Shown piece after piece: positions 1 to 64,000 of a stretch of 64,000 nucleotides of DNA; position 1 is the stretch's first letter; each line of letters opens with the position of its first letter. The stretch covers positions 1 through 64,000 of the forward strand of contig PALM01000046.1 of assembly GCA_002706365.1 (NCBI GenBank), in the 5' to 3' direction. The notes under the pieces are model-generated. The model saw only the letters and a program-made list of their open reading frames with translations. It had not been told where the DNA came from and made no database searches. The translations under genes were made by a program, and so were the position numbers. Source of the DNA: Flavobacteriales bacterium. Its GTDB lineage: Bacteria > Bacteroidota > Bacteroidia > Flavobacteriales_E > Vicingaceae.

Positions 1-614
1 CACAGGATAGGGGTTTCGATGATGAGGGTTATACTTTATCGGGTGTATCTTTTAATGGGCTATATGACACTAGAGACAATACGGTGAACCCTTACAGCGG
101 TCGCTATGGATTCATTTCCTTTAGGTTCAATCCAGAATTCATTGGCAGTGATCGATCATCTACTATGTTTTGGGCTGAGTACAGAGATTATTTTGGTTTA
201 AGCAAAAAGCGTGATCGCCATTTATTGGCTTTCTGGACTTATGGAAGTTTTGTCACTTCCGGCGAGCTTCCTTATTTGGATATTCCGGCTGTTGGCTGGG
301 ATCAATTCGGAAGGTCGGGTCGTGCTTATCCTCAAGGACGATTTAGAGGCGAAGGTCTGGCTTATGCAGAAATGGAGTATCGCTTTCCCTTGCAGAAAGA
401 CAAAGAAACTTTTGGAGGAGTATTGTTCGTGAACGGCACCACTGCTTCAAATCAGGATGCGGATATCAATCTCTTTGAAGCCATTGAACCTGGAGTGGGA
501 GTAGGATGGAGAATCATGTTGGATAAGAATGCCAGAACCAACTTATCACTAGACTATGCATGGGGAGCCTATGGTGCACAGGGATTTTACTTGAACGTGA
601 ACGAGACCTTTTAA
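1..614 (+). CDS. BamA/TamA-family (Omp85-like) outer-membrane protein, C-terminal part
   Basis: The reading frame is open to the left edge of the window (frame starting at base 3), so only about 200 C-terminal residues are present. The strand-like segment GVSFNGLYDTRDNTVNPYSG is the typical YDTRDN-x-P-x-G signature of the Omp85/bacterial surface antigen barrel. The remainder alternates polar and aromatic residues, and the protein ends LNVNETF, the terminal Phe expected by the barrel assembly machinery. A GTG at base 84 is an internal Val, not a start. Omp85 proteins insert or translocate outer-membrane proteins or lipids; which subfamily this is cannot be told without the missing N-terminal POTRA or other domains. 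Its TAA stop overlaps the stop of the convergent gene's extended frame at 611-613. Confidence 0.8.
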   Translation, partial: QDRGFDDEGYTLSGVSFNGLYDTRDNTVNPYSGRYGFISFRFNPEFIGSDRSSTMFWAEYRDYFGLSKKRDRHLLAFWTYGSFVTSGELPYLDIPAVGWDQFGRSGRAYPQGRFRGEGLAYAEMEYRFPLQKDKETFGGVLFVNGTTASNQDADINLFEAIEPGVGVGWRIMLDKNARTNLSLDYAWGAYGAQGFYLNVNETF

Positions 615-652
615 AAGGCTTTGGAAATGCCTAAGCCCACATTGTAACTATC

Positions 653-1147
653 CTAAGTATGGATGTGGTTATCGTAGCCTATAAGTAGAATAGTTTCAAA
701 GCCATTGGCTAATGGTATAGCGTACTCTAATCCTAATTTGAGAAAGTTCAAATCTTCTTCAGGAGAAAATTCAATACCGAAACCAGCTTCTAAGGATAAG
801 CGATTCATAAGCTTATAAGTTCCAACCAAAATCACGGAATAAGGATATTCTCTCTCAATAAATTTATCTTCGCTTTCTTCGATCACATATTGTTCGGTAA
901 CAAAATCTCCGTGGAGTCCGATCAAGAACTTTTCACAGATTCGATAGTTGTAAGCAATTTCCCAGGAAGGAAGACTGATCCATTGTTTTTCACCATCAAT
1001 CACACCTTTATTCACTTGGCTATGGGCTATTGCGATTGAGACGATGTGTTTGCCTTCAGATTCTTTTTCAGTTTCCTTTTCTTCTTCTTGACTGAAAGCT
1101 GATAAAGTGCAGAATGACATTAGAACTAAGAACAGTAGTTTCTTCAT
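653..1147 (-). CDS. Small exported beta-barrel-like protein, interrupted by an in-frame TAG near its C-terminus
   Basis: A hypothetical protein of 164 residues. It has a clear signal peptide (MKKLLFLVLMSFCTLSAFSQ, cleavage after SFS), then a Glu/Lys-rich linker and about 130 residues of alternating amphipathic strands (for example VILVGTYKLMNRLSLEAGFG). This suggests a small outer-membrane barrel. The frame stops at TAG (653-655) after IGYDNHIHT. Reading on in the same frame gives DSYNVGLGISKAF and then TAA at 611-613. That tail is an amphipathic last strand ending in Phe, exactly what the truncated protein lacks. The gene is therefore either recently broken by a single CAG-to-TAG type change, or read through. 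It is transcribed towards the Omp85 gene. No family is recognised. Confidence 0.7.
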   Translation of the reverse strand: MKKLLFLVLMSFCTLSAFSQEEEKETEKESEGKHIVSIAIAHSQVNKGVIDGEKQWISLPSWEIAYNYRICEKFLIGLHGDFVTEQYVIEESEDKFIEREYPYSVILVGTYKLMNRLSLEAGFGIEFSPEEDLNFLKLGLEYAIPLANGFETILLIGYDNHIHT

Positions 1148-1179
1148 GGAATGATTAATTTGGGCTTACAATATCTACT

Positions 1180-2244
1180 ATGAAATCTAAGTACTCCTTA
1201 ATTGCCATTATATTTTCTATGCTAGTGGCTTGCAGTCAGCAAGATAAGTCAAATACCGCTGATATTCACACGGAAAGTGAATCAATTGAGCCTCATGCTC
1301 CTAAAGGGATGCGATATATTAAAGGAGGTAGATTTATAATGGGCAGCTCCGATAATGAAGCAATGCCGGATGAAGGTCCGGAAATACAAGTTGAGGTTAC
1401 GAGTTTCTATATGGATGAGCATGAAGTCACCAATGCTCAATTTGCCGAATTTGTGAAAGCTACTGGCTACAAAACCGTAGCAGAACGACCGGTAGATTGG
1501 GAAGAAATTAAAAAACAGCTTCCCCCGGGAACTCCCAAGCCACCCGATTCAGTTTTAAGACCGGGATCCCTGGTGTTGAGTCCAGCTGATCACATTCCCA
1601 ATTTCAATGATATATCACTTTGGTGGTCATGGAAGAATGGAGTTGATTGGAAGCATCCTTATGGGCCCGATTCAGATATCAAAGACAAGGGAAATCATCC
1701 CGTTGTCCATATTGCTTATGAAGATGCTCAGGCCTATGCCAAATGGGCCGGCAAACGCTTACCCACTGAAGCTGAATGGGAGTATGCAGCAAGAGGAGGA
1801 GAAGAAGGCACTCCATTTCAGTGGGGGAATGAACTTACCCCCAATGGTAACTATCTAGCAAATTTCTTTCAAGGAGATTTTCCAGATCGCAATACTGCGA
1901 GAGATGGATTTGAAAAGACTGCTCCGGTTAAATCATATCCTGCCAATGAGTTTGGTTTGTATGATATGATCGGGAATGTTTGGGAGTGGACAAGCGATTG
2001 GTATAGAGCAGATACCTATGCAAGATTGACCAAGGAAGGTCAGAAAGTTTGTTTCAATCCAACCGGCCCTAAAGAAAGCTATGATCCAGATGAACCCTTG
2101 GTTCCCAAAAGAGTGATCAAAGGAGGTTCTTACCTCTGTAGTAAACAGTATTGCAGCAATTATCGTCCATCAGCCAGAATGGCCACTGCCTTCGATTCAG
2201 GCCAAGAGCATTTGGGCTTTCGTTGTGTGAAGGATGTGGACTAG
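1180..2244 (+). CDS. Formylglycine-generating enzyme (SUMF1/EgtB superfamily) lipoprotein
   Basis: A 354-residue exported lipoprotein: the N-terminus MKSKYSLIAIIFSMLVAC gives a lipobox with the acylated Cys at 18. The mature part is one FGE-sulfatase domain. It opens with GMRYIKGGRFIMGS, continues with YMDEHEVTNAQFAEFV and RLPTEAEWEYAARGG, and ends with WEWTSDWY and GGSYLCSKQYCSNYRPSAR. The two cysteines that bind copper and activate oxygen in true formylglycine-generating enzymes are present (about C320 and C325), so this is more than a fold relative. Family members convert a sulfatase Cys to formylglycine. No sulfatase lies nearby, so its substrate is unknown. The gene is divergent from the small barrel gene and 32 bp from its start. 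Related gliding lipoproteins (GldJ/GldK) share the fold but usually lack the Cys pair. Confidence 0.85.
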   Translation: MKSKYSLIAIIFSMLVACSQQDKSNTADIHTESESIEPHAPKGMRYIKGGRFIMGSSDNEAMPDEGPEIQVEVTSFYMDEHEVTNAQFAEFVKATGYKTVAERPVDWEEIKKQLPPGTPKPPDSVLRPGSLVLSPADHIPNFNDISLWWSWKNGVDWKHPYGPDSDIKDKGNHPVVHIAYEDAQAYAKWAGKRLPTEAEWEYAARGGEEGTPFQWGNELTPNGNYLANFFQGDFPDRNTARDGFEKTAPVKSYPANEFGLYDMIGNVWEWTSDWYRADTYARLTKEGQKVCFNPTGPKESYDPDEPLVPKRVIKGGSYLCSKQYCSNYRPSARMATAFDSGQEHLGFRCVKDVD

Positions 2245-2259
2245 TCATCTTCATTCTTA

Positions 2260-2291
2260 TTTGACTTCATATTTAAACGTATCTATATTGG
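2260..2291 (+). promoter_or_regulatory. Putative Bacteroidota sigma-A promoter for the Prc-type protease gene
   Basis: TTTG at 2260-2263 is followed after 20 bases by TATATTGG at 2284-2291, one mismatch from the Bacteroidota -7 consensus TAnnTTTG. The start codon lies 33 bases downstream. No terminator is visible between the upstream gene and this site. Confidence 0.45.
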
Positions 2292-2324
2292 TATTTTAGT
2301 CGCTCGTTTATTTATGATAGCTCA

Positions 2325-4391
2325 ATGAAGCTTATTTCCATCTCTCTTAGTTTAGTCCTTCTACTATGCAATTTCACTACTCTATTAGCTCAGGGAAACT
2401 CCTATTGCAATCAATCCCAAGAGCTCTATAAGACATTAAATAAGTTCCATTATTCCCCTACAGATATTGATGACGACTTTGCTGAGTTCGTATTCAATAA
2501 GTCAATTGAAGCATTAGATCCATTTAAACTCTTATTCAGCCATGCAGATATAGAAGCTTTGGATGCACACAAGCATTCTATTGATAATTATTTGCTAGAT
2601 GATAAATGCGATTTTATTGAAGAATTAACTGAAATCTACAAACAGAATCTCGGCATATTTGATAGGATGAGCGAGATTCAGATCATAGCTGCTGAATACG
2701 ATTCAGAAGAGCAGTTCGACTTTGAGAGTCGCTCATATGCTCAAGAGTTTGAATTGATTGGGAGGTGGGAAGAATATCTCAAACTAAACTTGCTCATTAG
2801 TTACTTTCAGTTCAAGGAAATTGAGGAGAGTTCATATGACGACTTCAAAGCTTATTGTAGTGATCAAGGAGAAGAGATCAAAGAGGAAATGATTTGTACC
2901 CTAAAGGAGAGTTTAGGTGAAAGAGATGGTGAGTACAATGAGGTTGGTGAGGCCTATTTAGAAGCAATAGCAAGCGCATTCGATCCGCATAGTATGTATT
3001 TGAGTCCTTCTAAAGAATCAGAGTTTGGTGATCACCTTTCAAGCGAGGCGCTTTCATTTGGATTGGAGGTATATAAGAACCAGGAAGGAGATTTTGAAGT
3101 CTATGAAATAATACCAGGAGGAGCTGCTTGGAATAGCAATCAAGTCAATGAAGGAGACCTCATCAATTCAATCATTCTGGAAGATGATTTACCTATTGAT
3201 CTGGGATGTATGAGCGAAGAAGACCTCTTTGAGTTGACAAATGAACACAATGAACTCACATTTTCCATCATAAAACAAGATGGGGAAAGACTTAAAGTCA
3301 ATCTTAAAAAGGAGAAGTTAGAAGTTCAAGAAAATATAATCAACAGTTTTGTTCTGAGTGCTATTGACAGTTCTACTTCTCAGGATGCAAAAAGCAAGAT
3401 TGGTTATATATACTTGCCTTCATTCTATACAGCTGAAAGTTATGGAAGATACACCCCAGATGGTTGTGCAGCTGATGTGGCAAAAGAGCTAATTAAATTG
3501 AAGTCGGAAGGCATTGATGGCCTTATCCTAGATCTCAGGAATAATGGTGGTGGCTCAATGTACGAAGCCAACAGATTGGCAGGTAATTTCATTGATTTCG
3601 GAGCTACCTGTATTGCCGATTACAAAGGAGAGGATCCACAGTCTATTAAGGATATGGACAGAGGAATGGTTTTTTCCAAACCATTAGTTGTGCTAGTTAA
3701 TTCGAATAGTGCTTCTGCATCTGAGCTTTTTGCAGCAACAATGCAAGATTACAATCGAGGCCTTGTGATAGGCAGCAACACATTTGGTAAGGCTACAATT
3801 CAAACGATCTTACCTATTGAAGCGAATAGATTTCAATCGATTGGACTAATACAGCCAACTTCAGATGCGCCAGAAGGCTATGTAAAACTTACCATTGGGA
3901 AATTTTTCAGAGTAGATGGCAGTAGTCATCAACTCTCTGGAGTAAGCCCGGATATAAGACTATTTAATGAGGGTGCCTATTCTGAATCTACTCTGCCAAG
4001 AGCTTTATCTAACACCTCAATCGACAAGAAAACATATTTCAGGGCACTCGGAGCATTGCCAATTGAAGAACTAAAAGAAAGACAAGCTGAAAGAAAAAGT
4101 GATGTTCAAGAAGGTCGAGCTAATTCAAGTAATTTCAGAAGTATTCCTCTGGGCTTTGAGGCTTATACAAAGTTTCTGACTATAATTAGAGGTAATGATT
4201 TGGAAGAGGAGCAGGATCAAGTGAATTTATTGGAGATAAATTCACCCGCTTTCGCATTAGAGAATAAATTGGAAACTGATTTTGATAAAGAAAGAAGAGA
4301 GCGCTTAATAGAAAAGATTCAAAATGATATTTATATTTCCGAATCAGTTTTAATTATTTCTGACCTAATACAAATCAATCAATCAAAATGA
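2325..4391 (+). CDS. prc: Tail-specific (C-terminal processing) protease, S41 family, Prc-like
   Basis: 688 residues, close to the 680-residue Escherichia coli Prc. There is a signal peptide (MKLISISLSLVLLLCNFTTLLAQ), a helical N-terminal region with the Prc-type phrase ALDPFKLLFSHADIE and a repeat of it at FDPHSMYLSPSKESEF, a PDZ segment around residues 245-335, then the S41 core. Catalytic features are visible: GLILDLRNNGGG, the nucleophile loop NSNSASASELFAA (about residues 459-471) and the general-base Lys in NTFGKATIQT (about 489). These enzymes degrade or trim periplasmic proteins from the C-terminus. The stop overlaps the next start by four bases, so the two genes are translationally coupled. 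The PDZ segment is acidic and rather divergent. Confidence 0.88.
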   Translation: MKLISISLSLVLLLCNFTTLLAQGNSYCNQSQELYKTLNKFHYSPTDIDDDFAEFVFNKSIEALDPFKLLFSHADIEALDAHKHSIDNYLLDDKCDFIEELTEIYKQNLGIFDRMSEIQIIAAEYDSEEQFDFESRSYAQEFELIGRWEEYLKLNLLISYFQFKEIEESSYDDFKAYCSDQGEEIKEEMICTLKESLGERDGEYNEVGEAYLEAIASAFDPHSMYLSPSKESEFGDHLSSEALSFGLEVYKNQEGDFEVYEIIPGGAAWNSNQVNEGDLINSIILEDDLPIDLGCMSEEDLFELTNEHNELTFSIIKQDGERLKVNLKKEKLEVQENIINSFVLSAIDSSTSQDAKSKIGYIYLPSFYTAESYGRYTPDGCAADVAKELIKLKSEGIDGLILDLRNNGGGSMYEANRLAGNFIDFGATCIADYKGEDPQSIKDMDRGMVFSKPLVVLVNSNSASASELFAATMQDYNRGLVIGSNTFGKATIQTILPIEANRFQSIGLIQPTSDAPEGYVKLTIGKFFRVDGSSHQLSGVSPDIRLFNEGAYSESTLPRALSNTSIDKKTYFRALGALPIEELKERQAERKSDVQEGRANSSNFRSIPLGFEAYTKFLTIIRGNDLEEEQDQVNLLEINSPAFALENKLETDFDKERRERLIEKIQNDIYISESVLIISDLIQINQSK

Positions 4392-5419
4392 ATTTCAAGA
4401 ATCTTATCATCTCTAGCATATTCCTATTTCTTCCTGCATTATGTGTAGCCCAGAATACCCAAGAAGCTACTGCCTATATGAATGAAGTAAGTCAAAGAAC
4501 TTTTGAATTGGAAGATGAAACATGGGATTATCTAAAGGCTGTTACAAGAGGCAAGAAAGCAAGAAAGATAGAAGACAAAAGGGAAGAACTAATTAGAGCG
4601 ATAAGATCAGCACAAATTTACACCTCCAAAAAGCGAGCTTTTTATGGGAATACAGCTTTTCGCGATGCTTTAGTAAACTTTTTGGATCTCAGATATACTG
4701 TGCTCAAAGAAGACTATGATAAGATCTTAGATATGGAAGAGATTGCCGAGCAATCTTATGATGCCATGGAAGCATATATACTTGCCAAGGAGAGAGCTAG
4801 TGAAAAGCTGGATAGTGCCTTCAAAGAGTTGCTAGTAGCTCAAAATACCTTTGCAAAGACCTATGATATTACAATGAATGATGATCGTAGCAAACAGCAA
4901 GAACGAATTGAAAAGGCAGGTGCTACACTTAAATACTACAATGATATCTATTTGATCTTCTTCAAAGTATATAAGCAAGAAGCATATGTGCTAGTGGCAA
5001 TAGAAGAAGGAGATATTAGTGGAATAGAGCAAAACAAATCAAGTTTGAAAACATTGGCAGAAGCTGGTATCGAAGAACTCAAAGAAATGCAGAGCTACAA
5101 GGGAGATGCTACTTTAAAAGCCGAGGCAATAGATGTATTGGAGTTCTTTAAAGCGGAGTCTGAAAATGAGTTTAGCGGACTATCTGATTATTTCTTGAAA
5201 AAAGAAGAGTTTGAGAAAATGAAGAACCGCATAGATAATGCATCAAAGCGCGAGAGAACCCAGGAAATGATCGATCAGTATAACAATGCCGTAAATGAGT
5301 TCAATGCGGCAAATCAGGAATTCAATAAAGCCATGGAGTCCTCATATAATGGCAGGGTGAAAGTGCTCACAGATTGGGATAAGAAAGTTGAGCATTTCAT
5401 TACAAATCATTCTAAGTAG
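4388..5419 (+). CDS. Exported all-helical protein of unknown function, coupled to the Prc-like protease
   Basis: 343 residues with a signal peptide (MNFKNLIISSIFLFLPALCVAQ) and then almost pure charged helix with heptad-like stretches, such as AKERASEKLDSAFKELLVAQ and near the end NNAVNEFNAANQEFNKAMES. Few Gly or Pro interrupt it and there is no Cys in the mature part. It resembles the LIC_11966-type surface proteins annotated in Leptospira and Bacteroidota, but I rely on memory for that. The start ATG overlaps the protease stop (ATGA-type overlap, 4388-4391), so the product may be a partner, adaptor or substrate of the protease, like NlpI for E. coli Prc; this is inference. Confidence 0.8.
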   Translation: MNFKNLIISSIFLFLPALCVAQNTQEATAYMNEVSQRTFELEDETWDYLKAVTRGKKARKIEDKREELIRAIRSAQIYTSKKRAFYGNTAFRDALVNFLDLRYTVLKEDYDKILDMEEIAEQSYDAMEAYILAKERASEKLDSAFKELLVAQNTFAKTYDITMNDDRSKQQERIEKAGATLKYYNDIYLIFFKVYKQEAYVLVAIEEGDISGIEQNKSSLKTLAEAGIEELKEMQSYKGDATLKAEAIDVLEFFKAESENEFSGLSDYFLKKEEFEKMKNRIDNASKRERTQEMIDQYNNAVNEFNAANQEFNKAMESSYNGRVKVLTDWDKKVEHFITNHSK

Positions 5420-5604
5420 GGAATGTCTTGAAGTATAGTTATAGGCTATGCTTTTCTGATAATTACATTTCAAAGCATATTTTAAATGCTAATGTTCTAT
5501 ATGTCATTTGCCTGACTTCAGACTCCGCTTGCTTATCACTTTCTATCCTTATCTTGTACGGTCTTTAGCAGGACTTCACTGCTCAATGAAATTCAAAAAC
5601 ATAA

Positions 5605-5940
5605 ATGGAAAAGACTTACTACAACCCTCGCGACTTAAAAAAATTTGGCGATATCGCTGAATTTGAACCTAAACTAGCTGAGAAATTCTTCGATTGGTAT
5701 GGTGCTGTATTTGAAGAAGGAGCGCTAACTGCAAGAGAGAAATCGATCATTGCATTGGCAGTAGCTCATACTATTCAATGCCCATATTGCATTGATGCTT
5801 ACACAGAAGATTCCATGTCGAAAGGAGTTACCGAAGCACAGATGATGGAAGCAGTTCATGTTGCTGGTGCGATAAGAGGAGGGGCGTCTATGGTTCATGG
5901 CGTGCAAATGATGAACAAAGCCAAAAAACTTTCCATGTAA
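5605..5940 (+). CDS. AhpD/carboxymuconolactone decarboxylase-like protein, arsenosugar-cluster type
   Basis: 111 residues, a single CMD/AhpD-like helical domain. The redox pair is present as HTIQCPYCIDAYTEDSM (C59 and C62), followed by the GVTEAQMMEAVHVAGAIRGGASMVHG helix pair. The start MEKTYYNPRDLKKF is typical of the arsenosugar biosynthesis-associated peroxidase-like family. Its stop shares one base with the next start, placing it in one operon with arsS. The assignment to arsenosugar synthesis comes from this neighbourhood; by itself it could be any CMD-family thiol peroxidase. Confidence 0.85.
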   Translation: MEKTYYNPRDLKKFGDIAEFEPKLAEKFFDWYGAVFEEGALTAREKSIIALAVAHTIQCPYCIDAYTEDSMSKGVTEAQMMEAVHVAGAIRGGASMVHGVQMMNKAKKLSM

Positions 5941-7004
5941 TGGGGCTTAGCCTAATTAAATCACTTAAGTCGAGGAATTCCGAGCTTTCCGATAGCCAAA
6001 ATCAGCTGAACTATTTGAATGACAGTCTTGTAGAGCTTGAACTTCCTTCTTTTGAGCATAGCTTATTGAAAAGTGGGCACCCCAGATTGAAGCCTTCTCA
6101 ATTAGAGATCTTTCAGATCAATCTGGGCTATATGTGCAATCAGACTTGCAAGCATTGTCATGTAGATGCCGGTCCGGATCGAAAGGAGATCATGAGCAAG
6201 GAACATTTGGAAAAATGTCTGGAGATCGTGAGTAAGCATAAGATTCCAACCATCGATCTTACAGGAGGTGCTCCTGAGATGAATCCGCATTTTCGCTGGT
6301 TTGTGGAAGAGGCTACTAAAGCAGGAGTATCGGAAATTATTGTTCGGTCGAATCTCACCATCATTCTGGCGAATCCAAAGTATCACGATTTACCGGAATT
6401 CTTCGCTAAACACAATTTGAGAGTAATCTCCTCATTGCCTTTCTATCAGGCGTCTAAGACAGATTCACAAAGGGGTGAAGGGGTTTTCAATAAGTCGATT
6501 CAAGCGCTTAAAATGCTCAATGAAGTTGGATATGGTAAAGAAGATTCTGACCTATTTCTGGATCTGGTCTACAATCCTGCGGGAGCTTTTTTGCCTGCTG
6601 ATCAATCGCAATTGGAAAAGGAGTTCAAGAATAATTTGGAGAGGGATCATAACATTCACTTCAATTCCCTTTTTACCATAACCAATTTGCCTATTTCTCG
6701 TTATCTAGAGTATCTCATTGCCTCTGATAATTATGAAGATTATATGGAGAAGTTGATAGATGCCTATAATCCTGCGGCCGTTGAAGGACTGATGTGCAGG
6801 AATACTATTTCGGTAGACTGGCAAGGCTATCTTTACGACTGCGATTTTAATCAGATGCTAGAGATGAAGGTTGAGCAATCTGCCGGACAGCATTTAGACG
6901 ACTTTGATATCGACAAACTTGCTCAAAGGGATATTCAATTAAACCAGCATTGTTACGGTTGCACAGCCGGGGCCGGCTCCTCTTGTCAGGGTGCGGTAGC
7001 TTAG
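5940..7004 (+). CDS. arsS: Arsenosugar biosynthesis radical SAM protein ArsS
   Basis: 354 residues. The radical SAM cluster motif is MCNQTCKHCHVDAGPD (C66, C70, C73), followed by the glycine-rich SAM-binding segment IPTIDLTGGAPEMNPHF. A C-terminal cysteine region has MCRNTISVDWQGYLYDCDFN and ends HCYGCTAGAGSSCQGA (C338, C341, C349). That ending is characteristic of ArsS (formerly DUF3641) and probably holds an auxiliary Fe-S cluster. ArsS joins the 5'-deoxyadenosyl group to dimethylarsenite, giving the precursor of oxo-arsenosugars. It is the second gene of a tight four-gene operon. The usual partner, the arsenite methyltransferase ArsM, is not in this window. Confidence 0.93.
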   Translation: MGLSLIKSLKSRNSELSDSQNQLNYLNDSLVELELPSFEHSLLKSGHPRLKPSQLEIFQINLGYMCNQTCKHCHVDAGPDRKEIMSKEHLEKCLEIVSKHKIPTIDLTGGAPEMNPHFRWFVEEATKAGVSEIIVRSNLTIILANPKYHDLPEFFAKHNLRVISSLPFYQASKTDSQRGEGVFNKSIQALKMLNEVGYGKEDSDLFLDLVYNPAGAFLPADQSQLEKEFKNNLERDHNIHFNSLFTITNLPISRYLEYLIASDNYEDYMEKLIDAYNPAAVEGLMCRNTISVDWQGYLYDCDFNQMLEMKVEQSAGQHLDDFDIDKLAQRDIQLNQHCYGCTAGAGSSCQGAVA

Positions 7005-7015
7005 AAAATCAAATT

Positions 7016-7639
7016 ATGAACGACCGCCTTATCATATTCATGAAGAACCCTAGCTTGGGTAAAGTGAAAACAAGGCTGGCTGCCGAGATCGGAGATGAGA
7101 AAGCACTTGAAGTTTATCAAAGTTTGCTGAATAAATGTCGACAAGAATGTTTGAAGGTCAAAGCTGATCGATATCTGTACTATCATGAATTTGTCGACGA
7201 TCACGATGATTGGAGCCAATTGTTCTTTCACAAACGAAAACAAAGCAATGGGGATTTGGGAGAGAAGATCAAGCATGCATTTACAGAGGTGCAATCATCA
7301 GATGAGGTCAATCCCACAGTGATAATCGGCACAGATTGCTACGACCTGGATCATAGTATGATCTCTTTAGCCTTCAAAGCATTGAAGATGACTGATGTGG
7401 TGATTGGTCCGGCTAATGATGGAGGATATTATCTCTTGGGATGTAGGAAATTCAATCCTCAATTATTCGATGAAATAGAGTGGAGTTCAGAGCGAGTATT
7501 ACGACAGACTGTTATGAAGATCAATAAGTTGGGGCTCAATTATTTCTTGCTTGAAGAACGAATTGATTTGGATACTTTTGACGACTTAAAAGCCTCGGGT
7601 TTCCCCGATATGGCACATAAGATCTCAAAGAATAGCTGA
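7016..7639 (+). CDS. TIGR04282-type arsenosugar biosynthesis glycosyltransferase-like protein
   Basis: 207 residues starting MNDRLIIFMKNPSLGKVKTR; the frame is open further upstream, but the extension runs into the end of arsS, and this ATG lies 11 bases after the arsS stop. The fold is a nucleotide-diphospho-sugar transferase (GT-A like): N-terminal P-loop-like KNPSLGKVKTRLA, then IGTDCYDLDHSMI and GPANDGGYYLLG, as in CofC/MobA-type relatives and the TIGR04282 family. It overlaps the next start by one base. In arsenosugar clusters it is thought to add the sugar aglycone; its donor and acceptor are not known from sequence. Confidence 0.85.
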   Translation: MNDRLIIFMKNPSLGKVKTRLAAEIGDEKALEVYQSLLNKCRQECLKVKADRYLYYHEFVDDHDDWSQLFFHKRKQSNGDLGEKIKHAFTEVQSSDEVNPTVIIGTDCYDLDHSMISLAFKALKMTDVVIGPANDGGYYLLGCRKFNPQLFDEIEWSSERVLRQTVMKINKLGLNYFLLEERIDLDTFDDLKASGFPDMAHKISKNS

Positions 7640-8460
7640 TGGAGAATTTGTATGAAAAGGCTGTTGAAGCTTGTGATTTCTTGAAATCAAAAGGGCTGGA
7701 TTCGGCAACTATTGGAATTGTCTTAGGCACTGGCTTGGGCAAGCTTGCTGAACAAATTGATGCAGAGAAGAAAGTATCCTACAGTGACATTCCCCATTTC
7801 CCAGTTTCAACAGTAGAGTCGCACAGCGGCCAATTGATCTATGGGAATCTGGAAGGCAAGAAAGTACTTGCCATGCAAGGCAGGTTTCATTATTACGAAG
7901 GTTATTCAGGAGCCCAGATCACTTTCCCAATTAGGGTGATGAAGCTATTGGGCATTGAAAAGTTGCTCGTTTCAAATGCAGCAGGGACTGTGAATCCAAA
8001 TTTCAAAAAGGGAGAATTGATGTTGATCGATGATCATATCAATATGATTCCAGACAATCCATTGCGCGGAGAGAATGACGAGCGTTTTGGTCCGCGTTTC
8101 CCCGATATGAGTCAGCCTTATGATAAGGAGATGAACCAAATGATCAAAGCGATCGCAGCGGAGAAAGGTATTACCATTCACGAAGGAGTATACACTCCTG
8201 TTGCAGGCCCTAACCTTGAAACCAGAGCAGAATATCGTTACCTAAGAGGAATTGGCACAGATGCTGTGGGTATGTCAACCGCTCCGGAAGTGATCGTAGC
8301 AAATCATATGGGCTTGCCGGCTTGTGCAATATCGGTCTTGACCGATGAATGTGATCCGGATAATCTTCAGCCGGTTTCTATAGCAGAGATTTTAGAAATT
8401 GCCGGTCGTGCTGAAAAGGATCTTACTAAGATCTACATGGAACTGATAAAGCAAATCTGA
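7639..8460 (+). CDS. Purine nucleoside phosphorylase, trimeric NP-I class
   Basis: 273 residues, normal for trimeric PNP. Visible motifs are GIVLGTGLGKLA (phosphate loop), the conserved SHSGQLIYG and MQGRFHYYEGY, VSNAAGTVNPNF, and the signature YTPVAGPNLETRAEYRYLR followed by GTDAVGMSTAPEVIVANHMG. The last element is diagnostic for the family. The enzyme cleaves purine nucleosides with phosphate to ribose-1-phosphate and base. As last gene of the ars operon (TGATG overlap with the preceding gene) it may release adenine from the adenosyl-arsenical made by ArsS. It could equally serve ordinary purine salvage. Confidence 0.9.
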   Translation: MENLYEKAVEACDFLKSKGLDSATIGIVLGTGLGKLAEQIDAEKKVSYSDIPHFPVSTVESHSGQLIYGNLEGKKVLAMQGRFHYYEGYSGAQITFPIRVMKLLGIEKLLVSNAAGTVNPNFKKGELMLIDDHINMIPDNPLRGENDERFGPRFPDMSQPYDKEMNQMIKAIAAEKGITIHEGVYTPVAGPNLETRAEYRYLRGIGTDAVGMSTAPEVIVANHMGLPACAISVLTDECDPDNLQPVSIAEILEIAGRAEKDLTKIYMELIKQI

Positions 8461-8481
8461 CATCTCGACTCCGCTCGATGT
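8460..8481. repeat. REP-like imperfect palindrome
   Basis: ACA-tc-TCGA then CTCCGC then TCGATGT forms a hairpin with a two-base bulge, directly overlapping the phosphorylase stop codon. The TCGACTCCGCTC core is of a type scattered between genes in many Bacteroidota; a related version (CTTCGGCTTCGCTCAGG) occurs at 63933-63949 in this window. It may act as a transcription stop or mRNA stabiliser. Confidence 0.5.
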
Positions 8482-8693
8482 GACAGATCGGAAATAGTTA
8501 ATGTATCAATGTGCAGATATACCAATGTGTAAATTAAATCTGCGTAAATCTGCGAGATCAGCGGGAGAGAATTAAAAGTGCAGATTCTGAGAGTAAAATA
8601 GGGATTCTGATATTTCGGCTATCGGCTATCGGCTATCGGCTCTAGCGCACTCTAGCTGCACTCCCAACTTTAGGCACTTGAATTGCAGGAAGA
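8461..8693. other. Repeat-rich gene-free spacer
   Basis: No plausible gene. Besides the palindrome at its left end it holds two copies of CAATGTG, two adjacent AAATCTGCG copies (8536-8544 and 8546-8554) followed by AGATCAGCGGGA, and a 7-base tandem repeat further right. The mixture looks like decayed dispersed intergenic repeats between two genes whose 3' ends face each other. Confidence 0.5.
8616..8641. repeat. Tandem repeat of CGGCTAT, 3.7 copies
   Basis: Three perfect CGGCTAT units plus a partial CGGCT. Too short and without spacers to be CRISPR. Copy number could vary by slippage. Confidence 0.85.
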
Positions 8694-9179
8694 TCAATCT
8701 TCTGGAAGCTCTATCTCATCCTTCACCAGAAAGGCTGAAGGGAAATCAACTTTGAATAGCTCTAAAGCTTGAGTAGCTTTTAATCGATCGCGATAATTGC
8801 CAACCCTTACTTTGAAATTTGGCGGCTGGTAGATCAAATAGGTCATTTCACTCTGACCGTATTTATTGTAGAAACTAGTTTGTTCGTCGGTAGCTTCTTT
8901 TCTAGTTCTACCAGAGTAGATCTGAATTCTATAACCTATGCTTGTCTTCTGCTTTTTGTAGCCTTCTAAGAGTAGGTCGAGCCGACTGTCTTTTTCCACC
9001 TTAAGCTTTCCCTCTTTTGGTTTTTTCTCTTGGGCTTCCTGACTTCCCCATCCTCTATTTAGCAATGCTTCAACTTTAGCATCTGTGCTTTGCTGTTTGC
9101 TATCCTTTAATGTAGAATCTTGCTGAGCACTCAGCTGAATAGTTAGGAACAGTAATATAATGAGAGAGCTTGTTTTCAT
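8694..9179 (-). CDS. SPOR-domain exported protein
   Basis: 161 residues with signal peptide MKTSSLIILLFLTIQLSAQ, a Lys/Glu/Gln-rich linker of about 60 residues and a C-terminal SPOR domain. The domain is seen in SIGYRIQIYSGRTRKEA, then the second half TYLIYQPPNFKVRVGNYRDR, which is the typical RIQ-x-YSG and Y-x-x-PNFKVRVG pattern. SPOR domains bind glycan strands stripped of side peptides at division sites. The gene stands alone on the minus strand, divergent from the respiratory operon. In Bacteroidota such short SPOR proteins are common and not individually characterised. Confidence 0.85.
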   Translation of the reverse strand: MKTSSLIILLFLTIQLSAQQDSTLKDSKQQSTDAKVEALLNRGWGSQEAQEKKPKEGKLKVEKDSRLDLLLEGYKKQKTSIGYRIQIYSGRTRKEATDEQTSFYNKYGQSEMTYLIYQPPNFKVRVGNYRDRLKATQALELFKVDFPSAFLVKDEIELPED

Positions 9180-9269
9180 CTTTGCAAATTTGCGCGATTG
9201 TGATCTTATCTTCCAAAGATTCTGCCATAAATATACGCTGGCAAGAAGTGCATCACTTTTTTAACGTTT

Positions 9270-9288
9270 ATTTAGAAACGTTCTAAAT
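9270..9288. promoter_or_regulatory. Perfect 8-3-8 palindrome upstream of the respiratory operon, candidate operator
   Basis: ATTTAGAA-ACG-TTCTAAAT is a perfect inverted repeat with a 3-base spacer. A second, overlapping inverted repeat AACGTTT-ATTTAG-AAACGTT covers 9263-9282. The centre lies about 66 bases upstream of the -7 box, a position more typical of an activator than a repressor. It is also within reach of the divergent SPOR gene start at 9179. The cognate factor is unknown. Confidence 0.5.
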
Positions 9289-9344
9289 TAGCTTATGTGG
9301 ATTTAATTTTCCCTTAATATGGAGGGATAATAGGACTTGCATAT

Positions 9345-9352
9345 TAACTTTG
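9345..9352 (+). promoter_or_regulatory. Putative -7 promoter box (TAACTTTG) of the act-cox operon
   Basis: Exact match to the Bacteroidota -7 consensus TAnnTTTG, 61 bases before the actA start. No good TTG/TTTG -33 element stands at the expected distance, which fits with a need for an activator. The leader that follows is AT-rich. Confidence 0.55.
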
Positions 9353-9374
9353 TGTTCGTTTAAAAAAACAGATA

Positions 9375-9391
9375 TTTTTACAACTGTTTAA
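9375..9391 (+). promoter_or_regulatory. Leader motif TTTTTACAACTGTTTAA shared with a T9SS cargo gene
   Basis: Within the 5' leader of actA, 22 bases before the ATG. The same 17-mer with one difference is at 58042-58058, 15 bases before the start of the second tandem cargo gene. It may be a translation or regulatory element; it may also be coincidence in AT-rich leaders. Confidence 0.35.
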
Positions 9392-9413
9392 GGGAAGATA
9401 TAATTATCTAAGT

Positions 9414-10691
9414 ATGAATGTACTAACTGCTACCAAACTCGCTATTTCCCGCCAAGCCATAATTTTCTTATCCATTTTCACCCTATCTGGAATTGCTGCT
9501 GCATATGCGCAAAGTGATGCCGAGAAAGGGGAGAAACTGTTTAAGAGTTACTGTGCTTCATGTCACGCGCCGGGCAACAATCAATTGGTTGGACCAGGCC
9601 TAGCCGGGGTATATGATAAATACGAAAGAGAGTGGCTATACGAATGGATTAAGAATTCTACTGCTCTTATTGAGTCTGGAGATGCTGATGCGATTGCGGT
9701 ATACGAGCAATACAATAAGGTATTGATGCCTGCTCAGCCTGTGAACAATGAAGAGATCGATCAGATCCTCGCTTACGTCAAGGACTTTAACGAAAATGCT
9801 CCTGCTGAAGAAACCGCAGCTGCAACTACAACAGATGAAGGTGTTGCTGCTGAAGAGCAAGAGACCTCTCCTTGGTTTATATTGATCATCATTATTGCCC
9901 TATTGGTTGTAATCTCGATCCTGAGAAAAGTTCAGCATTCTCTTTCTATTGTTGAAGCTAAGAAAAGCGGAGAAGAGGTTGAGGAGCCAGTGAGTATGTT
10001 CCAGGGTATACTGAACTGGGGAAATAGAAATAAGAGAATTGTTGGTTTGTTGGGAATCGTATTGATTGCTCTAGTTGCTAAAGCTGGCTGGGATGCTGCC
10101 ATTGGAGTTGGTGTTTATACCGGTTATGAGCCTGAGCAACCAATCAAGTTCTCACATGAGCTTCACGCCGGAACTAACGGTATTGATTGTCAGTATTGTC
10201 ACAACAGTGCGGCCTTTAGTAAGTCGGCTGGTATCCCTTCACCAAACCTATGTATGAACTGTCATACCTATATTCAAGAAGGACCACAATATGGCAAAGA
10301 AGAGATTGGAAAGATCTATGAAGCTCTTGATTTCGATCCGGTGACTAAGACTTACGGACCGAATACCAAGCCTATTAAGTGGATCAAGGTTCACAACTTA
10401 CCTGACCACGTTTATTTCAACCACTCTCAGCACGTTACTGTAGGTAAGATCGCATGTCAGAAATGTCACGGACCGGTTGAGACTTATACTGTTGGTAAGC
10501 AGCACGAGCCTCTTACTATGGGATGGTGTATTAACTGTCACAGAGAGACGAAAGTACAGATGGATGGAAACGGTTATTACGACGAGATCCACAATAGATT
10601 ACCAGAAGAACTTAAGAAAGAGTATTTGGAGAACGGAACAATTACAGTTTCGGAGCTTGGCGGTATTGAATGTGCTAAGTGCCACTATTAA
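9414..10691 (+). CDS. actA: Alternative complex III subunit ActA, multihaem cytochrome c
   Basis: 425 residues. A signal peptide or anchor is followed by a monohaem cytochrome c domain (CASCH, 47-51). After an Ala/Glu-rich linker come membrane helices at about 153-171 and 208-225, then a pentahaem domain with CQYCH (259), CMNCH (280), CQKCH (348), CINCH (372) and CAKCH (420). That gives six CxxCH sites in all. Alternative complex III takes electrons from menaquinol and passes them to the aa3 oxidase; ActA carries the haem wire with ActE. It is the first gene of a colinear actABCDEF-coxBA set. Confidence 0.92.
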   Translation: MNVLTATKLAISRQAIIFLSIFTLSGIAAAYAQSDAEKGEKLFKSYCASCHAPGNNQLVGPGLAGVYDKYEREWLYEWIKNSTALIESGDADAIAVYEQYNKVLMPAQPVNNEEIDQILAYVKDFNENAPAEETAAATTTDEGVAAEEQETSPWFILIIIIALLVVISILRKVQHSLSIVEAKKSGEEVEEPVSMFQGILNWGNRNKRIVGLLGIVLIALVAKAGWDAAIGVGVYTGYEPEQPIKFSHELHAGTNGIDCQYCHNSAAFSKSAGIPSPNLCMNCHTYIQEGPQYGKEEIGKIYEALDFDPVTKTYGPNTKPIKWIKVHNLPDHVYFNHSQHVTVGKIACQKCHGPVETYTVGKQHEPLTMGWCINCHRETKVQMDGNGYYDEIHNRLPEELKKEYLENGTITVSELGGIECAKCHY

Positions 10692-10735
10692 TTATTCCCG
10701 ATAACGAAAAAGAACATTTTCAAGCAATATAGCTT

Positions 10736-13700
10736 ATGTCTAACAACATAAAATACTGGAAAGGAGTAGAGGAGTTAAACCAAACTCCTGATTTTAAAGC
10801 AGCCGAAAAAAAGGAGTTTGCCGAGTATTTGCCGGTAGAAGACTTTGTTGGTGATAAGAGTTTAATGGAAGGCTCAAAAACCAGTCGTAGAGATTTCCTA
10901 AAATACCTCGGCTTTGGTGTTACTGCTGCTTCATTGGCGGCCTGTGAAACACCAGTGCAAAGAGTTATTCCTCATGTAGTAAAGACCGACAAGACCAATC
11001 CAGGTGTTGCCAACTATTATGCAACTGCCTATAATGATGGCAACGACTATGCAGATATCGTAGTTAAGACCAGAGAAGGTCGTCCGATCAAGATTGAAGG
11101 AAATAAGCTTTCTGCTTTTTCAGGTGGTGGAGTTAATGCTAGAATTAACTCATCTGTTCTTTCTTTATATGATGGTCAGAGATTAAAAGCTCCAAGGATA
11201 GCTGGTAATGAAGTAAGCTGGTCGGCATTCGATAAGGATGTTGAAGGTAAGCTTCAAGCTGCTCTTAATGGAGGAGGAAAAGTTAGAATCCTTACAAACT
11301 CTATAAGCAGTCCATCTACGCTCAAGCTAATCGCAAATTTCCAGGAGAAATATCCTGATGCAGATATCCAGCATATCAATTACGATGCTGCTTCTTTCAG
11401 CGGAGCGCTTTCGGCAAATGAAGAAGCTTTCGGTAAAAGAGCACTTCCTTCTTATCATTTGAATAAAGCGAAGTCTATTGTAAGTATCGGAGGCGACTTC
11501 TTGAATACCTTCCCTAATTCTGTGATGCTTGCTAAGCAATACGCTCAAGGAAGAAATCCAGAGAAAGGGTGGATGTCTAAGCATTTCCAATTTGAAAGTT
11601 CTATGTCGCTTACAGGCTCTAACGCCGATGTAAGAGTACCGATCAGACCTTCTGAGCATGCTGCAGTGCTATTAGCGCTTTACAATCATGTTGCTGAGGT
11701 AACTGGAGGAAGCAAAGTGTCTTCTTCAAGTTCAGCTTATGAAGAGAAAGTAAAGCAAGCTGCACAGCATCTGATCGCCAATAAAGGAAAGTCAATCCTT
11801 TTTGTCGGTTCTAACGACAGAAATATGCAATTGATGGCAATCGCCATTAATCAAGCACTTGGTAACTACGGTAAGACAATTGATAAGGATCTCACGATCA
11901 ATTTGAAGAAAGGTGACGATAATAAAGTGAAAGCTTTGGTATCTGAGCTAAATTCAGGTACTGTTGATGCTTTGATCGTTGATGGAGTTAATCCAGCTTA
12001 CTCACTGCCATCTCAATTGAAGTTTGCCGAAGCTATGGGCAAGGCAAAAATGAGTGTTGTATTTGCCAATCGTGCCAACGAAACTACGGCTGCAGCATCA
12101 CACCTTGCCGCTTCTAATCATTATCTTGAGTCGTGGAACGATGATAATCCACAAGTTGGAACATATAGCCTAACTCAGCCTACGATCACTCCTCTTTTTG
12201 ATACAAGACAGATGCAAGATTGTCTATTGAAGTGGATGGGTGAAGACAAGACATATTACGATTTCATTAGAGAGAATTGGATTGCTACTAGTGGCATGGC
12301 TGCTGGTCCGGCATTCGACGAATTTTGGAATACTACACTTCAAAATGGCACATATAAAACAGATGCAGCAGCAGCTGCTGTTGAAAGTGAGCCTAAGGCG
12401 ATTGATGCAGTATCAGTAGCCAGAAGTATTGGTAAACAAGCTACTGGAGAGTGGGAAATCGAATTCTATCAGAAGACCGGTATTGGTGATGGAAATCAAG
12501 CTCATAACCCATGGTTACAAGAGTTGCCAGATCCGATCTCAAAGATCACTTGGGACAACTACATCGCCATGAACCCTACAGACGCTAGGGAAATGGGATT
12601 TGCCACTGAATATGGCGAGCAGAAAGATGCCAATACGGTGAACATCACGATCAATGGACAAACTTTCGAGAATGTACCTGTAATTGCACAACCTGGTCAG
12701 GCTAGAAAGTCGCTTTCAGTTGCTGTGGGTTACGGACAAACCATTGGTAAAGAGAATGAAGTGATTGGCTTCAATGTATTCCCTGCAATGAATTACAAAG
12801 GGGGAGAGGTTGCCAACTACACTGCAGAGGTGAAGTTGGAAGATGCTGATGGAAAATATCAGATCGCAACAACTCAGACTCACCAAACCATTATGGGAAG
12901 GGATTCTGTAGTAAGAGAAACATCTTTCTCAACATACCAGAGCGGAGATAAGGAAAAATTCAACCCAGAGCATACGATCGCTACTCATAAAGGTGAGATG
13001 AGCGTAAACAAAGTAGACCTTTGGGCATCACATCCAGTTGCTGCAGCAGGTCACCACTGGGGAATGACAATCGACTTGAACTCATGTATTGGTTGTGGTT
13101 CTTGTGTGACTTCATGTACATCAGAGAACAACGTTCCTGTTGTAGGTAAAGATGAAGTAAGAAGATCTAGAGAAATGCACTGGATCAGAATCGATCGTTA
13201 CTTCAGCAGTAATCCAGAGGATGTAGAGAATAGAAATTACACGGAAATGGAGACTCCAGAGGACAATCCTCAGGTAGTTCACCAGCCAATGATGTGTCAG
13301 CACTGTAACCACGCCCCATGTGAGACGGTTTGTCCGGTTGCTGCCACTACCCACTCTAATGAGGGTATCAATCAAATGACATATAACCGTTGTATCGGTA
13401 CGAGATATTGTGCCAACAACTGTCCTTACAAAGTACGTCGTTTCAACTGGTTTAGCTACCAGAACTTAGACAAGTTCGCAGCCTTGAACCCATCGCAAGA
13501 TGATCTTGGAAGAATGGTATTGAACCCAGATGTGACTGTAAGAGCAAGAGGGGTAATGGAGAAATGTAGCTTGTGTATGCAGCGTATCCAAGATGGTAAG
13601 CTGACTGCCAAGAAGGAGGGACGTCCGGTAGTAGATGGCGACATCGAAACGGCATGTTCATCTGCTTGTCCTACAAACGCCATTACCTTCGGAGATTACA

Positions 13701-13831
13701 ACAATAAAGCTAGTAAAGTACTAGAAAGATCTAAGAGCGATAGAGCATTTAGAGTAATCGAAGAAGTAGGAACACAGTCGAATGTGTACTACCAAGTAAA
13801 AGTTAGAAATACCGAAACAACCAGCGCATAA
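10736..13831 (+). CDS. actB: Alternative complex III subunit ActB, molybdopterin-oxidoreductase-like/Fe-S protein with TAT signal
   Basis: 1031 residues. Near the N-terminus SRRDFLKYLGFGVTAASLAAC combines a twin-arginine signal with a lipobox. The large middle part is the cofactor-less molybdopterin-oxidoreductase-like fold. The C-terminal part is a ferredoxin-type domain with four cysteine groups: CIGCGSCVTSCTSEN, CQHCNHAPCETVCPVAATTH, CIGTRYCANNCPYKVRRFNW and CSLCMQRIQ with CSSACPTNAITF further on. This is the normal fused ActB (B1 plus B2) arrangement of Bacteroidota. It transfers electrons within complex III on the outer face of the inner membrane. The start 44 bases after actA gives MSNNIKYWKGVEEL, typical of the family. 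Confidence 0.93.
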   Translation: MSNNIKYWKGVEELNQTPDFKAAEKKEFAEYLPVEDFVGDKSLMEGSKTSRRDFLKYLGFGVTAASLAACETPVQRVIPHVVKTDKTNPGVANYYATAYNDGNDYADIVVKTREGRPIKIEGNKLSAFSGGGVNARINSSVLSLYDGQRLKAPRIAGNEVSWSAFDKDVEGKLQAALNGGGKVRILTNSISSPSTLKLIANFQEKYPDADIQHINYDAASFSGALSANEEAFGKRALPSYHLNKAKSIVSIGGDFLNTFPNSVMLAKQYAQGRNPEKGWMSKHFQFESSMSLTGSNADVRVPIRPSEHAAVLLALYNHVAEVTGGSKVSSSSSAYEEKVKQAAQHLIANKGKSILFVGSNDRNMQLMAIAINQALGNYGKTIDKDLTINLKKGDDNKVKALVSELNSGTVDALIVDGVNPAYSLPSQLKFAEAMGKAKMSVVFANRANETTAAASHLAASNHYLESWNDDNPQVGTYSLTQPTITPLFDTRQMQDCLLKWMGEDKTYYDFIRENWIATSGMAAGPAFDEFWNTTLQNGTYKTDAAAAAVESEPKAIDAVSVARSIGKQATGEWEIEFYQKTGIGDGNQAHNPWLQELPDPISKITWDNYIAMNPTDAREMGFATEYGEQKDANTVNITINGQTFENVPVIAQPGQARKSLSVAVGYGQTIGKENEVIGFNVFPAMNYKGGEVANYTAEVKLEDADGKYQIATTQTHQTIMGRDSVVRETSFSTYQSGDKEKFNPEHTIATHKGEMSVNKVDLWASHPVAAAGHHWGMTIDLNSCIGCGSCVTSCTSENNVPVVGKDEVRRSREMHWIRIDRYFSSNPEDVENRNYTEMETPEDNPQVVHQPMMCQHCNHAPCETVCPVAATTHSNEGINQMTYNRCIGTRYCANNCPYKVRRFNWFSYQNLDKFAALNPSQDDLGRMVLNPDVTVRARGVMEKCSLCMQRIQDGKLTAKKEGRPVVDGDIETACSSACPTNAITFGDYNNKASKVLERSKSDRAFRVIEEVGTQSNVYYQVKVRNTETTSA

Positions 13832-13842
13832 ACTGAGAGAGC

Positions 13843-15231
13843 ATGCATCAAGAAGCAGCAATTAGAGAACCATTAATACTAGGAGAAAAGACCTACGGTC
13901 AGATCACTGAAGATGTGATGCAACCTGTGGTTGGAAAGGCCAATCGCTCCTGGTGGATCGCATTTGGAATTTCAGCCGTTATGGCCCTTTGGGGAATCGG
14001 ATGTATCCTTTATTTATTGGGTACTGGTGTAGGTACCTGGGGATTGAACAAAACAGTGGGCTGGGCCTGGGATATCACCAACTTCGTATGGTGGGTAGGT
14101 ATTGGTCACGCCGGCACTTTGATCTCGGCAGTACTTCTATTGTTCCGTCAGAAATGGAGAATGGCGATTAACCGTTCAGCTGAAGCGATGACCATCTTTG
14201 CCGTAATGATGGCAGCGGTATGGCCGGGTATTCACATGGGTAGAATTTGGTTAGCCTATTTCGTTTTCCCATTGCCAAACCAGTTTGGTTCACTTTGGGT
14301 GAACTTCAACTCACCATTACTTTGGGATGTTTTTGCGATCAGTACATATTTCTCTGTATCGCTTGTATTCTGGTACATTGGATTGATCCCTGATTTCGCA
14401 ACGATCAGAGATAAAGTAACTCAAACTGTTCCTAAGAAGGTATATAGTTTATTGAGTTTCGGATGGACAGGTAATGCGAAGGCTTGGAACCGCTTTGAAG
14501 AGATTTCATTGGTACTTGCCGGTTTGGCAACTCCTCTTGTATTCTCTGTACACTCTATTGTAAGTATGGACTTCGCCACCTCTGTAATTCCAGGATGGCA
14601 CACGACAATTTTCCCTCCATACTTCGTTTCTGGAGCGGTATTCTCAGGATTTGCTATGGTGCAGACGCTTTTGATCATCATGCGTAAAGTGATGCATCTG
14701 GAGAACTACATTACCATTAAGCACATCGAATACATGAACATCGTAATTATCGTTACAGGTTCTATTGTTGGTGTGGCTTATCTAACAGAGCTATTCATCT
14801 CTTGGTATTCAGGTGTAGAATATGAATCATATGCATTCTTGAACAGAGCAACAGGACCTTATTGGTGGTCTTACTGGGCGATGATGACCTGTAATGTGAT
14901 CTCACCTCAGGTATTCTGGTTTAAGAAATTGAGAACTAACATCATGTTTACATTCTTCATGTCGATCATTGTGAACATCGGTATGTGGTTTGAAAGATTT
15001 GTGATCATTGTGACTTCATTGCACAGAGATTACTTGCCATCCAGTTGGACAATGTTCCACCCTACTTATGTAGATATTGGATGTTTTATCGGAACAATTG
15101 GAATCTTCTTCGTGCTATTCCTGCTCTTTGCAAGATTCTTCCCGGTATTACCATTGAACGAATTGAAAACGATCCTGAAATCATCAGGTGAACAGTATAA
15201 AAAGAACTCAGAAGACGCTACTCAACACTAA
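13843..15231 (+). CDS. actC: Alternative complex III subunit ActC, NrfD/PsrC-like quinol-binding membrane protein
   Basis: 462 residues with about ten membrane helices. Recognisable stretches are VWWVGIGHAGTLISAVLLLF, WPGIHMGRIWLAYFVFPLP and FAMVQTLLIIMRKVMHLENY. The HAGT motif and flanking acidic and His residues are those of the NrfD family, where the menaquinol site sits. It begins 11 bases after actB and ends 6 bases before actD. Related subunit ActF is encoded three genes on; the two pack as a pseudo-symmetric pair in known structures. Confidence 0.93.
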   Translation: MHQEAAIREPLILGEKTYGQITEDVMQPVVGKANRSWWIAFGISAVMALWGIGCILYLLGTGVGTWGLNKTVGWAWDITNFVWWVGIGHAGTLISAVLLLFRQKWRMAINRSAEAMTIFAVMMAAVWPGIHMGRIWLAYFVFPLPNQFGSLWVNFNSPLLWDVFAISTYFSVSLVFWYIGLIPDFATIRDKVTQTVPKKVYSLLSFGWTGNAKAWNRFEEISLVLAGLATPLVFSVHSIVSMDFATSVIPGWHTTIFPPYFVSGAVFSGFAMVQTLLIIMRKVMHLENYITIKHIEYMNIVIIVTGSIVGVAYLTELFISWYSGVEYESYAFLNRATGPYWWSYWAMMTCNVISPQVFWFKKLRTNIMFTFFMSIIVNIGMWFERFVIIVTSLHRDYLPSSWTMFHPTYVDIGCFIGTIGIFFVLFLLFARFFPVLPLNELKTILKSSGEQYKKNSEDATQH

Positions 15232-15237
15232 TTAGAT

Positions 15238-15762
15238 ATGGCAGACAAGATCATTTACGCCACTTTCGACGATGATATGGTTCTTTTGGAGAGCGCCAAG
15301 AAGCTAACTGCTAAAGGTGTTCACATTAGAGATGTATTCTCGCCTTTCCCAATCCACGGAATCGATCCTGTGATTGGTATTAAGCATACCAGACTGGCAA
15401 TTTGTGGATTCATCTACGGATTGATCGGCTTGACATTAGCCGTTTCAGGTATGTACTATTTCATGATTGTAGATTGGCCAATGAACATTGGAGGAAAGCC
15501 AAATGATTTCCTATACCAGAATATTCCGGCCTTTATTCCAATCTCTTTCGAGTTTACAGTATTGTTGGCGGCACATGGAATGGCTTTGACCTTCTTTTTA
15601 AGAAACTGGACACTTCCGGGAATCAAGCCTAGAAATCCATACCCTTATACTACCGATGATAAGTTCGTAATGGAAATTCATCCATCAGACAATGAGATCT
15701 CAACAGATGAATTGATGAGCGATCTTCAATCTACCGGTTCAATTGCTATAGAAGAAAGATAA
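15238..15762 (+). CDS. actD: Alternative complex III subunit ActD (DUF3341)
   Basis: 174 residues. A small soluble N-terminal domain (IIYATFDDDMVLLESAKKLT, then FSPFPIHGIDPVIGIKHTRL) is followed by two membrane helices at about 60-80 and 100-120. This is the standard DUF3341 layout. The protein clamps the membrane subunits and has no cofactor. The start lies six bases after actC. Confidence 0.92.
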   Translation: MADKIIYATFDDDMVLLESAKKLTAKGVHIRDVFSPFPIHGIDPVIGIKHTRLAICGFIYGLIGLTLAVSGMYYFMIVDWPMNIGGKPNDFLYQNIPAFIPISFEFTVLLAAHGMALTFFLRNWTLPGIKPRNPYPYTTDDKFVMEIHPSDNEISTDELMSDLQSTGSIAIEER

Positions 15763-15777
15763 GAGAACGAAACAACT

Positions 15778-16455
15778 ATGAAGCTACTAAAGAAATATTA
15801 TCAGATTGCAGCAGTTGGCTTGATGACAGCAGTGATGATCTCTGCTTGTGGTTCTGATCCAAACAGTCCTGGAGTAGAATACATGCCAGATATGTATCGT
15901 TCTCCTGCTATTGAGGCATATGTAGATTACAATTATCCAGATTCTTCAACAGTACGTCAGGCTCCTGAGAACTCAATTCACAGAGGCTATAAGCCGTATG
16001 CTTATCCAAATACCAATGAAGGTTACGAGATGGCGGGTGAGGACTTGAGCAATCCTTTGGATCTGAATGAAAAGACTTTGGAAGAAGGAAAAGTCCTTTA
16101 TACTAGTTTCTGTGCTCATTGTCATGGAAAGAAAGGAAAAGGAGAAGGGTCTATCACAAACGCTATCTATGGCGCTGTTCCATCTTATGCAGATGAAACG
16201 CCAAATAGAAGAGGAAATAGATCCATGTCTGAACTTAAGGAAGGACATATCTACCACACCATTATGTATGGTTTGAATGCTATGGGTCCACACTCTAGCT
16301 TGATCAGAGAAAATGATCGTTGGAAGATCGTGGCTTATGTGCAAACGCTTCAAGGGAAAGATCCTTTGAGCAACACTAGCGAAGAATCAACTGAGGAAGA
16401 TGCTATGGCTATGAATGCCGCTGACTCCACTAACACTAATGAAATTACAGAATAG
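15778..16455 (+). CDS. actE: Alternative complex III subunit ActE, monohaem cytochrome c lipoprotein
   Basis: 225 residues. A lipobox MISAC places the acylated Cys at 24. The haem site is FCAHCHGKKGKGEG (C112, C115, H116), with a likely axial Met in GLNAMGPHSS. The C-terminal 25 residues are acidic and Thr/Ser-rich and look disordered. ActE is the last haem carrier before the oxidase. It ends two bases before actF. Confidence 0.92.
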   Translation: MKLLKKYYQIAAVGLMTAVMISACGSDPNSPGVEYMPDMYRSPAIEAYVDYNYPDSSTVRQAPENSIHRGYKPYAYPNTNEGYEMAGEDLSNPLDLNEKTLEEGKVLYTSFCAHCHGKKGKGEGSITNAIYGAVPSYADETPNRRGNRSMSELKEGHIYHTIMYGLNAMGPHSSLIRENDRWKIVAYVQTLQGKDPLSNTSEESTEEDAMAMNAADSTNTNEITE

Positions 16456-16457
16456 AA

Positions 16458-17720
16458 ATGGAATTTGTTTTTAGTAAAAGAGCCAAAATCTTATTCTCAG
16501 TGCTGATGATCATTGGCGTGATTGCCATGATCGTTGGTTTCATGAATGACCACTCTAATCACCATGGTCGCTTTTGGGCGAATATATTGACCAATGGCTT
16601 CTTCTTCTTTGCGATCAGTTTGGGAGGCTTGTTCTTCCTTGCTCTGCAATATGCTACGGAAGCCAGCTACATGGTAGTATTGAAAAGGATCATTGAGTCA
16701 ATTACCCAATACATTTTTGTTGGGGCTACAGTTTTGATCATCTTCTTTATTGCTGCAAGTGCGCATTGGAATCACATCTATCACTGGATGGACAATGCAG
16801 TTTACCATGAATATGTAATGGAAAGCACTATCGGAACAGATCATCCAGAGTATGTGGATGAAATGGTGGAAGGTGCTATTGATAATGAGCATTACGATAA
16901 GATCATTGATGGCAAATCAGCTTATTTGAATCTGCCGTTCTTCTGGATTAGAACGCTCTTATATCTTGGAGTATGGTGTTTCTTCGCCTACTTCTTCAGA
17001 AAACGTTCACTCATGGAAGATGAGATCGGAGGTACGAAGATCCACCTCAAGAATATGGGCTATGCGGCCATCTTCTTGGTGTTCTTTGCCTTTACTTCAT
17101 CAACTGCTGCATGGGATTGGATCATGTCTATTGATACACACTGGTTCAGTACATTATTTGGATGGTATGTATTCTCGGGAATCTGGGTGAGCTTTATGAT
17201 CTTCTTGGTACTCTTTACCATTTGGTTGAGAGGTAGAGGTTTTGTTCCTTTTGTGAATGATAGTCATATCCACGATATCGGAAAATGGATGTTTGCAATT
17301 AGTTTCTTGTGGACATACCTATGGTTCTCTCAGTTCATGTTGATCTGGTATTCAGATATTCCTGAAGAGGTTACATATTATGTGCAGAGAATCACTGAAT
17401 ATAAAGGACTGTTCTTCGGAATCTTCTTCACCAATTTCGTATTCCCAATGGTGATCTTGATGTCGAGAGATGCGAAAAGAACAATAGGATATTTGATCTT
17501 TGTGGGAGTAGTGATCTTCTTTGGACACTGGCTTGATGTTTATATGATGATCTTCCCTGGTGGAGTAGGTGGTGAGCTTCATATTGGATTTATGGAAATT
17601 GGAATGTTCCTTGGCTTCCTTGGCTTGTTCCTATACACTGTATTCAACTCATTGAGTAAAGCACCAATTTTGGTGAAGAATCACCCATTCCTTGAAGAAA
17701 GCAAGCATTTGCATATTTAA
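16458..17720 (+). CDS. actF: Alternative complex III subunit ActF, quinol-binding membrane protein 2
   Basis: 420 residues, about ten membrane helices. Features of the family are GGLFFLALQYATEASYMVVL, HWNHIYHWMD, SSTAAWDWIMSIDTHWFSTL and FGHWLDVYMMIFPG. It is the NrfD-like partner of ActC. A 35-base gap separates it from coxB, too short for a separate promoter and terminator, so the oxidase genes are probably co-transcribed. Confidence 0.92.
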   Translation: MEFVFSKRAKILFSVLMIIGVIAMIVGFMNDHSNHHGRFWANILTNGFFFFAISLGGLFFLALQYATEASYMVVLKRIIESITQYIFVGATVLIIFFIAASAHWNHIYHWMDNAVYHEYVMESTIGTDHPEYVDEMVEGAIDNEHYDKIIDGKSAYLNLPFFWIRTLLYLGVWCFFAYFFRKRSLMEDEIGGTKIHLKNMGYAAIFLVFFAFTSSTAAWDWIMSIDTHWFSTLFGWYVFSGIWVSFMIFLVLFTIWLRGRGFVPFVNDSHIHDIGKWMFAISFLWTYLWFSQFMLIWYSDIPEEVTYYVQRITEYKGLFFGIFFTNFVFPMVILMSRDAKRTIGYLIFVGVVIFFGHWLDVYMMIFPGGVGGELHIGFMEIGMFLGFLGLFLYTVFNSLSKAPILVKNHPFLEESKHLHI

Positions 17721-17755
17721 TTGAACAAGAATTAGAATAAAAGACCGTAGCTATA

Positions 17756-18823
17756 ATGTTGGAATTATTAATCTTAATCGCTGTACTCGTAGGTATCATA
17801 GCCGTTGGCAAAGTGATCCGAGTGATGGAATTGGCCAGCTCTCTAAAAGGAGAGAACTCTTGGCAAGCTACTGATAGAGATCATAAGAATCAGGCTCGCC
17901 TGATGCCGATCTTCCTTCTGGCTTACTTTGCATTTATCATTTGGCAGATCGTTGAATGGGGAGGTGAGGCTCTTCCGGTATCAGCTTCTGAACATGGAGT
18001 TGTTATTGATCAATTGATGGATACCACCTGGATCATTATTATTCCTGTATTCATCGTTACGCATATCCTACTTTTCTACTTTGCTTGGAAATATGCTTAC
18101 AATTCAAAGAGAAAAGCGACCTATTTCGCTCATAACAATAAGCTAGAGCTTCTATGGACAGCAGTTCCTGCATTGGTGCTTTTGATCTTGATCCTTTACG
18201 GATTGAATATCTGGAACAATGTAATGGAGCCACTAACTGCTGAAGATGAACCAGTGGAAATTGAATTGTATGCAAGACAGTTCGACTGGACAGCTAGATA
18301 TCCAGGAGCAGACAAGAAGTTTGGAGATGCTGGAGTGAGATTCATCGAAGGAGTTAACTTCCTTGGAATGGACTCTACTGATCAAGATGGATGGGATGAT
18401 AAGTATGTAAAAGCTGAATTCTATCTTCCAGTTGATACTCCGGTACAGTTCTACTTTAGAGCACAGGATGTAATTCACTCGGCTTATATGCCTCATTTTA
18501 GAGCACAAATGAACTGTGTGCCTGGTATGGTTACAAGATTCAACTTTAAGCCAACTAAGACCACTGCAGAAATGAAAGAGATCACAGGCAAGGAAGATTT
18601 TGAATACTACTTGCTTTGTAATAAGATCTGTGGAGCTGCCCATTACAATATGAAAATGGTCATCAAAGTGGTTGAACAAGACGAGTATGACACTTGGCTT
18701 AGTGAACAAAAAGAGTTTTTAGCAGTTGAAGGAATGCAAGAGGAGCCATCTTCTGATGATCCCGTAGAAACTGATTCCACTCAAACCAATATCGAAGAAG
18801 AAGAGCTTAGCGCTCAGCTTTAG
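17756..18823 (+). CDS. coxB: Cytochrome c oxidase subunit II
   Basis: 355 residues. The dinuclear copper A site is complete: H241, then CNKICGAAHYNM (C288, C292, H296, M299). Helices at about 2-20, 50-67, 92-111 and 133-151 give four membrane spans, two more than the classic subunit II; extra N-terminal spans are frequent in Bacteroidota. No fused cytochrome c follows the copper domain, so electrons must come directly from ActE or a soluble carrier. The last 40 residues are acidic. Confidence 0.93.
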   Translation: MLELLILIAVLVGIIAVGKVIRVMELASSLKGENSWQATDRDHKNQARLMPIFLLAYFAFIIWQIVEWGGEALPVSASEHGVVIDQLMDTTWIIIIPVFIVTHILLFYFAWKYAYNSKRKATYFAHNNKLELLWTAVPALVLLILILYGLNIWNNVMEPLTAEDEPVEIELYARQFDWTARYPGADKKFGDAGVRFIEGVNFLGMDSTDQDGWDDKYVKAEFYLPVDTPVQFYFRAQDVIHSAYMPHFRAQMNCVPGMVTRFNFKPTKTTAEMKEITGKEDFEYYLLCNKICGAAHYNMKMVIKVVEQDEYDTWLSEQKEFLAVEGMQEEPSSDDPVETDSTQTNIEEEELSAQL

Positions 18824-18847
18824 TAAGAATTTGAAATTTTAAAGAGC

Positions 18848-20641
18848 ATGTCAGCAAACGCGCATCATCACGACAACGATTTTCTATTCAAGTACATCTT
18901 TAGTACTGATCATAAAATGATCGCTAAACAGTTTTTCCTTACCGGTTCAATCATGGGTCTGGTTGGAATGCTTATGTCGACCATTTTTAGACTTCAATTA
19001 GGTTATCCAGGAGAAAGCTTTCCAATATTAGAAGCTTTCATGAGCAATTGGGCTCCAGATGGAGTGCTTAGTCCAGATAAGTATCTTGCTTTGGTTACTA
19101 TCCACGGTACCATTATGGTATTCTTCCTGCTTACTGCAGGATTGAGTGGTACCTTCTCGAACCTACTTATTCCATTGCAGCTGGGAGCTAGAGATATGGC
19201 ATCTGGTTTCATGAACATGCTTTCTTATTGGTTCTTCTTCCTTTCATCTTGTGTGATGATTGCCTCACTATTCGTAGAAGGTGGTCCTGCATCTGGTGGA
19301 TGGACGATCTACCCTCCTTTAAGTGCACTTCCTGAAGCAATTCCAGGTTCTGGAATGGGTATGACACTATGGATCATTTCAATGGCCTTGTTCATCGTTT
19401 CATCGCTATTGGGTTCATTGAACTACATCGTTACTGTGTTCAACTTGAGAACTAAGGGTATGACTATGACAAGAATGCCATTGACAATTTGGGCCTTCTT
19501 GATCACCGCCGTTTTAGGTGTGCTTTCTTTCCCAGTATTATTCTCAGCAGTATTGCTGTTGTTCTTCGACAGAAGCTTTGGAACAAGTTTCTATCTTTCT
19601 GATATCTTCATCGGTGGGCAAGCACTAGAGGTTGAAGGTGGTAGCCCAATCCTATATGAGCACTTATTCTGGTTCTTAGGGCACCCTGAGGTTTATATTA
19701 TCCTATTGCCAGCTTTAGGTATTACTTCTGAAGTAGTAGCAACGAACTCTAGAAAACCAATCTTTGGCTATAGAGCGATGATCGGATCGATCTTGGCAAT
19801 TGCATTCATCTCATTCCTAGTATGGGGTCACCACATGTTCATTACAGGTATGAACCCATTCCTTGGAGCGGTATTTACATTTACCACACTACTTGTTGCA
19901 ATTCCATCGGCAGTTAAAGTATTCAACTATTTAACTACGCTTTGGAAAGGGAATATTCGATTTACACCGGCCATGTTGTTTGCAATTGGCTTGGTATCTA
20001 CTTTCATTACTGGTGGTCTAACTGGTATTATCCTCGGTGATTCTGCTTTGGATATCAATGTTCACGATACTTACTTCGTGGTAGGTCACTTCCACATTGT
20101 AATGGGACTGTCAGGTACCTTTGGTATGATCAGTGGTATTTACCATTGGTTCCCTAAGCTATTCGGTAAGATGTTGAACAAGAATTTGGGGTATCTCCAC
20201 TTCTGGACAACCATGGTTGCTTCCTATGGAGTATTCTTCCCTATGCACTTCTTAGGTTTAGCTGGTGTACCAAGAAGATATTATGCGAATACTGAATTTC
20301 CAATGTTCGAGAATCTTTACGATCTGAATGAATTGGTAACTGTTTTTGCCATCATCGGTGCAGCTGCTCAGTTGTTCTTCCTATACAATGTATTCTATAG
20401 CATATTCTTTGGACCAAAAGCTCCTCAGAATCCATGGAGATCTACAACATTAGAGTGGACTACTCCTGTAGAACACCTGCATGGTAACTGGCCAGGAGAA
20501 ATTCCTGAAGTTCACAGATGGGCATACGATTACAGTAAGCCAGGTGCTAAAGAAGATTTCATTCCTCAGACTGTGCCATTAGCACCAGGAGAGATTGATG
20601 AATCAAAAGAAGGTATTCCAATACCTGGAGAGCATCATTAA
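18848..20641 (+). CDS. coxA: Cytochrome c oxidase subunit I (haem-copper oxidase, A family)
   Basis: 597 residues with about twelve membrane helices. Seen are the haem ligands in VTIHGTIMVFFLLTAG and VVGHFHIVMGLSG, the copper B His/Tyr pair in LGHPEVYIILLPALG, and WGHHMFITGMNP. The Tyr in HPEVY marks the A family. The protein ends with a Pro/Glu-rich tail. A strong terminator follows within 20 bases, so the operon ends here and subunits III and IV must be encoded elsewhere. Confidence 0.95.
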   Translation: MSANAHHHDNDFLFKYIFSTDHKMIAKQFFLTGSIMGLVGMLMSTIFRLQLGYPGESFPILEAFMSNWAPDGVLSPDKYLALVTIHGTIMVFFLLTAGLSGTFSNLLIPLQLGARDMASGFMNMLSYWFFFLSSCVMIASLFVEGGPASGGWTIYPPLSALPEAIPGSGMGMTLWIISMALFIVSSLLGSLNYIVTVFNLRTKGMTMTRMPLTIWAFLITAVLGVLSFPVLFSAVLLLFFDRSFGTSFYLSDIFIGGQALEVEGGSPILYEHLFWFLGHPEVYIILLPALGITSEVVATNSRKPIFGYRAMIGSILAIAFISFLVWGHHMFITGMNPFLGAVFTFTTLLVAIPSAVKVFNYLTTLWKGNIRFTPAMLFAIGLVSTFITGGLTGIILGDSALDINVHDTYFVVGHFHIVMGLSGTFGMISGIYHWFPKLFGKMLNKNLGYLHFWTTMVASYGVFFPMHFLGLAGVPRRYYANTEFPMFENLYDLNELVTVFAIIGAAAQLFFLYNVFYSIFFGPKAPQNPWRSTTLEWTTPVEHLHGNWPGEIPEVHRWAYDYSKPGAKEDFIPQTVPLAPGEIDESKEGIPIPGEHH

Positions 20642-20659
20642 TCCATAAAGAGAAAATTG

Positions 20660-20693
20660 AAAATGTCCTTAATTTCGTTAAGGACATTTTTTT
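20660..20693 (+). terminator. Rho-independent terminator of the act-cox operon
   Basis: A perfect 13-bp stem (20660-20672 with 20678-20690) encloses the loop TTTCG and continues into a T-run to 20693. Confidence 0.92.
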
Positions 20694-20711
20694 ATGCACT
20701 ACTCCCAGAAT

Positions 20712-21326
20712 ATGCGACTGAGTCTTACGATTCTGCTCGTCTTCATTTCCCTCTTTTGTCGGGCTCAGTACTTCGAAGCTGAGATCAAAGAAGCAATGCG
20801 TTCTGAACCTAGGTTTGTAGCTTTTTTGGATAGTAGAGGAGCATTCATTTCAAGGAATGGGGTTAGAGTTGTAGGCCTTAAAGCTGGAGTTCAATTCGAT
20901 GAGAAGCTGACATTTGGGATGGGGTATAATCAACTGTATTCTGATTACAACAATACTATCTTTCACGAAGGTATAGAGCAGAATGTGGAATTGCACTATT
21001 GGTATATCTCTCCATTTATTGAATATACTTTTTATCGAGACCGAAGATGGGAGCTGATGATTCCCGTTCAGCTTGGATTTGGCGAGAGTTATTACACCAC
21101 CAAATTAGACGATAGAGATATACGATATTCATTTGTGGTAAGCTATGAGCCAGCCATCTCATTCCAATATCGCTTTTTAGAGGTATTTGGAGCCGGTTTT
21201 GGACTTGGTTATCGTCTAATGGTAGTACCTAACCCTAAACTGGAAGAAACCTTCACATCGCCCGTTTATATGCTTAAATTCAAAGTGTATTTTGATGACC
21301 TTTTCGAGAAACTGAAGCAGCCTTAA
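20712..21326 (+). CDS. Exported barrel-like protein of unknown function
   Basis: 204 residues from the ATG at 20712 (MRLSLTILLVFISLFCRAQ is a clean signal peptide). An in-frame ATG at 20694 adds MHYSQN, but sits immediately after the terminator T-run and spoils the n-region, so I prefer the later start. The mature part is amphipathic strand after strand (GVRVVGLKAGVQFDEKLTFG, then VSYEPAISFQYRFLEVFGAG), a small outer-membrane barrel by appearance. It precedes ruvB by 23 bases without being functionally related in any obvious way. Confidence 0.75.
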   Translation: MRLSLTILLVFISLFCRAQYFEAEIKEAMRSEPRFVAFLDSRGAFISRNGVRVVGLKAGVQFDEKLTFGMGYNQLYSDYNNTIFHEGIEQNVELHYWYISPFIEYTFYRDRRWELMIPVQLGFGESYYTTKLDDRDIRYSFVVSYEPAISFQYRFLEVFGAGFGLGYRLMVVPNPKLEETFTSPVYMLKFKVYFDDLFEKLKQP

Positions 21327-21331
21327 TTGCT

Positions 21332-21339
21332 TAGCTTTG
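21332..21339 (+). promoter_or_regulatory. Putative -7 box (TAGCTTTG) for ruvB-queG
   Basis: Exact TAnnTTTG match ten bases before the ruvB ATG, which would leave a leader of only a few bases. No -33 match was found at the right distance. Confidence 0.4.
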
Positions 21340-21349
21340 TATAGTCAGT

Positions 21350-22378
21350 ATGAACGATCATCTCAATCCAGAACAATCGCCTTTGAGTCCAGAGGAAAAG
21401 GAAATTGAAAAAGCCCTACGCCCCCTTTCTTTCGATGATTTTACCGGACAAGAAAAGGTAGTTGATAACCTCAAGATCTTTGTTGAAGCGGCAGCCCAAA
21501 GAGCTGAAGCATTAGACCATGTTTTATTGCACGGCCCTCCCGGTTTGGGAAAAACAACCTTGGCAAATATCATTGCCAATGAACTTCAGGTGTCATTCAG
21601 ATTGACTTCTGGCCCTGTGCTGGAAAAACCAGCTGATCTAGCAGGCTTGTTAACTAATCTGGAAGAAGGAGATGTACTTTTCATAGATGAGATCCACAGA
21701 CTAAGTCCGGTAATCGAAGAGTATTTATACTCGGCAATGGAAGACTATAAGATCGATATCATGATCGATTCCGGTCCGAATGCAAGAACAGTGCAGATCA
21801 AACTGAATCCCTTTACATTAATTGGTGCTACAACCAGAGCGGGATTGCTTACCGCTCCACTAAGAGCTCGTTTTGGTATTAATTCTCGCTTGGAGTATTA
21901 CGACAAAGACCTATTGGCTACTATCGTTAAACGCTCTGCTGATATTTTGGATGTAGAGATAGAGAATGCAGCAGCGATTGAAATTGCCGGCAGAAGTAGA
22001 GGCACGCCTAGAATTGTAAACTCTCTGCTGAGAAGAGTGCGAGATTTCGCACAGATCAAGGGCGACGGTACTATTGATCTTGATATATCTCATTTGGCTC
22101 TAACTGCTTTGAGTGTTGACGAGTATGGTTTAGATGAAATGGATAATCGCCTACTTTCTACCATCATTGATAAATTCAAAGGAGGGCCTGTAGGGCTTAC
22201 AACCATTGCCACAGCTGTTGGAGAACAAGCGGGGACAATTGAAGAGGTATACGAACCCTTTTTGATCAAAGAGGGCTTTATCAGAAGAACACCAAGAGGT
22301 AGAGAGGCAACAGATTTGGCTTATAAGCACTTGGGAAGAACTCCTTCTGCCAATGATGGCACCCTATTCAATCAATAA
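21350..22378 (+). CDS. ruvB: Holliday junction branch-migration ATPase RuvB
   Basis: 342 residues, the normal length. RuvB features in order are [19 protein letters not shown], Walker [15 protein letters not shown], the Walker B DEIH box [10 protein letters not shown], sensor [19 protein letters not shown], and the C-terminal winged helix ending [20 protein letters not shown]. It drives Holliday junction branch migration with RuvA, which is encoded about 9.5 kb downstream rather than adjacent. The stop abuts the TTG start of queG with no spacer. Confidence 0.97.
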
Positions 22379-23302
22379 TTGAACTTATCTGAACGTACAC
22401 AATGGATCAAAAGTCAGGCCTATCAGTTGGGCTTCGACTTTGTGGGTATTTCAGCTGCGAGAAAGTTAGAAGAAGATGCTATTCGTTTAGAAAGCTGGTT
22501 GAATAAGAATAATCAGGCGAAGATGTCATATATGGAAAGGCACTTCGACAAGCGTATAGATCCAAGGCTATTGGTTCCGGGATCCAAATCTGTGGTGTCT
22601 TTACTTTATAACTATCACACAAAGGCAAATCAAACCGAAGGAGCGCCAAAACTGGCTAAATATGCATTCGGTGAAGACTATCACTTTGTGGTGAAAGATA
22701 AGATTCATGAGCTCATGCAGCGCATTCAGGAAAAGATAGGGAAGGTTGAAGGAAGGGTGTTCGTAGATTCAGCTCCTGTGCTAGATAGAGCTTGGGCCAG
22801 AGAAAGCGGTTTGGGTTGGATTGGCAAGAATAGCATGTTGATCAATAAAGAAAGAGGTTCAGATTTCTTCATTTCAGAGTTGATCATAGATCTCGAGTTA
22901 GAATACGATTCTCCAATTGGTGACTATTGTGGCACATGTACAAAATGCCTAGATGCTTGTCCTACAGATGCAATTGAAGAAGAGCGAACCATCAATTCCG
23001 AAAAATGCATTTCCTATCTGACAATCGAATTAAGGGATAACGCTATCGATCAGAAATTCAAGGACCAAATGAATGATTGGGTGTTTGGATGTGATATTTG
23101 TCAGGATGTGTGCCCTTGGAATCGCTTCGCAAAGCCTCACAATGAAGATAGATTCTTGGCTAAAAAGTCACTCTTAGACCTAAGCAGAGAAGGGTGGGAT
23201 CAAATGGATGAACCGCAGTTTAGAGAACTCTTTAGAAAATCGGCCGTGAAACGGACCAAATACTCGGGCATAAAAAGGAATCTAGAATTCCTTAAGAAAT
23301 AG
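22379..23302 (+). CDS. queG: Epoxyqueuosine reductase QueG
   Basis: 307 residues from a TTG start directly after the ruvB stop; the first in-frame ATG would remove a large conserved part. Family features are AKYAFGEDYHFVVKDKI, the segment DSAPVLDRAWARESGLGWIG that holds the catalytic Asp, and two 4Fe-4S motifs CGTCTKCLDACPTDAI and CDICQDVCPWN. The enzyme uses cobalamin to reduce epoxyqueuosine to queuosine in tRNA. Its 3' end overlaps the convergent small gene by 11 bases. Confidence 0.95.
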   Translation: MNLSERTQWIKSQAYQLGFDFVGISAARKLEEDAIRLESWLNKNNQAKMSYMERHFDKRIDPRLLVPGSKSVVSLLYNYHTKANQTEGAPKLAKYAFGEDYHFVVKDKIHELMQRIQEKIGKVEGRVFVDSAPVLDRAWARESGLGWIGKNSMLINKERGSDFFISELIIDLELEYDSPIGDYCGTCTKCLDACPTDAIEEERTINSEKCISYLTIELRDNAIDQKFKDQMNDWVFGCDICQDVCPWNRFAKPHNEDRFLAKKSLLDLSREGWDQMDEPQFRELFRKSAVKRTKYSGIKRNLEFLKK

Positions 23303-23480
23303 TTTCAAAAACTTCCAAAATGATTTCTCTGTGCATATGACCAAATGTGGCTAGACACCATGCCTTGAGCATGAGCAGTTCAGCGGGTTTTAACCACCGC
23401 TTTGACTTAAGTAACTCCTTTCTAAACAACTTTCTATCGAAGCTCACTTTAGTGAGCACTTTCTTACTTAATTCGTACAT
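23292..23480 (-). CDS. Small conserved-looking protein, 62 residues
   Basis: The frame is open further upstream, but the plausible start is the ATG at 23480, giving MYELSKKVLTKVSFDRKLFR. It continues with many Lys/Arg and hydrophobic residues (SKRWLKPAELLMLKAWCLAT) and ends FGHMHREIILEVFETIS. I recall short proteins of this pattern (YELSKKVL-x-KVSFD, then a KPxE helix) across Bacteroidota, with no known role. It has no signal peptide and two predicted helices, and is basic in the first half. The tail overlaps queG tail to tail. Confidence 0.65.
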   Translation of the reverse strand: MYELSKKVLTKVSFDRKLFRKELLKSKRWLKPAELLMLKAWCLATFGHMHREIILEVFETIS

Positions 23481-23571
23481 AAAGAACAAAATAAATTTGC
23501 GACTTTGAAGATACGAAAATCTAACCCTCGTACAAGAATTAAATCTTAAATAGTTGTTAAAAGTTAGGCTG

Positions 23572-24150
23572 TTAATTACTTCCCCAACGGTAGCTATCCC
23601 GCTGTAAATCAAGTAGGTCGATGATTCTCGAAACTACTGTCCCCACAGCTTCTTCAAGGTTTTTAGGCTTGCTGTAGAAGGATGGGGCAGCCGGACAAAC
23701 TATTCCTCCGGCCCTACTGATTCTAGTCATATTCTCAAGATGAATCGTGCTAAGCGGACTCTCTCTGGCCACCAAGATCAACTTCCTTCTTTCTTTTAGA
23801 ATTACATCGGCAGCTCTGGAAGTAAGATCGTTGGAAATCCCTCCTGCAATTCTTCCAATAGCACCCATACTGCAAGGGGCAATTACCATATAATTGTATT
23901 GTGCAGAACCAGAGGCAAAAGGAGCCATGAAATCGTTCTTTGCATAAAAATCAAAAGGATAATCCTTATAGCTTTGGTCGCCTAGCTCAGTTTCCCAAAC
24001 CAATTTGGCATTATCAGACATCACCACACCTACCTTATCGATCTGATCCTTCAACTCAAGAAGTGCATCCATGAGCATCTTGGCATAAATAGAGCCTGAA
24101 GCACCAGTTATAGCAATTACTATTCGCTTACTGCTCTCCATAGAATACAT
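23572..24150 (-). CDS. ubiX: UbiX-type flavin prenyltransferase
   Basis: About 190 residues. The Rossmann-like start KRIVIAITGASGSIYAKMLM is diagnostic, with the later elements VIAPCSMGAIGRIAGGISND and RKLILVARESPLSTIHLENM. UbiX attaches a dimethylallyl group to FMN, making prenylated FMN for UbiD-type decarboxylases. Two starts are possible, 24150 or 24141 (MESSKR); both overlap the end of the upstream barrel gene. No ubiD-like gene is in the window. Confidence 0.93.
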   Translation of the reverse strand: MYSMESSKRIVIAITGASGSIYAKMLMDALLELKDQIDKVGVVMSDNAKLVWETELGDQSYKDYPFDFYAKNDFMAPFASGSAQYNYMVIAPCSMGAIGRIAGGISNDLTSRAADVILKERRKLILVARESPLSTIHLENMTRISRAGGIVCPAAPSFYSKPKNLEEAVGTVVSRIIDLLDLQRDSYRWGSN

Positions 24151-24757
24151 ATCTTAGGTTAATGCTCATATAATGGTGAAACATACCGGTATTGAAAAGG
24201 AATCTTCCACTGCTATCGAATTCTCTAAAATCGACAATAGAATTACTATACCTCCAATTCATTACTAAGCTTTCTGTGAAATTGAAATAGACACCCACCA
24301 GAAAACCAATATCATTATTGTTGAATTGATTTAATTCTTCAGGAATATCAAATTCTCCATTTTCATCTTCTAAATGATAATTGATCAATTGGCTGTAGTA
24401 GCCACCTGCCTCGAACTTGAATCTTTTATAATCAGTTCGCAGCATAAGGGGGATTTCGATATAATTCATCCTCAAAAGGAAGAAATCAGTATCTCCTTCA
24501 TCAGTCTTTGGATTTCTTCTACTGCCCTTTTGAGAATAGTTGAGTTCTATCTGAAGATTTAGAGCCTGGGATACATTTACGTTAGAGAATACGCCGAAGA
24601 GCATACCCGCCTTATTAAAGCCACTGTAATTATCGCCACTAACCTGGGAAGCATTTATCCCAGCTAAAAGGCCTGCATTAAAACTCTCTTGTGCTCCGGC
24701 ATGTGAAGTACAGATCAGGCTGATCAAGATAAAGCCGGTATAAAGGAGCTTTTGCAT
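24128..24757 (-). CDS. PorT-family/OMP_b-brl_2 outer-membrane barrel protein
   Basis: 209 residues. Signal peptide MQKLLYTGFILISLICTSHAGAQ is followed by FNAGLLAGINASQVSGDNY, the usual opening of the outer-membrane beta-barrel 2 (PorT-like) family. Further strands are NLQIELNYSQKGSRR and NYIEIPLMLRTDYKRFKFEAG, where the IEIPLMLR phrase is a family hallmark. The last strand is SINLRYVFYG. The role is unknown; it is not PorT itself by length. It is probably co-transcribed with ubiX, which it overlaps. Confidence 0.85.
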   Translation of the reverse strand: MQKLLYTGFILISLICTSHAGAQESFNAGLLAGINASQVSGDNYSGFNKAGMLFGVFSNVNVSQALNLQIELNYSQKGSRRNPKTDEGDTDFFLLRMNYIEIPLMLRTDYKRFKFEAGGYYSQLINYHLEDENGEFDIPEELNQFNNNDIGFLVGVYFNFTESLVMNWRYSNSIVDFREFDSSGRFLFNTGMFHHYMSINLRYVFYGEQ

Positions 24758-24793
24758 GCTTATTTAACCCATAGATAAGGCTTGGGTTCAAAT

Positions 24794-25720
24794 TTATTTT
24801 ACATGGGCTGAATTGCCCTGTATAATGTTGTATGAGCTTGGGTCGCTATCGAAGATGAATGCAACAGATTCCACATCATCTGGTTTCCAATTTGCCTCTA
24901 AAGGCAAGATGTACTCAATATTGATCTCTTCTCCAGCAGTGATATTTTCTAAGCTTCTTCCATAGGTTCCATTCACTACTTTTCTCAGCATATGTCTATG
25001 GTCGTAATTCTCAATGTCGCCTTGTGCAAAATCCTTTTGCCAATCTCTTATATGGTCTTCTGTGATATACAACTGAAGGTTGAATGTCTCTGTTGGAACT
25101 TGGTTGAAAGTGATACCAAGGTTCACTCTAACCACATTGAGGTCTTGACTGTAATAGTTCTTTAGTTTCAGCTCTGCTTGCGGAACGTCATCTGCAAGAT
25201 CTGCAATAACAATTCCCCAATTATCCTTATTCTCCAATTGTGCATTTCTTCTGCTTACCAATCCGGCAGGATAGCCAAAAGTGGCCACATTGAATTCACT
25301 TTGATAAATATTACAATGAGGTAATACTCGATAATCGGTTTCGTATTTCCCAGTTGATGGTTCCGCAAAACTTCCTGCATGAATACTCACTGGGATCAAC
25401 TGTTCTCCATAGATACTATCCAATCTTAACAGCTCTTTTGTTCCATTTGGACAAAAGATACATTGATGACCAGTAAACTCTTCAAGTACGATAAATCTTT
25501 CAGTTGAATTATCGCCACCATTCACTTCTGTCCAGCTGTTATTGTCGATAAGGTCTAGCAAACCATTGAGGTTCCCAATGTTCAATGCAGGATCAACTAC
25601 ATATGTCACATCGTTATATTCAATGTCCTGACCAACATCCTTGGGAATTGGATCATCTATCTCATCACATGATATAAATCCAAGTACTAATATAAAAAGT
25701 ATGACTAATTCTCTCTTCAT
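24794..25720 (-). CDS. Omp28-related lipoprotein with thioredoxin-like CxxC motif
   Basis: 308 residues. The lipobox is LGFISC (Cys 18), followed at once by an acidic stretch DEIDD that resembles the surface-export signal of Bacteroidota lipoproteins. The domain has RFIVLEEFTGHQCIFCPNG with C87 and C90, then IPVSIHAGSFAEP and FGYPAGLVSRR; this is the Omp28 thioredoxin-like family, here with a cis-Pro-like GYPAG. A C-terminal immunoglobulin-like part follows. It is the last gene of a three-gene set behind tlpA and the DUF6029 barrel. Confidence 0.85.
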   Translation of the reverse strand: MKRELVILFILVLGFISCDEIDDPIPKDVGQDIEYNDVTYVVDPALNIGNLNGLLDLIDNNSWTEVNGGDNSTERFIVLEEFTGHQCIFCPNGTKELLRLDSIYGEQLIPVSIHAGSFAEPSTGKYETDYRVLPHCNIYQSEFNVATFGYPAGLVSRRNAQLENKDNWGIVIADLADDVPQAELKLKNYYSQDLNVVRVNLGITFNQVPTETFNLQLYITEDHIRDWQKDFAQGDIENYDHRHMLRKVVNGTYGRSLENITAGEEINIEYILPLEANWKPDDVESVAFIFDSDPSSYNIIQGNSAHVK

Positions 25721-25730
25721 CTCAACGCCT

Positions 25731-27404
25731 TTAGAAACTGCTAGTTAAAGATAAGTATAAACCACTTGAAGCAGGAACTACACGACAAACACCTCCCACA
25801 CAGAAGATACCTGCTCTTTGTCTTCCATAACTCAATGTGATTCTATTTCCTCCATTATTATAACCCATAGACGCATTATAATAGTGTATCTGACGCTCAG
25901 GATCTTCATTTCCGTAATTATATTGATCCATAATAGCGAAGAACCAATGAGGAGCGTATGAATACTCAAAGATCGCGGTAGCCCAATCTCCCTGATCTTG
26001 TTCAGTTAGAAGGAATTGGACTTCCGTTCTTAATGAGTTGCGCATATTGAACTTATAAGTTACATCTGCAATTCCCACATTAGCTCTGATTACCGGCACC
26101 CCTGGCTTCCCTTCAATAACATCTTGATTATAGATCAAGTTTGCATAGGTGAATCTACCTTTCACCTTTTTAGAGAATTTCTTGGTGATCTGTGTGTTGA
26201 TATCTTGGAAATACAACTCCCCTCTTTTGAACCAATCTGAAGTATACCCTTGTCTTGTAGTTCGTTCATCATTCAGCATGGTAGTATCAATGTTATTCGC
26301 AGTTGCTACATTGAACTGCACATCCATACCATATTTACCTCCAAGAACGGATCCTTTATCGAATTTATAGATCAAATCTGCCTGAAAAGCTACTTCACCA
26401 TTCAATTGAACTGCATATGGGTATAGCGTGGCTAGAAGATTATAGGTGTGTTGTTTGGTAAGAGCAGGTAAGTAATTGATCAAGAGATTTTGTTGGCCTT
26501 CTGTCCTATCTGAACGAAAACTCATATTGTCGTTTCGTTTGGCCGCCAAGACCAATCCAAATCCTTTTCTTGAATATGAAGCTTGAACAAATAGAGCTTC
26601 TCCAGGGCGATAGATGTAACCATTGTCAGCAGAAGGATCATTGGCTTTCCAGGCATATTCGGCATTCACATTGAAGAAGCCATGGGTGATATTCACTCTA
26701 CCTGCAACAGCTCCTACATTCTCAGGTAATACATAGCGCGAATCCTGATCGGGCTGATATTTGCTGATTCCACTCGCGCCTAAAATGATCTGCGTTTTAC
26801 TATTTGCAAGTGCACTGATACCATCGTTCAAATAGAATTCGGCATCCAATCCTCTTACAATACCTTCACCATACTCAAAGAACAATCTCTGCTTACCGGT
26901 GATACCTGTCAATGAAAGTCCGGGAGCAGGTTTGAACTTCACGCGAACTCCATCCATCATATTGTCATAGCCCAATCCTCTTTCCTCATAGGTTCTGAAG
27001 ATGAGACCATTTCCGAATTGTTCGTAGAAGTTACCTACGGTTACACTCATCTTCTCCTGCGTAAAAGAGGCGAATCTATAAGTGACCCCATTTCCTCTGT
27101 ATCCTTCAGGGAAACCCAATAAAGCGTTGAGGTAGCTTTCATAGCGCACCCCCATGGAAAAAGATCCATTAGTGTAGATCAGATTGAGAAAACCATTGGA
27201 GAGAATCTTTTCCGGTACATCTTGGGCTCCGATCAAGCTATCTTCCTGATAATACTGGGCTTCCAATTGGAAGTTTCCTCTGATTTCCCCATTGTTGAGC
27301 ACATCATCTATACCTTGCTGTGCCTTAAGTTCACCGCCTATAAAAGTAAGTGTGAACGCTAGCAAGATGCTTGCTGCGCTAGTTAGTAGAGAGTAGTTTT
27401 TCAT
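25731..27404 (-). CDS. DUF6029-type outer-membrane barrel with a C-terminal cysteine pair
   Basis: 557 residues with a signal peptide (ending LTFIGGELKAQ). The body is continuous amphipathic strands, including YEERGLGYDNMMDGVRVKF and ITLSYGRQRAG, and it ends GLYLSLTSSF with the terminal Phe of a barrel. Just before the last strand stands FCVGGVCRVVP, a pair C535/C540 in what should be an extracellular loop. These are apparently the only cysteines in the mature protein. The gene lies between two genes for thioredoxin-like proteins (11 and 27 bases away), which suggests that the disulfide is handled by them. The DUF number is from memory. Confidence 0.8.
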   Translation of the reverse strand: MKNYSLLTSAASILLAFTLTFIGGELKAQQGIDDVLNNGEIRGNFQLEAQYYQEDSLIGAQDVPEKILSNGFLNLIYTNGSFSMGVRYESYLNALLGFPEGYRGNGVTYRFASFTQEKMSVTVGNFYEQFGNGLIFRTYEERGLGYDNMMDGVRVKFKPAPGLSLTGITGKQRLFFEYGEGIVRGLDAEFYLNDGISALANSKTQIILGASGISKYQPDQDSRYVLPENVGAVAGRVNITHGFFNVNAEYAWKANDPSADNGYIYRPGEALFVQASYSRKGFGLVLAAKRNDNMSFRSDRTEGQQNLLINYLPALTKQHTYNLLATLYPYAVQLNGEVAFQADLIYKFDKGSVLGGKYGMDVQFNVATANNIDTTMLNDERTTRQGYTSDWFKRGELYFQDINTQITKKFSKKVKGRFTYANLIYNQDVIEGKPGVPVIRANVGIADVTYKFNMRNSLRTEVQFLLTEQDQGDWATAIFEYSYAPHWFFAIMDQYNYGNEDPERQIHYYNASMGYNNGGNRITLSYGRQRAGIFCVGGVCRVVPASSGLYLSLTSSF

Positions 27405-27431
27405 AGAGATGCCGACTTATTCAGTCGTTTT

Positions 27432-27944
27432 TTAATCGATGCTTTCTCCTTCTGAAAGCTTTTTAACTAGCTCAAAGAGTTCGTACTCATCACCCTCTGA
27501 GTATGAATTATGTTGCCAAACGATCTTACCATTGCCATCAACAAGGAAAGTGTGAGGTACATTATTTACTCCTAAAGCTCTTTTGAAATCGCCATTTGGA
27601 TCAATGTAGACTTCATATTCCCAGCCTTTACCATTTACATAAGGAGCTACTTTTCCCATATTTCTGGCATCATCAATAGAAAGAGCAATCAACTTAACTC
27701 CAGTTTCTTCTACCCACTCTTCATACATCTCTGCAATATTGTTCAACTCCCTTTTACAAGGACTGCACCAGGTGGCCCAGAAATTAATAATGATAGGCTT
27801 ACCATCATTTTCGATGTCACCGGTATTAAATGTAGTGCCGTCGATCTTTTTTACATCAACAGCTGGTATTTCATTATTCTGTGCGAAGCTTAAAGCGCTG
27901 AACGACAGGAATAATACGATTAGTAGATTGAGTCTTAAAGTCAT
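27432..27944 (-). CDS. TlpA-like thioredoxin-fold protein
   Basis: 170 residues: signal peptide ending ALSFAQ, then the fold with IIINFWATWCSPCKREL (C60 and C63) and the cis-Pro loop VNNVPHTFLVDGNGKIV. TlpA-family proteins are periplasmic thiol-disulfide reductases. It heads the minus-strand set tlpA, DUF6029, Omp28. It is divergent from the T9SS cargo gene, with 77 bases between starts. Confidence 0.92.
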   Translation of the reverse strand: MTLRLNLLIVLFLSFSALSFAQNNEIPAVDVKKIDGTTFNTGDIENDGKPIIINFWATWCSPCKRELNNIAEMYEEWVEETGVKLIALSIDDARNMGKVAPYVNGKGWEYEVYIDPNGDFKRALGVNNVPHTFLVDGNGKIVWQHNSYSEGDEYELFELVKKLSEGESID

Positions 27945-27999
27945 GTGATTTTTAATTTTAAGGGTGGCTAAGTTACGAATTCATTAGAATAGAATTTAG

Positions 28000-28007
28000 T
28001 AAATTTG
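28000..28007 (+). promoter_or_regulatory. Putative -7 box (TAAATTTG) for the T9SS cargo gene
   Basis: Exact TAnnTTTG match 14 bases before the first ATG, in the divergent spacer with tlpA. Confidence 0.5.
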
Positions 28008-28021
28008 TTAGCTCGGATTAA

Positions 28022-28816
28022 ATGAAGATTATGAAAAAACTACTACTAGCTTTAATCGTATTGTTCAATTTGCATGCCACAGTTTCGGCGCAGAGCATTG
28101 AGATATACGACAGATCAGGAACTACTGTGCTATCTGGGGATACTTTGACTTTTTGGTATCCAGATGATCCCAACGTATCAGAGGGTGTATTCGACTTTGA
28201 TGCAACCGACTTTGCAAGAGTCGTAAATGAAAGTAATGATACCATTACCATTAAGCTGAAACGTGTTGTGAAAAGCTTCATCAATGCATCTGAAGATTTT
28301 GCTTGCTGGGGTTCAAACTGCTACGGACCGGTTGATCCAGCTACTACTCCAGTTTGGGATGTGAATGACCTCGTGGTTACAAATCCAGGAGACACTGCTG
28401 CTGGTTTAGCTCCACTTCAACTCTATCTCGATTTCAATGACAATACAGGATTGGCTGTTTATGATTATGTATTTTACGATGTTGATAATCCAGTTGACTC
28501 GGCAGTATTGCACGTAAAATGGGTTGTTACGCTATTGACTGATGTCAATGAGATCGCGAATGCGATTAAAAAGATGGAAGTATATCCTAATCCTGCTGTT
28601 AATCAATTTACTGTAGATCTTAATGCTGGAATTCAAGCTGACAATCAGGAAATCGTTATCCGCGACATGCTTGGAAAGACAATCAAAAGAGAAAGAATCA
28701 ACAGTCGTCAGGAGAAATTTATCTTCTCAACTGAAGGAATGACTGGAGGTATTTACTTCGTATCCTATATGTTGGATGGAGAAGTGCTTAAGACTTCTAA
28801 GCTAGTGGTTCGATAG
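28022..28816 (+). CDS. Type IX secretion cargo protein with C-terminal sorting domain
   Basis: 264 residues (or 261 if the ATG at 28031, MKKLLLALIV, is used). There is a signal peptide ending TVSAQ and an all-beta middle of about 165 residues without a recognised family, containing FACWGSNCYGPV (a possible disulfide). The C-terminal domain begins MEVYPNPAVNQFTVDL and ends SKLVVR, the type A sorting pattern (YPNP, GIYFVSY, K-x-VV). The protein should be exported through SprA and fixed to or released from the surface. A shared terminator follows. Confidence 0.88.
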   Translation: MKIMKKLLLALIVLFNLHATVSAQSIEIYDRSGTTVLSGDTLTFWYPDDPNVSEGVFDFDATDFARVVNESNDTITIKLKRVVKSFINASEDFACWGSNCYGPVDPATTPVWDVNDLVVTNPGDTAAGLAPLQLYLDFNDNTGLAVYDYVFYDVDNPVDSAVLHVKWVVTLLTDVNEIANAIKKMEVYPNPAVNQFTVDLNAGIQADNQEIVIRDMLGKTIKRERINSRQEKFIFSTEGMTGGIYFVSYMLDGEVLKTSKLVVR

Positions 28817-28840
28817 AATTCACACTTATATAAAATCGAG

Positions 28841-28871
28841 AAAGGAGATCTAAATGGTCTCCTTTTCTTTT
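28841..28871. terminator. Terminator between the cargo gene and the convergent sirtuin gene
   Basis: AAAGGAGA (28841-28848) pairs with TCTCCTTT (28858-28865), followed by a T-rich tract. The hairpin overlaps the last codons of the convergent gene, so it saves space by using coding sequence. Confidence 0.75.
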
Positions 28872-29560
28872 TTCAGGAGATTCCCAACTTGTTTCAATCC
28901 CTTGTAAGCAGTATCCTGAATTAATGTCCATTTATCGGGAAAATTCAGTCTTGGAATTTTTGGGTCAATAAGATAACACTGAGTATGTTCTGCAATACAG
29001 TTCACCAAACTAGCTGCGGGATAGACATTCAAGGAGGTGCCAATTGTAATGAATATATCGGCCTCTCTAACTTCCTTCTCAGCTATTGCCATCATGGGAA
29101 CAGATTCTCCAAACCAAACCACATGAGGTCTTAGTTGAGTTCCTTTTTCGCAGTGGTCGCCCAATTTCAGATCCTCTTCCCAATGGTATATCCGATCGGG
29201 ATCTTCTTCACTCCTCACTTTCAAGAGTTCGCCATGTAGATGCAATACATCCTTTGATCCGGCTCTTTCATGCAGGTTGTCTATGTTTTGGGTGATCACT
29301 TTGAGATCGAATTGATCTTCCCAGCTGGCAATGATCTCGTGAGCTTTGTTAGGTTCCGACTTCAATAGTTGAGACCTTCTCATATTGTAAAAATCCAATA
29401 CCAATTGAGGGTTGCTAGCCCAAGCTTGAGGTGTGGCTACTTCTTCAACTCTGTGGTTCTCCCACAAACCTCCATTATCCCTAAAAGTTTTGAGTCCACT
29501 TTCAGCGCTCATGCCCGCTCCACTGAAAATGACCATCCGTTTTTTGTCTTTATTTCTCAT
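28850..29560 (-). CDS. cobB: Sir2-family NAD-dependent protein deacylase (class III type, zinc cysteines absent)
   Basis: 236 residues from the ATG at 29560 (MRNKDKKRMVIFSGAG); the open frame continues upstream to 29635, but that would collide with the start of the divergent malic enzyme gene. Sirtuin motifs are IFSGAGMSAESGLKTFRD, TQNIDNLHERAG, the catalytic His in LHLHGEL (H109), and LRPHVVWFGESVP. The pair Y58/R61 (FYNMRR) is the class III mark for succinyl or malonyl-lysine. The four zinc-binding cysteines normally between LHG and LRP are missing; only C137 is there. Such zinc-less sirtuins seem common in Bacteroidota. Confidence 0.88.
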   Translation of the reverse strand: MRNKDKKRMVIFSGAGMSAESGLKTFRDNGGLWENHRVEEVATPQAWASNPQLVLDFYNMRRSQLLKSEPNKAHEIIASWEDQFDLKVITQNIDNLHERAGSKDVLHLHGELLKVRSEEDPDRIYHWEEDLKLGDHCEKGTQLRPHVVWFGESVPMMAIAEKEVREADIFITIGTSLNVYPAASLVNCIAEHTQCYLIDPKIPRLNFPDKWTLIQDTAYKGLKQVGNLLKKEKETI

Positions 29561-29635
29561 CTTAAAATTCCGCTGCTTTGGTTCTTTAATAACGGCTTGG
29601 TATTGCTTACTTTTATCTCCCCTAAAATTAAGCAA

Positions 29636-31909
29636 ATGCCCGACTCTAGAAAGAAATTAGACGCCTTAGACTATCATTCGGAAGGTCGTCCGGGAAAGAT
29701 AGAAATCAAGCCAACCAAGCCCTACAGTTCTCAAAGGGATCTGTCATTGGCCTATTCCCCTGGTGTAGCAGAGCCTTGCAAGCGAATCGAGGCCGATAAG
29801 GAAGATGCCTATCGCTACACCGCCAAGGGCAATTTAGTTGCAGTTATTAGTAATGGAACTGCAGTATTGGGTCTTGGAGATATAGGTGCATTGGCCTCTA
29901 AACCTGTTATGGAAGGAAAGGGCTTGTTGTTCAAGATATTCGCAGATATTGATGTATTCGATATCGAGGTAGATAGCAAAGATGTTGATGCTTTTGTGAA
30001 CACGGTAAAGGCAATTTCTCCAACCTTTGGTGGAATCAACCTTGAAGATATCAAGGCGCCGGAATGTTTCGAGATAGAGGATCGTTTGAAGAGAGAGCTC
30101 GATATTCCAGTAATGCACGATGATCAACATGGTACGGCAATCATTTCATCTGCTGCCCTCTTGAATGCACTTGAACTTGCAGAGAAGAAGATCAATGAAG
30201 TGAAAGTGGTGGTCAATGGAGCAGGTGCTTCTGCAATGGCATGTATTGATCTGTATATGGCCCTTGGTGTTGACAAGAAGAATGTAGTGGTAGTCGACTC
30301 TAAAGGAGTGATTCGCTCAGATCGGGATGAATTGAATAAATACAAGAAGGACCTTGCTACAGATCGCGATCTGAATACACTAGAAGAAGCCATGAAAGGG
30401 GCAGATGTGTTTCTCGGTCTTTCAAAAGGGGATGTGGTCTCTAAGAAAATGATCAAAAGCATGGCCGACAATCCCATTGTTTTTGCACTTGCCAATCCCG
30501 ATCCTGAAATTCCCTATAAAGAGGCAAAATCAGCGCGTAAGGATGTTATCATAGCAACTGGTCGTTCGGATCATCCTAATCAGGTGAATAATGTATTGGG
30601 TTTCCCATTCATTTTCCGCGGAGCATTGGATGTTAGAGCTACAACAATTAATGAAGAAATGAAGTTGGCAGCAGTTAAGGCCATTGCCGAGATTGCCAAA
30701 GAGCCAGTTCCAGAAGAAGTGAACGAGGCCTATGGTCAAAGGAACTTGAGTTTCGGAAAGGACTTCATCATTCCAAAACCTATGGATCCGCGATTGTTGG
30801 TATCCGTCGCTCCGGCAGTGGCTAAAGCAGCTATGGATAGCGGAGTAGCACAACATAAGATAGAAGATTGGGAAGCTTACAAGATAGAACTCAACACAAG
30901 ACTGGGTCTAGATAATAAGTTGATCAAGAACATGACCCAAAGAGCACAACGCAATCCTCAAAGGGTGGTCTTCGTTGAATCTGACAACTACAAAGTGCTA
31001 AAAGCAGCACAAGTTGTGAAGGATGAGAATATTGCGATTCCTATTTTGCTCGGTAATGAAGCTAGGATCAATGCCTTGATCAAAGAGAATAATCTAGAGC
31101 TCGAAGGAGTGGATATCATCGATCCAAAAGATGATATCAATAGAGATCAACGCTATGCTTATGGTGATATCTTCTTTCAAAAAAGGCAGCGAAGAGGGGT
31201 TACCCAATATGAAGCTCGCCACAAAATGAGGGACCGAAACTACTTTGGTTCCATGATGGTGGAAAGTGGAGATGCAGATGCATTGATCTCTGGAATCACA
31301 AGAAATTATCCAGAAACTATTCGTCCGGCACTCCAACTGATCGGAACTGAGGAAGGAGTGAATAAGATAGCTGGAATGTACATTGTGATCACCAAGAGTG
31401 GCCCTGTATTCTTTGCTGATACTACCATCAATGTAGATCCTACAGCAAGGGATCTAGCCGATATCGCTGTGCTAACAGCTGCGTCAGTTGAGCGATTCAA
31501 GATACAGCCGAGAATTGCCATGCTCTCATTTGCCAATTTTGGTTCAACAGATTACCCTGAGGCGAAGAAAGTTGCCGAAGCTGTGTCTATATTGCATAAG
31601 GAACATCCCGACATGGTAGTAGATGGTGAATTGCAAGCCAATTTTGCATTGAACAAAGCCAAAATGAAAGAGAAATTCCCTTTTTCAAGATTGGCAGATC
31701 GCAAAGTGAATGTCCTGATCTTCCCGAATCTTTCTTCGGGGAATATAGCCTATAAGCTCGTTCAGGAAATGGGTGATGTAGAAGCTATTGGACCAATTCT
31801 ACTAGGCCTGCAAAAACCAGTTCACGTCTTGCAATTGGGAAGTAGCGTTCGGGAAATTGTGAATATGGTGACTATCGCATCTGTTGATGCACAAACAAGA
31901 AAAAAATAA
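29636..31909 (+). CDS. maeB: NADP-dependent malic enzyme with C-terminal phosphotransacetylase-like domain
   Basis: 757 residues from the ATG at 29636 ([14 protein letters not shown]); a longer frame to 29369 is antisense to the sirtuin gene and rejected. The malic enzyme part has [59 protein letters not shown] and the nucleotide site [17 protein letters not shown]. From about residue 430 the phosphate acetyltransferase-like domain follows ([19 protein letters not shown], then [20 protein letters not shown]). It turns malate into pyruvate and CO2, giving NADPH; the second domain is thought to be regulatory. Confidence 0.95.
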
Positions 31910-31918
31910 TTCTCTGAA

Positions 31919-32500
31919 ATGATTGCACAAATCCGGGGAAGGCTAATTGAAAAAACGCCTACATACGCCATTATCGATTGCAATGGAGTAGGGTATCAGC
32001 TAAATATCTCCCTAAACACATACGGAAAGATTGGCAATGAGGAGAACTGCAAACTCTTCACACAGCTTATCGTTCGTGAAGATGCTCAATTGCTCTATGG
32101 TTTTTTCGATAAATCGGAAAAGCAGCTATTCCAATCATTGATCTCCGTTTCTGGCGTGGGTGCAGCAACTGCGCTTACTGTCTTATCGGCTGGAAGCCCA
32201 GCAGAGGTTAGCGAAGCGATCATTTCAGGTGATGTGGCATGGTTCAAAAGTGTGAAGGGAATAGGGCCAAAATCAGCCCAACGGATTATTATAGATCTCA
32301 AGGATAAGGTAGGTGCTGGTATTGATTTAGATAATATTTCTTCTAGTGGAGACAATACTGTAAAAGAAGAGGCGTTATCTGCATTGGTTATGCTTGGTTT
32401 TAATAAAAACCAAGCCGAAAAGACCATTGGTAGAATTCTAAAAAGCAATAGCGATTACGGCGTAGAGGAAGTGATCAAACAGGCATTGAAAGGGCTGTAA
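31919..32500 (+). CDS. ruvA: Holliday junction DNA-binding protein RuvA
   Basis: 193 residues. The OB fold starts MIAQIRGRLIEKTPTYAIID; the helix-hairpin-helix pairs are SVSGVGAATALTVLS and VKGIGPKSAQRIIIDL; the C-terminal three-helix domain that contacts RuvB is LSALVMLGFNKNQAEKTIG. The gene begins nine bases after maeB and lies just before sprA. Confidence 0.96.
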   Translation: MIAQIRGRLIEKTPTYAIIDCNGVGYQLNISLNTYGKIGNEENCKLFTQLIVREDAQLLYGFFDKSEKQLFQSLISVSGVGAATALTVLSAGSPAEVSEAIISGDVAWFKSVKGIGPKSAQRIIIDLKDKVGAGIDLDNISSSGDNTVKEEALSALVMLGFNKNQAEKTIGRILKSNSDYGVEEVIKQALKGL

Positions 32501-32511
32501 ACCATTCTCAA

Positions 32512-35500
32512 TTGATATTTTCGAAGCACTATATTGGCAGGCGTATTATCCCCCTAACGCTGGTAGGGACCTTTATCGGTTCTCTGATGGCCGTGAACCC
32601 CATGGAGCTTTCAGATGCTGCTTCAAACTTTCCTCTCCCATTCCTCCCAGACTCAACAGAAGAAGATAGTGGTGATATTGATTTGATCTTTCCCTTCGAT
32701 GATGAAAGTAATGAGGGAATCAATGATAAACGCAGCCCTCTCTACCTAGACGACCCATCGAACGTTAAAAAGGAATTCATCTACGATCCTGAGACAGGCG
32801 AATATAAGTATGTCCAAATGCTCGGAGATAATGATTACCGGAGTCCTACCACTATGACTTTGGATGAGTATCTAGAGTACGACATGGAAAAAAGCCAGAG
32901 AGACTTCTGGCGACAAAAGGCTGCAGCAGAAACCCTAAATGAAAGCCAGGGTTTCCGTCCTCAGATCAATGTAAAGGGAGAACTATTCGATCGAATTTTT
33001 GGAGGTAATACCATTGATATTCGTCCTCAAGGTTCTGCAGAACTCTCATTTGGGGTGAATGTATCCCGAAGGGATAACCCAATTCTTCCGGAACGTCAAA
33101 GAAGGACTTCCACCTTTGATTTCAATCAGAAGATCCAGTTGAATGTGATTGGTAACATCGGAGAAAAACTGAAGATCCAAACAAACTACAATACCGAGGC
33201 TACCTTCGATTTCGAGAATCAATTGAAAGTAGAGTATACCGGATACGAAGATGAGATCATCCAAAAGATCGAAGCCGGTAATGTGAACTTCCCATTGCAA
33301 AGTTCTTTGATCACTGGTAGTCAGACCTTATTTGGGGTAAAGACTGAATTGCAATTCGGTCGATTGAGAGTGACAACACTCTTCTCTCAGGAAAGAGGTG
33401 AGAAGAAAGAGATCAATATTACAGGTGGTGCAACAGTGCAGGAGTTTGAGAAATCAGCCGATGATTATGAAGATAATAAGCACTACTTCCTTTCTCACCT
33501 TTTTAGAGAAAGCTATGAGGAAAACCTATCTAAGCCACCTCGAGTAACTTCAAGGATCAATGTAACGGCTGTTGAGGTTTATATCACCAACACTCAGGGA
33601 ACATTCAACAATACCAGAAACATTCTTGCCTTCACGGATTTGGGTACAGACAGAAGGATCTATAATCCCGGTGTTGTGATGAAGAATCCTGTAGAAAACG
33701 TGGCCTTTAATGGTGCAAATAATCTCTATAAGAATCTAGATAGCGATTATCCTAATGCCCAGAACATCAGGAATTTCAATGATGCGGATGCAGTGCTCCA
33801 AGCACAAGGTCTTGAGAGTGGGTCTGATTATGAAAGATTGGAAAATGCCATACTGCTATCGCCAAATGAATATACACTGAATCCGGAATTGGGTTATATC
33901 TCCTTGAACCGTACACTTAACCCTCAGGATGTATTGGCTGTTGCTTATCGATATACCTACAATGGCAAGGTTTATCAGGTGGGTGACCTTTCAACAGATG
34001 GTATAGACGGACAGCAAGCTCTGTATTTGCAATTGCTTAAGGGAACCATTATCGATCCTTCGCTTCCTTCCTGGGATCTGATGATGAAGAACGTTTACTC
34101 CCTTGATGCATTCAACATCAGTGCTGAGAACTTCAATTTTGATATCTGGTATTTGAATGAAGAAACCGGAGTGGAGATCCCATACTTTCCAGAGGGTAAG
34201 AATAACAGTAAGCCTTTGACCAATGTATTGGGATTAGACCGTATTGCAATTACCAATGAGCCCACGCCTGATGGACAGTTCGATTATCTTCCCGGTGTTA
34301 CTATCAATCCTCAGAACGGTAGAATCTATTTCCCAGTCTTGGAGCCTTTTGGCGATTACTTGAGAAGGACATTCGACGATCCGGCACTAGCTGATAAGTT
34401 TGCTTTTGATTCGCTCTATAGCACCACAAAAATTTTGGCCAGGCAGGATGTGGATAAGAACCGATATACCTTTAGGGGAAGGTACCAATCTAGTTCTGGC
34501 TCCGAGATTTCTTTGAATGCCTTTAATATTCCCCAAGGGTCGGTGACGGTTACAGCAGGGGGCGCTAGACTTACAGAGAATGTGGATTATACCGTAGACT
34601 ACAATTTAGGGAGGGTAAGGATCCTTAATGAAGGGATCTTGGCATCGGGCCAGCCCATTAAGGTAAGTCTTGGAAGTAACTCCTTATTCAATGTGCAAAC
34701 CAAAACACTTATAGGTTCTCGTTTTGATTACAGGGTATCTGATGATATCAATATTGGAGGTACCATATTGAACTTGACTGAAAGACCATTGACCAGAAAG
34801 ATCAATATTGGGGATGAACCGATTTCAAACACTGTAGTGGGTATTGATGGATCTTTCCAAACAGAAGCGCCCTTCTTGACTAGAGCTGCCGACCTTCTTC
34901 CATTCTATTCAACGAAGGAGAAATCAGTCTTGACAGTTACCGCTGAAGCAGCTCGATTATTCCCGGGAAACTCCAGAGCAATTACCAAAGATGGGATTGC
35001 CTACATCGATGACTTTGAAGGTAGCCAGACCGTTAACGATATTAGGTCAGCCAATGCTTGGTACTTGGCAAGTACACCTGAAGGGCAAGACGATTTATTC
35101 CCAGAGGGGAATTTTAATAACGATAGGGCATACAACTACAATCGGGCTAGATTGGCCTGGTATACCATTGACCCCCTCTTCTTTAGGAACGATAATCGAA
35201 CACCCTCACACATTCGAAACTCGGAAAGTCAATCGAATAACTTCTCAAGAGAGATATTAGAAACCGAAGTATTTCCAAATAAAGATCCAGAGCCCGGCTT
35301 GATAAACAATCTACCAACTCTGGATTTGGCTTTTTATCCAAACGAACCAGGGCCTTATAACTATGATGCCGCACCTACAGCAATATCAGATGGTTTGAAC
35401 CCGGATGGAAGCCTCGCCACTCCTCAAAGTCGTTGGGGTGGTATTATGCGCCAGATCCAGAACTCAGACTTTGAGGCATCCAATGTGGAGTTTATCCAAT

Positions 35501-38500
35501 TCTGGATCATGGACCCATTTAACCCACAAGATGGAAATCCAAATCACGGTGGTGGTGAGCTTTATTTTAACTTGGGATCGGTTTCTGAAGATATCCTCAA
35601 AGACGGAAGAAAGAGTTTTGAAAATGGATTTCCTATCGATGGGTCAAATCAGAATACTGCTGCTACAATTTGGGGAAGAATCCCTACAGTGCAGTCGGTG
35701 GTGAATGCCTTCGACAACAACATTGCCTCCAGAGAGAATCAGGATATTGGATTGGATGGATTGGACGATGCTGCTGAAAGGGCATTCTTCCAGACCTATT
35801 TGAACGCACTTGCAAACATTCTATCGCCTCAAGCTCTAGCTCAGGTAAGCAATGACCCTTCAAAAGATAACTACCACTACTATCGGGGTGGTGATTATGA
35901 TGCACAGCAACTTTCTATCTTGGAACGATACAAGATGTTCAACGGACATCAAGGGAACTCTCCCACCTCAGAGCAGTCGCCTGAATCATATCCAACAGCA
36001 GCAACAACACTGCCTGATGTGGAGGATGTGAACAGAAACTTCAACCTAGATAGAACGGAAAGTTACTATCAATACCGAGTGCCACTTTCTCCAGCTCTCT
36101 TGCAGCCGAACAATGTAGGTTCGAACTATATAACCGATGTGGTTAGAGCAACCAAGAATGTGAACGGACAAACAAAAACGGTGAACTGGTATCAGTTCAA
36201 AATTCCGATCAGAGATCCTGAAAAGGTAATCGGAAACATCCGCGATTTCAAGTCGATCCGTTTCATGAGAATGTTCCTAAAAGGATTCAATGAAGATGTA
36301 GTTGTTCGATTCGCGAGATTGGGCTTGGTAAGAGGTGAATGGCGTGAGTATACAAGAGATGAAATACCATCTGGAGATACACATGGTAATGAGCCTGGTA
36401 CCACCACTTTCAATATTGGAGCGGTGAATGTGGAAGAGAACTCAAACCGTGTGCCGATCAATTATACGATCCCACCAGACATCGATAGAGAGATCGACTT
36501 TGGAACTACCAACCTCCGCCAGCTTAATGAGCAGTCATTGGTGCTTGATGTATGCGACCTTCAAGACGGTTATTCAAAATTTGCCTTCCGTTATCTAGAC
36601 CTGGATATCAGACAGTATAAAAGACTTAAAATGTATGCCCATGCAGAGGCAGGCAGCAATAATGAGCCATTGAATAATGGGGATGTGGCTATTGTGTTGA
36701 GGTTGGGAACCGATTTTGATGACAACTATTATGAATATGAAGTTCCACTTCAGGTGACTTTGCCTGGACAGAACTCTCCAGAACAAGTTTGGCCGGCATC
36801 AAATGAGATCGACCTTCAGTTAGATAAACTGATCAATGCCAAACAGAACAGGAATAGGCAAACTGTGGATCCAAATACTGGAGTAAGCATAAACACGGTC
36901 TATCAAATTCAGGATGGCAATAATGTGATTCGGGTTAGAGGTAATCCAAACCTTGCGGAAGTTAGGGTTGTGATGATTGGAGTACGGAACAGAAGAGCCG
37001 GGCCATCAAACCCTCAAGATGATGGTTTTCCTAAATGTGCAGAAGTCTGGGCAAATGAGCTCAGACTTTCCGACTTTAATAATGATGGAGGTTGGGCTGC
37101 CCAAGCTAGAGTGAACGCTCAAGTGGCTGATTTGGGTACGGTGAACCTTTCGGGAAGCATGAGTACACCTGGTTGGGGAAGTATAGAGCAGAAGCTAAAT
37201 GAGCGACAAAGAGAAACTCGTCAGCAATATGACCTATCAGCTAGTCTAGACCTAGCCAAATTCCTTCCGGATGAAGTGAATGTGAGTATACCGATGTATT
37301 ACTCTCAATCTGAGGCTGTCATTCGTCCTGAATTCAATCCTTTGGATCCGGATGTGAAGCTAAATGATCTACTGCGATCTGATGAATTCTCAAGAGACTA
37401 TAAAGATTCAATTCGAAAGATCACCGATGATTATACCAGAAGGCGAAGTATCAATTTCACCAATGTGAGAAAGCTTCCCAGCAGGAATAAGGAAAGGTCC
37501 AACTTCTACGATATTGAAAACTTCAATGTCACTTACGCTTACACAGAGATCTACAAGAGGGATGTAAACACTAAATACAATAAAACGGAGACCTACAAAG
37601 GGGCCTTGAACTACAATTACTCAGGTAAAGCCAAGAATATCCAGCCATTCCAAAATGTAAAGCTGTTTAAAGAGAACAAGGCTTTTGCGCTGCTAAGGGA
37701 TCTAAACTTCAACCCGGTACCAAGTCAGATCAGTGTACAGAATATCTTCGATAGATTCTATCAAGAAAGACAAGCGAGGAATATTACCAATAATGCGGCA
37801 AGCTCTTTTGTATTTGAATCGCCGCCATTTTATCAGAAGTCATTCAATTGGTCTAGGATCTATTCTTTGAGATACAATCCCGCTAAGTCGATCACTTTCA
37901 ACTTCAACGCAAGCAACCGCGCTTTGATCGGAGAGCCTGAGGGTAAAGTTGACCGAAGGAATAAAGATGAGTATGATCAATTCAAACAAGAGGTTTGGCA
38001 GAATATTCAAAGTTTTGGTGACAACACTCAATACAATCACAATTTTGATATCAACTACACGCTTCCGATCAATAAGATTCCGGGATTGGAGTTTATTACA
38101 GCAAGTACTAGATATTCGGCCACTTTTGCTTGGGATAGAATTGGTAACCCAGAGGCAGACACTTCTTTAGGAGCGACAATTAGAAATTCTAATACCAAAG
38201 CCTTCCAGGTGGGAATGAATATGGATGCCTTCTGGAATAAGTTTGAATACATTCGTCGATTAAAGGATCCAAGCTTCGATAATAAATACATCTACAAGGA
38301 AGAAAAGGATGAGGAGGATAAGAAGAATAAAAAGGATAAAGGAGAAGATGAAGGAGTAGGTGAGGATGTCCAAGGGGAGTCGGCCGAGAAACAGACACCT
38401 AGAAATCGAAGAGGAAACTTCGCAAACAGAAACAGAGGAGGGGCTGGAGAGTCGAGTGAAAGTGAAGAACCAGATACCAATAAGGTCAAAAAGTTCGTTC

Positions 38501-39903
38501 TGCAGCGTTATATACTTGATAATGCGATATGGACAATAATGAGTCTTAAAACGCTCTCTTTGAACTACAATGAAACCCATGGAACTATCTTACCTAACTA
38601 CGGAGAGGAAACTAATATGCTTGGTATGTCGCCAAACTGGGGAGCCCCCGGTTTTGGCTTTGTTAGCGGTATGCAAGAACCCGGAGATAGATTCTTGAAT
38701 AGGGCCTTCGAGAATGATTGGTTGGTGGATGATGGAGCATTTGTGAGTGGTGATTTCTCACGCACATACAGCAAGCAATTAAGTATGCGAGCCACACTTA
38801 GACCAATAGAGGGGCTTAGGATCCAATTAACCGCCAATAAGAACCAATCTCAAAACGTAAGCAAGTTCTTTTTCTTTGATGATGCAGACACTGTAGAGGC
38901 CTATAATTTTGATGCCCCGCAAATTGTAAGTGGTAGCTATAGCATGTCTATTCTTAGTATTGGGACATCCTTCAAGCCAACTGATGAGAATGACTTTAGT
39001 AATTCCACATTTAGCGAGCTACAGAGTGTGGAGAACAGGGAGATCATTTCCCGTAGGTTAGGTAATCGCAACATCAATTCAGGAGATTCAACTTTAGGAG
39101 AATTTGCAGAAGGATATGGTCCTACATCACAAGAAGTTCTATTATTCTCATTCCTTGCCGCCTACACAGATAAGAGTCCGAATGATGTCTTTGTTGGTGA
39201 CTTTACCAAAATGATTCCGCTTCCTAACTGGGATATAACTTACGACGGACTTTCAAGGCTCGATTTCTTCAAAAAGTACTTTAGAACAGTTACCATTCGC
39301 CATGCCTATCGTTCCACATTTGCAGTTGGGTCCTATACGCGAAACCAGCGCTTTGGTGAAGAAAATGGAGCTCCTTCAGTTAAAGATCCAAATGGGAACT
39401 TCATTACAGATAAACAGTTGTCGACTGCGAGCATATCGGAGCAATTTAGTCCTTTGATCAATTTGGATTTCACCTGGAAAAGTGGATTGCTCACAAGATT
39501 AGAGATGAGAAGGGATAGGAATATATCGCTGAGCTTTGCAAACAATCAGGTTACTGAAGTTCAAGGAAGAGAGTATATAATAGGATTGGGTTATCGACTC
39601 ACCAATTTGAAGCTGCCTTTTAAAATTGGAAAGCTAGAACGCAGCAGTGATGTGGATCTAAGAGCCGATATCTCTATTCGCGATAACCAAACTATCATTC
39701 GAAGAATAGTAGAGAATAGGAATGAATTAACAGCAGGACAAAGGATATTTACCATCAAATTCACTGCTGATTATCGCTTAAGTAACAAGTTGAATGTACA
39801 ATTGTATTACGATAGGGTAGCCAATACACCATTGATCTCTACCACTTTCCCAACTGCAAATACAAATGCGGGAATTAGATTGAGATTTACCCTTTCACAA
39901 TAG
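32512..39903 (+). CDS. sprA: SprA/Sov, type IX secretion outer-membrane translocon and gliding protein
   Basis: 2463 residues, compared with about 2400 in Flavobacterium johnsoniae. It starts at TTG, 11 bases after ruvA; no ATG gives the N-terminal signal segment (SKHYIGRRIIPLTLVGTFIG). The sequence is barrel strands throughout, with family phrases such as DNPILPERQRRTSTFDFNQ, YKYVQMLGDNDYRSP, SRAITKDGIAYIDDFEGSQ and WANELRLSDFNNDGGWAAQA, and a last strand LRFTLSQ. A Lys/Glu/Asn-rich low-complexity insert lies at about residues 1927-1990, probably a flexible loop. SprA forms the 36-strand pore through which folded cargo passes. The ruvA-sprA-gcvH order seems to be conserved in the group. Confidence 0.96.
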   Translation: MIFSKHYIGRRIIPLTLVGTFIGSLMAVNPMELSDAASNFPLPFLPDSTEEDSGDIDLIFPFDDESNEGINDKRSPLYLDDPSNVKKEFIYDPETGEYKYVQMLGDNDYRSPTTMTLDEYLEYDMEKSQRDFWRQKAAAETLNESQGFRPQINVKGELFDRIFGGNTIDIRPQGSAELSFGVNVSRRDNPILPERQRRTSTFDFNQKIQLNVIGNIGEKLKIQTNYNTEATFDFENQLKVEYTGYEDEIIQKIEAGNVNFPLQSSLITGSQTLFGVKTELQFGRLRVTTLFSQERGEKKEINITGGATVQEFEKSADDYEDNKHYFLSHLFRESYEENLSKPPRVTSRINVTAVEVYITNTQGTFNNTRNILAFTDLGTDRRIYNPGVVMKNPVENVAFNGANNLYKNLDSDYPNAQNIRNFNDADAVLQAQGLESGSDYERLENAILLSPNEYTLNPELGYISLNRTLNPQDVLAVAYRYTYNGKVYQVGDLSTDGIDGQQALYLQLLKGTIIDPSLPSWDLMMKNVYSLDAFNISAENFNFDIWYLNEETGVEIPYFPEGKNNSKPLTNVLGLDRIAITNEPTPDGQFDYLPGVTINPQNGRIYFPVLEPFGDYLRRTFDDPALADKFAFDSLYSTTKILARQDVDKNRYTFRGRYQSSSGSEISLNAFNIPQGSVTVTAGGARLTENVDYTVDYNLGRVRILNEGILASGQPIKVSLGSNSLFNVQTKTLIGSRFDYRVSDDINIGGTILNLTERPLTRKINIGDEPISNTVVGIDGSFQTEAPFLTRAADLLPFYSTKEKSVLTVTAEAARLFPGNSRAITKDGIAYIDDFEGSQTVNDIRSANAWYLASTPEGQDDLFPEGNFNNDRAYNYNRARLAWYTIDPLFFRNDNRTPSHIRNSESQSNNFSREILETEVFPNKDPEPGLINNLPTLDLAFYPNEPGPYNYDAAPTAISDGLNPDGSLATPQSRWGGIMRQIQNSDFEASNVEFIQFWIMDPFNPQDGNPNHGGGELYFNLGSVSEDILKDGRKSFENGFPIDGSNQNTAATIWGRIPTVQSVVNAFDNNIASRENQDIGLDGLDDAAERAFFQTYLNALANILSPQALAQVSNDPSKDNYHYYRGGDYDAQQLSILERYKMFNGHQGNSPTSEQSPESYPTAATTLPDVEDVNRNFNLDRTESYYQYRVPLSPALLQPNNVGSNYITDVVRATKNVNGQTKTVNWYQFKIPIRDPEKVIGNIRDFKSIRFMRMFLKGFNEDVVVRFARLGLVRGEWREYTRDEIPSGDTHGNEPGTTTFNIGAVNVEENSNRVPINYTIPPDIDREIDFGTTNLRQLNEQSLVLDVCDLQDGYSKFAFRYLDLDIRQYKRLKMYAHAEAGSNNEPLNNGDVAIVLRLGTDFDDNYYEYEVPLQVTLPGQNSPEQVWPASNEIDLQLDKLINAKQNRNRQTVDPNTGVSINTVYQIQDGNNVIRVRGNPNLAEVRVVMIGVRNRRAGPSNPQDDGFPKCAEVWANELRLSDFNNDGGWAAQARVNAQVADLGTVNLSGSMSTPGWGSIEQKLNERQRETRQQYDLSASLDLAKFLPDEVNVSIPMYYSQSEAVIRPEFNPLDPDVKLNDLLRSDEFSRDYKDSIRKITDDYTRRRSINFTNVRKLPSRNKERSNFYDIENFNVTYAYTEIYKRDVNTKYNKTETYKGALNYNYSGKAKNIQPFQNVKLFKENKAFALLRDLNFNPVPSQISVQNIFDRFYQERQARNITNNAASSFVFESPPFYQKSFNWSRIYSLRYNPAKSITFNFNASNRALIGEPEGKVDRRNKDEYDQFKQEVWQNIQSFGDNTQYNHNFDINYTLPINKIPGLEFITASTRYSATFAWDRIGNPEADTSLGATIRNSNTKAFQVGMNMDAFWNKFEYIRRLKDPSFDNKYIYKEEKDEEDKKNKKDKGEDEGVGEDVQGESAEKQTPRNRRGNFANRNRGGAGESSESEEPDTNKVKKFVLQRYILDNAIWTIMSLKTLSLNYNETHGTILPNYGEETNMLGMSPNWGAPGFGFVSGMQEPGDRFLNRAFENDWLVDDGAFVSGDFSRTYSKQLSMRATLRPIEGLRIQLTANKNQSQNVSKFFFFDDADTVEAYNFDAPQIVSGSYSMSILSIGTSFKPTDENDFSNSTFSELQSVENREIISRRLGNRNINSGDSTLGEFAEGYGPTSQEVLLFSFLAAYTDKSPNDVFVGDFTKMIPLPNWDITYDGLSRLDFFKKYFRTVTIRHAYRSTFAVGSYTRNQRFGEENGAPSVKDPNGNFITDKQLSTASISEQFSPLINLDFTWKSGLLTRLEMRRDRNISLSFANNQVTEVQGREYIIGLGYRLTNLKLPFKIGKLERSSDVDLRADISIRDNQTIIRRIVENRNELTAGQRIFTIKFTADYRLSNKLNVQLYYDRVANTPLISTTFPTANTNAGIRLRFTLSQ

Positions 39904-39945
39904 GAGTTGAAATATTAATTTTACCGGAAATCAAAAGAAAGCAAA

Positions 39946-40323
39946 ATGAACGTACCTGCTGAACTGAAATACACCTCAGACCACGAATGGGTGAAGATAG
40001 AAGGAGATACTGCCACAGTTGGCGTAACTGATTATGCTCAAAGTGAATTGGGTGATATTGTTTATGTAGAGATAGAAACCGAAGGAGAGGAATTGGATAA
40101 GGGTGCAGTCTTTGGAACAGTAGAAGCTGTGAAAACTGTATCTGATCTTTTCATGCCTCTTAGTGGCGAAGTGATTGAAGTGAATGAAGGTATAGAATCA
40201 GAGCCTGAATCAGTGAATGATAGTCCGTATGAAAAAGGATGGATGATCAAGATAAAGATGTCAGATCCTTCTGAAGCAGATGCTTTGCTATCAGCTGAAC
40301 AATATGAAGCAGAGATTGCTTAA
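39946..40323 (+). CDS. gcvH: Glycine cleavage system H protein
   Basis: 125 residues, full length. The start [20 protein letters not shown], the lipoylation region [19 protein letters not shown] with the lipoyl Lys at 63, and the end [18 protein letters not shown] are all canonical. It shuttles the aminomethyl group from GcvP to GcvT. gcvP is 13 kb away and gcvT is not in the window. Confidence 0.97.
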
Positions 40324-40390
40324 GTAGTTCGGATTGATTTTTGCAGATATCGATAGTATCCAATAACTTAGCATAGATAAAAATCCAATT

Positions 40391-41101
40391 ATGGAACCAA
40401 AGAAAAATCCCGAAGCAGATCTAGAGAGCAAGATCGGCACCTTCCGATTAGTCGGTTTGGTAGCAGTACTTGCATTAGTATTGATCGCTTTTGAATGGAA
40501 GACCTATGAGAAATCAGCAAGTTCTCTAGGTACACTTCAGGTTGAAGATCTGGAGGATGAAATGATTCCTATTACCCAGCAGAATCAACCGCCACCTCCA
40601 CCTCCACCACCACCGCCTCCACCACAAGAGATCCTTGAGATCGTGGAAGATGATGTTGAGATCGAGGATGAGGTAGAGATCCAAGATGCGGAAGCTGACA
40701 TGGAAACTGAGATCTTCGAAGTCGAAGAAGTTTTTGATGAGCCAGAGATTTTCACCATTGTTGAGGATATGCCAATTTTCCCCGGCTGTGAATCTGGTAC
40801 TAAGCAAGAAAGAGAAACTTGTACTACCAATAAGATTTACGCTTATATCGCCAATAATGTGAAGTATCCACCTATGGCAAAAGATGCCGGTATCACTGGT
40901 ACTGTTTATATCAAGTTTGTGGTTGATGAAAATGGGAAAGTGAGCTCTACAGAGATACTTAGAGGAGTTTCCGGCGGTAAATCACTGGATGATGCTGCCG
41001 TAGCTGCAGTAAAACAGCTTCCTGCATTCAAACCGGGTAAGCAAAGAGGTAAACCAGTAAGAGTGGCCTATACCGTTCCGGTGAGGTTCAATCTTAAATA
41101 G
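40391..41101 (+). CDS. TonB-family energy-transducing protein
   Basis: 236 residues. A single membrane helix near the N-terminus (FRLVGLVAVLALVLIAFEW), a run of 12 prolines followed by a long Glu/Asp/Val-rich linker, and a C-terminal TonB domain. The domain includes YPPMAKDAGITGTVYIKFVV and ends RVAYTVPVRFNLK. It also has a conserved cysteine pair CESGTKQERETC before the domain. It should couple the ExbBD proton channel to TonB-dependent receptors; no exbBD is near. Closed by a strong bidirectional terminator. Confidence 0.92.
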   Translation: MEPKKNPEADLESKIGTFRLVGLVAVLALVLIAFEWKTYEKSASSLGTLQVEDLEDEMIPITQQNQPPPPPPPPPPPPQEILEIVEDDVEIEDEVEIQDAEADMETEIFEVEEVFDEPEIFTIVEDMPIFPGCESGTKQERETCTTNKIYAYIANNVKYPPMAKDAGITGTVYIKFVVDENGKVSSTEILRGVSGGKSLDDAAVAAVKQLPAFKPGKQRGKPVRVAYTVPVRFNLK

Positions 41102-41120
41102 CATATAGCGAAATGCCAAT

Positions 41121-41152
41121 AAAAAAGCCTTCTCAATTGAGAAGGCTTTTTT
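41121..41152. terminator. Bidirectional rho-independent terminator
   Basis: A perfect 32-base palindrome (AAAAAAGCCTTCTCAA and its complement) with A- and T-runs at the ends, between convergent genes. It can stop transcription from both sides. Confidence 0.93.
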
Positions 41153-41173
41153 GTTTATAGCTTTCTTTTGACC

Positions 41174-42025
41174 TTAATAAGGAAGAAGTTCTACTGAGTT
41201 CATGATCTCATAGCTCAGATACTTCTCTAAAATCTTATGGTACTCTTTGGTTGAAGTAAAACCAAAACCACTCTCAAAGAATTCGTTGAATTCAAAAGCC
41301 CAGCCTGAATTCTTAGGAAAGATAAAGCCGAAATACTCATCGTTGGAGTTGGCAATCTTATGCATTTTGATAGGCTCATCTGCGCTTTTGATATACTTCC
41401 AAAAGGTTATTACATCCACATATCCAAGATTTCTAGGGCTTTCTTTTATCTTCTCAAAGATTTCAACAGGATCTTTTACATAATTGATCTTTGGTGCGAT
41501 CCCAAATCCATCATATAAAGCTTGTAGATGTTCTTCATGAATACTTCCTTTGATAGTATAAGCCTCCATATTGATCAATAACTCCTTCAGCTCTTGTTGA
41601 CTTCTAGCAGTTTTAACCGGAGCCGCTGAAACAAGAACAGATACATTCCTTAAGTAAGGAGCGCTGAAGTCAACTTCTAGCTCTCTTTTTCTTGTTCTGG
41701 TAATGGTTCCAACTCCAATATGACTTCCTTTAGCAGCTTTAATGCTGTTGTAGAGATCATCAAAAGCTTCATGCTTTGTATAGTTGAGACTAATGCTTAC
41801 TCCTTTATGATCTTGAAGCCATTGTGCGAATCTCTCTAAGATCTCGATTTCAATCCCTTTTAATTTGCCTTCTTCTACAAAGCAAATTGGTTCACTTTCA
41901 AAATAGTGGACTTCAAGAGTTCCACTCTTATTCATCATGCTTTCCTCATATGCTTGGGATTGTGCAGAAACACTAATTGAAGCAAGAAGCAATAAATTGA
42001 GAAATAATTGGTTTAGAATTTTCAT
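41174..42025 (-). CDS. Periplasmic solute-binding protein, family 3 type, orphan
   Basis: 283 residues with a signal peptide ending ISVSAQ. The fold signature is FESEPICFVEEGKLKGIEIEILERFAQWL, followed by GVGTITRTRKRELEVDFSAPYL. This is the usual pattern of extracellular family 3 binding proteins for amino acids and similar small molecules. No ABC permease or ATPase gene is next to it, and no sensor domain is attached. It may work in sensing or with distant partners, or be a lyase-like relative. Confidence 0.82.
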   Translation of the reverse strand: MKILNQLFLNLLLLASISVSAQSQAYEESMMNKSGTLEVHYFESEPICFVEEGKLKGIEIEILERFAQWLQDHKGVSISLNYTKHEAFDDLYNSIKAAKGSHIGVGTITRTRKRELEVDFSAPYLRNVSVLVSAAPVKTARSQQELKELLINMEAYTIKGSIHEEHLQALYDGFGIAPKINYVKDPVEIFEKIKESPRNLGYVDVITFWKYIKSADEPIKMHKIANSNDEYFGFIFPKNSGWAFEFNEFFESGFGFTSTKEYHKILEKYLSYEIMNSVELLPY

Positions 42026-42040
42026 TTTTTAAATTTTGGA

Positions 42041-42048
42041 CAAAATTA
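42041..42048 (-). promoter_or_regulatory. Putative -7 box (TAATTTTG) for the solute-binding protein gene
   Basis: Exact TAnnTTTG match on the minus strand, 15 bases before the start codon, within the divergent spacer. Confidence 0.45.
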
Positions 42049-42117
42049 GAAGAAATCGTAATATTTACATCTTGTTCGCCGATTCATTAATCAAACCAAA
42101 CTAACAGAAAGCTTCGT

Positions 42118-42957
42118 ATGAAAAAATCATTGTATTTAGTCGCTTTATCGACTATCATAATTTTCCAATCTTGTAATCAAGATAAGATTGACCAATTGAG
42201 TCAAGAGAAAGAAGAGTACCGCAATCAAGCGGAAGACAGAGACTCCACCATCAATCAAATGCTTAAGACCTTTAATAAGATCCAAGAAAACCTCAACGAG
42301 ATCAAAGAAAGGGAAGGTGTTCTAGTGATCTCCAATCCAGAAGATGAAGCCAATAGTATTGTTCGTGATATTGAAGCTATCAATCAATTGATGAAAGAGA
42401 ATGAGGCCCTTAATCAAGAGTTAAATCGTAAGATTCGTAATTCAGACCTGAAAATGGCTGAATTCAGAAGAATGATTGCCAATCTTAATCGTCAGATCGA
42501 AATAAAGAATAAAGAGATTGCCGAATTGAATCTTATTCTTCAAGGTAAAGATGCGAAGATCGGAGAATTGTATTTCTCACTGGATAGTATGAATACTCAA
42601 GTAGCTCAAAGGGATCAGAAGATCGAATCTACAATAGATGATCTCAATACAGCTTACTATACCTATGGTACTTTCGACGAGCTGGAGGAAAAGAAGATCG
42701 TTACTAAAGAAGGTGGTTTCCTAGGTCTGGGGAAAACAGAGAGTCTATTAGATAATATGAATATGGATTACTTCACCAAGATCGATATTCGAAAGCAGAA
42801 ATCCTTTTTGATCTATGCTAAAGAAGCTGAGCTATTGAGTAAGCATCCTAAATCTTCATATGAATTCAGGGGAGAAGACAAAGTAGATAGTTTGGTAATT
42901 ACAGATACTGAGGCCTTCTGGAAGAACAGTAAGTTGATGGTCGTACTTATCGATTGA
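42118..42957 (+). CDS. Coiled-coil lipoprotein of unknown function
   Basis: 279 residues. The lipobox is IIFQSC (Cys 19). About 150 residues of coiled coil follow (DKIDQLSQEKEEYRNQAEDR, later NLNRQIEIKNKEIAELNLIL). A C-terminal globular part contains TKEGGFLGLGKTESLLDNMN and YFTKIDIRKQKSF. NCBI-style annotation for similar Bacteroidota proteins is Cbp1-family adhesin, a name I recall but cannot test. It may span the periplasm or project from the membrane. Ends overlap the convergent amidohydrolase by 11 bases. Confidence 0.8.
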   Translation: MKKSLYLVALSTIIIFQSCNQDKIDQLSQEKEEYRNQAEDRDSTINQMLKTFNKIQENLNEIKEREGVLVISNPEDEANSIVRDIEAINQLMKENEALNQELNRKIRNSDLKMAEFRRMIANLNRQIEIKNKEIAELNLILQGKDAKIGELYFSLDSMNTQVAQRDQKIESTIDDLNTAYYTYGTFDELEEKKIVTKEGGFLGLGKTESLLDNMNMDYFTKIDIRKQKSFLIYAKEAELLSKHPKSSYEFRGEDKVDSLVITDTEAFWKNSKLMVVLID

Positions 42958-44137
42958 TCGAATCGATAAGTTTTAAGGCCAGGAATGCCATGCTCTCTGT
43001 GCCAATTTTCAAGGCATTCTCATCAATATCAAATTGAGGGTGATGTACTGAATGAACGATTCCTTTAGCTTCATTTCGAACACCTAATCGGTAAAAGCAG
43101 ACCGGACAGTGCTGTGAGAAGTAAGCAAAGTCTTCAGCTGTCATCCTCAAATCTAGATCTTCGATATTTTCAGCAGAATGAAGCTCTTCTGCTGCGCTTT
43201 TGCAGACTCTGGTGGTGCGTTCGTCATTTACTAGGAAGGGATATCCCTTTCTGATGTCAACTTCGCATTCTCCACCCATCATCTTTGCTGTTGAATGGCA
43301 GATCTCTTCTATCTTCTCATGAAATTTAGCACGCCATTCTTCATTCATGGTTCTTAAGGTGCCTTCGATCTTCACTTCAGAAGGGATCACGTTTGTGGCG
43401 CCTAATCCTTGGATCTTGCCAAACGACAGAACCGTAGGTAGGGTAGGCGGAGCAATTCTGCTGCTGACCTTTTGTAACTCTTGGAGTATGCTGGCCGAGA
43501 TAACTATAGGATCAACCGTGGTATGAGGTAGGGCTGCATGACCGCCTTTGCCCTTCACAGTTAAGTAGATCTCATCGGCGGAAGCCATGTATTTTCCTTC
43601 TCTGAACCCCAACTTGCCCACTGGCATTTCCGGATACACATGCTGGGCGATCATAGCCTGAGGCTTATAATGATCCATAATACCTTCTTTGATCATCAAA
43701 GAAGCTCCTCCGGGTAATTTCTCTTCACCGGCTTGAAAGAAGGCAATGATCTTTCCACTGAAGTGCTCTTTTACATCATTCAGCACTCTTACTGCACCCA
43801 TTAGACATGAAGCATGCACATCATGACCACATGCGTGCATCAGTCCTTCATTCTGCGACTTATAATCAACTTCATTTTGCTCTTGGATAGGGAGGGCATC
43901 AAGATCCGCTCTTAAGGCTATAGTTGGACCCTCTTTTCCCGAATCTATTACTACAGAAAATCCTGTTTTTACCCATTCGCGATCTACCTTAATTCCCCAG
44001 CTTTCGAGCTTTTGTTTCAAATAGGCAGAAGTTTCATTCTCTTCAAAGGAAAGCTCAGGATGCATATGCAAATGCTCCCGAATGGATTTGATCTCTTCGA
44101 AATAGGTTTGTGCAAGCTCTTGTATGCGTGATTTCAT
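42947..44137 (-). CDS. M20-family metal-dependent amidohydrolase
   Basis: 396 residues, the usual length. The start of the fold HLHMHPELSFEENETSAYL, the metal ligands in ALRADLDALPIQE and HACGHDVHASCLMGAV, the catalytic Glu pair in FFQAGEEKLPGGASLMI and the end AEDFAYFSQHCPVCFYRLG are all present. These belong to the IAA-amino-acid hydrolase/N-acyl-amino-acid deacylase subgroup. The enzyme splits N-acyl or N-acetyl amino acids; the substrate cannot be told from the sequence. It follows the TauE/SafE gene by three bases, so the two are co-transcribed. Confidence 0.92.
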   Translation of the reverse strand: MKSRIQELAQTYFEEIKSIREHLHMHPELSFEENETSAYLKQKLESWGIKVDREWVKTGFSVVIDSGKEGPTIALRADLDALPIQEQNEVDYKSQNEGLMHACGHDVHASCLMGAVRVLNDVKEHFSGKIIAFFQAGEEKLPGGASLMIKEGIMDHYKPQAMIAQHVYPEMPVGKLGFREGKYMASADEIYLTVKGKGGHAALPHTTVDPIVISASILQELQKVSSRIAPPTLPTVLSFGKIQGLGATNVIPSEVKIEGTLRTMNEEWRAKFHEKIEEICHSTAKMMGGECEVDIRKGYPFLVNDERTTRVCKSAAEELHSAENIEDLDLRMTAEDFAYFSQHCPVCFYRLGVRNEAKGIVHSVHHPQFDIDENALKIGTESMAFLALKLIDSINR

Positions 44138-44140
44138 ATG

Positions 44141-44515
44141 CTATTTGGAAAAGAAGACCAATTTTACAGCAGCAATCAGCATAATTACACCAAAGACCTT
44201 CTTCATCATGGCTTCGCTGATGTAACTGATCGAGATTTTTGAACCGAAGTAGCCTCCAATCACAAAGGCTAAAGCAATGATCAATGCGTATTTCACATTG
44301 AGCATTCCATTCTTATAATAGTTCATGGCTGCGAGGATCCCTATAGGAGGCAGCATAAGTGCAAGTGAAGTTCCTTGAGCTGAATGCTGGCTTAGTCCTA
44401 CAAAGTATACCAAGGCAGGAACAATGATAATTCCACCACCAACACCAACAAGGCCACTGAGTATGCCGGCGGCAAAGCCAACAAGCAAGAGAATAATTAG
44501 AGTGCTAACATCCAT
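44141..44515 (-). CDS. Half-length TauE/SafE (TSUP) family membrane protein
   Basis: 124 residues with four predicted helices. The TSUP motif FAAGILSGLVGVGGGIIIVP is followed by QGTSLALMLPPIGILAAMNY and GGYFGSKIS. Typical family members have two such repeats in about 250 residues; here only one is encoded, and both ends are set by neighbours (six bases from the upstream gene, three from the downstream one), so it is not truncated by an obvious lesion. A dimer could rebuild the full transporter. Substrates of the family include sulfite and organosulfur anions. Confidence 0.88.
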   Translation of the reverse strand: MDVSTLIILLLVGFAAGILSGLVGVGGGIIIVPALVYFVGLSQHSAQGTSLALMLPPIGILAAMNYYKNGMLNVKYALIIALAFVIGGYFGSKISISYISEAMMKKVFGVIMLIAAVKLVFFSK

Positions 44516-44521
44516 AGCTAA

Positions 44522-47500
44522 TTAAATATCCAGGCTGAGAGAGAACATGAATAGCGATTCATCGCTAAAGACCCCATTTTCTACTCCCCAGCCCCAGTCT
44601 GCTCTCACAAAGTAACCCAATAAAGTGGTACGCAGTCCAAAACCTGTTCCAGCCACCACCGGATCATTGATGTTTTCATAGGTCACAGTGATCTGCTCTC
44701 TTGTTAAACTCTCGTTGTTTATAGGATTATCATCTGAAAATGGAGATTCACCCACCCAAGCTGTTCCCACATCTGCAAATCCTACAATTTGGAAATTGCG
44801 AACGAAGCTACTTTGAATTGGTCTATGGATCAGATAAGAGAAGATCGGTACTCTTACTTCAGTGTTCACTACCACAAAACTATTTCCGTTGCGCACATTC
44901 TGAAGAAAGCCTCTCATATTGGATGCTAATGCCTGATAGCCATAATTTTGGTTTAGGTCGATTGGCGTGCTTTGGTCGAATTGATCTGATTTCCACCATT
45001 CATCTACACCTCCCATATAGTATATCAAAGGAGTGCTGCCAAAGGATCTACTACCGGCAATTCTACCTACCGCAATAATTTCCTTGTGGATTTTTTGATA
45101 ATGCCTAATGTCGAAACCAACTACACTAAGGTTTGGGGTTTTGCCTGTGAGAATGATATCATCCGGAATAGTATTTACTCTAAGCTGAAGGATATCTCTA
45201 ATGCCAAAGTCGCCGAAGAAGTCCTTGTTGTCGCGTGCTACCTGTTGGTAGTGTTCTGCAAAGATCTTAAAGCGCGTACCATATCGAATATTAAGAGCAA
45301 CATTCCTAGTATTATCGAAGACATAGGCAATTTGTGCAGTTGCCCAATATTCACTTAAGATTTCAACTTGGGTATTAAGTCTATCTGTTGAGAGAGGAAT
45401 AAGTCGATCCCTTCTTGCGGTAAACACACCTCTGAGACTTGTAACCTCACTGAATGGCCAAATCAAAGAAGTAGTGGCTTGAAGCGTTTTTAAGTCGTTT
45501 GGAATTATACCACCCGTTTCTCTTTGTCGGCGCCTGCTCACCATGAATTCTTTATTCAATCTTTTCTCGAGATTTTGATAGCTGAGCGAGTATTCAATTA
45601 GGTCTCCTGAAAATCTGAAGCCACCGTAGATTCGGTGATTCTCCATGAGGTCAACAATTCCAATTTTGGTATTTACACCTACTCCTGCATTTATATATGG
45701 ACCACCGTTAAAGGTTTGATACTGCTGGTTGATGTACATATTGTTCAACTGCAGTACCGTATTGTCGGGCTTGAAATTCAAACGATACAAACGTTGAGTT
45801 GGGAAATCGAGGTCTTCAAGATCTACAGCTTTGCTACTTCTGCTCTCACTAATTGCCTTAGTCTCTTCAAGCTCCCTATTGTTTCCTTCTCTAAAGGCAT
45901 AGTCGTATATATTGACTTTCCTATTGACTTCTTCCTTCGGAATTTCAGTCAGTTCGTAGTATCTTCTATTCGAGCTAGTCTGTGTACTTGAATTTTCTTT
46001 AGGACTTAATGTGTCGATGGTTATTTCAGTCTTGAAATCTTCCGTCCCTATGAAATACCTTCCATTGGTAAAGCTCAGCTGATCTATCCCTTCTTCACTA
46101 ACCGCACTTTGATCGAATACATTCCGATCTGGTCTGTCGTGCAAAGAGGTCCTGTAGAAATATCTATAATTGATGGTAGTATCTACACTGGCAATGGCGC
46201 TATCGTATTCTGCCGTATATCTGCGAATCTCACCTTTTTTATTCTCCAAATAGTAGAGTTTGTCATCGTAGATCAGGGGATGACTTTCTTGCTCGTATGG
46301 GGTGTTGGTAATGTATTCGATCTCATAATCATCTGATGTGAGATCAATGGCAAAAACATCCTTTTCTTTTAAGAAGCTGCTTTTTTGATGAGGCACATTC
46401 AAACTATCATTCAAACGATTTGATATAAAGTAGATCTTATTATCGTCCTCCGCAAAAACAGCATTCAGATCGTCGTAGATGTCGTTGGTGAGGTTCTTCT
46501 GGGTATTCCCAACTACATTGTAGATGTAGATATCAGATTGACCGTTAGAAACGCCTGAAAAGACCATCTGTCTGCCATCTTTGGAGTAATCGAAATCCAA
46601 GACCTTATCGATCTTCAAAATGGGTTTTACATAGAGCTTCTTATCTTCTAAATTGTATGTGTAGAGCCAAAGCTGACCTTTCAATTCAGTGACAAATGAG
46701 AACTGTTTTCCGGATGGATGCCAATCCATAATTGGATAGGAGTAGTCTTGTAGTCGGTCTAGCTTTTTCTCAGCCTTGAAGATCCGCTTTCGTTTCTCAT
46801 TTTCCAGATCGTAGAGGTAGATCTTATACTGCCCTAACTTATTGCTATTGTAAATGAAGTATTGATTATCCGGACTCCGTTTGAAATTGTCGTATCGGAA
46901 GTTCTTTTTGAATTTGATAGGGGCGGCTTCACCCATTTGAGCTTCTGTTGCAGAGGCTTTACTGAATTCTCTTTGATAGTAATTCAGCATATCCGTGTAG
47001 AGGTCTTCGAAGGAGACTCCTATCACATAGAGAAAGCCATCATCGATCTCCCGTGATATTCTCGTCATGTAGAGAATATTGGAGACCACATTCTTTCCAT
47101 AGGTTACAGCGATGTAATTCCACAAAGCATGCCCTGCCATTTCAGGATCTTCGTAGGCAAGGGTGTTGAACTTATCAAAACGTTCATTGAGTATTCCATC
47201 TTTGATCTTGGCATTGATCTCTGGATTGTATGGATCAGAGAGGTAAGAGATTAGTCCTGTGATATACCATTCCGGCAGATGTAAAAGGGCGGAATTCCTC
47301 AATACTTCTCTCCAATTACCACCATAGAGCATTTGGTAGATCAATACTTTGAGAATACCCGCTTCAATTTGTTTGTCGAATTTCTCATAATCACCCTCGA
47401 AATAGATGAAGACTTTTGAGCCTACAATCCGTGTAACGCCACCAATATTGTAGCTTTCATCAGTGCTTAAGCCAATATTGCTCTGACGAAAATCCGATTG

Positions 47501-47797
47501 CTTATTGAAAATGATGAATTGTATGCGCTCCTGAAGGTAGAAATCGAGGAATTTTTCCAGCTGATCGATCTTAACCCTTGCGAGTTTTGCCGTATGCTCA
47601 GCTAAGTCTTGTCCGCCCGTATAGAAATAGGTTTCGTAGTTATTGAAACGATAGAATTGCCAGTTGAACTCTCTGTATTGTACTCTATTCTTGCCAAAGG
47701 TGGTCTGAGTTCCATTGTAGAATTGAGCATTCACCTCGCTCATACACATCAAAAATGCGAGGAATGACAGTATCGAATATGTTAGCTTTTTCTTCAA
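44522..47797 (-). CDS. Giant exported protein: inactive gluzincin-like domain, WD40-like propeller and outer-membrane barrel
   Basis: 1091 residues with a signal peptide ending EVNAQ. Residues of about 40-280 look like a peptidase MA (gluzincin) fold, with the helix LLHLPEWYITGLISYL (174-178), but the HExxH slot (about 146-160) reads ILKVLIYQMLYGG, so catalysis is lost. About 290-560 are TolB-like propeller blades (SPDNQYFIYNSNKLGQYKIY and GQSDIYIYNVVGN). From about 690 onward the sequence is barrel strands, with a late Omp85-like phrase IVGFADVGTAWVG and last strand LFMFSLSLDI. It may link a periplasmic or surface propeller to the outer membrane. No gene symbol is known to me. Confidence 0.8.
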   Translation of the reverse strand: MKKKLTYSILSFLAFLMCMSEVNAQFYNGTQTTFGKNRVQYREFNWQFYRFNNYETYFYTGGQDLAEHTAKLARVKIDQLEKFLDFYLQERIQFIIFNKQSDFRQSNIGLSTDESYNIGGVTRIVGSKVFIYFEGDYEKFDKQIEAGILKVLIYQMLYGGNWREVLRNSALLHLPEWYITGLISYLSDPYNPEINAKIKDGILNERFDKFNTLAYEDPEMAGHALWNYIAVTYGKNVVSNILYMTRISREIDDGFLYVIGVSFEDLYTDMLNYYQREFSKASATEAQMGEAAPIKFKKNFRYDNFKRSPDNQYFIYNSNKLGQYKIYLYDLENEKRKRIFKAEKKLDRLQDYSYPIMDWHPSGKQFSFVTELKGQLWLYTYNLEDKKLYVKPILKIDKVLDFDYSKDGRQMVFSGVSNGQSDIYIYNVVGNTQKNLTNDIYDDLNAVFAEDDNKIYFISNRLNDSLNVPHQKSSFLKEKDVFAIDLTSDDYEIEYITNTPYEQESHPLIYDDKLYYLENKKGEIRRYTAEYDSAIASVDTTINYRYFYRTSLHDRPDRNVFDQSAVSEEGIDQLSFTNGRYFIGTEDFKTEITIDTLSPKENSSTQTSSNRRYYELTEIPKEEVNRKVNIYDYAFREGNNRELEETKAISESRSSKAVDLEDLDFPTQRLYRLNFKPDNTVLQLNNMYINQQYQTFNGGPYINAGVGVNTKIGIVDLMENHRIYGGFRFSGDLIEYSLSYQNLEKRLNKEFMVSRRRQRETGGIIPNDLKTLQATTSLIWPFSEVTSLRGVFTARRDRLIPLSTDRLNTQVEILSEYWATAQIAYVFDNTRNVALNIRYGTRFKIFAEHYQQVARDNKDFFGDFGIRDILQLRVNTIPDDIILTGKTPNLSVVGFDIRHYQKIHKEIIAVGRIAGSRSFGSTPLIYYMGGVDEWWKSDQFDQSTPIDLNQNYGYQALASNMRGFLQNVRNGNSFVVVNTEVRVPIFSYLIHRPIQSSFVRNFQIVGFADVGTAWVGESPFSDDNPINNESLTREQITVTYENINDPVVAGTGFGLRTTLLGYFVRADWGWGVENGVFSDESLFMFSLSLDI

Positions 47798-47847
47798 TAT
47801 TGGCTTAGAAAAAGGAGAATAAACTTAAGCATTATATTGCCTTTGAA

Positions 47848-47855
47848 TACTTTTG
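47848..47855 (+). promoter_or_regulatory. Putative -7 box (TACTTTTG) for the MBL hydrolase gene
   Basis: Exact TAnnTTTG match ending five bases before the ATG; if real, the transcript would be leaderless or nearly so. Confidence 0.35.
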
Positions 47856-47859
47856 ATGT

Positions 47860-48495
47860 ATGATTCAAATTCGAGCTTTTACCTTCAATCCTTTTCAAGA
47901 AAACACCTATCTACTCTACGACGAGTCCAAAGAAGCTGTAATCATAGATGCAGGTTGCTCAAACTCTTATGAACAGGAAGAACTGCGCGATTTTATCCAA
48001 AAGAACGAGCTAAAAGCAGTCAAATTGCTCAATACACATGCACATATAGACCATGTTTTAGGCAATAAGTTCATTTATGATGAATACGGATTGAAGACAC
48101 ATTTAAGCAGTAAAGAGATGCCCGTTTTCAATAGTGCCGAGCAGACAGCTAAGCTTTATGGCCTTCCTTATGATCATTGCAACGAGATCGAGGGGCATAT
48201 TGAAGAAGGAGATCAGGTCAAATGGGGAAATAGCAGCTTGGAAATACTCTTTGTCCCGGGTCACTCACCCGGACATTTGGTTTTCTACAATGCAGATCAG
48301 AACTTCATGATTGGCGGTGATGTGCTCTTTAGAGGCAGCATTGGCAGAACAGATCTGCCGGGCGGTGATCATCAGACACTTTTGAATATGATTCGCGAAA
48401 AAGTTTTTACCATGGACGATGAGATGAAGGTATACTCTGGTCATGGCGAGCCCACTACTGTGGGTTATGAGAAGCAATACAATCCTTTCTTCTAA
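47860..48495 (+). CDS. Metallo-beta-lactamase-fold hydrolase, glyoxalase II-like (YcbL type)
   Basis: 211 residues. The metal ligands are seen in LLNTHAHIDHVLGNKFIYD, FVPGHSPGHLVFY and GGDVLFRGSIGRTDLPGGD, with a last His in YSGHGEPTTVGYEKQYNPFF. The ending NPFF/NP-Y is typical of the short glyoxalase II-like group. It probably hydrolyses thioesters; substrates are unknown. Convergent with the barrel gene, with a four-base stop overlap. Confidence 0.92.
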   Translation: MIQIRAFTFNPFQENTYLLYDESKEAVIIDAGCSNSYEQEELRDFIQKNELKAVKLLNTHAHIDHVLGNKFIYDEYGLKTHLSSKEMPVFNSAEQTAKLYGLPYDHCNEIEGHIEEGDQVKWGNSSLEILFVPGHSPGHLVFYNADQNFMIGGDVLFRGSIGRTDLPGGDHQTLLNMIREKVFTMDDEMKVYSGHGEPTTVGYEKQYNPFF

Positions 48496-49292
48496 TTGAA
48501 GGTAGGGGCATTGCAATTCATCAGATCCTTGCGTAGGAACATAAAGCGGAAACTGAGTAGAAATGGATAGTGTTCTCCATACTCATACCTTGTGACAGGA
48601 TGTAATTCTGCTGGTAATATTTCCAATAGGGGTAATTCCAGCTGAGGCTGGAATATAAGTCTTTCTGTCAGTCGAAATCCAACTCCTAATTGCAGGTGTA
48701 ATTGCAAATTGAAGATCTCCCATAAATCTCTTTCTTGATTGTAGGTAAAAAAAGGAGTTTCATTTCTATTGTCATTTATTCGATAATCGAAGTTAAGGCC
48801 GGGTCCGAAAGTGAAGAAAGTAAATTTTCCCAATTGCTGACTGCGAATAATGCGAATAACTCCTGTTATTTGATCAAGCTCAAAACTGCTCTCTGCTTTT
48901 TGATTAGAGCTTCCAGTATCCCATTCTTTCAAAAGTTCAAATTCAGAATTCCCACTGAACTTCCGATAGGCTAGTCCAAAATCCATATAATGAAAGAAGC
49001 GCGGATTCTCAAAAGAATGATACCAGCCTAGCTCAAATGCATAAGAAATATTACCTGCTTTTGGTAATACATAATAGGTTACAGTAGTATCGAATCCAGC
49101 GATATTGAGGTCCTCTCTAAGGACTGTCGAATAGTCTGCATAAGGCAAAGTATAGGTGATCCCCGGTGCTATATAAAAGAATCCATTCTTGAATTCTCTA
49201 TTCAGGGGGAATTGATCGCGATTCAATTGAGCACTCAGTGCTATTGGAAAGATCAACAAAAAGGAAAGAAGAAGTTTAGTTAGCTTTTTAAT
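48492..49292 (-). CDS. Exported barrel-like protein, apparent ATT start
   Basis: From the ATT at 49292 the product has 266 residues and begins KKLTKLLLSFLLIFP, a textbook signal peptide. There is no ATG, GTG, TTG or CTG between this codon and the in-frame TAG at 49311-49313. A TTG at 49259 would drop the basic n-region, leaving LIFPIALSAQ alone. The mature part is strand-rich (FYIAPGITYTLPYADYS, then LQLGVGFRLTERLIFQPQLE), a small outer-membrane barrel by appearance. ATT would overlap the kmo stop by 13 bases, so it may be started by coupled re-initiation. Confidence 0.7.
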   Translation of the reverse strand: MKKLTKLLLSFLLIFPIALSAQLNRDQFPLNREFKNGFFYIAPGITYTLPYADYSTVLREDLNIAGFDTTVTYYVLPKAGNISYAFELGWYHSFENPRFFHYMDFGLAYRKFSGNSEFELLKEWDTGSSNQKAESSFELDQITGVIRIIRSQQLGKFTFFTFGPGLNFDYRINDNRNETPFFTYNQERDLWEIFNLQLHLQLGVGFRLTERLIFQPQLELPLLEILPAELHPVTRYEYGEHYPFLLSFRFMFLRKDLMNCNAPTFN

Positions 49293-50617
49293 AGGGCGAG
49301 GATTTCTTTTCTAACGTCAACGCTATCCCAATTATTGGCTATATCTGCTCTTTGCATGATCTTATCCATGATCTGATCTTGTTTTTGGCCGGCTTGCCAG
49401 GCTTTTGAGTAGGGAATATGGCTGAAGGTAACTTGAGAATAGAGTGGCATCCATTTATCGGGATGTTCTTCAAACATTCTTTTTTCGATCTTTTTGCGAA
49501 GTAAGAAGTCTTCATCAGCTACTTTGTCGCGCATTTCAATGAAGTTGTAAATGGCCAGGTCGGCAATGGCGTCTGCATCCGGCTTTCTCTGCTCTGCAAA
49601 GGCAGGCATTACTTTCTTCCAATCTCCATTGTGCGCTTCAAACACTTCATCGAAAACTGTGCAGTCTTCAAAGCCGGAATTCATTCCTTGTCCGTAAAAT
49701 GGAACAATGGCATGCGATGCATCGCCCATCATTATGACCTTATCTTCATAATTCCAAGGTGAGCATCGAACGGTTACCAATGATGAGGTAGGATTCTCAA
49801 AATACTCTTCTTCAAGATGTGGCATCAGCTCATAAGCATCCGGGAAAACCGATTTAAAGAAATCGTTTAGCTTCTCTTTATCTGTAATGCTAGAGAAGGA
49901 ATTCTTGCCTTCAAAAGGGAAGAAAAGAGTGCAGGTAAAACTGCCATCACTGTTCGGAAGGGCAATCAGCATATAAGAACCTCTAGGCCAAATGTGAAGA
50001 GCGTTTTTCTCAATGCGAAATCCACCATCTTCTGTTGGGGGAATGCTTAATTCTTTATAACCATGGGCTAGATAGTACTGACTGTAATTAAAGCGATCTG
50101 TCTTCTGCATTCTTGCTCTAACTGCAGAGAATGCGCCATCTGTGGCGAAGATCCTATCTACATTAGCTTCTACAGTCTTACCATCTTTGTCGGTGAAGGT
50201 CAGTGATGAGTTCTCAAGATCCACATCCTCGCACTTCATTTCAAAGAAGAATTTCACATTGGGATACTTATCAGCTGCAATGATCAGCTCCTTGTTCAAG
50301 CCACCTCTACTCACAGAATAAATTGCTTCCCCTTCTTGGCCATAGGCTTGGGAGGTAATATTACCAGCTGTATCGTGAATGGCTCTACCGTACATAGGGA
50401 TGGCTACTTTTTCGATCTCCTCCTTGATTCCCGCTTGCTCTAGTGCTTTCCAGCCTCGGTTAGAAAGGGCAAGGTTGATTGACCTTCCGGCGGCTAATTT
50501 TGCCTGACGAATGTCTGGGCGACGTTCATATACTTCTACTTCAAAACCCTTCTTTGCCAAGAAGATCGCTTGCAATGAGCCTACTAATCCGGCTCCAATA
50601 ACTGCAACTTTTTCCAT
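49280..50617 (-). CDS. kmo: Kynurenine 3-monooxygenase
   Basis: 445 residues, full length. The FAD site AVIGAGLVGSLQAIFLAKKG, the second motif ERRPDIRQAKLAAGRSINLA (diagnostic for KMO, R-SINLALS) and GDASHAIVPFYGQGMNSGFE are all visible. It hydroxylates kynurenine to 3-hydroxykynurenine with NADPH and oxygen. It starts two bases after kynU. The C-terminal membrane anchor of eukaryotic KMO is absent, as usual in bacteria. Confidence 0.95.
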   Translation of the reverse strand: MEKVAVIGAGLVGSLQAIFLAKKGFEVEVYERRPDIRQAKLAAGRSINLALSNRGWKALEQAGIKEEIEKVAIPMYGRAIHDTAGNITSQAYGQEGEAIYSVSRGGLNKELIIAADKYPNVKFFFEMKCEDVDLENSSLTFTDKDGKTVEANVDRIFATDGAFSAVRARMQKTDRFNYSQYYLAHGYKELSIPPTEDGGFRIEKNALHIWPRGSYMLIALPNSDGSFTCTLFFPFEGKNSFSSITDKEKLNDFFKSVFPDAYELMPHLEEEYFENPTSSLVTVRCSPWNYEDKVIMMGDASHAIVPFYGQGMNSGFEDCTVFDEVFEAHNGDWKKVMPAFAEQRKPDADAIADLAIYNFIEMRDKVADEDFLLRKKIEKRMFEEHPDKWMPLYSQVTFSHIPYSKAWQAGQKQDQIMDKIMQRADIANNWDSVDVRKEILALLKS

Positions 50618-50619
50618 CT

Positions 50620-51891
50620 TTAATTACTTAATGATTCGCTGATCAATTTTCCAAATTCGTACACATCTTCAAAGGAGTTGTAGAGCGGAGTAGGAGCCAG
50701 TCTGATTACATTGGGCTCTCTCCAGTCGACCACCACTCCTTTTTCGCTGATCCTATTGAACAATTCTTTTCCCTCTCCATGCAATAACAAGGAGATTTGG
50801 GCACCGTGAGATTCAGGAGTGATCACTTCAAATTGGACTCCACTATTCTCTTTGGCAATTTCTTCCAATACATAAGTCGTATACCCCCAAAGTTGTTTTT
50901 GCTTTTTAAGTAAACGATCCATGCCGGCTTCATTGTGGATGTCCAGAGCAAGCTTATGAACTGCCATAGCCAAGACGGGAGCATTGCTCAATTGCCAGGC
51001 ATCAGCACCTTCAGCAGGTTTGTATCCCGGCTGCATCATGAATCTATCTTCAGCAGGCACACCCCACCAACCGGCAAAACGATCTAGTTCGGCGTTCTGA
51101 GAATGTTTTTCATGGACGAATATACCGGCAACAGATCCCGGTCCTGAATTCAAGTATTTATAAGAACACCATGCGGCGAAGTCGACACCCCAATCATGAA
51201 GCTTCAATTCTACATTCCCAGCGGCATGTGCCAAGTCGAAACCTACGGTTATATCTAGCTCCTGAGCTAATTTTGCAATGGCTTCCATCGGCATTAGTTG
51301 TCCACTGTAGTAATTCACTCCGCCAATCATGATCAAGGCCAGTTCATCTTTATTGGCTTTGATCTGATCCATGATATCTTCCTCTCTCAAATGATACTCT
51401 CCTTCTCTTGGAGCTACTTCGATCAAATTTTCTTTTGGATCAAGTCCGTAGTGTTTAAGCTGAGTTTCCAATGCATATTGATCCGAAGGGAAAGCCTTTG
51501 CTTCACAAAGGATCTTGCATTTCTTCCCTTTGGGATTGAAAAAGGAAACCATCAAAAAATGCAGGTTGGCGGTTAGGCTTCCCATGGCTGCTACTTCCAA
51601 AGGTTTTGCACCGACAATCTTTGCCAATGGTTCGCGAAATCGCTCGTGATAGCTGAACCAGGGGTTTCTAGCTTCAAAATGCCCATCCACACCGTATTTC
51701 GCCCAATCATCTAGCTCCACCTTTAGGCTATCTAAGGAACCCTTTGGCTGTAAGCCCAGTGAGTTTCCGGTGAAGTATACTTTATTGCTTCCGTCTGCTT
51801 TTTTAGGAAATAAGAATCGATCTCTGAATGAGCCCAATTCATCTGCTTGATCTTGCGCTCTGGCAAAGTCTATATTGTTCTGGTATTCCAT
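50620..51891 (-). CDS. kynU: Kynureninase
   Basis: 423 residues. PLP-enzyme features are FTGNSLGLQPKGSLDSLKVE, VGFDLAHAAGNVELKLHDWG, the lysine loop FAAWCSYKYLNSGPGSVAGI, and late VVDWREPNVIRLAPTPLYNS. The enzyme splits (3-hydroxy)kynurenine into (3-hydroxy)anthranilate and alanine. Together with kmo it gives two central steps from tryptophan to quinolinate and NAD; the dioxygenases before and after are not in the window. Confidence 0.95.
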   Translation of the reverse strand: MEYQNNIDFARAQDQADELGSFRDRFLFPKKADGSNKVYFTGNSLGLQPKGSLDSLKVELDDWAKYGVDGHFEARNPWFSYHERFREPLAKIVGAKPLEVAAMGSLTANLHFLMVSFFNPKGKKCKILCEAKAFPSDQYALETQLKHYGLDPKENLIEVAPREGEYHLREEDIMDQIKANKDELALIMIGGVNYYSGQLMPMEAIAKLAQELDITVGFDLAHAAGNVELKLHDWGVDFAAWCSYKYLNSGPGSVAGIFVHEKHSQNAELDRFAGWWGVPAEDRFMMQPGYKPAEGADAWQLSNAPVLAMAVHKLALDIHNEAGMDRLLKKQKQLWGYTTYVLEEIAKENSGVQFEVITPESHGAQISLLLHGEGKELFNRISEKGVVVDWREPNVIRLAPTPLYNSFEDVYEFGKLISESLSN

Positions 51892-51930
51892 CGCTTAAAT
51901 TCAGCCTCAAATATACAATGCTCAATGCAA

Positions 51931-52791
51931 TCAAGCCATGAGAAAAGAGAAGAGAAATGGAAGAGATAGGGATGATTCGATCAGAAGGGAATAATAGAGG
52001 TCTGCTTTCGGTTTTTTGCTCAAAAGGATAAAGATGAAGAGGAAAATTGAGCTCAATATCCAGCTGATGGAAAAGATGTTTAGTTTAAAATCAACTGCTA
52101 GGAGAAAGAGGAGGTTGCTCAATAGAAGGCAAATGATGGCGATCCATAAGCTAAACTTTATGCCCCAGAAATTGGGAATCGTAAGTAGGTCGGTACTCTC
52201 ATCAGACCGCATATCTCGAATGTCAAAAGGGATCACTTCAGCTATCATATAAAAGAAAAGAGCCATAGAAAATAGTATGATCTGCTTATCGATAAACTGA
52301 TCATAGCTAAGAGCGCCCAATAGAATTGTTGCCATTGACCAGGCAAGGGCAATGAGGAATATTTTCAAGAAGGGAATTTGTCGAAGTGGTGCTTTGTCGC
52401 TCAACTTGATCACATACATCAAAGAGATCAATGAAAGGGGCGCAATGAGAATATAGGTGTTTTTGGGCAGGTCCATAAAGAAATAGACTGCAGCTGCAAA
52501 GCTGAGTAGCGTGGTTGCTCTGCTCAGTACTGGATGGTCGATCATCCATTTTGTGGAAGTCGAGTTGATCTCCTCATTATAGAGTTCAATTCCAATTCTT
52601 CTGTGAAAGTTATAGGTAAACAGAGTAGCAGTAAACACAAAAAGAGGAAATGAGTGCAGATAAGCATGGTCGATCTCAATTGCGGCTAAAAAGAACACAC
52701 TTAATGCATAGCTTCCAAAAGCGACAAAGAGATTGCCGTAGACAATAAAGTGAAGGATCTCACGAAAGAATATTTTAGGAGAGAATTGCAT
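51931..52791 (-). CDS. UbiA-like integral membrane protein lacking the first Asp-rich motif
   Basis: 286 residues with eight to nine predicted helices. The second Asp-rich motif of UbiA prenyltransferases is present as FDIRDMRSDESTDLLTIPN (D190, D193, D197), but the first (N-D-x-x-D) is replaced by YNFHRRIGIE at about 60-69. UbiA enzymes need both to bind Mg-diphosphate, so the usual reaction seems unlikely. It lies 39 bases upstream of kynU on the same strand. Confidence 0.65.
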   Translation of the reverse strand: MQFSPKIFFREILHFIVYGNLFVAFGSYALSVFFLAAIEIDHAYLHSFPLFVFTATLFTYNFHRRIGIELYNEEINSTSTKWMIDHPVLSRATTLLSFAAAVYFFMDLPKNTYILIAPLSLISLMYVIKLSDKAPLRQIPFLKIFLIALAWSMATILLGALSYDQFIDKQIILFSMALFFYMIAEVIPFDIRDMRSDESTDLLTIPNFWGIKFSLWIAIICLLLSNLLFLLAVDFKLNIFSISWILSSIFLFIFILLSKKPKADLYYSLLIESSLSLPFLFSFLMA

Positions 52792-52941
52792 GAGTTCGTT
52801 AGGATTAGCCGGATGCTCAAATCAATACAATTCATGCATAGGAAAAGAGCTTGACATATCAGCTGCAAAGTACAGTAAAACTTTCGATTCGCTAAGTTGT
52901 TGAAGATGCACAAAACAAGCTGGAAATACGGCTTTAAAGGC

Positions 52942-52949
52942 TATATTTG
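52942..52949 (+). promoter_or_regulatory. Putative -7 box (TATATTTG) for gcvP
   Basis: Exact TAnnTTTG match 26 bases before the gcvP ATG in a divergent spacer. No glycine riboswitch fold was recognised in the short leader. Confidence 0.55.
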
Positions 52950-52975
52950 CAGGCCTAAATTTTACATAAAAAAGC

Positions 52976-55852
52976 ATGACTTCATCGCCTTTTAGCAGCA
53001 GACACATTGGTCTATCAGAAGAAGATATCAAGGAAGCCCTAAAAACCATTGGAGAGGATAGTATTGAATCGCTTATTGCGAAAACGATTCCACAATCAAT
53101 TCGTTTGAAAGAGCCTTTGAAATTGGAAGCTCCTTATAGTGAGTATCAGTACTTGAATAGGATCAAGGAGATTGCTCATAAGAATCAAGTATTCAAGAGT
53201 TATATTGGTTTAGGTTATTACAACACCAAAGTGCCTTCTGTGATTCAGAGAAACATTTTTGAGAATCCGGGATGGTATACTGCGTACACTCCTTATCAGG
53301 CAGAGATTGCACAAGGTAGATTAGAGGCCTTGTTGAACTTCCAGACCATGGTTACCGATCTAACAGCTATGGATATTGCCAATGCTTCCCTTTTGGATGA
53401 AGCTACCGCCGTTGCTGAAGGTATGAGTATGATGTTGGCATCTCGTTCACGCGAGATGAAGAAAGCAGGAGTAAATAAATTCTTTGTGGCTAGCGATTGC
53501 TTTCCACAGACTCTAGATGTCTTAAAAACTAGAAGTAAGCCAATAGGAGTTGAATTGATCATCGCCGATCCTGAAACTTATGATTTTAGCGATGATTTCT
53601 TCGGCGTATTCTTGCAGTATCCTAATGTGAATGGAAAGGTTTACGATTATTCCAACTTTATTGAAAAGGCGCATGAAAAAGGAGCCTTGGTTGGTGTAGC
53701 TGCCGACTTAATGAGTTTGGCTATGCTGAAGCCTCCTGGAGAATGGGGTGCAGATGTAGTTTGTGGAACCACTCAAAGATTCGGTATTCCAATGGGCTTT
53801 GGCGGTCCACATGCAGCCTACTTTGCAACTAGAGATGCCTTTAAAAGGAATGTTCCGGGAAGGATTATTGGCTTGTCGGTAGATGCAGATGGAAAAGCTG
53901 CTTTGAGAATGGCACTGCAAACAAGAGAGCAGCACATTAAAAGAGATAGAGCCACTTCTAATATCTGTACTGCTCAGGTACTATTAGCTGTTATGGCTGG
54001 AATGTATGCGGTTTATCACGGTAAGGATGGTATAAGCAGAATTTCTAGAGGAATTCACGCATATACTCATCAATTACATCTGGCAGTTGAAAGTTTGGGC
54101 TATGAGGTGAAGGAAGATCAGTATTTTGATACTCTTCATATAGGATTAGATGGCAAGGCCGATGAGATCATGGAGTTTGCCAGAGAGAGAATGATCAACT
54201 TTAGAAAGGTTGATGATAATTCTATTTGTGTGAGTTTGAATGAGTCGGTTGAATTGCATGAGCTTAATAATCTCATCAATTTATTTGCTGATTTCAAAAA
54301 GAAAGAAATCTCAGAAGTAGAGAAAGTAACTGAAGAGAGTCCGCTGAAGCAGGAAGTATTGCGCTCAAGTAGCTTCCTCACACATCCGGTATTCAATAGA
54401 TATCAGACAGAGACTGAAATGATGCGCTATATCAAGCGTTTAGAGAATAAAGACTTCTCATTGGTTCACGGTATGATTCCATTGGGATCATGTACCATGA
54501 AGTTGAATGCAGCTACTGAACTAATGCCATTGAGTTGGCCTGAGTTTGGCAATATTCACCCATTTGCCCCTAAGGAACAGGTGAGTGGATACTATGAAAT
54601 GATCAATGAGCTTGAGAGGGATCTTTCAGAAATTACGGGTTTCCACAAAGTTTCATTGCAGCCAAATTCCGGAGCACAAGGAGAGTACGCCGGATTAATG
54701 GTGATTCGAGCGTATCATGAGCACAATGGGGATGAGCATAGAAATATTGCTTTGATCCCTTCATCGGCTCATGGAACCAATCCAGCTTCAGCTGTAATGG
54801 CGGGAATGGATGTAGTGGTAGTAAAATGTGATGAGGCAGGTAATATCGATCTAGAGGACCTTGAACAAAAGGCCAATGAGCACAGCGAGAATCTTGCTGC
54901 TTTAATGATCACTTACCCTTCTACTCATGGAGTATTCGAAGAAGATGTAGTGAAGATCACCCAGATCATTCATCAGCATGGCGGACAAGTATATATGGAT
55001 GGAGCGAATATGAATGCGCAGGTTGGATTGACGAATCCTGCGAACATTGGAGCTGATGTTTGTCACTTGAATCTGCATAAGACCTTTGCCATTCCTCATG
55101 GAGGTGGCGGACCTGGAATGGGACCTATTGGGGTAGCAGAGCATCTTGCACCTTTCTTGCCATCCAATCCAATTGTGAAGACAGGTGGAGATCATGCGAT
55201 CACATCTATTTCAGCAGCTCCATTTGGAAGCTCACTTGTCTTGATCATTTCGCATGCCTACATTAAAATGCTTGGCGAAGAAGGATTGAGAAAATCGACT
55301 GAGACAGCGATCTTAAGTGCCAATTATATCAAGAAGAGACTGGAAGGTAACTATAATATACTCTATCAAGGGAAGAATAATACGGTGGCTCACGAGATGA
55401 TCCTCGATTGTCGTCATTTCAAACAAGATATTGGCATTGAAGTAGTGGATATTGCCAAGAGATTGATCGATTATGGATTTCACGCTCCAACGGTTTCTTT
55501 CCCAGTAAATGACACATTGATGGTAGAGCCAACGGAAAGTGAAAGCTTGGTGGAGTTGGATCGATTCATCGATGCCATGTTGAAGATCAGAGAAGAGATT
55601 GGTGAAATAGAGTCTGGGGAGTCTGATAGACAGAACAATGTGTTGAAGAATGCACCTCATACAGAGCTCTTGATAACTGCCGATGAGTGGAATTTGCCTT
55701 ACAGTAGAAAGAAGGCCGCTTATCCATTAGATTCAATTATGGGTAATAAGTTCTGGGCTGCAGTAAGAAGGGTCGATAATGCGTTTGGCGACAGAAATCT
55801 CATTTGTAGCTGTCCGCCTATCTCCGAATATGAGACAGCAGACTTGGGATAA
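52976..55852 (+). CDS. gcvP: Glycine dehydrogenase (decarboxylating), P protein of glycine cleavage, fused type
   Basis: 958 residues, both P1 and P2 halves in one chain. N-terminal FSSRHIGLSEEDIKEALKTI and the phrase FKSYIGLGYYNTKVPSVI mark the P1 half. The second half has MIPLGSCTMKLNAATELMPL, LQPNSGAQGEYAGLMVIRAY and the PLP-lysine loop CHLNLHKTFAIPHGGGGPGM. It decarboxylates glycine and loads the aminomethyl group on GcvH. Confidence 0.97.
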   Translation: MTSSPFSSRHIGLSEEDIKEALKTIGEDSIESLIAKTIPQSIRLKEPLKLEAPYSEYQYLNRIKEIAHKNQVFKSYIGLGYYNTKVPSVIQRNIFENPGWYTAYTPYQAEIAQGRLEALLNFQTMVTDLTAMDIANASLLDEATAVAEGMSMMLASRSREMKKAGVNKFFVASDCFPQTLDVLKTRSKPIGVELIIADPETYDFSDDFFGVFLQYPNVNGKVYDYSNFIEKAHEKGALVGVAADLMSLAMLKPPGEWGADVVCGTTQRFGIPMGFGGPHAAYFATRDAFKRNVPGRIIGLSVDADGKAALRMALQTREQHIKRDRATSNICTAQVLLAVMAGMYAVYHGKDGISRISRGIHAYTHQLHLAVESLGYEVKEDQYFDTLHIGLDGKADEIMEFARERMINFRKVDDNSICVSLNESVELHELNNLINLFADFKKKEISEVEKVTEESPLKQEVLRSSSFLTHPVFNRYQTETEMMRYIKRLENKDFSLVHGMIPLGSCTMKLNAATELMPLSWPEFGNIHPFAPKEQVSGYYEMINELERDLSEITGFHKVSLQPNSGAQGEYAGLMVIRAYHEHNGDEHRNIALIPSSAHGTNPASAVMAGMDVVVVKCDEAGNIDLEDLEQKANEHSENLAALMITYPSTHGVFEEDVVKITQIIHQHGGQVYMDGANMNAQVGLTNPANIGADVCHLNLHKTFAIPHGGGGPGMGPIGVAEHLAPFLPSNPIVKTGGDHAITSISAAPFGSSLVLIISHAYIKMLGEEGLRKSTETAILSANYIKKRLEGNYNILYQGKNNTVAHEMILDCRHFKQDIGIEVVDIAKRLIDYGFHAPTVSFPVNDTLMVEPTESESLVELDRFIDAMLKIREEIGEIESGESDRQNNVLKNAPHTELLITADEWNLPYSRKKAAYPLDSIMGNKFWAAVRRVDNAFGDRNLICSCPPISEYETADLG

Positions 55853-55955
55853 ACAAATTTTCTAGGTTAATTATTCTTTAAATTATTTTCAGAATTTTAA
55901 CATTATGCTTATTTTTATAAGCTGATAACAAATTGTTTAACTAAAATTTTTTACA

Positions 55956-57929
55956 ATGAAGAAGAATTACGCCTTACTTACGGGTCTAATTTTGATGTCA
56001 TCTGTTGGTTTTTCTCAGAGCTTGATCGGCAATGCCCAAGCAGAAGAAGGAACCCCAAGATTGACTCAAGGAGTTAAAGCGCCATTGGCGAAAAAGACTC
56101 CACAAAAAGCATTCCGTGACACCATTTTATATGAAGATTTTGCTGGTGCACTTCCTGCTGGATGGACAGTATCAAATAATGCTAGTAACGGTAATGACTG
56201 GGTATGGGCTGCTGGTGCGACTGCTCCAGGTGGACAGTACTCAACAAACACCGCTGCTTTAAGCTCAACATCATCAGCTAACGGTTATATGATGTTGCCT
56301 GCTGACTTTTACAATACTCCATTCCCTCCGGGTGGACCAATAGGGATGGATACATGGTTTTCATCTCCATCATTTTCTATGAACCCGGTTGTGAACTCAG
56401 TAATCATCAAGTTTGAGCACTCTCAGCGTTACTGCTGTAACGCAGCTAATGATCTGGTATTGGAAGTTAGTTCTGATAACATCAACTGGACTACGTTTGA
56501 TGCAACTGGAGGAAGATCTCCAAACACTGCAACTCCAAACGGAGAAGAGTTGACTATTAATGTTTCTGCTGTTTTGGCTAACCAAACAACAGGATATTTG
56601 AGATTCAGATCAACTGGTAACTCTCACTACTACTGGATGATTGATGATATCTTGGTTTACCAAGGTCCAGGAAACTCATTTGAGTTAGAGAACTTCGATA
56701 TTGCGTTTAACCCAACATTCGATATTCGCCCAATTTATACTATCATCCCTCAGTCTAACATGCCGCCGGCAACTTACACTGGTTTCACTTGGAACTACGG
56801 TGGATTCGATCAAACTAATTCTACATTTAATGTAGATGCGATCATGGATTCTGCTATTGGTGGTGGTGCAGGAACAGGATTGGCTTATTCAGCTTCTACT
56901 GGTTTCGGTACAGTTCTTTCACTTGAAAGAGATACTGTATCTGTTACTGCTCCATTCTTTACGTTTGCTCCAGGATGGTACAGACAAAGAATGTATATTA
57001 CTAGTGATTCAGTTAGTCAACTTCCTGCAATTGCAGAAGATAACTACACACTAGCAATCACATTGGATTCTACTATCGCATTGGATAATGGTGAAGCTGC
57101 ATTCGCAAGTAATGCTACTGCAGGACCTCCAGGTTACGTAGGTGGTGGAAATGATGGTGACAGAATCGGTGTATTGATGATCATCGACTCTACACTTAAT
57201 CCTAATGGTGTAATGGCTACTTCTGTTAGCTATTGGATGCCAAGAGTTCGTCAAACTGAACTTCACGGTCTTCAAATCTCACCAAGAGTATGGCCTTTCC
57301 ACGAGGATTCAGCTTCTCTTCAGAATGCTGTTCGTCCAGCAGTGGCTCAGTCGCCATTCTCAATCACTCTTGATACTTGTAACGCAACTTGTCCTGGTAC
57401 ATCTACTGTTGGACAGTGGATCACAGTTCCATTCTTCCCTCCAACAATGCTTACTCCAGGTGCTTACCTATTTGGTCTTGAGCAAACTGGTGGTGCTGCT
57501 AATGGTAAGGAGCTTTGGGCTGGTAGAGACGTTGCTCAAGAGAGCATTGCTCCAGTTTTCTCTAACATTCAGTTCATCAACGAAGCTGGTAACGGTAGAT
57601 GGATTTCTAACCTAGTTATTACTGGTATCCGTTTCAACGGACAGTTCGCTGTTGGAATTGAAGATCAAGCAGAGGAAGCTAAGGTAGATTTCAATGTGTA
57701 TCCTAACCCTAACAATGGTTTGTTCACAATGAAAGTATCTAGCAATGTTGCTACAACTTATACTATGAACGTAAGAAACATGGTAGGTCAAACAGTAATG
57801 TCTGAGGCTATCAACGTTAATGGTAACACAGTGAAGCAAATGGATCTTACTTCATTCGACAAAGGAGTTTATTTTGTAACTCTTGAGAACGGAGAAGACA
57901 GACTAGTAAGAAAAGTAGTTGTGAAGTAA
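55956..57929 (+). CDS. Type IX secretion cargo protein, tandem paralogue 1
   Basis: 657 residues. Signal peptide, then a cleaved-adhesin (choice-of-anchor J, jelly-roll) domain: DTILYEDFAGALPAGWTVSN, NGYMMLPADFY and YYWMIDDILVYQ. A vicinal cysteine pair C160-C161 stands in SQRYCCNAANDLVLEVS. A second beta region has GPPGYVGGGNDGDRIGV and DTCNATCPGTSTVGQW. The C-terminal sorting domain is FNVYPNPNNGLFTMKVSSN up to RKVVVK. The codons look more uniform (AAC, GGT) than in paralogues 2 and 3, hinting at strong expression. It has its own terminator. Confidence 0.9.
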   Translation: MKKNYALLTGLILMSSVGFSQSLIGNAQAEEGTPRLTQGVKAPLAKKTPQKAFRDTILYEDFAGALPAGWTVSNNASNGNDWVWAAGATAPGGQYSTNTAALSSTSSANGYMMLPADFYNTPFPPGGPIGMDTWFSSPSFSMNPVVNSVIIKFEHSQRYCCNAANDLVLEVSSDNINWTTFDATGGRSPNTATPNGEELTINVSAVLANQTTGYLRFRSTGNSHYYWMIDDILVYQGPGNSFELENFDIAFNPTFDIRPIYTIIPQSNMPPATYTGFTWNYGGFDQTNSTFNVDAIMDSAIGGGAGTGLAYSASTGFGTVLSLERDTVSVTAPFFTFAPGWYRQRMYITSDSVSQLPAIAEDNYTLAITLDSTIALDNGEAAFASNATAGPPGYVGGGNDGDRIGVLMIIDSTLNPNGVMATSVSYWMPRVRQTELHGLQISPRVWPFHEDSASLQNAVRPAVAQSPFSITLDTCNATCPGTSTVGQWITVPFFPPTMLTPGAYLFGLEQTGGAANGKELWAGRDVAQESIAPVFSNIQFINEAGNGRWISNLVITGIRFNGQFAVGIEDQAEEAKVDFNVYPNPNNGLFTMKVSSNVATTYTMNVRNMVGQTVMSEAINVNGNTVKQMDLTSFDKGVYFVTLENGEDRLVRKVVVK

Positions 57930-57955
57930 TTCACACTCACTAGATAAATAAAGGA

Positions 57956-57983
57956 CCCCTTGGCATCGCCAAGGGGTTTTTTT
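57956..57983 (+). terminator. Rho-independent terminator after paralogue 1
   Basis: CCCCTTGGC-ATC-GCCAAGGGG followed by seven T. A 9-bp GC-rich stem with a three-base loop. Confidence 0.93.
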
Positions 57984-58041
57984 ATGCCTATTTTTTAGTA
58001 GGAATAGTTGAAACAATATGAAATCATAAAAAATGCTTAAT

Positions 58042-58058
58042 TTTTTACAGCTGTTTAA
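58042..58058 (+). promoter_or_regulatory. Leader motif TTTTTACAGCTGTTTAA before paralogue 2
   Basis: One base different from the motif at 9375-9391 before actA. The GTTTAACTAA that ends it is also found before paralogue 1 (55934-55943). Paralogue 3 lacks it. Confidence 0.35.
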
Positions 58059-58073
58059 CTAATTCCATTCACT

Positions 58074-60008
58074 ATGAAGAATAGCTACCTCTTCAGCCTG
58101 CTGCTTATATTTTTTGCACTTCCGGCCTTTTCTCAATTTGCAAATTCAAATGTAGCAGAGCCTATTCTGCGAGTACAAGAAGATAGTCCAATAGCTAAGA
58201 AACATACTTCAAAAGCCTATTTAGATACTATTCTTTACGAAGATTTTGATGGATCTATTCCCACAGGATGGACTGTTTCAAATCCCGCCAATAATGGCAA
58301 TGATTGGATTTGGGTAGCAGGGAATACACCTCCAGGTGGACAGTATTCAACAACTGCTTTACCACTGAATTCAACTTCAGCAGCCAATGGCTATATGATG
58401 TTGCCTTCCGACTTCTATAACACACCTTTTCCACCGAATGGCCCTGTGGCAATGAATACTTGGTTTACCTCTTCGGCATTTTCTATACCCTCAGGTGCAG
58501 GATCCATTCTTGTGAAGTACGAGCATTCTATACGCTATTGTTGTAGTTCAACAAACGACCTGGTGTTAGAAGTAAGCACTGATAGTATAAATTGGGTGAC
58601 ATTTGAAGCCAATGGATTCCGAAATCCTTCGACAGCTAGCCCTAATGGAGAAGTTATGGAGATCAATGTGTCTTCTGTTTTGGGAAATCAGACAAGTGGA
58701 TATTTGCGATTTAGATCTACTGGGAATGTCAGTTTTTATTGGATGATCGATGATATTTTAGTCTTTGAAGGACCGCGCAACAATATGCGATTAACAGATT
58801 TTGAGATCGATTTTCATTCTGCTGATCCAATTTCACCCATCTACACCATTATTCCTCAGGCTTTGTTAACTCCAGTAAGCTATAGCGGGATCACTTTAAA
58901 CAATGGTGGAAATACCCAAACCAATGTAGAATTTAAATTGGATGTCTTTATGGACTCAACTATTGGAGGTGGTCCAGGAACTGGAATCGTACATGCAGAT
59001 AGCGACCCCATAGGCACAGTATTGACTCGCGAAATAGATACGTCTTTAATAGCTAATTCATTCTATACTTTCAATCCTGGATGGTATAGAAGTAGGATAT
59101 ATGTTAGCTCTGATTCAGTAAATCAGTTACCACAGTCCGCTGAAGCAAATTATACTTTGGCAGTTACTCAAGATAGTGTGGTGGCATTGGATGGAGGAGC
59201 TGCAGCATTTGGGAATGCCACCTTGGGGCCTGCTGGATATGTTGGTGGTGGAAACATAGGCGATCGTATAACAGCAGCGGTAATAATAGGGCCTAATGTG
59301 TCAAATGTGACAGCTACATCAGTAAGTTATTGGGTACCGAGAAATCGTCCTGAAGTAGATGATTTAGCACTTGTGCCAAAACTTTATTCCTTTAACCCTA
59401 ATGTATCTACTTTAGACTCTGCACTAACAGAGATTCCTACAACCGCATCTGCAGTGGTAATTGATACTTGTACTGCTTGTCCAAACCCAATGGTTGGTGA
59501 GTGGGTTACTTTGCCTTTTAGTAGTCCCGTAAATTTAAACCCTGGAGCATATTATTTCGGTATTGAACAAACAGGAGGAGCTTCTAGTGAATTGTGGTTA
59601 GGTTGGGACATTAACCAACAACTCATTGCCAGAACCTTCTCTAACATCATGTTTCTCAATGAGCCTGGAAATGCAAGGTGGATAAGTAATCACGTAATTA
59701 CAGGTCTTCGCTTGAATGTGAATTATCCTGTTGGTATTGAGGAAAGCAATTCAATTGAAGCTTCAGATCTAAAGATCATGCCCAATCCAAATACAGGCAT
59801 TTTTACGATCAGTCTTGAGAATCAATCAAGAGGGTCATATCAGCTCAAGATCAACAATAGTATTGGACAAGCTGTGCTTTCAGAAACCATTAATGTAAAT
59901 GGTGATTTTGTAAAACAGTTGGACTTAACAGCCTTTGATAAGGGAATCTACTTTATTTCAATTGAGAATGGAGAGGAGAGACTAGTGAAGAAAGTAGTTG
60001 TAAAATAG
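58074..60008 (+). CDS. Type IX secretion cargo protein, tandem paralogue 2
   Basis: 644 residues with the same architecture as its upstream neighbour: signal peptide ending ALPAFSQ, jelly-roll DTILYEDFDGSIPTGWTVSN, vicinal pair C156-C157 in SIRYCCSSTNDLVLEVS, second beta region with GPAGYVGGGNIGDRI and DTCTACPNP, sorting domain MPNPNTGIFTISLEN to KKVVVK. By eye it is closer to paralogue 1 than to 3 in the first domain, while the sorting domain is closer to 3. It has its own leader after the terminator of paralogue 1, and only 37 bases separate it from paralogue 3. Confidence 0.9.
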   Translation: MKNSYLFSLLLIFFALPAFSQFANSNVAEPILRVQEDSPIAKKHTSKAYLDTILYEDFDGSIPTGWTVSNPANNGNDWIWVAGNTPPGGQYSTTALPLNSTSAANGYMMLPSDFYNTPFPPNGPVAMNTWFTSSAFSIPSGAGSILVKYEHSIRYCCSSTNDLVLEVSTDSINWVTFEANGFRNPSTASPNGEVMEINVSSVLGNQTSGYLRFRSTGNVSFYWMIDDILVFEGPRNNMRLTDFEIDFHSADPISPIYTIIPQALLTPVSYSGITLNNGGNTQTNVEFKLDVFMDSTIGGGPGTGIVHADSDPIGTVLTREIDTSLIANSFYTFNPGWYRSRIYVSSDSVNQLPQSAEANYTLAVTQDSVVALDGGAAAFGNATLGPAGYVGGGNIGDRITAAVIIGPNVSNVTATSVSYWVPRNRPEVDDLALVPKLYSFNPNVSTLDSALTEIPTTASAVVIDTCTACPNPMVGEWVTLPFSSPVNLNPGAYYFGIEQTGGASSELWLGWDINQQLIARTFSNIMFLNEPGNARWISNHVITGLRLNVNYPVGIEESNSIEASDLKIMPNPNTGIFTISLENQSRGSYQLKINNSIGQAVLSETINVNGDFVKQLDLTAFDKGIYFISIENGEERLVKKVVVK

Positions 60009-60045
60009 AATCTATCAATTTCATTATTGACCAAATTATTACCAT

Positions 60046-62016
60046 ATGAAGAAACTTTACTTACTACCTATTGCCATATTATTTTTTTTCGGATCGTTTT
60101 CGCAATCCATTCAGGATACGCAGTTGAACCATCCTTATATGGGAAGCGAACTTAATTCAAACTCTAAAAGGCCTACACAGAAAGCATATTTGGACACCCT
60201 TTTCTATGAGGATTTCGATAGTTTGTCTGCTTTGAATTGGACGATAGTGAACTCGTCAACTGGCGGCCCATTTGGGCCTGCTGCTGAGCCATGGAAATGG
60301 GTGCCGGCAGGAAGCAGACCTGGGCCATTAGCTCCCACTGCTGGACCCTTGCAGTCAACGTCTAGTATGAATGGATATATGTATTTAGCTCCTGATTCAA
60401 CAGTGACTTTTGTTCCTACTCCTTTTGACACATATTTTACATCGAATGCAATTTCAATAAACCCATCTGTTGCATCGGTTATAGTGAGATTTGAGCAATC
60501 ACAACTATATTGTTGTGGTGGCAACAATGATCTCCTTTTAGAAGTTAGTACGGATAGTTTTAGCTGGACAAGCTTTGATGCAACTAATGGTCGGAACCCA
60601 AGCATCATCTCACCAAATGCAGAAGTCCTAGAAATAAATGTTTCTTCTGTCTTAGCGAATGCCACAACTGCCTATGTCCGTTTTCGAGCTACTGGAATGG
60701 TTGCTTACTATTGGATGATTGATGATTTGCTGATCTATGAAGGTCCTTCAAATAACATGCAATTGAAGGATGTTGACTTGAGTTTTAAAAACTCTAATTT
60801 TTCCTCAGTTGTGGATCCGGTGTATACAATAATTCCCAATGCTTTATTCAATAGCCTCAATTTTATAGGCTACACCTTTAACTATGGAGCAAATCCGCAA
60901 ACTAATGTAAGTTTTAATACAAGTGTTTTTATGGATTCTACCGTAAATGGGAATCCAGGTTCAGGACTTGTTTACTCAAGTAGCAGTCTCATAGGGACAG
61001 TTCAAAGCTTGGAAGCTGATACTGTAACTATTAGTCCCTCTTTTCAATCAACTAGCTCTAATCCAACTGCTCCTGGTTATTATCGTGCAGTAATGTCGGT
61101 TTCTTCAGACTCTATTAATCAACAAGCAAATAGTGCAAAGATGGAGTATGAATTTTTACTCAGTTCTGCATCAGATACCGTGATCGCCTTGGATCGTGGA
61201 GCTGCATTTTTTACTCAGATTTCTGGGCCTGCAGCATATGTTGGAGGGGGAAATGATGGTGATGTAATTGGAGTTGCACTGAATATTGACTCGGCCACTT
61301 CCTTTAGTTTGCTTGCAACTTCCTTATCGTATTGGGTGCCAAACTACGGTACATCTGCAAGTTGGACTCAAACATTATCGCCAAGGATTTGGAGAGTTAA
61401 TCCCGCTGCAACATCATTGAATACTTTACCTACTCCATATGCTCAATCATCTGCATCGATTTCAATAAATCCTATTAATAATCCTGCTATATTGGGGACT
61501 TGGGTTACAGTTCCTTTCTTTCCGCCTGCTGCTCTTAATCCTGGTGAGTCCTATTATTTTGGAATTGAGCAAACTGGAGGTGCCGCAAGTGGAGCAGAAT
61601 TGTGGGCTGGGAGAGATGTCGGACAAGAAAAGTACAATAATGTATTCTCCAATGTGTTCTTTTTAAATGAACCTGCAAATGGAAGATGGATTGCTACTGA
61701 TGAGATCCTAGGAGTTCGTTTGAATGTTCAACTGACTGTTGGTGTTGAGGAATCTTCTTCCTCTGAGAGTTCAGCTTTTAGAATCATGCCCAACCCAAAT
61801 ACCGGTTTGTTTCGCATAAGTCTAATGAACCAAGTAAAAGGCAACTATAATCTCAAGGTGTTCAATAACCTTGGACAAACTGTGCTTGCAGAGTCAATAA
61901 ATGTGAACGGTGAATTCACCAAACAAATCGACTTATCATCCTTTGATAAGGGAATCTACTTTATTTCAATTGAGAATGGAGAAAGCCGAATGGTGGAGAA
62001 GGTGGTAGTGAAGTAG
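60046..62016 (+). CDS. Type IX secretion cargo protein, tandem paralogue 3
   Basis: 656 residues. Signal peptide ending FGSFSQ; jelly-roll DTLFYEDFDSLSALNWTIVN; vicinal pair C156-C157 in SQLYCCGGNNDLLLEVS; GPAAYVGGGNDGDVIGV; sorting domain MPNPNTGLFRISLMN to EKVVVK. The second Cys cluster of paralogues 1 and 2 (DTC-x-CP) is missing and reads SINPINNPAILGTW. The gene probably shares a transcript with paralogue 2. It ends two bases before the convergent mlaF. Confidence 0.9.
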   Translation: MKKLYLLPIAILFFFGSFSQSIQDTQLNHPYMGSELNSNSKRPTQKAYLDTLFYEDFDSLSALNWTIVNSSTGGPFGPAAEPWKWVPAGSRPGPLAPTAGPLQSTSSMNGYMYLAPDSTVTFVPTPFDTYFTSNAISINPSVASVIVRFEQSQLYCCGGNNDLLLEVSTDSFSWTSFDATNGRNPSIISPNAEVLEINVSSVLANATTAYVRFRATGMVAYYWMIDDLLIYEGPSNNMQLKDVDLSFKNSNFSSVVDPVYTIIPNALFNSLNFIGYTFNYGANPQTNVSFNTSVFMDSTVNGNPGSGLVYSSSSLIGTVQSLEADTVTISPSFQSTSSNPTAPGYYRAVMSVSSDSINQQANSAKMEYEFLLSSASDTVIALDRGAAFFTQISGPAAYVGGGNDGDVIGVALNIDSATSFSLLATSLSYWVPNYGTSASWTQTLSPRIWRVNPAATSLNTLPTPYAQSSASISINPINNPAILGTWVTVPFFPPAALNPGESYYFGIEQTGGAASGAELWAGRDVGQEKYNNVFSNVFFLNEPANGRWIATDEILGVRLNVQLTVGVEESSSSESSAFRIMPNPNTGLFRISLMNQVKGNYNLKVFNNLGQTVLAESINVNGEFTKQIDLSSFDKGIYFISIENGESRMVEKVVVK

Positions 62017-62018
62017 AG

Positions 62019-62777
62019 CTACTTGGTATGCACTTTTCGCAGCTGTTTCATAAGATCCGAGGCAAATACTAGATCGGCGAGTTCCTTACTTGTGGTGCTG
62101 TAGATATTGTCTTTAGTGCCTTCCCATTCATTTTTGCCTTTGTAGATAAAAAGTACTTTATCCCCAATCTCCAATACAGAGTTCATATCGTGAGTGATCA
62201 CGATGGTAGTGATCTGATTTTCATAAGTGATCTCCTGGATCAGATTGTCGATTAATACCGCTGTAGCCGGATCCAAACCTGAATTTGGTTCATCGCAAAA
62301 GAGATATTTTGGATTTAATGAAATGGCTCTAGCAATACCAACTCGCTTCTGCATACCACCGCTGATCTCTCCAGGGTATTTGTCCTCTGCATTGATCAGA
62401 TTCACCCTTTTAAGGCATTCATTCACTCGATCATCCATTTCCTCATTGCTCATCTTAGAATGCATCTGAAGAGGGAATTTTACATTCTCAGCCACTGTCA
62501 TGGAATCGAATAATGCACCTCCCTGAAATAGCATGCCTATTTCTTTACGAACTTCCTTTCTTTCATCAAGACTCATGGCTGTGAAATCTTGTCCATCGTA
62601 GATCACTGAACCACTATCTGGTTCAATGAGGCCAACAGTGCATTTAGTCAAGACCGATTTACCACTTCCACTTGCACCAATGATCAGATTGGTCTTACCA
62701 CGTTCATAATTGATGCTGATGTTGTCAATTACTTTATGATCACCGAAAGATTTGGATATGTTCTTTAATTCTATCAT
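62019..62777 (-). CDS. mlaF: MlaF-like ABC transporter ATP-binding protein
   Basis: 252 residues. Walker A IIGASGSGKSVLTK (GASGSGKS at 34-41), signature YPGEISGGMQKRVGIARAI, Walker B KYLFCDEPNSGLDP and the switch TTIVITHDMNSVLEIGD. The SGGM form of the signature is typical of the Mla/Ttg2 group. With MlaE it moves phospholipids between the membranes. It starts five bases after mlaE. The MCE protein MlaD is not in the window. Confidence 0.93.
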   Translation of the reverse strand: MIELKNISKSFGDHKVIDNISINYERGKTNLIIGASGSGKSVLTKCTVGLIEPDSGSVIYDGQDFTAMSLDERKEVRKEIGMLFQGGALFDSMTVAENVKFPLQMHSKMSNEEMDDRVNECLKRVNLINAEDKYPGEISGGMQKRVGIARAISLNPKYLFCDEPNSGLDPATAVLIDNLIQEITYENQITTIVITHDMNSVLEIGDKVLFIYKGKNEWEGTKDNIYSTTSKELADLVFASDLMKQLRKVHTK

Positions 62778-62782
62778 GCTAA

Positions 62783-63523
62783 CTAGATCAAAAGAACTTG
62801 AGTGATCAAATAGTTCACGATTAGAATGACAATACTACTTGCCACCACACCTTGCGTGCTTGCTTTTCCAACTGCTAGCGCTCCTCCTCTTACTGTATAT
62901 CCAAAAAAGGCTGGAATAGAAGTGATGATAAAGGCAAAAAAGACTGTTTTTATAAGTGCATAGGTCACACTGAAGAAATCAAAGTCGAACTGAGCTCCAT
63001 AAACATATGCTTCGGGAGTGATCGCGCTGGAAAACATCGCTACAAGATAACCTCCATACATCCCAATGAACATACTCCAAATAATGAGAAAAGGGTTGAT
63101 CACCACAGCGGCAATGATCTTAGGGATGATCAAAAAAGAGGCAGAATTGATCCCCATGATCTCCAAGGCATCGATCTGCTCGGTAACTCTCATCAATCCG
63201 ATTTCCGAAGTGATGTTGGAACCCACTTTACCTGCTAAGATGAGTGCAATGATCGTGGGGGAGAATTCAAGGATAATTGATTGTCGGGCTGTAAAACCAA
63301 CAGTATATGCAGGAATCAAGGCGCTATCGATATTGGAGGCTGTTTGCAGGGTGATTACCGCTCCCATAAAAACCGAGATAATGGTAATGATCCCAAAGGA
63401 ACCTAACCCAAGGCTGTCCATTTCTTTCACCACCTCTCTCCAGATCAAAGATCTTTTGGTTGGTCGCTGAAATGCTCTGCCAATCAAGATAAAATACTCG
63501 CCTGTCTTGCCAAAAAAGGACAT
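62783..63523 (-). CDS. mlaE: MlaE-like phospholipid-transport permease
   Basis: 246 residues with about five membrane helices. The family phrases are GLGSFGIITIISVFMGAVIT, LEFSPTIIALILAGKVGSNI, TSEIGLMRVTEQIDALEIMG and PKIIAAVVINPFLIIWSMF. It forms the membrane domain of the Mla complex. First gene of a two-gene operon, divergent from the tRNA. Confidence 0.95.
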   Translation of the reverse strand: MSFFGKTGEYFILIGRAFQRPTKRSLIWREVVKEMDSLGLGSFGIITIISVFMGAVITLQTASNIDSALIPAYTVGFTARQSIILEFSPTIIALILAGKVGSNITSEIGLMRVTEQIDALEIMGINSASFLIIPKIIAAVVINPFLIIWSMFIGMYGGYLVAMFSSAITPEAYVYGAQFDFDFFSVTYALIKTVFFAFIITSIPAFFGYTVRGGALAVGKASTQGVVASSIVILIVNYLITQVLLI

Positions 63524-63602
63524 AAAGCGAATGTAATTAATAAAGTGAATTCAACTCTTACAGCCGTTTTTATTTTACACCCTAAAGACTGTTAATTTCT
63601 CT

Positions 63603-63633
63603 TTTGTAGATTCAGACTTTAATCTTATATTTG
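63603..63633 (+). promoter_or_regulatory. Promoter of the initiator tRNA gene
   Basis: TTTG (63603-63606), 19 bases, then TATATTTG (63626-63633): an exact Bacteroidota promoter with both elements. The tRNA begins 24 bases later. It is the best promoter match in the window. Confidence 0.75.
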
Positions 63634-63656
63634 CCGACCCAATAAAAAAGACATAT

Positions 63657-63727
<71 letters not shown>

Positions 63728-63729
<2 letters not shown>

Positions 63730-63855
63730 CAAAGAAAAACCGATCAAGAAATTGATCGGTTTTTTTATGCCCAACGACCAGCGAAGCTCGCTTCAGCTGG
63801 GAGGAGGGCATAAAAAACCAGAGACTCACGAAGTGAGGATCGGTTTGTCTTTGTA
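63728..63855. repeat. Nested inverted-repeat mosaic next to the tRNA
   Basis: The outer arms TACAAAGAAAAACCGATC (63728-63745) and its inverted copy at 63838-63855 match at 17 of 18 bases. Inside are a perfect 12-base pair TTTTTTATGCCC (63761-63772) and GGGCATAAAAAA (63806-63817), and within that CCAGCGAAGC-TC-GCTTCAGCTGG (63778-63800). The left arm includes the last two bases of the tRNA. No gene is encoded. Confidence 0.8.
63738..63767 (+). terminator. Terminator of the tRNA gene
   Basis: AACCGATCAA-GAAA-TTGATCGGTT: a 10-bp stem with a tetraloop, running into seven T. Confidence 0.9.
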
Positions 63856-64000
63856 TAGCTACCCTTTTACGCCAGCTCCGCCACTGGCGGAGCAATCGTG
63901 TCCTCGCTTTTTTGAGAATCTAGATGTGAGTCCTTCGGCTTCGCTCAGGAACCAAACCTAGAACCTAGACAGAATTGAGGCATCGCAGGATTTGTAATCC
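63856..64000. repeat. REP-like palindromes and a partial tRNA 3'-end copy
   Basis: A perfect hairpin GCTCCGCC-ACT-GGCGGAGC (63875-63893), then TCGTGTCCTCGCT (63896-63908), which repeats 12 of 13 bases of the tRNA 3' end at 63716-63728, then CTTCGGCTTCGCTCAGG (63933-63949), a common dispersed palindrome core. No convincing gene reaches the window edge. Confidence 0.55.

What the first reader, a model, noticed from the sequence alone, without database searches (positions are those of the whole stretch)
55956..62016. Three tandem T9SS cargo paralogues with a conserved vicinal CC
About 6 kb is given to three proteins of 644-657 residues with the same layout. All keep a YCC pair (C160-161, C156-157, C156-157) in the jelly-roll domain; paralogue 3 has lost a second Cys cluster. 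The sorting domains of 2 and 3 resemble each other more than that of 1, while the first domains of 1 and 2 are closer, suggesting local gene conversion. Paralogue 1 has its own terminator and apparently optimised codons.
Basis: partly seen in the sequence, partly recalled or inferred. Interest (0 to 1): 0.55.

Follow-up and report, generated by a model that had tools for sequence, protein, structure and literature searches.

The report
Abundant secreted adhesin-like gene array
A row of related genes makes secreted, jelly-roll-shaped proteins that all carry the same rare pair of neighbouring cysteines; the first gene looks built for very high output while its neighbours look like low-output variants, and related bacteria keep this arrangement at the same chromosomal spot.

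Summary
Three intact T9SS cargo genes (657, 644, 656 aa) share a vicinal CC at the stated residues. The CC is not chance: it is present in 48 of 55 full-length relatives, always both cysteines or neither, and is the only cysteine pair conserved in the family. Within-array mosaicism is real, but only the sorting domains of 2 and 3 show a recent-conversion-like tract (43 identical nt; 0 of 10,000 shuffles). Corrections: the second Cys pair is confined to paralogues 1 and 2, more likely a gain than a loss in 3; the closer J domains of 1 and 2 show no silent-site signal of conversion. Paralogue 1 has the fourth-highest codon adaptation of 326 sampled ORFs. In 15 of 15 genomes the codon-biased CC gene sits beside gcvP. 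In 11 of 11 arrays it comes first, is the most codon-adapted member and has a terminator. In 10 of 20 testable relatives without it, the slot holds an unrelated, codon-biased T9SS cargo. Best reading: a major exported jelly-roll adhesin/lectin-like protein plus minor variants; CC as ligand-loop vicinal disulfide is inferred.

The parts
52976..55852 (+). gcvP (glycine dehydrogenase), the gene always directly upstream of the major gene
   Evidence: homologue beside the major CC gene in 15 of 15 genomes
55909..55918 (+). Bacteroidota -7-like element upstream of paralogue 1 (inferred; motif recalled)
   Evidence: read from sequence; similar TTATCTTTA-like text precedes the other major genes
55932..55946 (+). 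conserved 15-mer leader ATTGTTTAACTAAAA, 9 nt before the ATG
   Evidence: only exact site in the own genome; exact at the major gene in 13 of 15 genomes, G033 and G036 slightly off
55956..57929 (+). paralogue 1, the major gene: signal peptide, CC jelly-roll domain, middle region, type A sorting domain
   Evidence: CAI 0.782, rank 4 of 326
56121..56669 (+). jelly-roll (MAM / cleaved-adhesin-like, choice-of-anchor J) domain of paralogue 1
   Evidence: NF038128 32.2 bits; model pLDDT 66.9, best Foldseek hits gingipain K1 and K3
56433..56438 (+). vicinal CC codons of paralogue 1 (C160-C161)
57378..57392 (+). second Cys pair of paralogue 1 (C475, C479); shared only with paralogue 2
   Evidence: 2 of 55; positions
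57696..57926 (+). T9SS sorting domain of paralogue 1
   Evidence: its CTD groups with those of other species' first genes
57955..57977 (+). intrinsic terminator after paralogue 1 (bidirectional stem)
58051..58065 (+). degenerate copy of the leader upstream of paralogue 2
   Evidence: read
58074..60008 (+). paralogue 2, minor
   Evidence: CAI 0.577
58539..58544 (+). vicinal CC codons of paralogue 2 (C156-C157)
59932..59974 (+). 43-nt tract in paralogue 2 identical to paralogue 3
   Evidence: 0 of 10,000 shuffles, whole gene and CTD only
60046..62016 (+). paralogue 3, minor; starts 37 nt after paralogue 2, probably co-transcribed with it
   Evidence: CAI 0.568
60511..60516 (+). vicinal CC codons of paralogue 3 (C156-C157)
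61940..61982 (+). partner of the 43-nt tract in paralogue 3
62019..63523 (-). convergent ABC ATPase and permease pair (mlaF/mlaE-like, name recalled) that bounds the array
   Evidence: homologues flank the array in 7 loci

Best explanation
The array encodes one major and two minor T9SS-exported proteins. Paralogue 1 appears to be made at ribosomal-protein-like level from its own promoter and conserved leader, and a strong terminator limits read-through; paralogues 2 and 3 are weakly expressed, diversified versions from a second, weaker start. Each protein is cleaved by signal peptidase before Gln, crosses the periplasm, is exported by the T9SS through its sorting domain, and displays or releases an N-terminal MAM/cleaved-adhesin-like jelly-roll domain. 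In that domain the CC sits in the hairpin loop just after a long strand and most likely closes on itself as a vicinal disulfide. This would make a rigid apolar contact in a ligand (probably glycan) binding rim, with the family-specific neighbours Q155, R158 and Y159. Shown: gene structure, sorting domain, fold assignment, CC conservation, codon bias, terminator, synteny. Inferred: actual protein level, disulfide state, ligand, and surface attachment versus release.
For: CC in 48 of 55 full-length relatives, both or none; 0 of 52 control choice-of-anchor J domains have CC; class-wide 24 of 64 sampled loci have CC and none has a single Cys there; all 69 CC rows fall in one 80-row clade (SH-aLRT 95), minimum 5 changes vs 35.7 in shuffles. 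All 15 major genes have CC. No other conserved Cys exists to pair with. Codon adaptation: top of 49 window genes, 4 of 326; the first gene has the highest CAI and lowest Nc in 11 of 11 arrays. Terminator after the major gene in 10 of 11 by scan and in the eleventh by reading. gcvP synteny 15 of 15. SprA of the T9SS is encoded in the same window. Q21 is invariant in 55 of 55, as expected under the Q-rule (PMC5837995, abstract and outline read). Fold: gingipain K1/K3 and meprin MAM. Precedent: in Bacteroides SusD Bt1762 the vicinal disulfide C298-C299 contacts the glycan branch and C298A abolishes binding in vitro (PMC7782687, passages); vicinal disulfides can bind sugar rings (PMC12102755, passages).
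Against: No protein-level or redox data. The J-domain model is mediocre (pLDDT 66.9) and the CC loop is among its least certain parts (under 50). A class-wide sister group does without CC, with a shorter hairpin, so CC is not needed for the fold or export. The own genome has no VKOR-family match; DsbA/DsbB were not searched, so an oxidising periplasm is not shown. CAI for other genomes used this genome's ribosomal weights (Nc agrees). The sugar ligand rests on analogy.
Confidence: 0.5

Rival explanations
1. The two cysteines form inter-chain disulfides, cross-linking the abundant protein into a covalent coat or fibre.
For: Very high predicted output, loop position of the CC, no other Cys partner.
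Against: Inter-chain linkage needs only one Cys; strict both-or-none conservation, 48 both, 0 single, 7 none and 0 single in 64, favours a bond or site that needs both.
Confidence: 0.2
2. The CC binds a metal or acts as a thiol redox switch at the cell surface.
For: Paired cysteines next to conserved R158 and Q155 could ligate soft metals.
Against: No conserved His or other Cys stands out among the columns conserved at 80% or more in the J domain; no metal-dependent relative was found.
Confidence: 0.1
3. The followers are recombination donors that vary the expressed first gene, as in antigenic variation systems.
For: Mosaic arrays with opposite domain divergence in different genomes; 43-nt tract between 2 and 3; 6 of 38 within-array pairs vs 4 of 200 between-species pairs have runs of 38 nt or more.
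Against: In this array the long tract joins the two followers, not follower and major gene; the major gene's sorting domain groups with other species' first genes; the followers keep complete ORFs, signal peptides and sorting domains, which silent cassettes would not need.
Confidence: 0.1
4. Ordinary lineage-specific expansion of a T9SS cargo without a special role for CC; CC is only a structural hairpin brace.
For: The genome has 103 sorting-domain matches, so expansions are expected; CC-less relatives keep the domain.
Against: CC outlasts divergence to about 22-30% identity and is specific to one clade; syntenic and expression features are too constant for incidental expansion.
Confidence: 0.15

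Closest known systems
Gingipain cleaved-adhesin domains K1/K3 of Kgp (PDB 4itc, 3m1h)
   Same: Best Foldseek hits of the J model (E 3e-7 and 5e-7), VIA-align Z 12.0 and 11.7; sequence profile match E 4e-6 for 3m1h; T9SS-delivered adhesin modules; mosaic variation is known there (PMC5266723, passages)
   Different: About 15-20% identity; 3m1h shows no CC at the hairpin in the aligned text; no protease here; separate tandem genes
NCBIfam NF038128 choice-of-anchor J domain
   Same: Paralogue 1 passes the cut-off
   Different: Only 11 of 55 relatives match even at E 0.01; 0 of 52 control J domains carry CC
SusD-like Bt1762 of Bacteroides thetaiotaomicron
   Same: Bacteroidota surface glycan binder with a functional vicinal disulfide (PMC7782687)
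   Different: Different fold (recalled); not compared by sequence here; analogy of mechanism only
Major/minor fimbrial subunit operons (recalled)
   Same: First gene highly expressed, terminator after it, low-level variants downstream
   Different: No pilin features were sought; these proteins are T9SS cargo

Membership tests
T9SS type A cargo | C-terminal sorting domain TIGR04183 / PF18962 above cut-off | tested here: met
   44.2, 37.6, 44.2 bits vs 23; Pfam 50.3, 50.5, 54.4 vs 27
T9SS type A cargo | N-terminal signal peptide | tested here: inconclusive
   Hydrophobic leader ending F-S-Q read directly; Q21 invariant in 55 of 55; no signal-peptide program was run
T9SS type A cargo | T9SS translocon in the same genome | tested here: met
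   SprA, 2628.7 bits vs cut-off 200, at window 32740-39894
T9SS type A cargo | Actual secretion or surface display | not testable with these tools
   needs proteomics
choice-of-anchor J (NF038128) | score above curated cut-off | tested here: inconclusive
   paralogue 1 passes (32.2 vs 30), 2 does not (17), 3 no match
MAM / cleaved-adhesin jelly-roll fold | fold match of the domain | tested here: met
   Foldseek E 3e-7, prob 1.00; VIA-align Z 12.0-12.4 over 152-157 residues, from a model of moderate confidence
vicinal-disulfide proteins | disulfide between sequence neighbours | not testable with these tools
   CC present and conserved, oxidation state unknown
vicinal-disulfide glycan binders | the disulfide contacts a bound sugar | not testable with these tools
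   analogy only
silent-cassette antigenic variation | donor copies incomplete or unexpressed, recombining into one expressed copy | tested here: not met
   followers in the window are complete; the main tract is between followers; expression itself was not measured

The most novel reading that the evidence does not exclude
The site directly downstream of gcvP is a conserved 'major secreted protein' slot in this bacterial family: the slot, its high output and its T9SS destination persist while the occupant is swapped between unrelated cargo families. When the CC jelly-roll family occupies it, the locus keeps one expressed major gene plus low-expressed, recombining variants, and the CC forms a ligand-binding vicinal disulfide on the most abundant exported protein of these cells.
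Probability: 0.35. Interest if true: 0.7.

Novelty: new variant of a known kind. Interest (0 to 1): 0.52.

Why it matters
It points to a probably very abundant, uncharacterised exported protein of a whole bacterial family. It gives a testable rule (first gene major, terminator, minor variants) and a conserved chemical feature (CC) that could be a recurrent ligand-binding device on T9SS jelly-roll domains. The swapped occupant of the gcvP slot would be a way to find the major exported protein of a genome by position alone.

Tried and rejected
Full-length structure prediction from the three window sequences gave pLDDT 44.1 and was not used. A viral-contig scan with the family alignment found no relative. 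The genome-contig scan with P0002 found only sorting-domain matches. The idea that the 15-mer leader marks a regulon: the own genome has one exact site; among 31 exact sites in 60 genomes, 13 are at major CC genes, some others precede HU-, GldM- and isocitrate-dehydrogenase-like genes (names recalled from their sequences), and the reversed control pattern gives 10, so a strong-expression leader is likelier than a dedicated regulon. Long identical runs as proof of conversion in every array: rejected, since 26 of 200 between-species pairs also reach the shuffle floor (vs 8 of 38 within arrays); only runs of 38 nt or more separate the sets (6 of 38 vs 4 of 200). Middle region (about residues 239-560): no domain passes a cut-off in the window proteins and none recurs in the family; left unassigned. 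Families absent from the fold lists are not claimed absent.

Rows dropped: 17 of 72 matching ORFs outside 580-720 aa were left out of the family alignment; 18 of 70 control J loci could not be read in one frame at the match, and of the 52 used one (L124) looks wrongly framed and L172 had two open frames. The controls were not sampled evenly: they are the 30 loci returned plus 40 rows picked from the list. In one search five loci were left out as duplicates of family rows, of which L227 was not a true duplicate; L239 repeats L237. The 40 extra loci were picked from the list. My first terminator scan missed the window's own terminator because it let the stem take the T run; the corrected scan is. 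G011's slot protein was not scanned (G020's near-identical one was). Literature searches: vicinal disulfide, choice-of-anchor J (41, 83), T9SS tandem paralogues (73), T9SS codon usage (95), T9SS gene conversion (96); none of their listings showed this family by title or abstract start; open-access papers only.
Full report
OBSERVATION. The three ORFs are present, intact and of the stated lengths, with CC at 160-161, 156-157 and 156-157. Each ends in a T9SS type A sorting domain above cut-off. The genome encodes SprA inside the same window and has 103 sorting-domain matches. A fourth full-length paralogue lies at G000:C6:25810-27660, 37% identical.

CC IS SELECTED. Searching 60 genomes (own plus relatives) with the paralogue 1 core found matches in 26. 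From fetched loci, 72 ORFs matched; the 55 of 580-720 aa were aligned. CC is present in 48 of 55, both cysteines or neither (7 have none), and no other cysteine column holds more than 10 of 55. Of 52 readable control choice-of-anchor J domains from the same genomes (70 fetched), none contains CC. CC is not exclusive: long multidomain proteins in G003, G006 and G008 also carry CC at what looks like the same hairpin. Class-wide, 118 of 395 genomes have a J-domain match at E 1e-15. Of 64 loci examined (5 repeat rows already counted), 24 have CC and 40 have a CC-less hairpin, mostly a few residues shorter; none has a single Cys. On a 114-row tree built without the hairpin, all 69 CC rows lie in one 80-row clade (SH-aLRT 95) and CC needs at least 5 changes, against 35.7 in shuffles. 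One origin with a few losses fits; the quick tree does not prove it.

SECOND CYS PAIR. It is found only in paralogues 1 and 2 of the 55 at those columns, so a gain in their line (or spread between them) is simpler than a loss in 3.

MOSAICISM. Domain-wise identities differ (J 0.68/0.54/0.55; CTD 0.50/0.50/0.68 for 1-2/1-3/2-3) and site patterns are heterogeneous. The CTDs of 2 and 3 share a 43-nt identical run not reached in 10,000 whole-gene or CTD-only codon shuffles, with 4-fold silent identity 8/15; J-domain pairs are at background (1-2 13/45, 2-3 5/29). The CTD of paralogue 1 groups with CTDs of other species' first genes, while 2 and 3 group together (SH-aLRT 95). Other arrays show the same patchwork in different directions: G023 has J 0.30 but CTD 0.92; G010 has J about 0.6 but middle as low as 0.24. 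Short identical runs are not diagnostic, because 26 of 200 between-species pairs also reach the shuffle floor (within arrays 8 of 38); runs of 38 nt or more are 6 of 38 within arrays and 4 of 200 between.

EXPRESSION. With weights from this genome's ribosomal-protein region, paralogue 1 has CAI 0.782, the highest of 49 window genes and above all but one of the 28 reference genes; 2 and 3 have 0.577 and 0.568. Among 326 ORFs of 120 aa or more in 483 kb it ranks fourth, after three that look like ribosomal L13, a peroxiredoxin and EF-G (names recalled from sequence). In 11 arrays that have a strongly biased gene and at least one follower, the first gene in transcription order has the highest CAI and the lowest Nc in 11 of 11. 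CAI there uses this genome's weights; Nc is reference-free. The G023, G035 and G045 pairs, and the second loci of G001, G003 and G015, do not have a single outstanding gene.

CONTROL ELEMENTS. A strong terminator follows the major gene in 10 of 11 arrays by scan, with 0 or 1 of 200 shuffles scoring, and in the eleventh (G026) by reading the sequence, where the follower ORF as listed starts inside it. A 15-mer leader ends 4-10 nt before the ATG of the major gene, exact in 13 of 15 genomes and slightly off in G033 and G036. The own genome has one exact site. Paralogue 2 has a degenerate copy; paralogue 3 starts 37 nt after paralogue 2 and probably shares its transcript. In Flavobacterium johnsoniae, whose phylum lacks Shine-Dalgarno sequences, adenines upstream of the start favour initiation (PMC6847099, abstract and passages), which fits a strong-initiation leader.

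FIXED LOCUS AND SWAPPED OCCUPANT. A gcvP homologue lies beside the major gene in 15 of 15 genomes. G001's two loci end at contig ends and probably form one five-gene array (inference). Of 22 family genomes without the major gene, 21 have gcvP and 20 show the downstream side (G035 is cut). In 10 of these 20 the next gene is a same-strand secreted-looking protein of 325-426 aa with CAI above and Nc below its own gcvP in 10 of 10. Nine of the 10 were scanned and all 9 pass the sorting-domain cut-off (G011's near-copy of G020's was not scanned). The paralogue 1 core had no match at 1e-6 in 9 of these 10 genomes and only one, on another contig, in G031, so the occupants are unrelated outside the sorting domain at that sensitivity. 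The other 10 of 20 have something else there.

FOLD AND MECHANISM. The J model (three window sequences, pLDDT 66.9, pTM 0.71) matches gingipain K1/K3 domains (E 3e-7 and 5e-7) and MAM domains of meprin (Z 12.4). CC lies just after a long strand, in the low-confidence loop before the next strand. Family-specific conserved neighbours include Q155 (36 of 45 core rows; 1 of 52 controls), R158 (41; 5), N120 (43; 0) and M228 (45; 0). A vicinal disulfide is the most economical reading of two adjacent cysteines kept both-or-none with no other partner, and such rings contact sugars in known proteins, including a Bacteroidota glycan receptor. Oxidation state, ligand and location are inferred.

VERDICT. 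It is a conserved, probably abundant, uncharacterised T9SS jelly-roll protein family with a clade-defining CC and a major-plus-minor gene arrangement at a fixed site. It is a new variant of known kinds (T9SS cargo, cleaved-adhesin-like domains), not a new kind of system.

Noticed in passing
gcvP-downstream slot: L280, L282, L283, L284, L285, L288, L291, L292, L293, L295: In 10 of 20 testable family genomes without the CC major gene, the position after gcvP holds a different, strongly codon-biased T9SS cargo.
   Followed up: partly
window 55932-55946 and the same position in 14 related genomes: Near-invariant 15-mer leader before the major gene; the same text at a similar distance also precedes HU-, GldM- and isocitrate-dehydrogenase-like genes in other genomes.
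   Followed up: partly
G000:C6:25810-27660 (L061 5802-7691): Fourth full-length paralogue with CC; its neighbourhood is shared with loci of G003 and G015, so a second old locus exists.
   Followed up: partly
L078 residues 697, 1267, 1556; L077 and L081 near residues 111-116: CC at apparently the same hairpin in jelly-roll-like domains of long multidomain proteins.
   Followed up: no
L317 7346-9334 and 9434-11569 (G000:C30): Two adjacent genes with sorting-domain matches and high codon adaptation (0.762, 0.746); the first overlaps a choice-of-anchor J hit.
   Followed up: no
class-wide loci, e.g. G124:C2 (L233, L254) and G023 (L069): CC-type and CC-less hairpin paralogues lie within a few kb of each other in several genomes, suggesting paired types.
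   Followed up: no
window 32512-39903: SprA, the T9SS translocon, lies about 16 kb upstream of the array.
   Followed up: no
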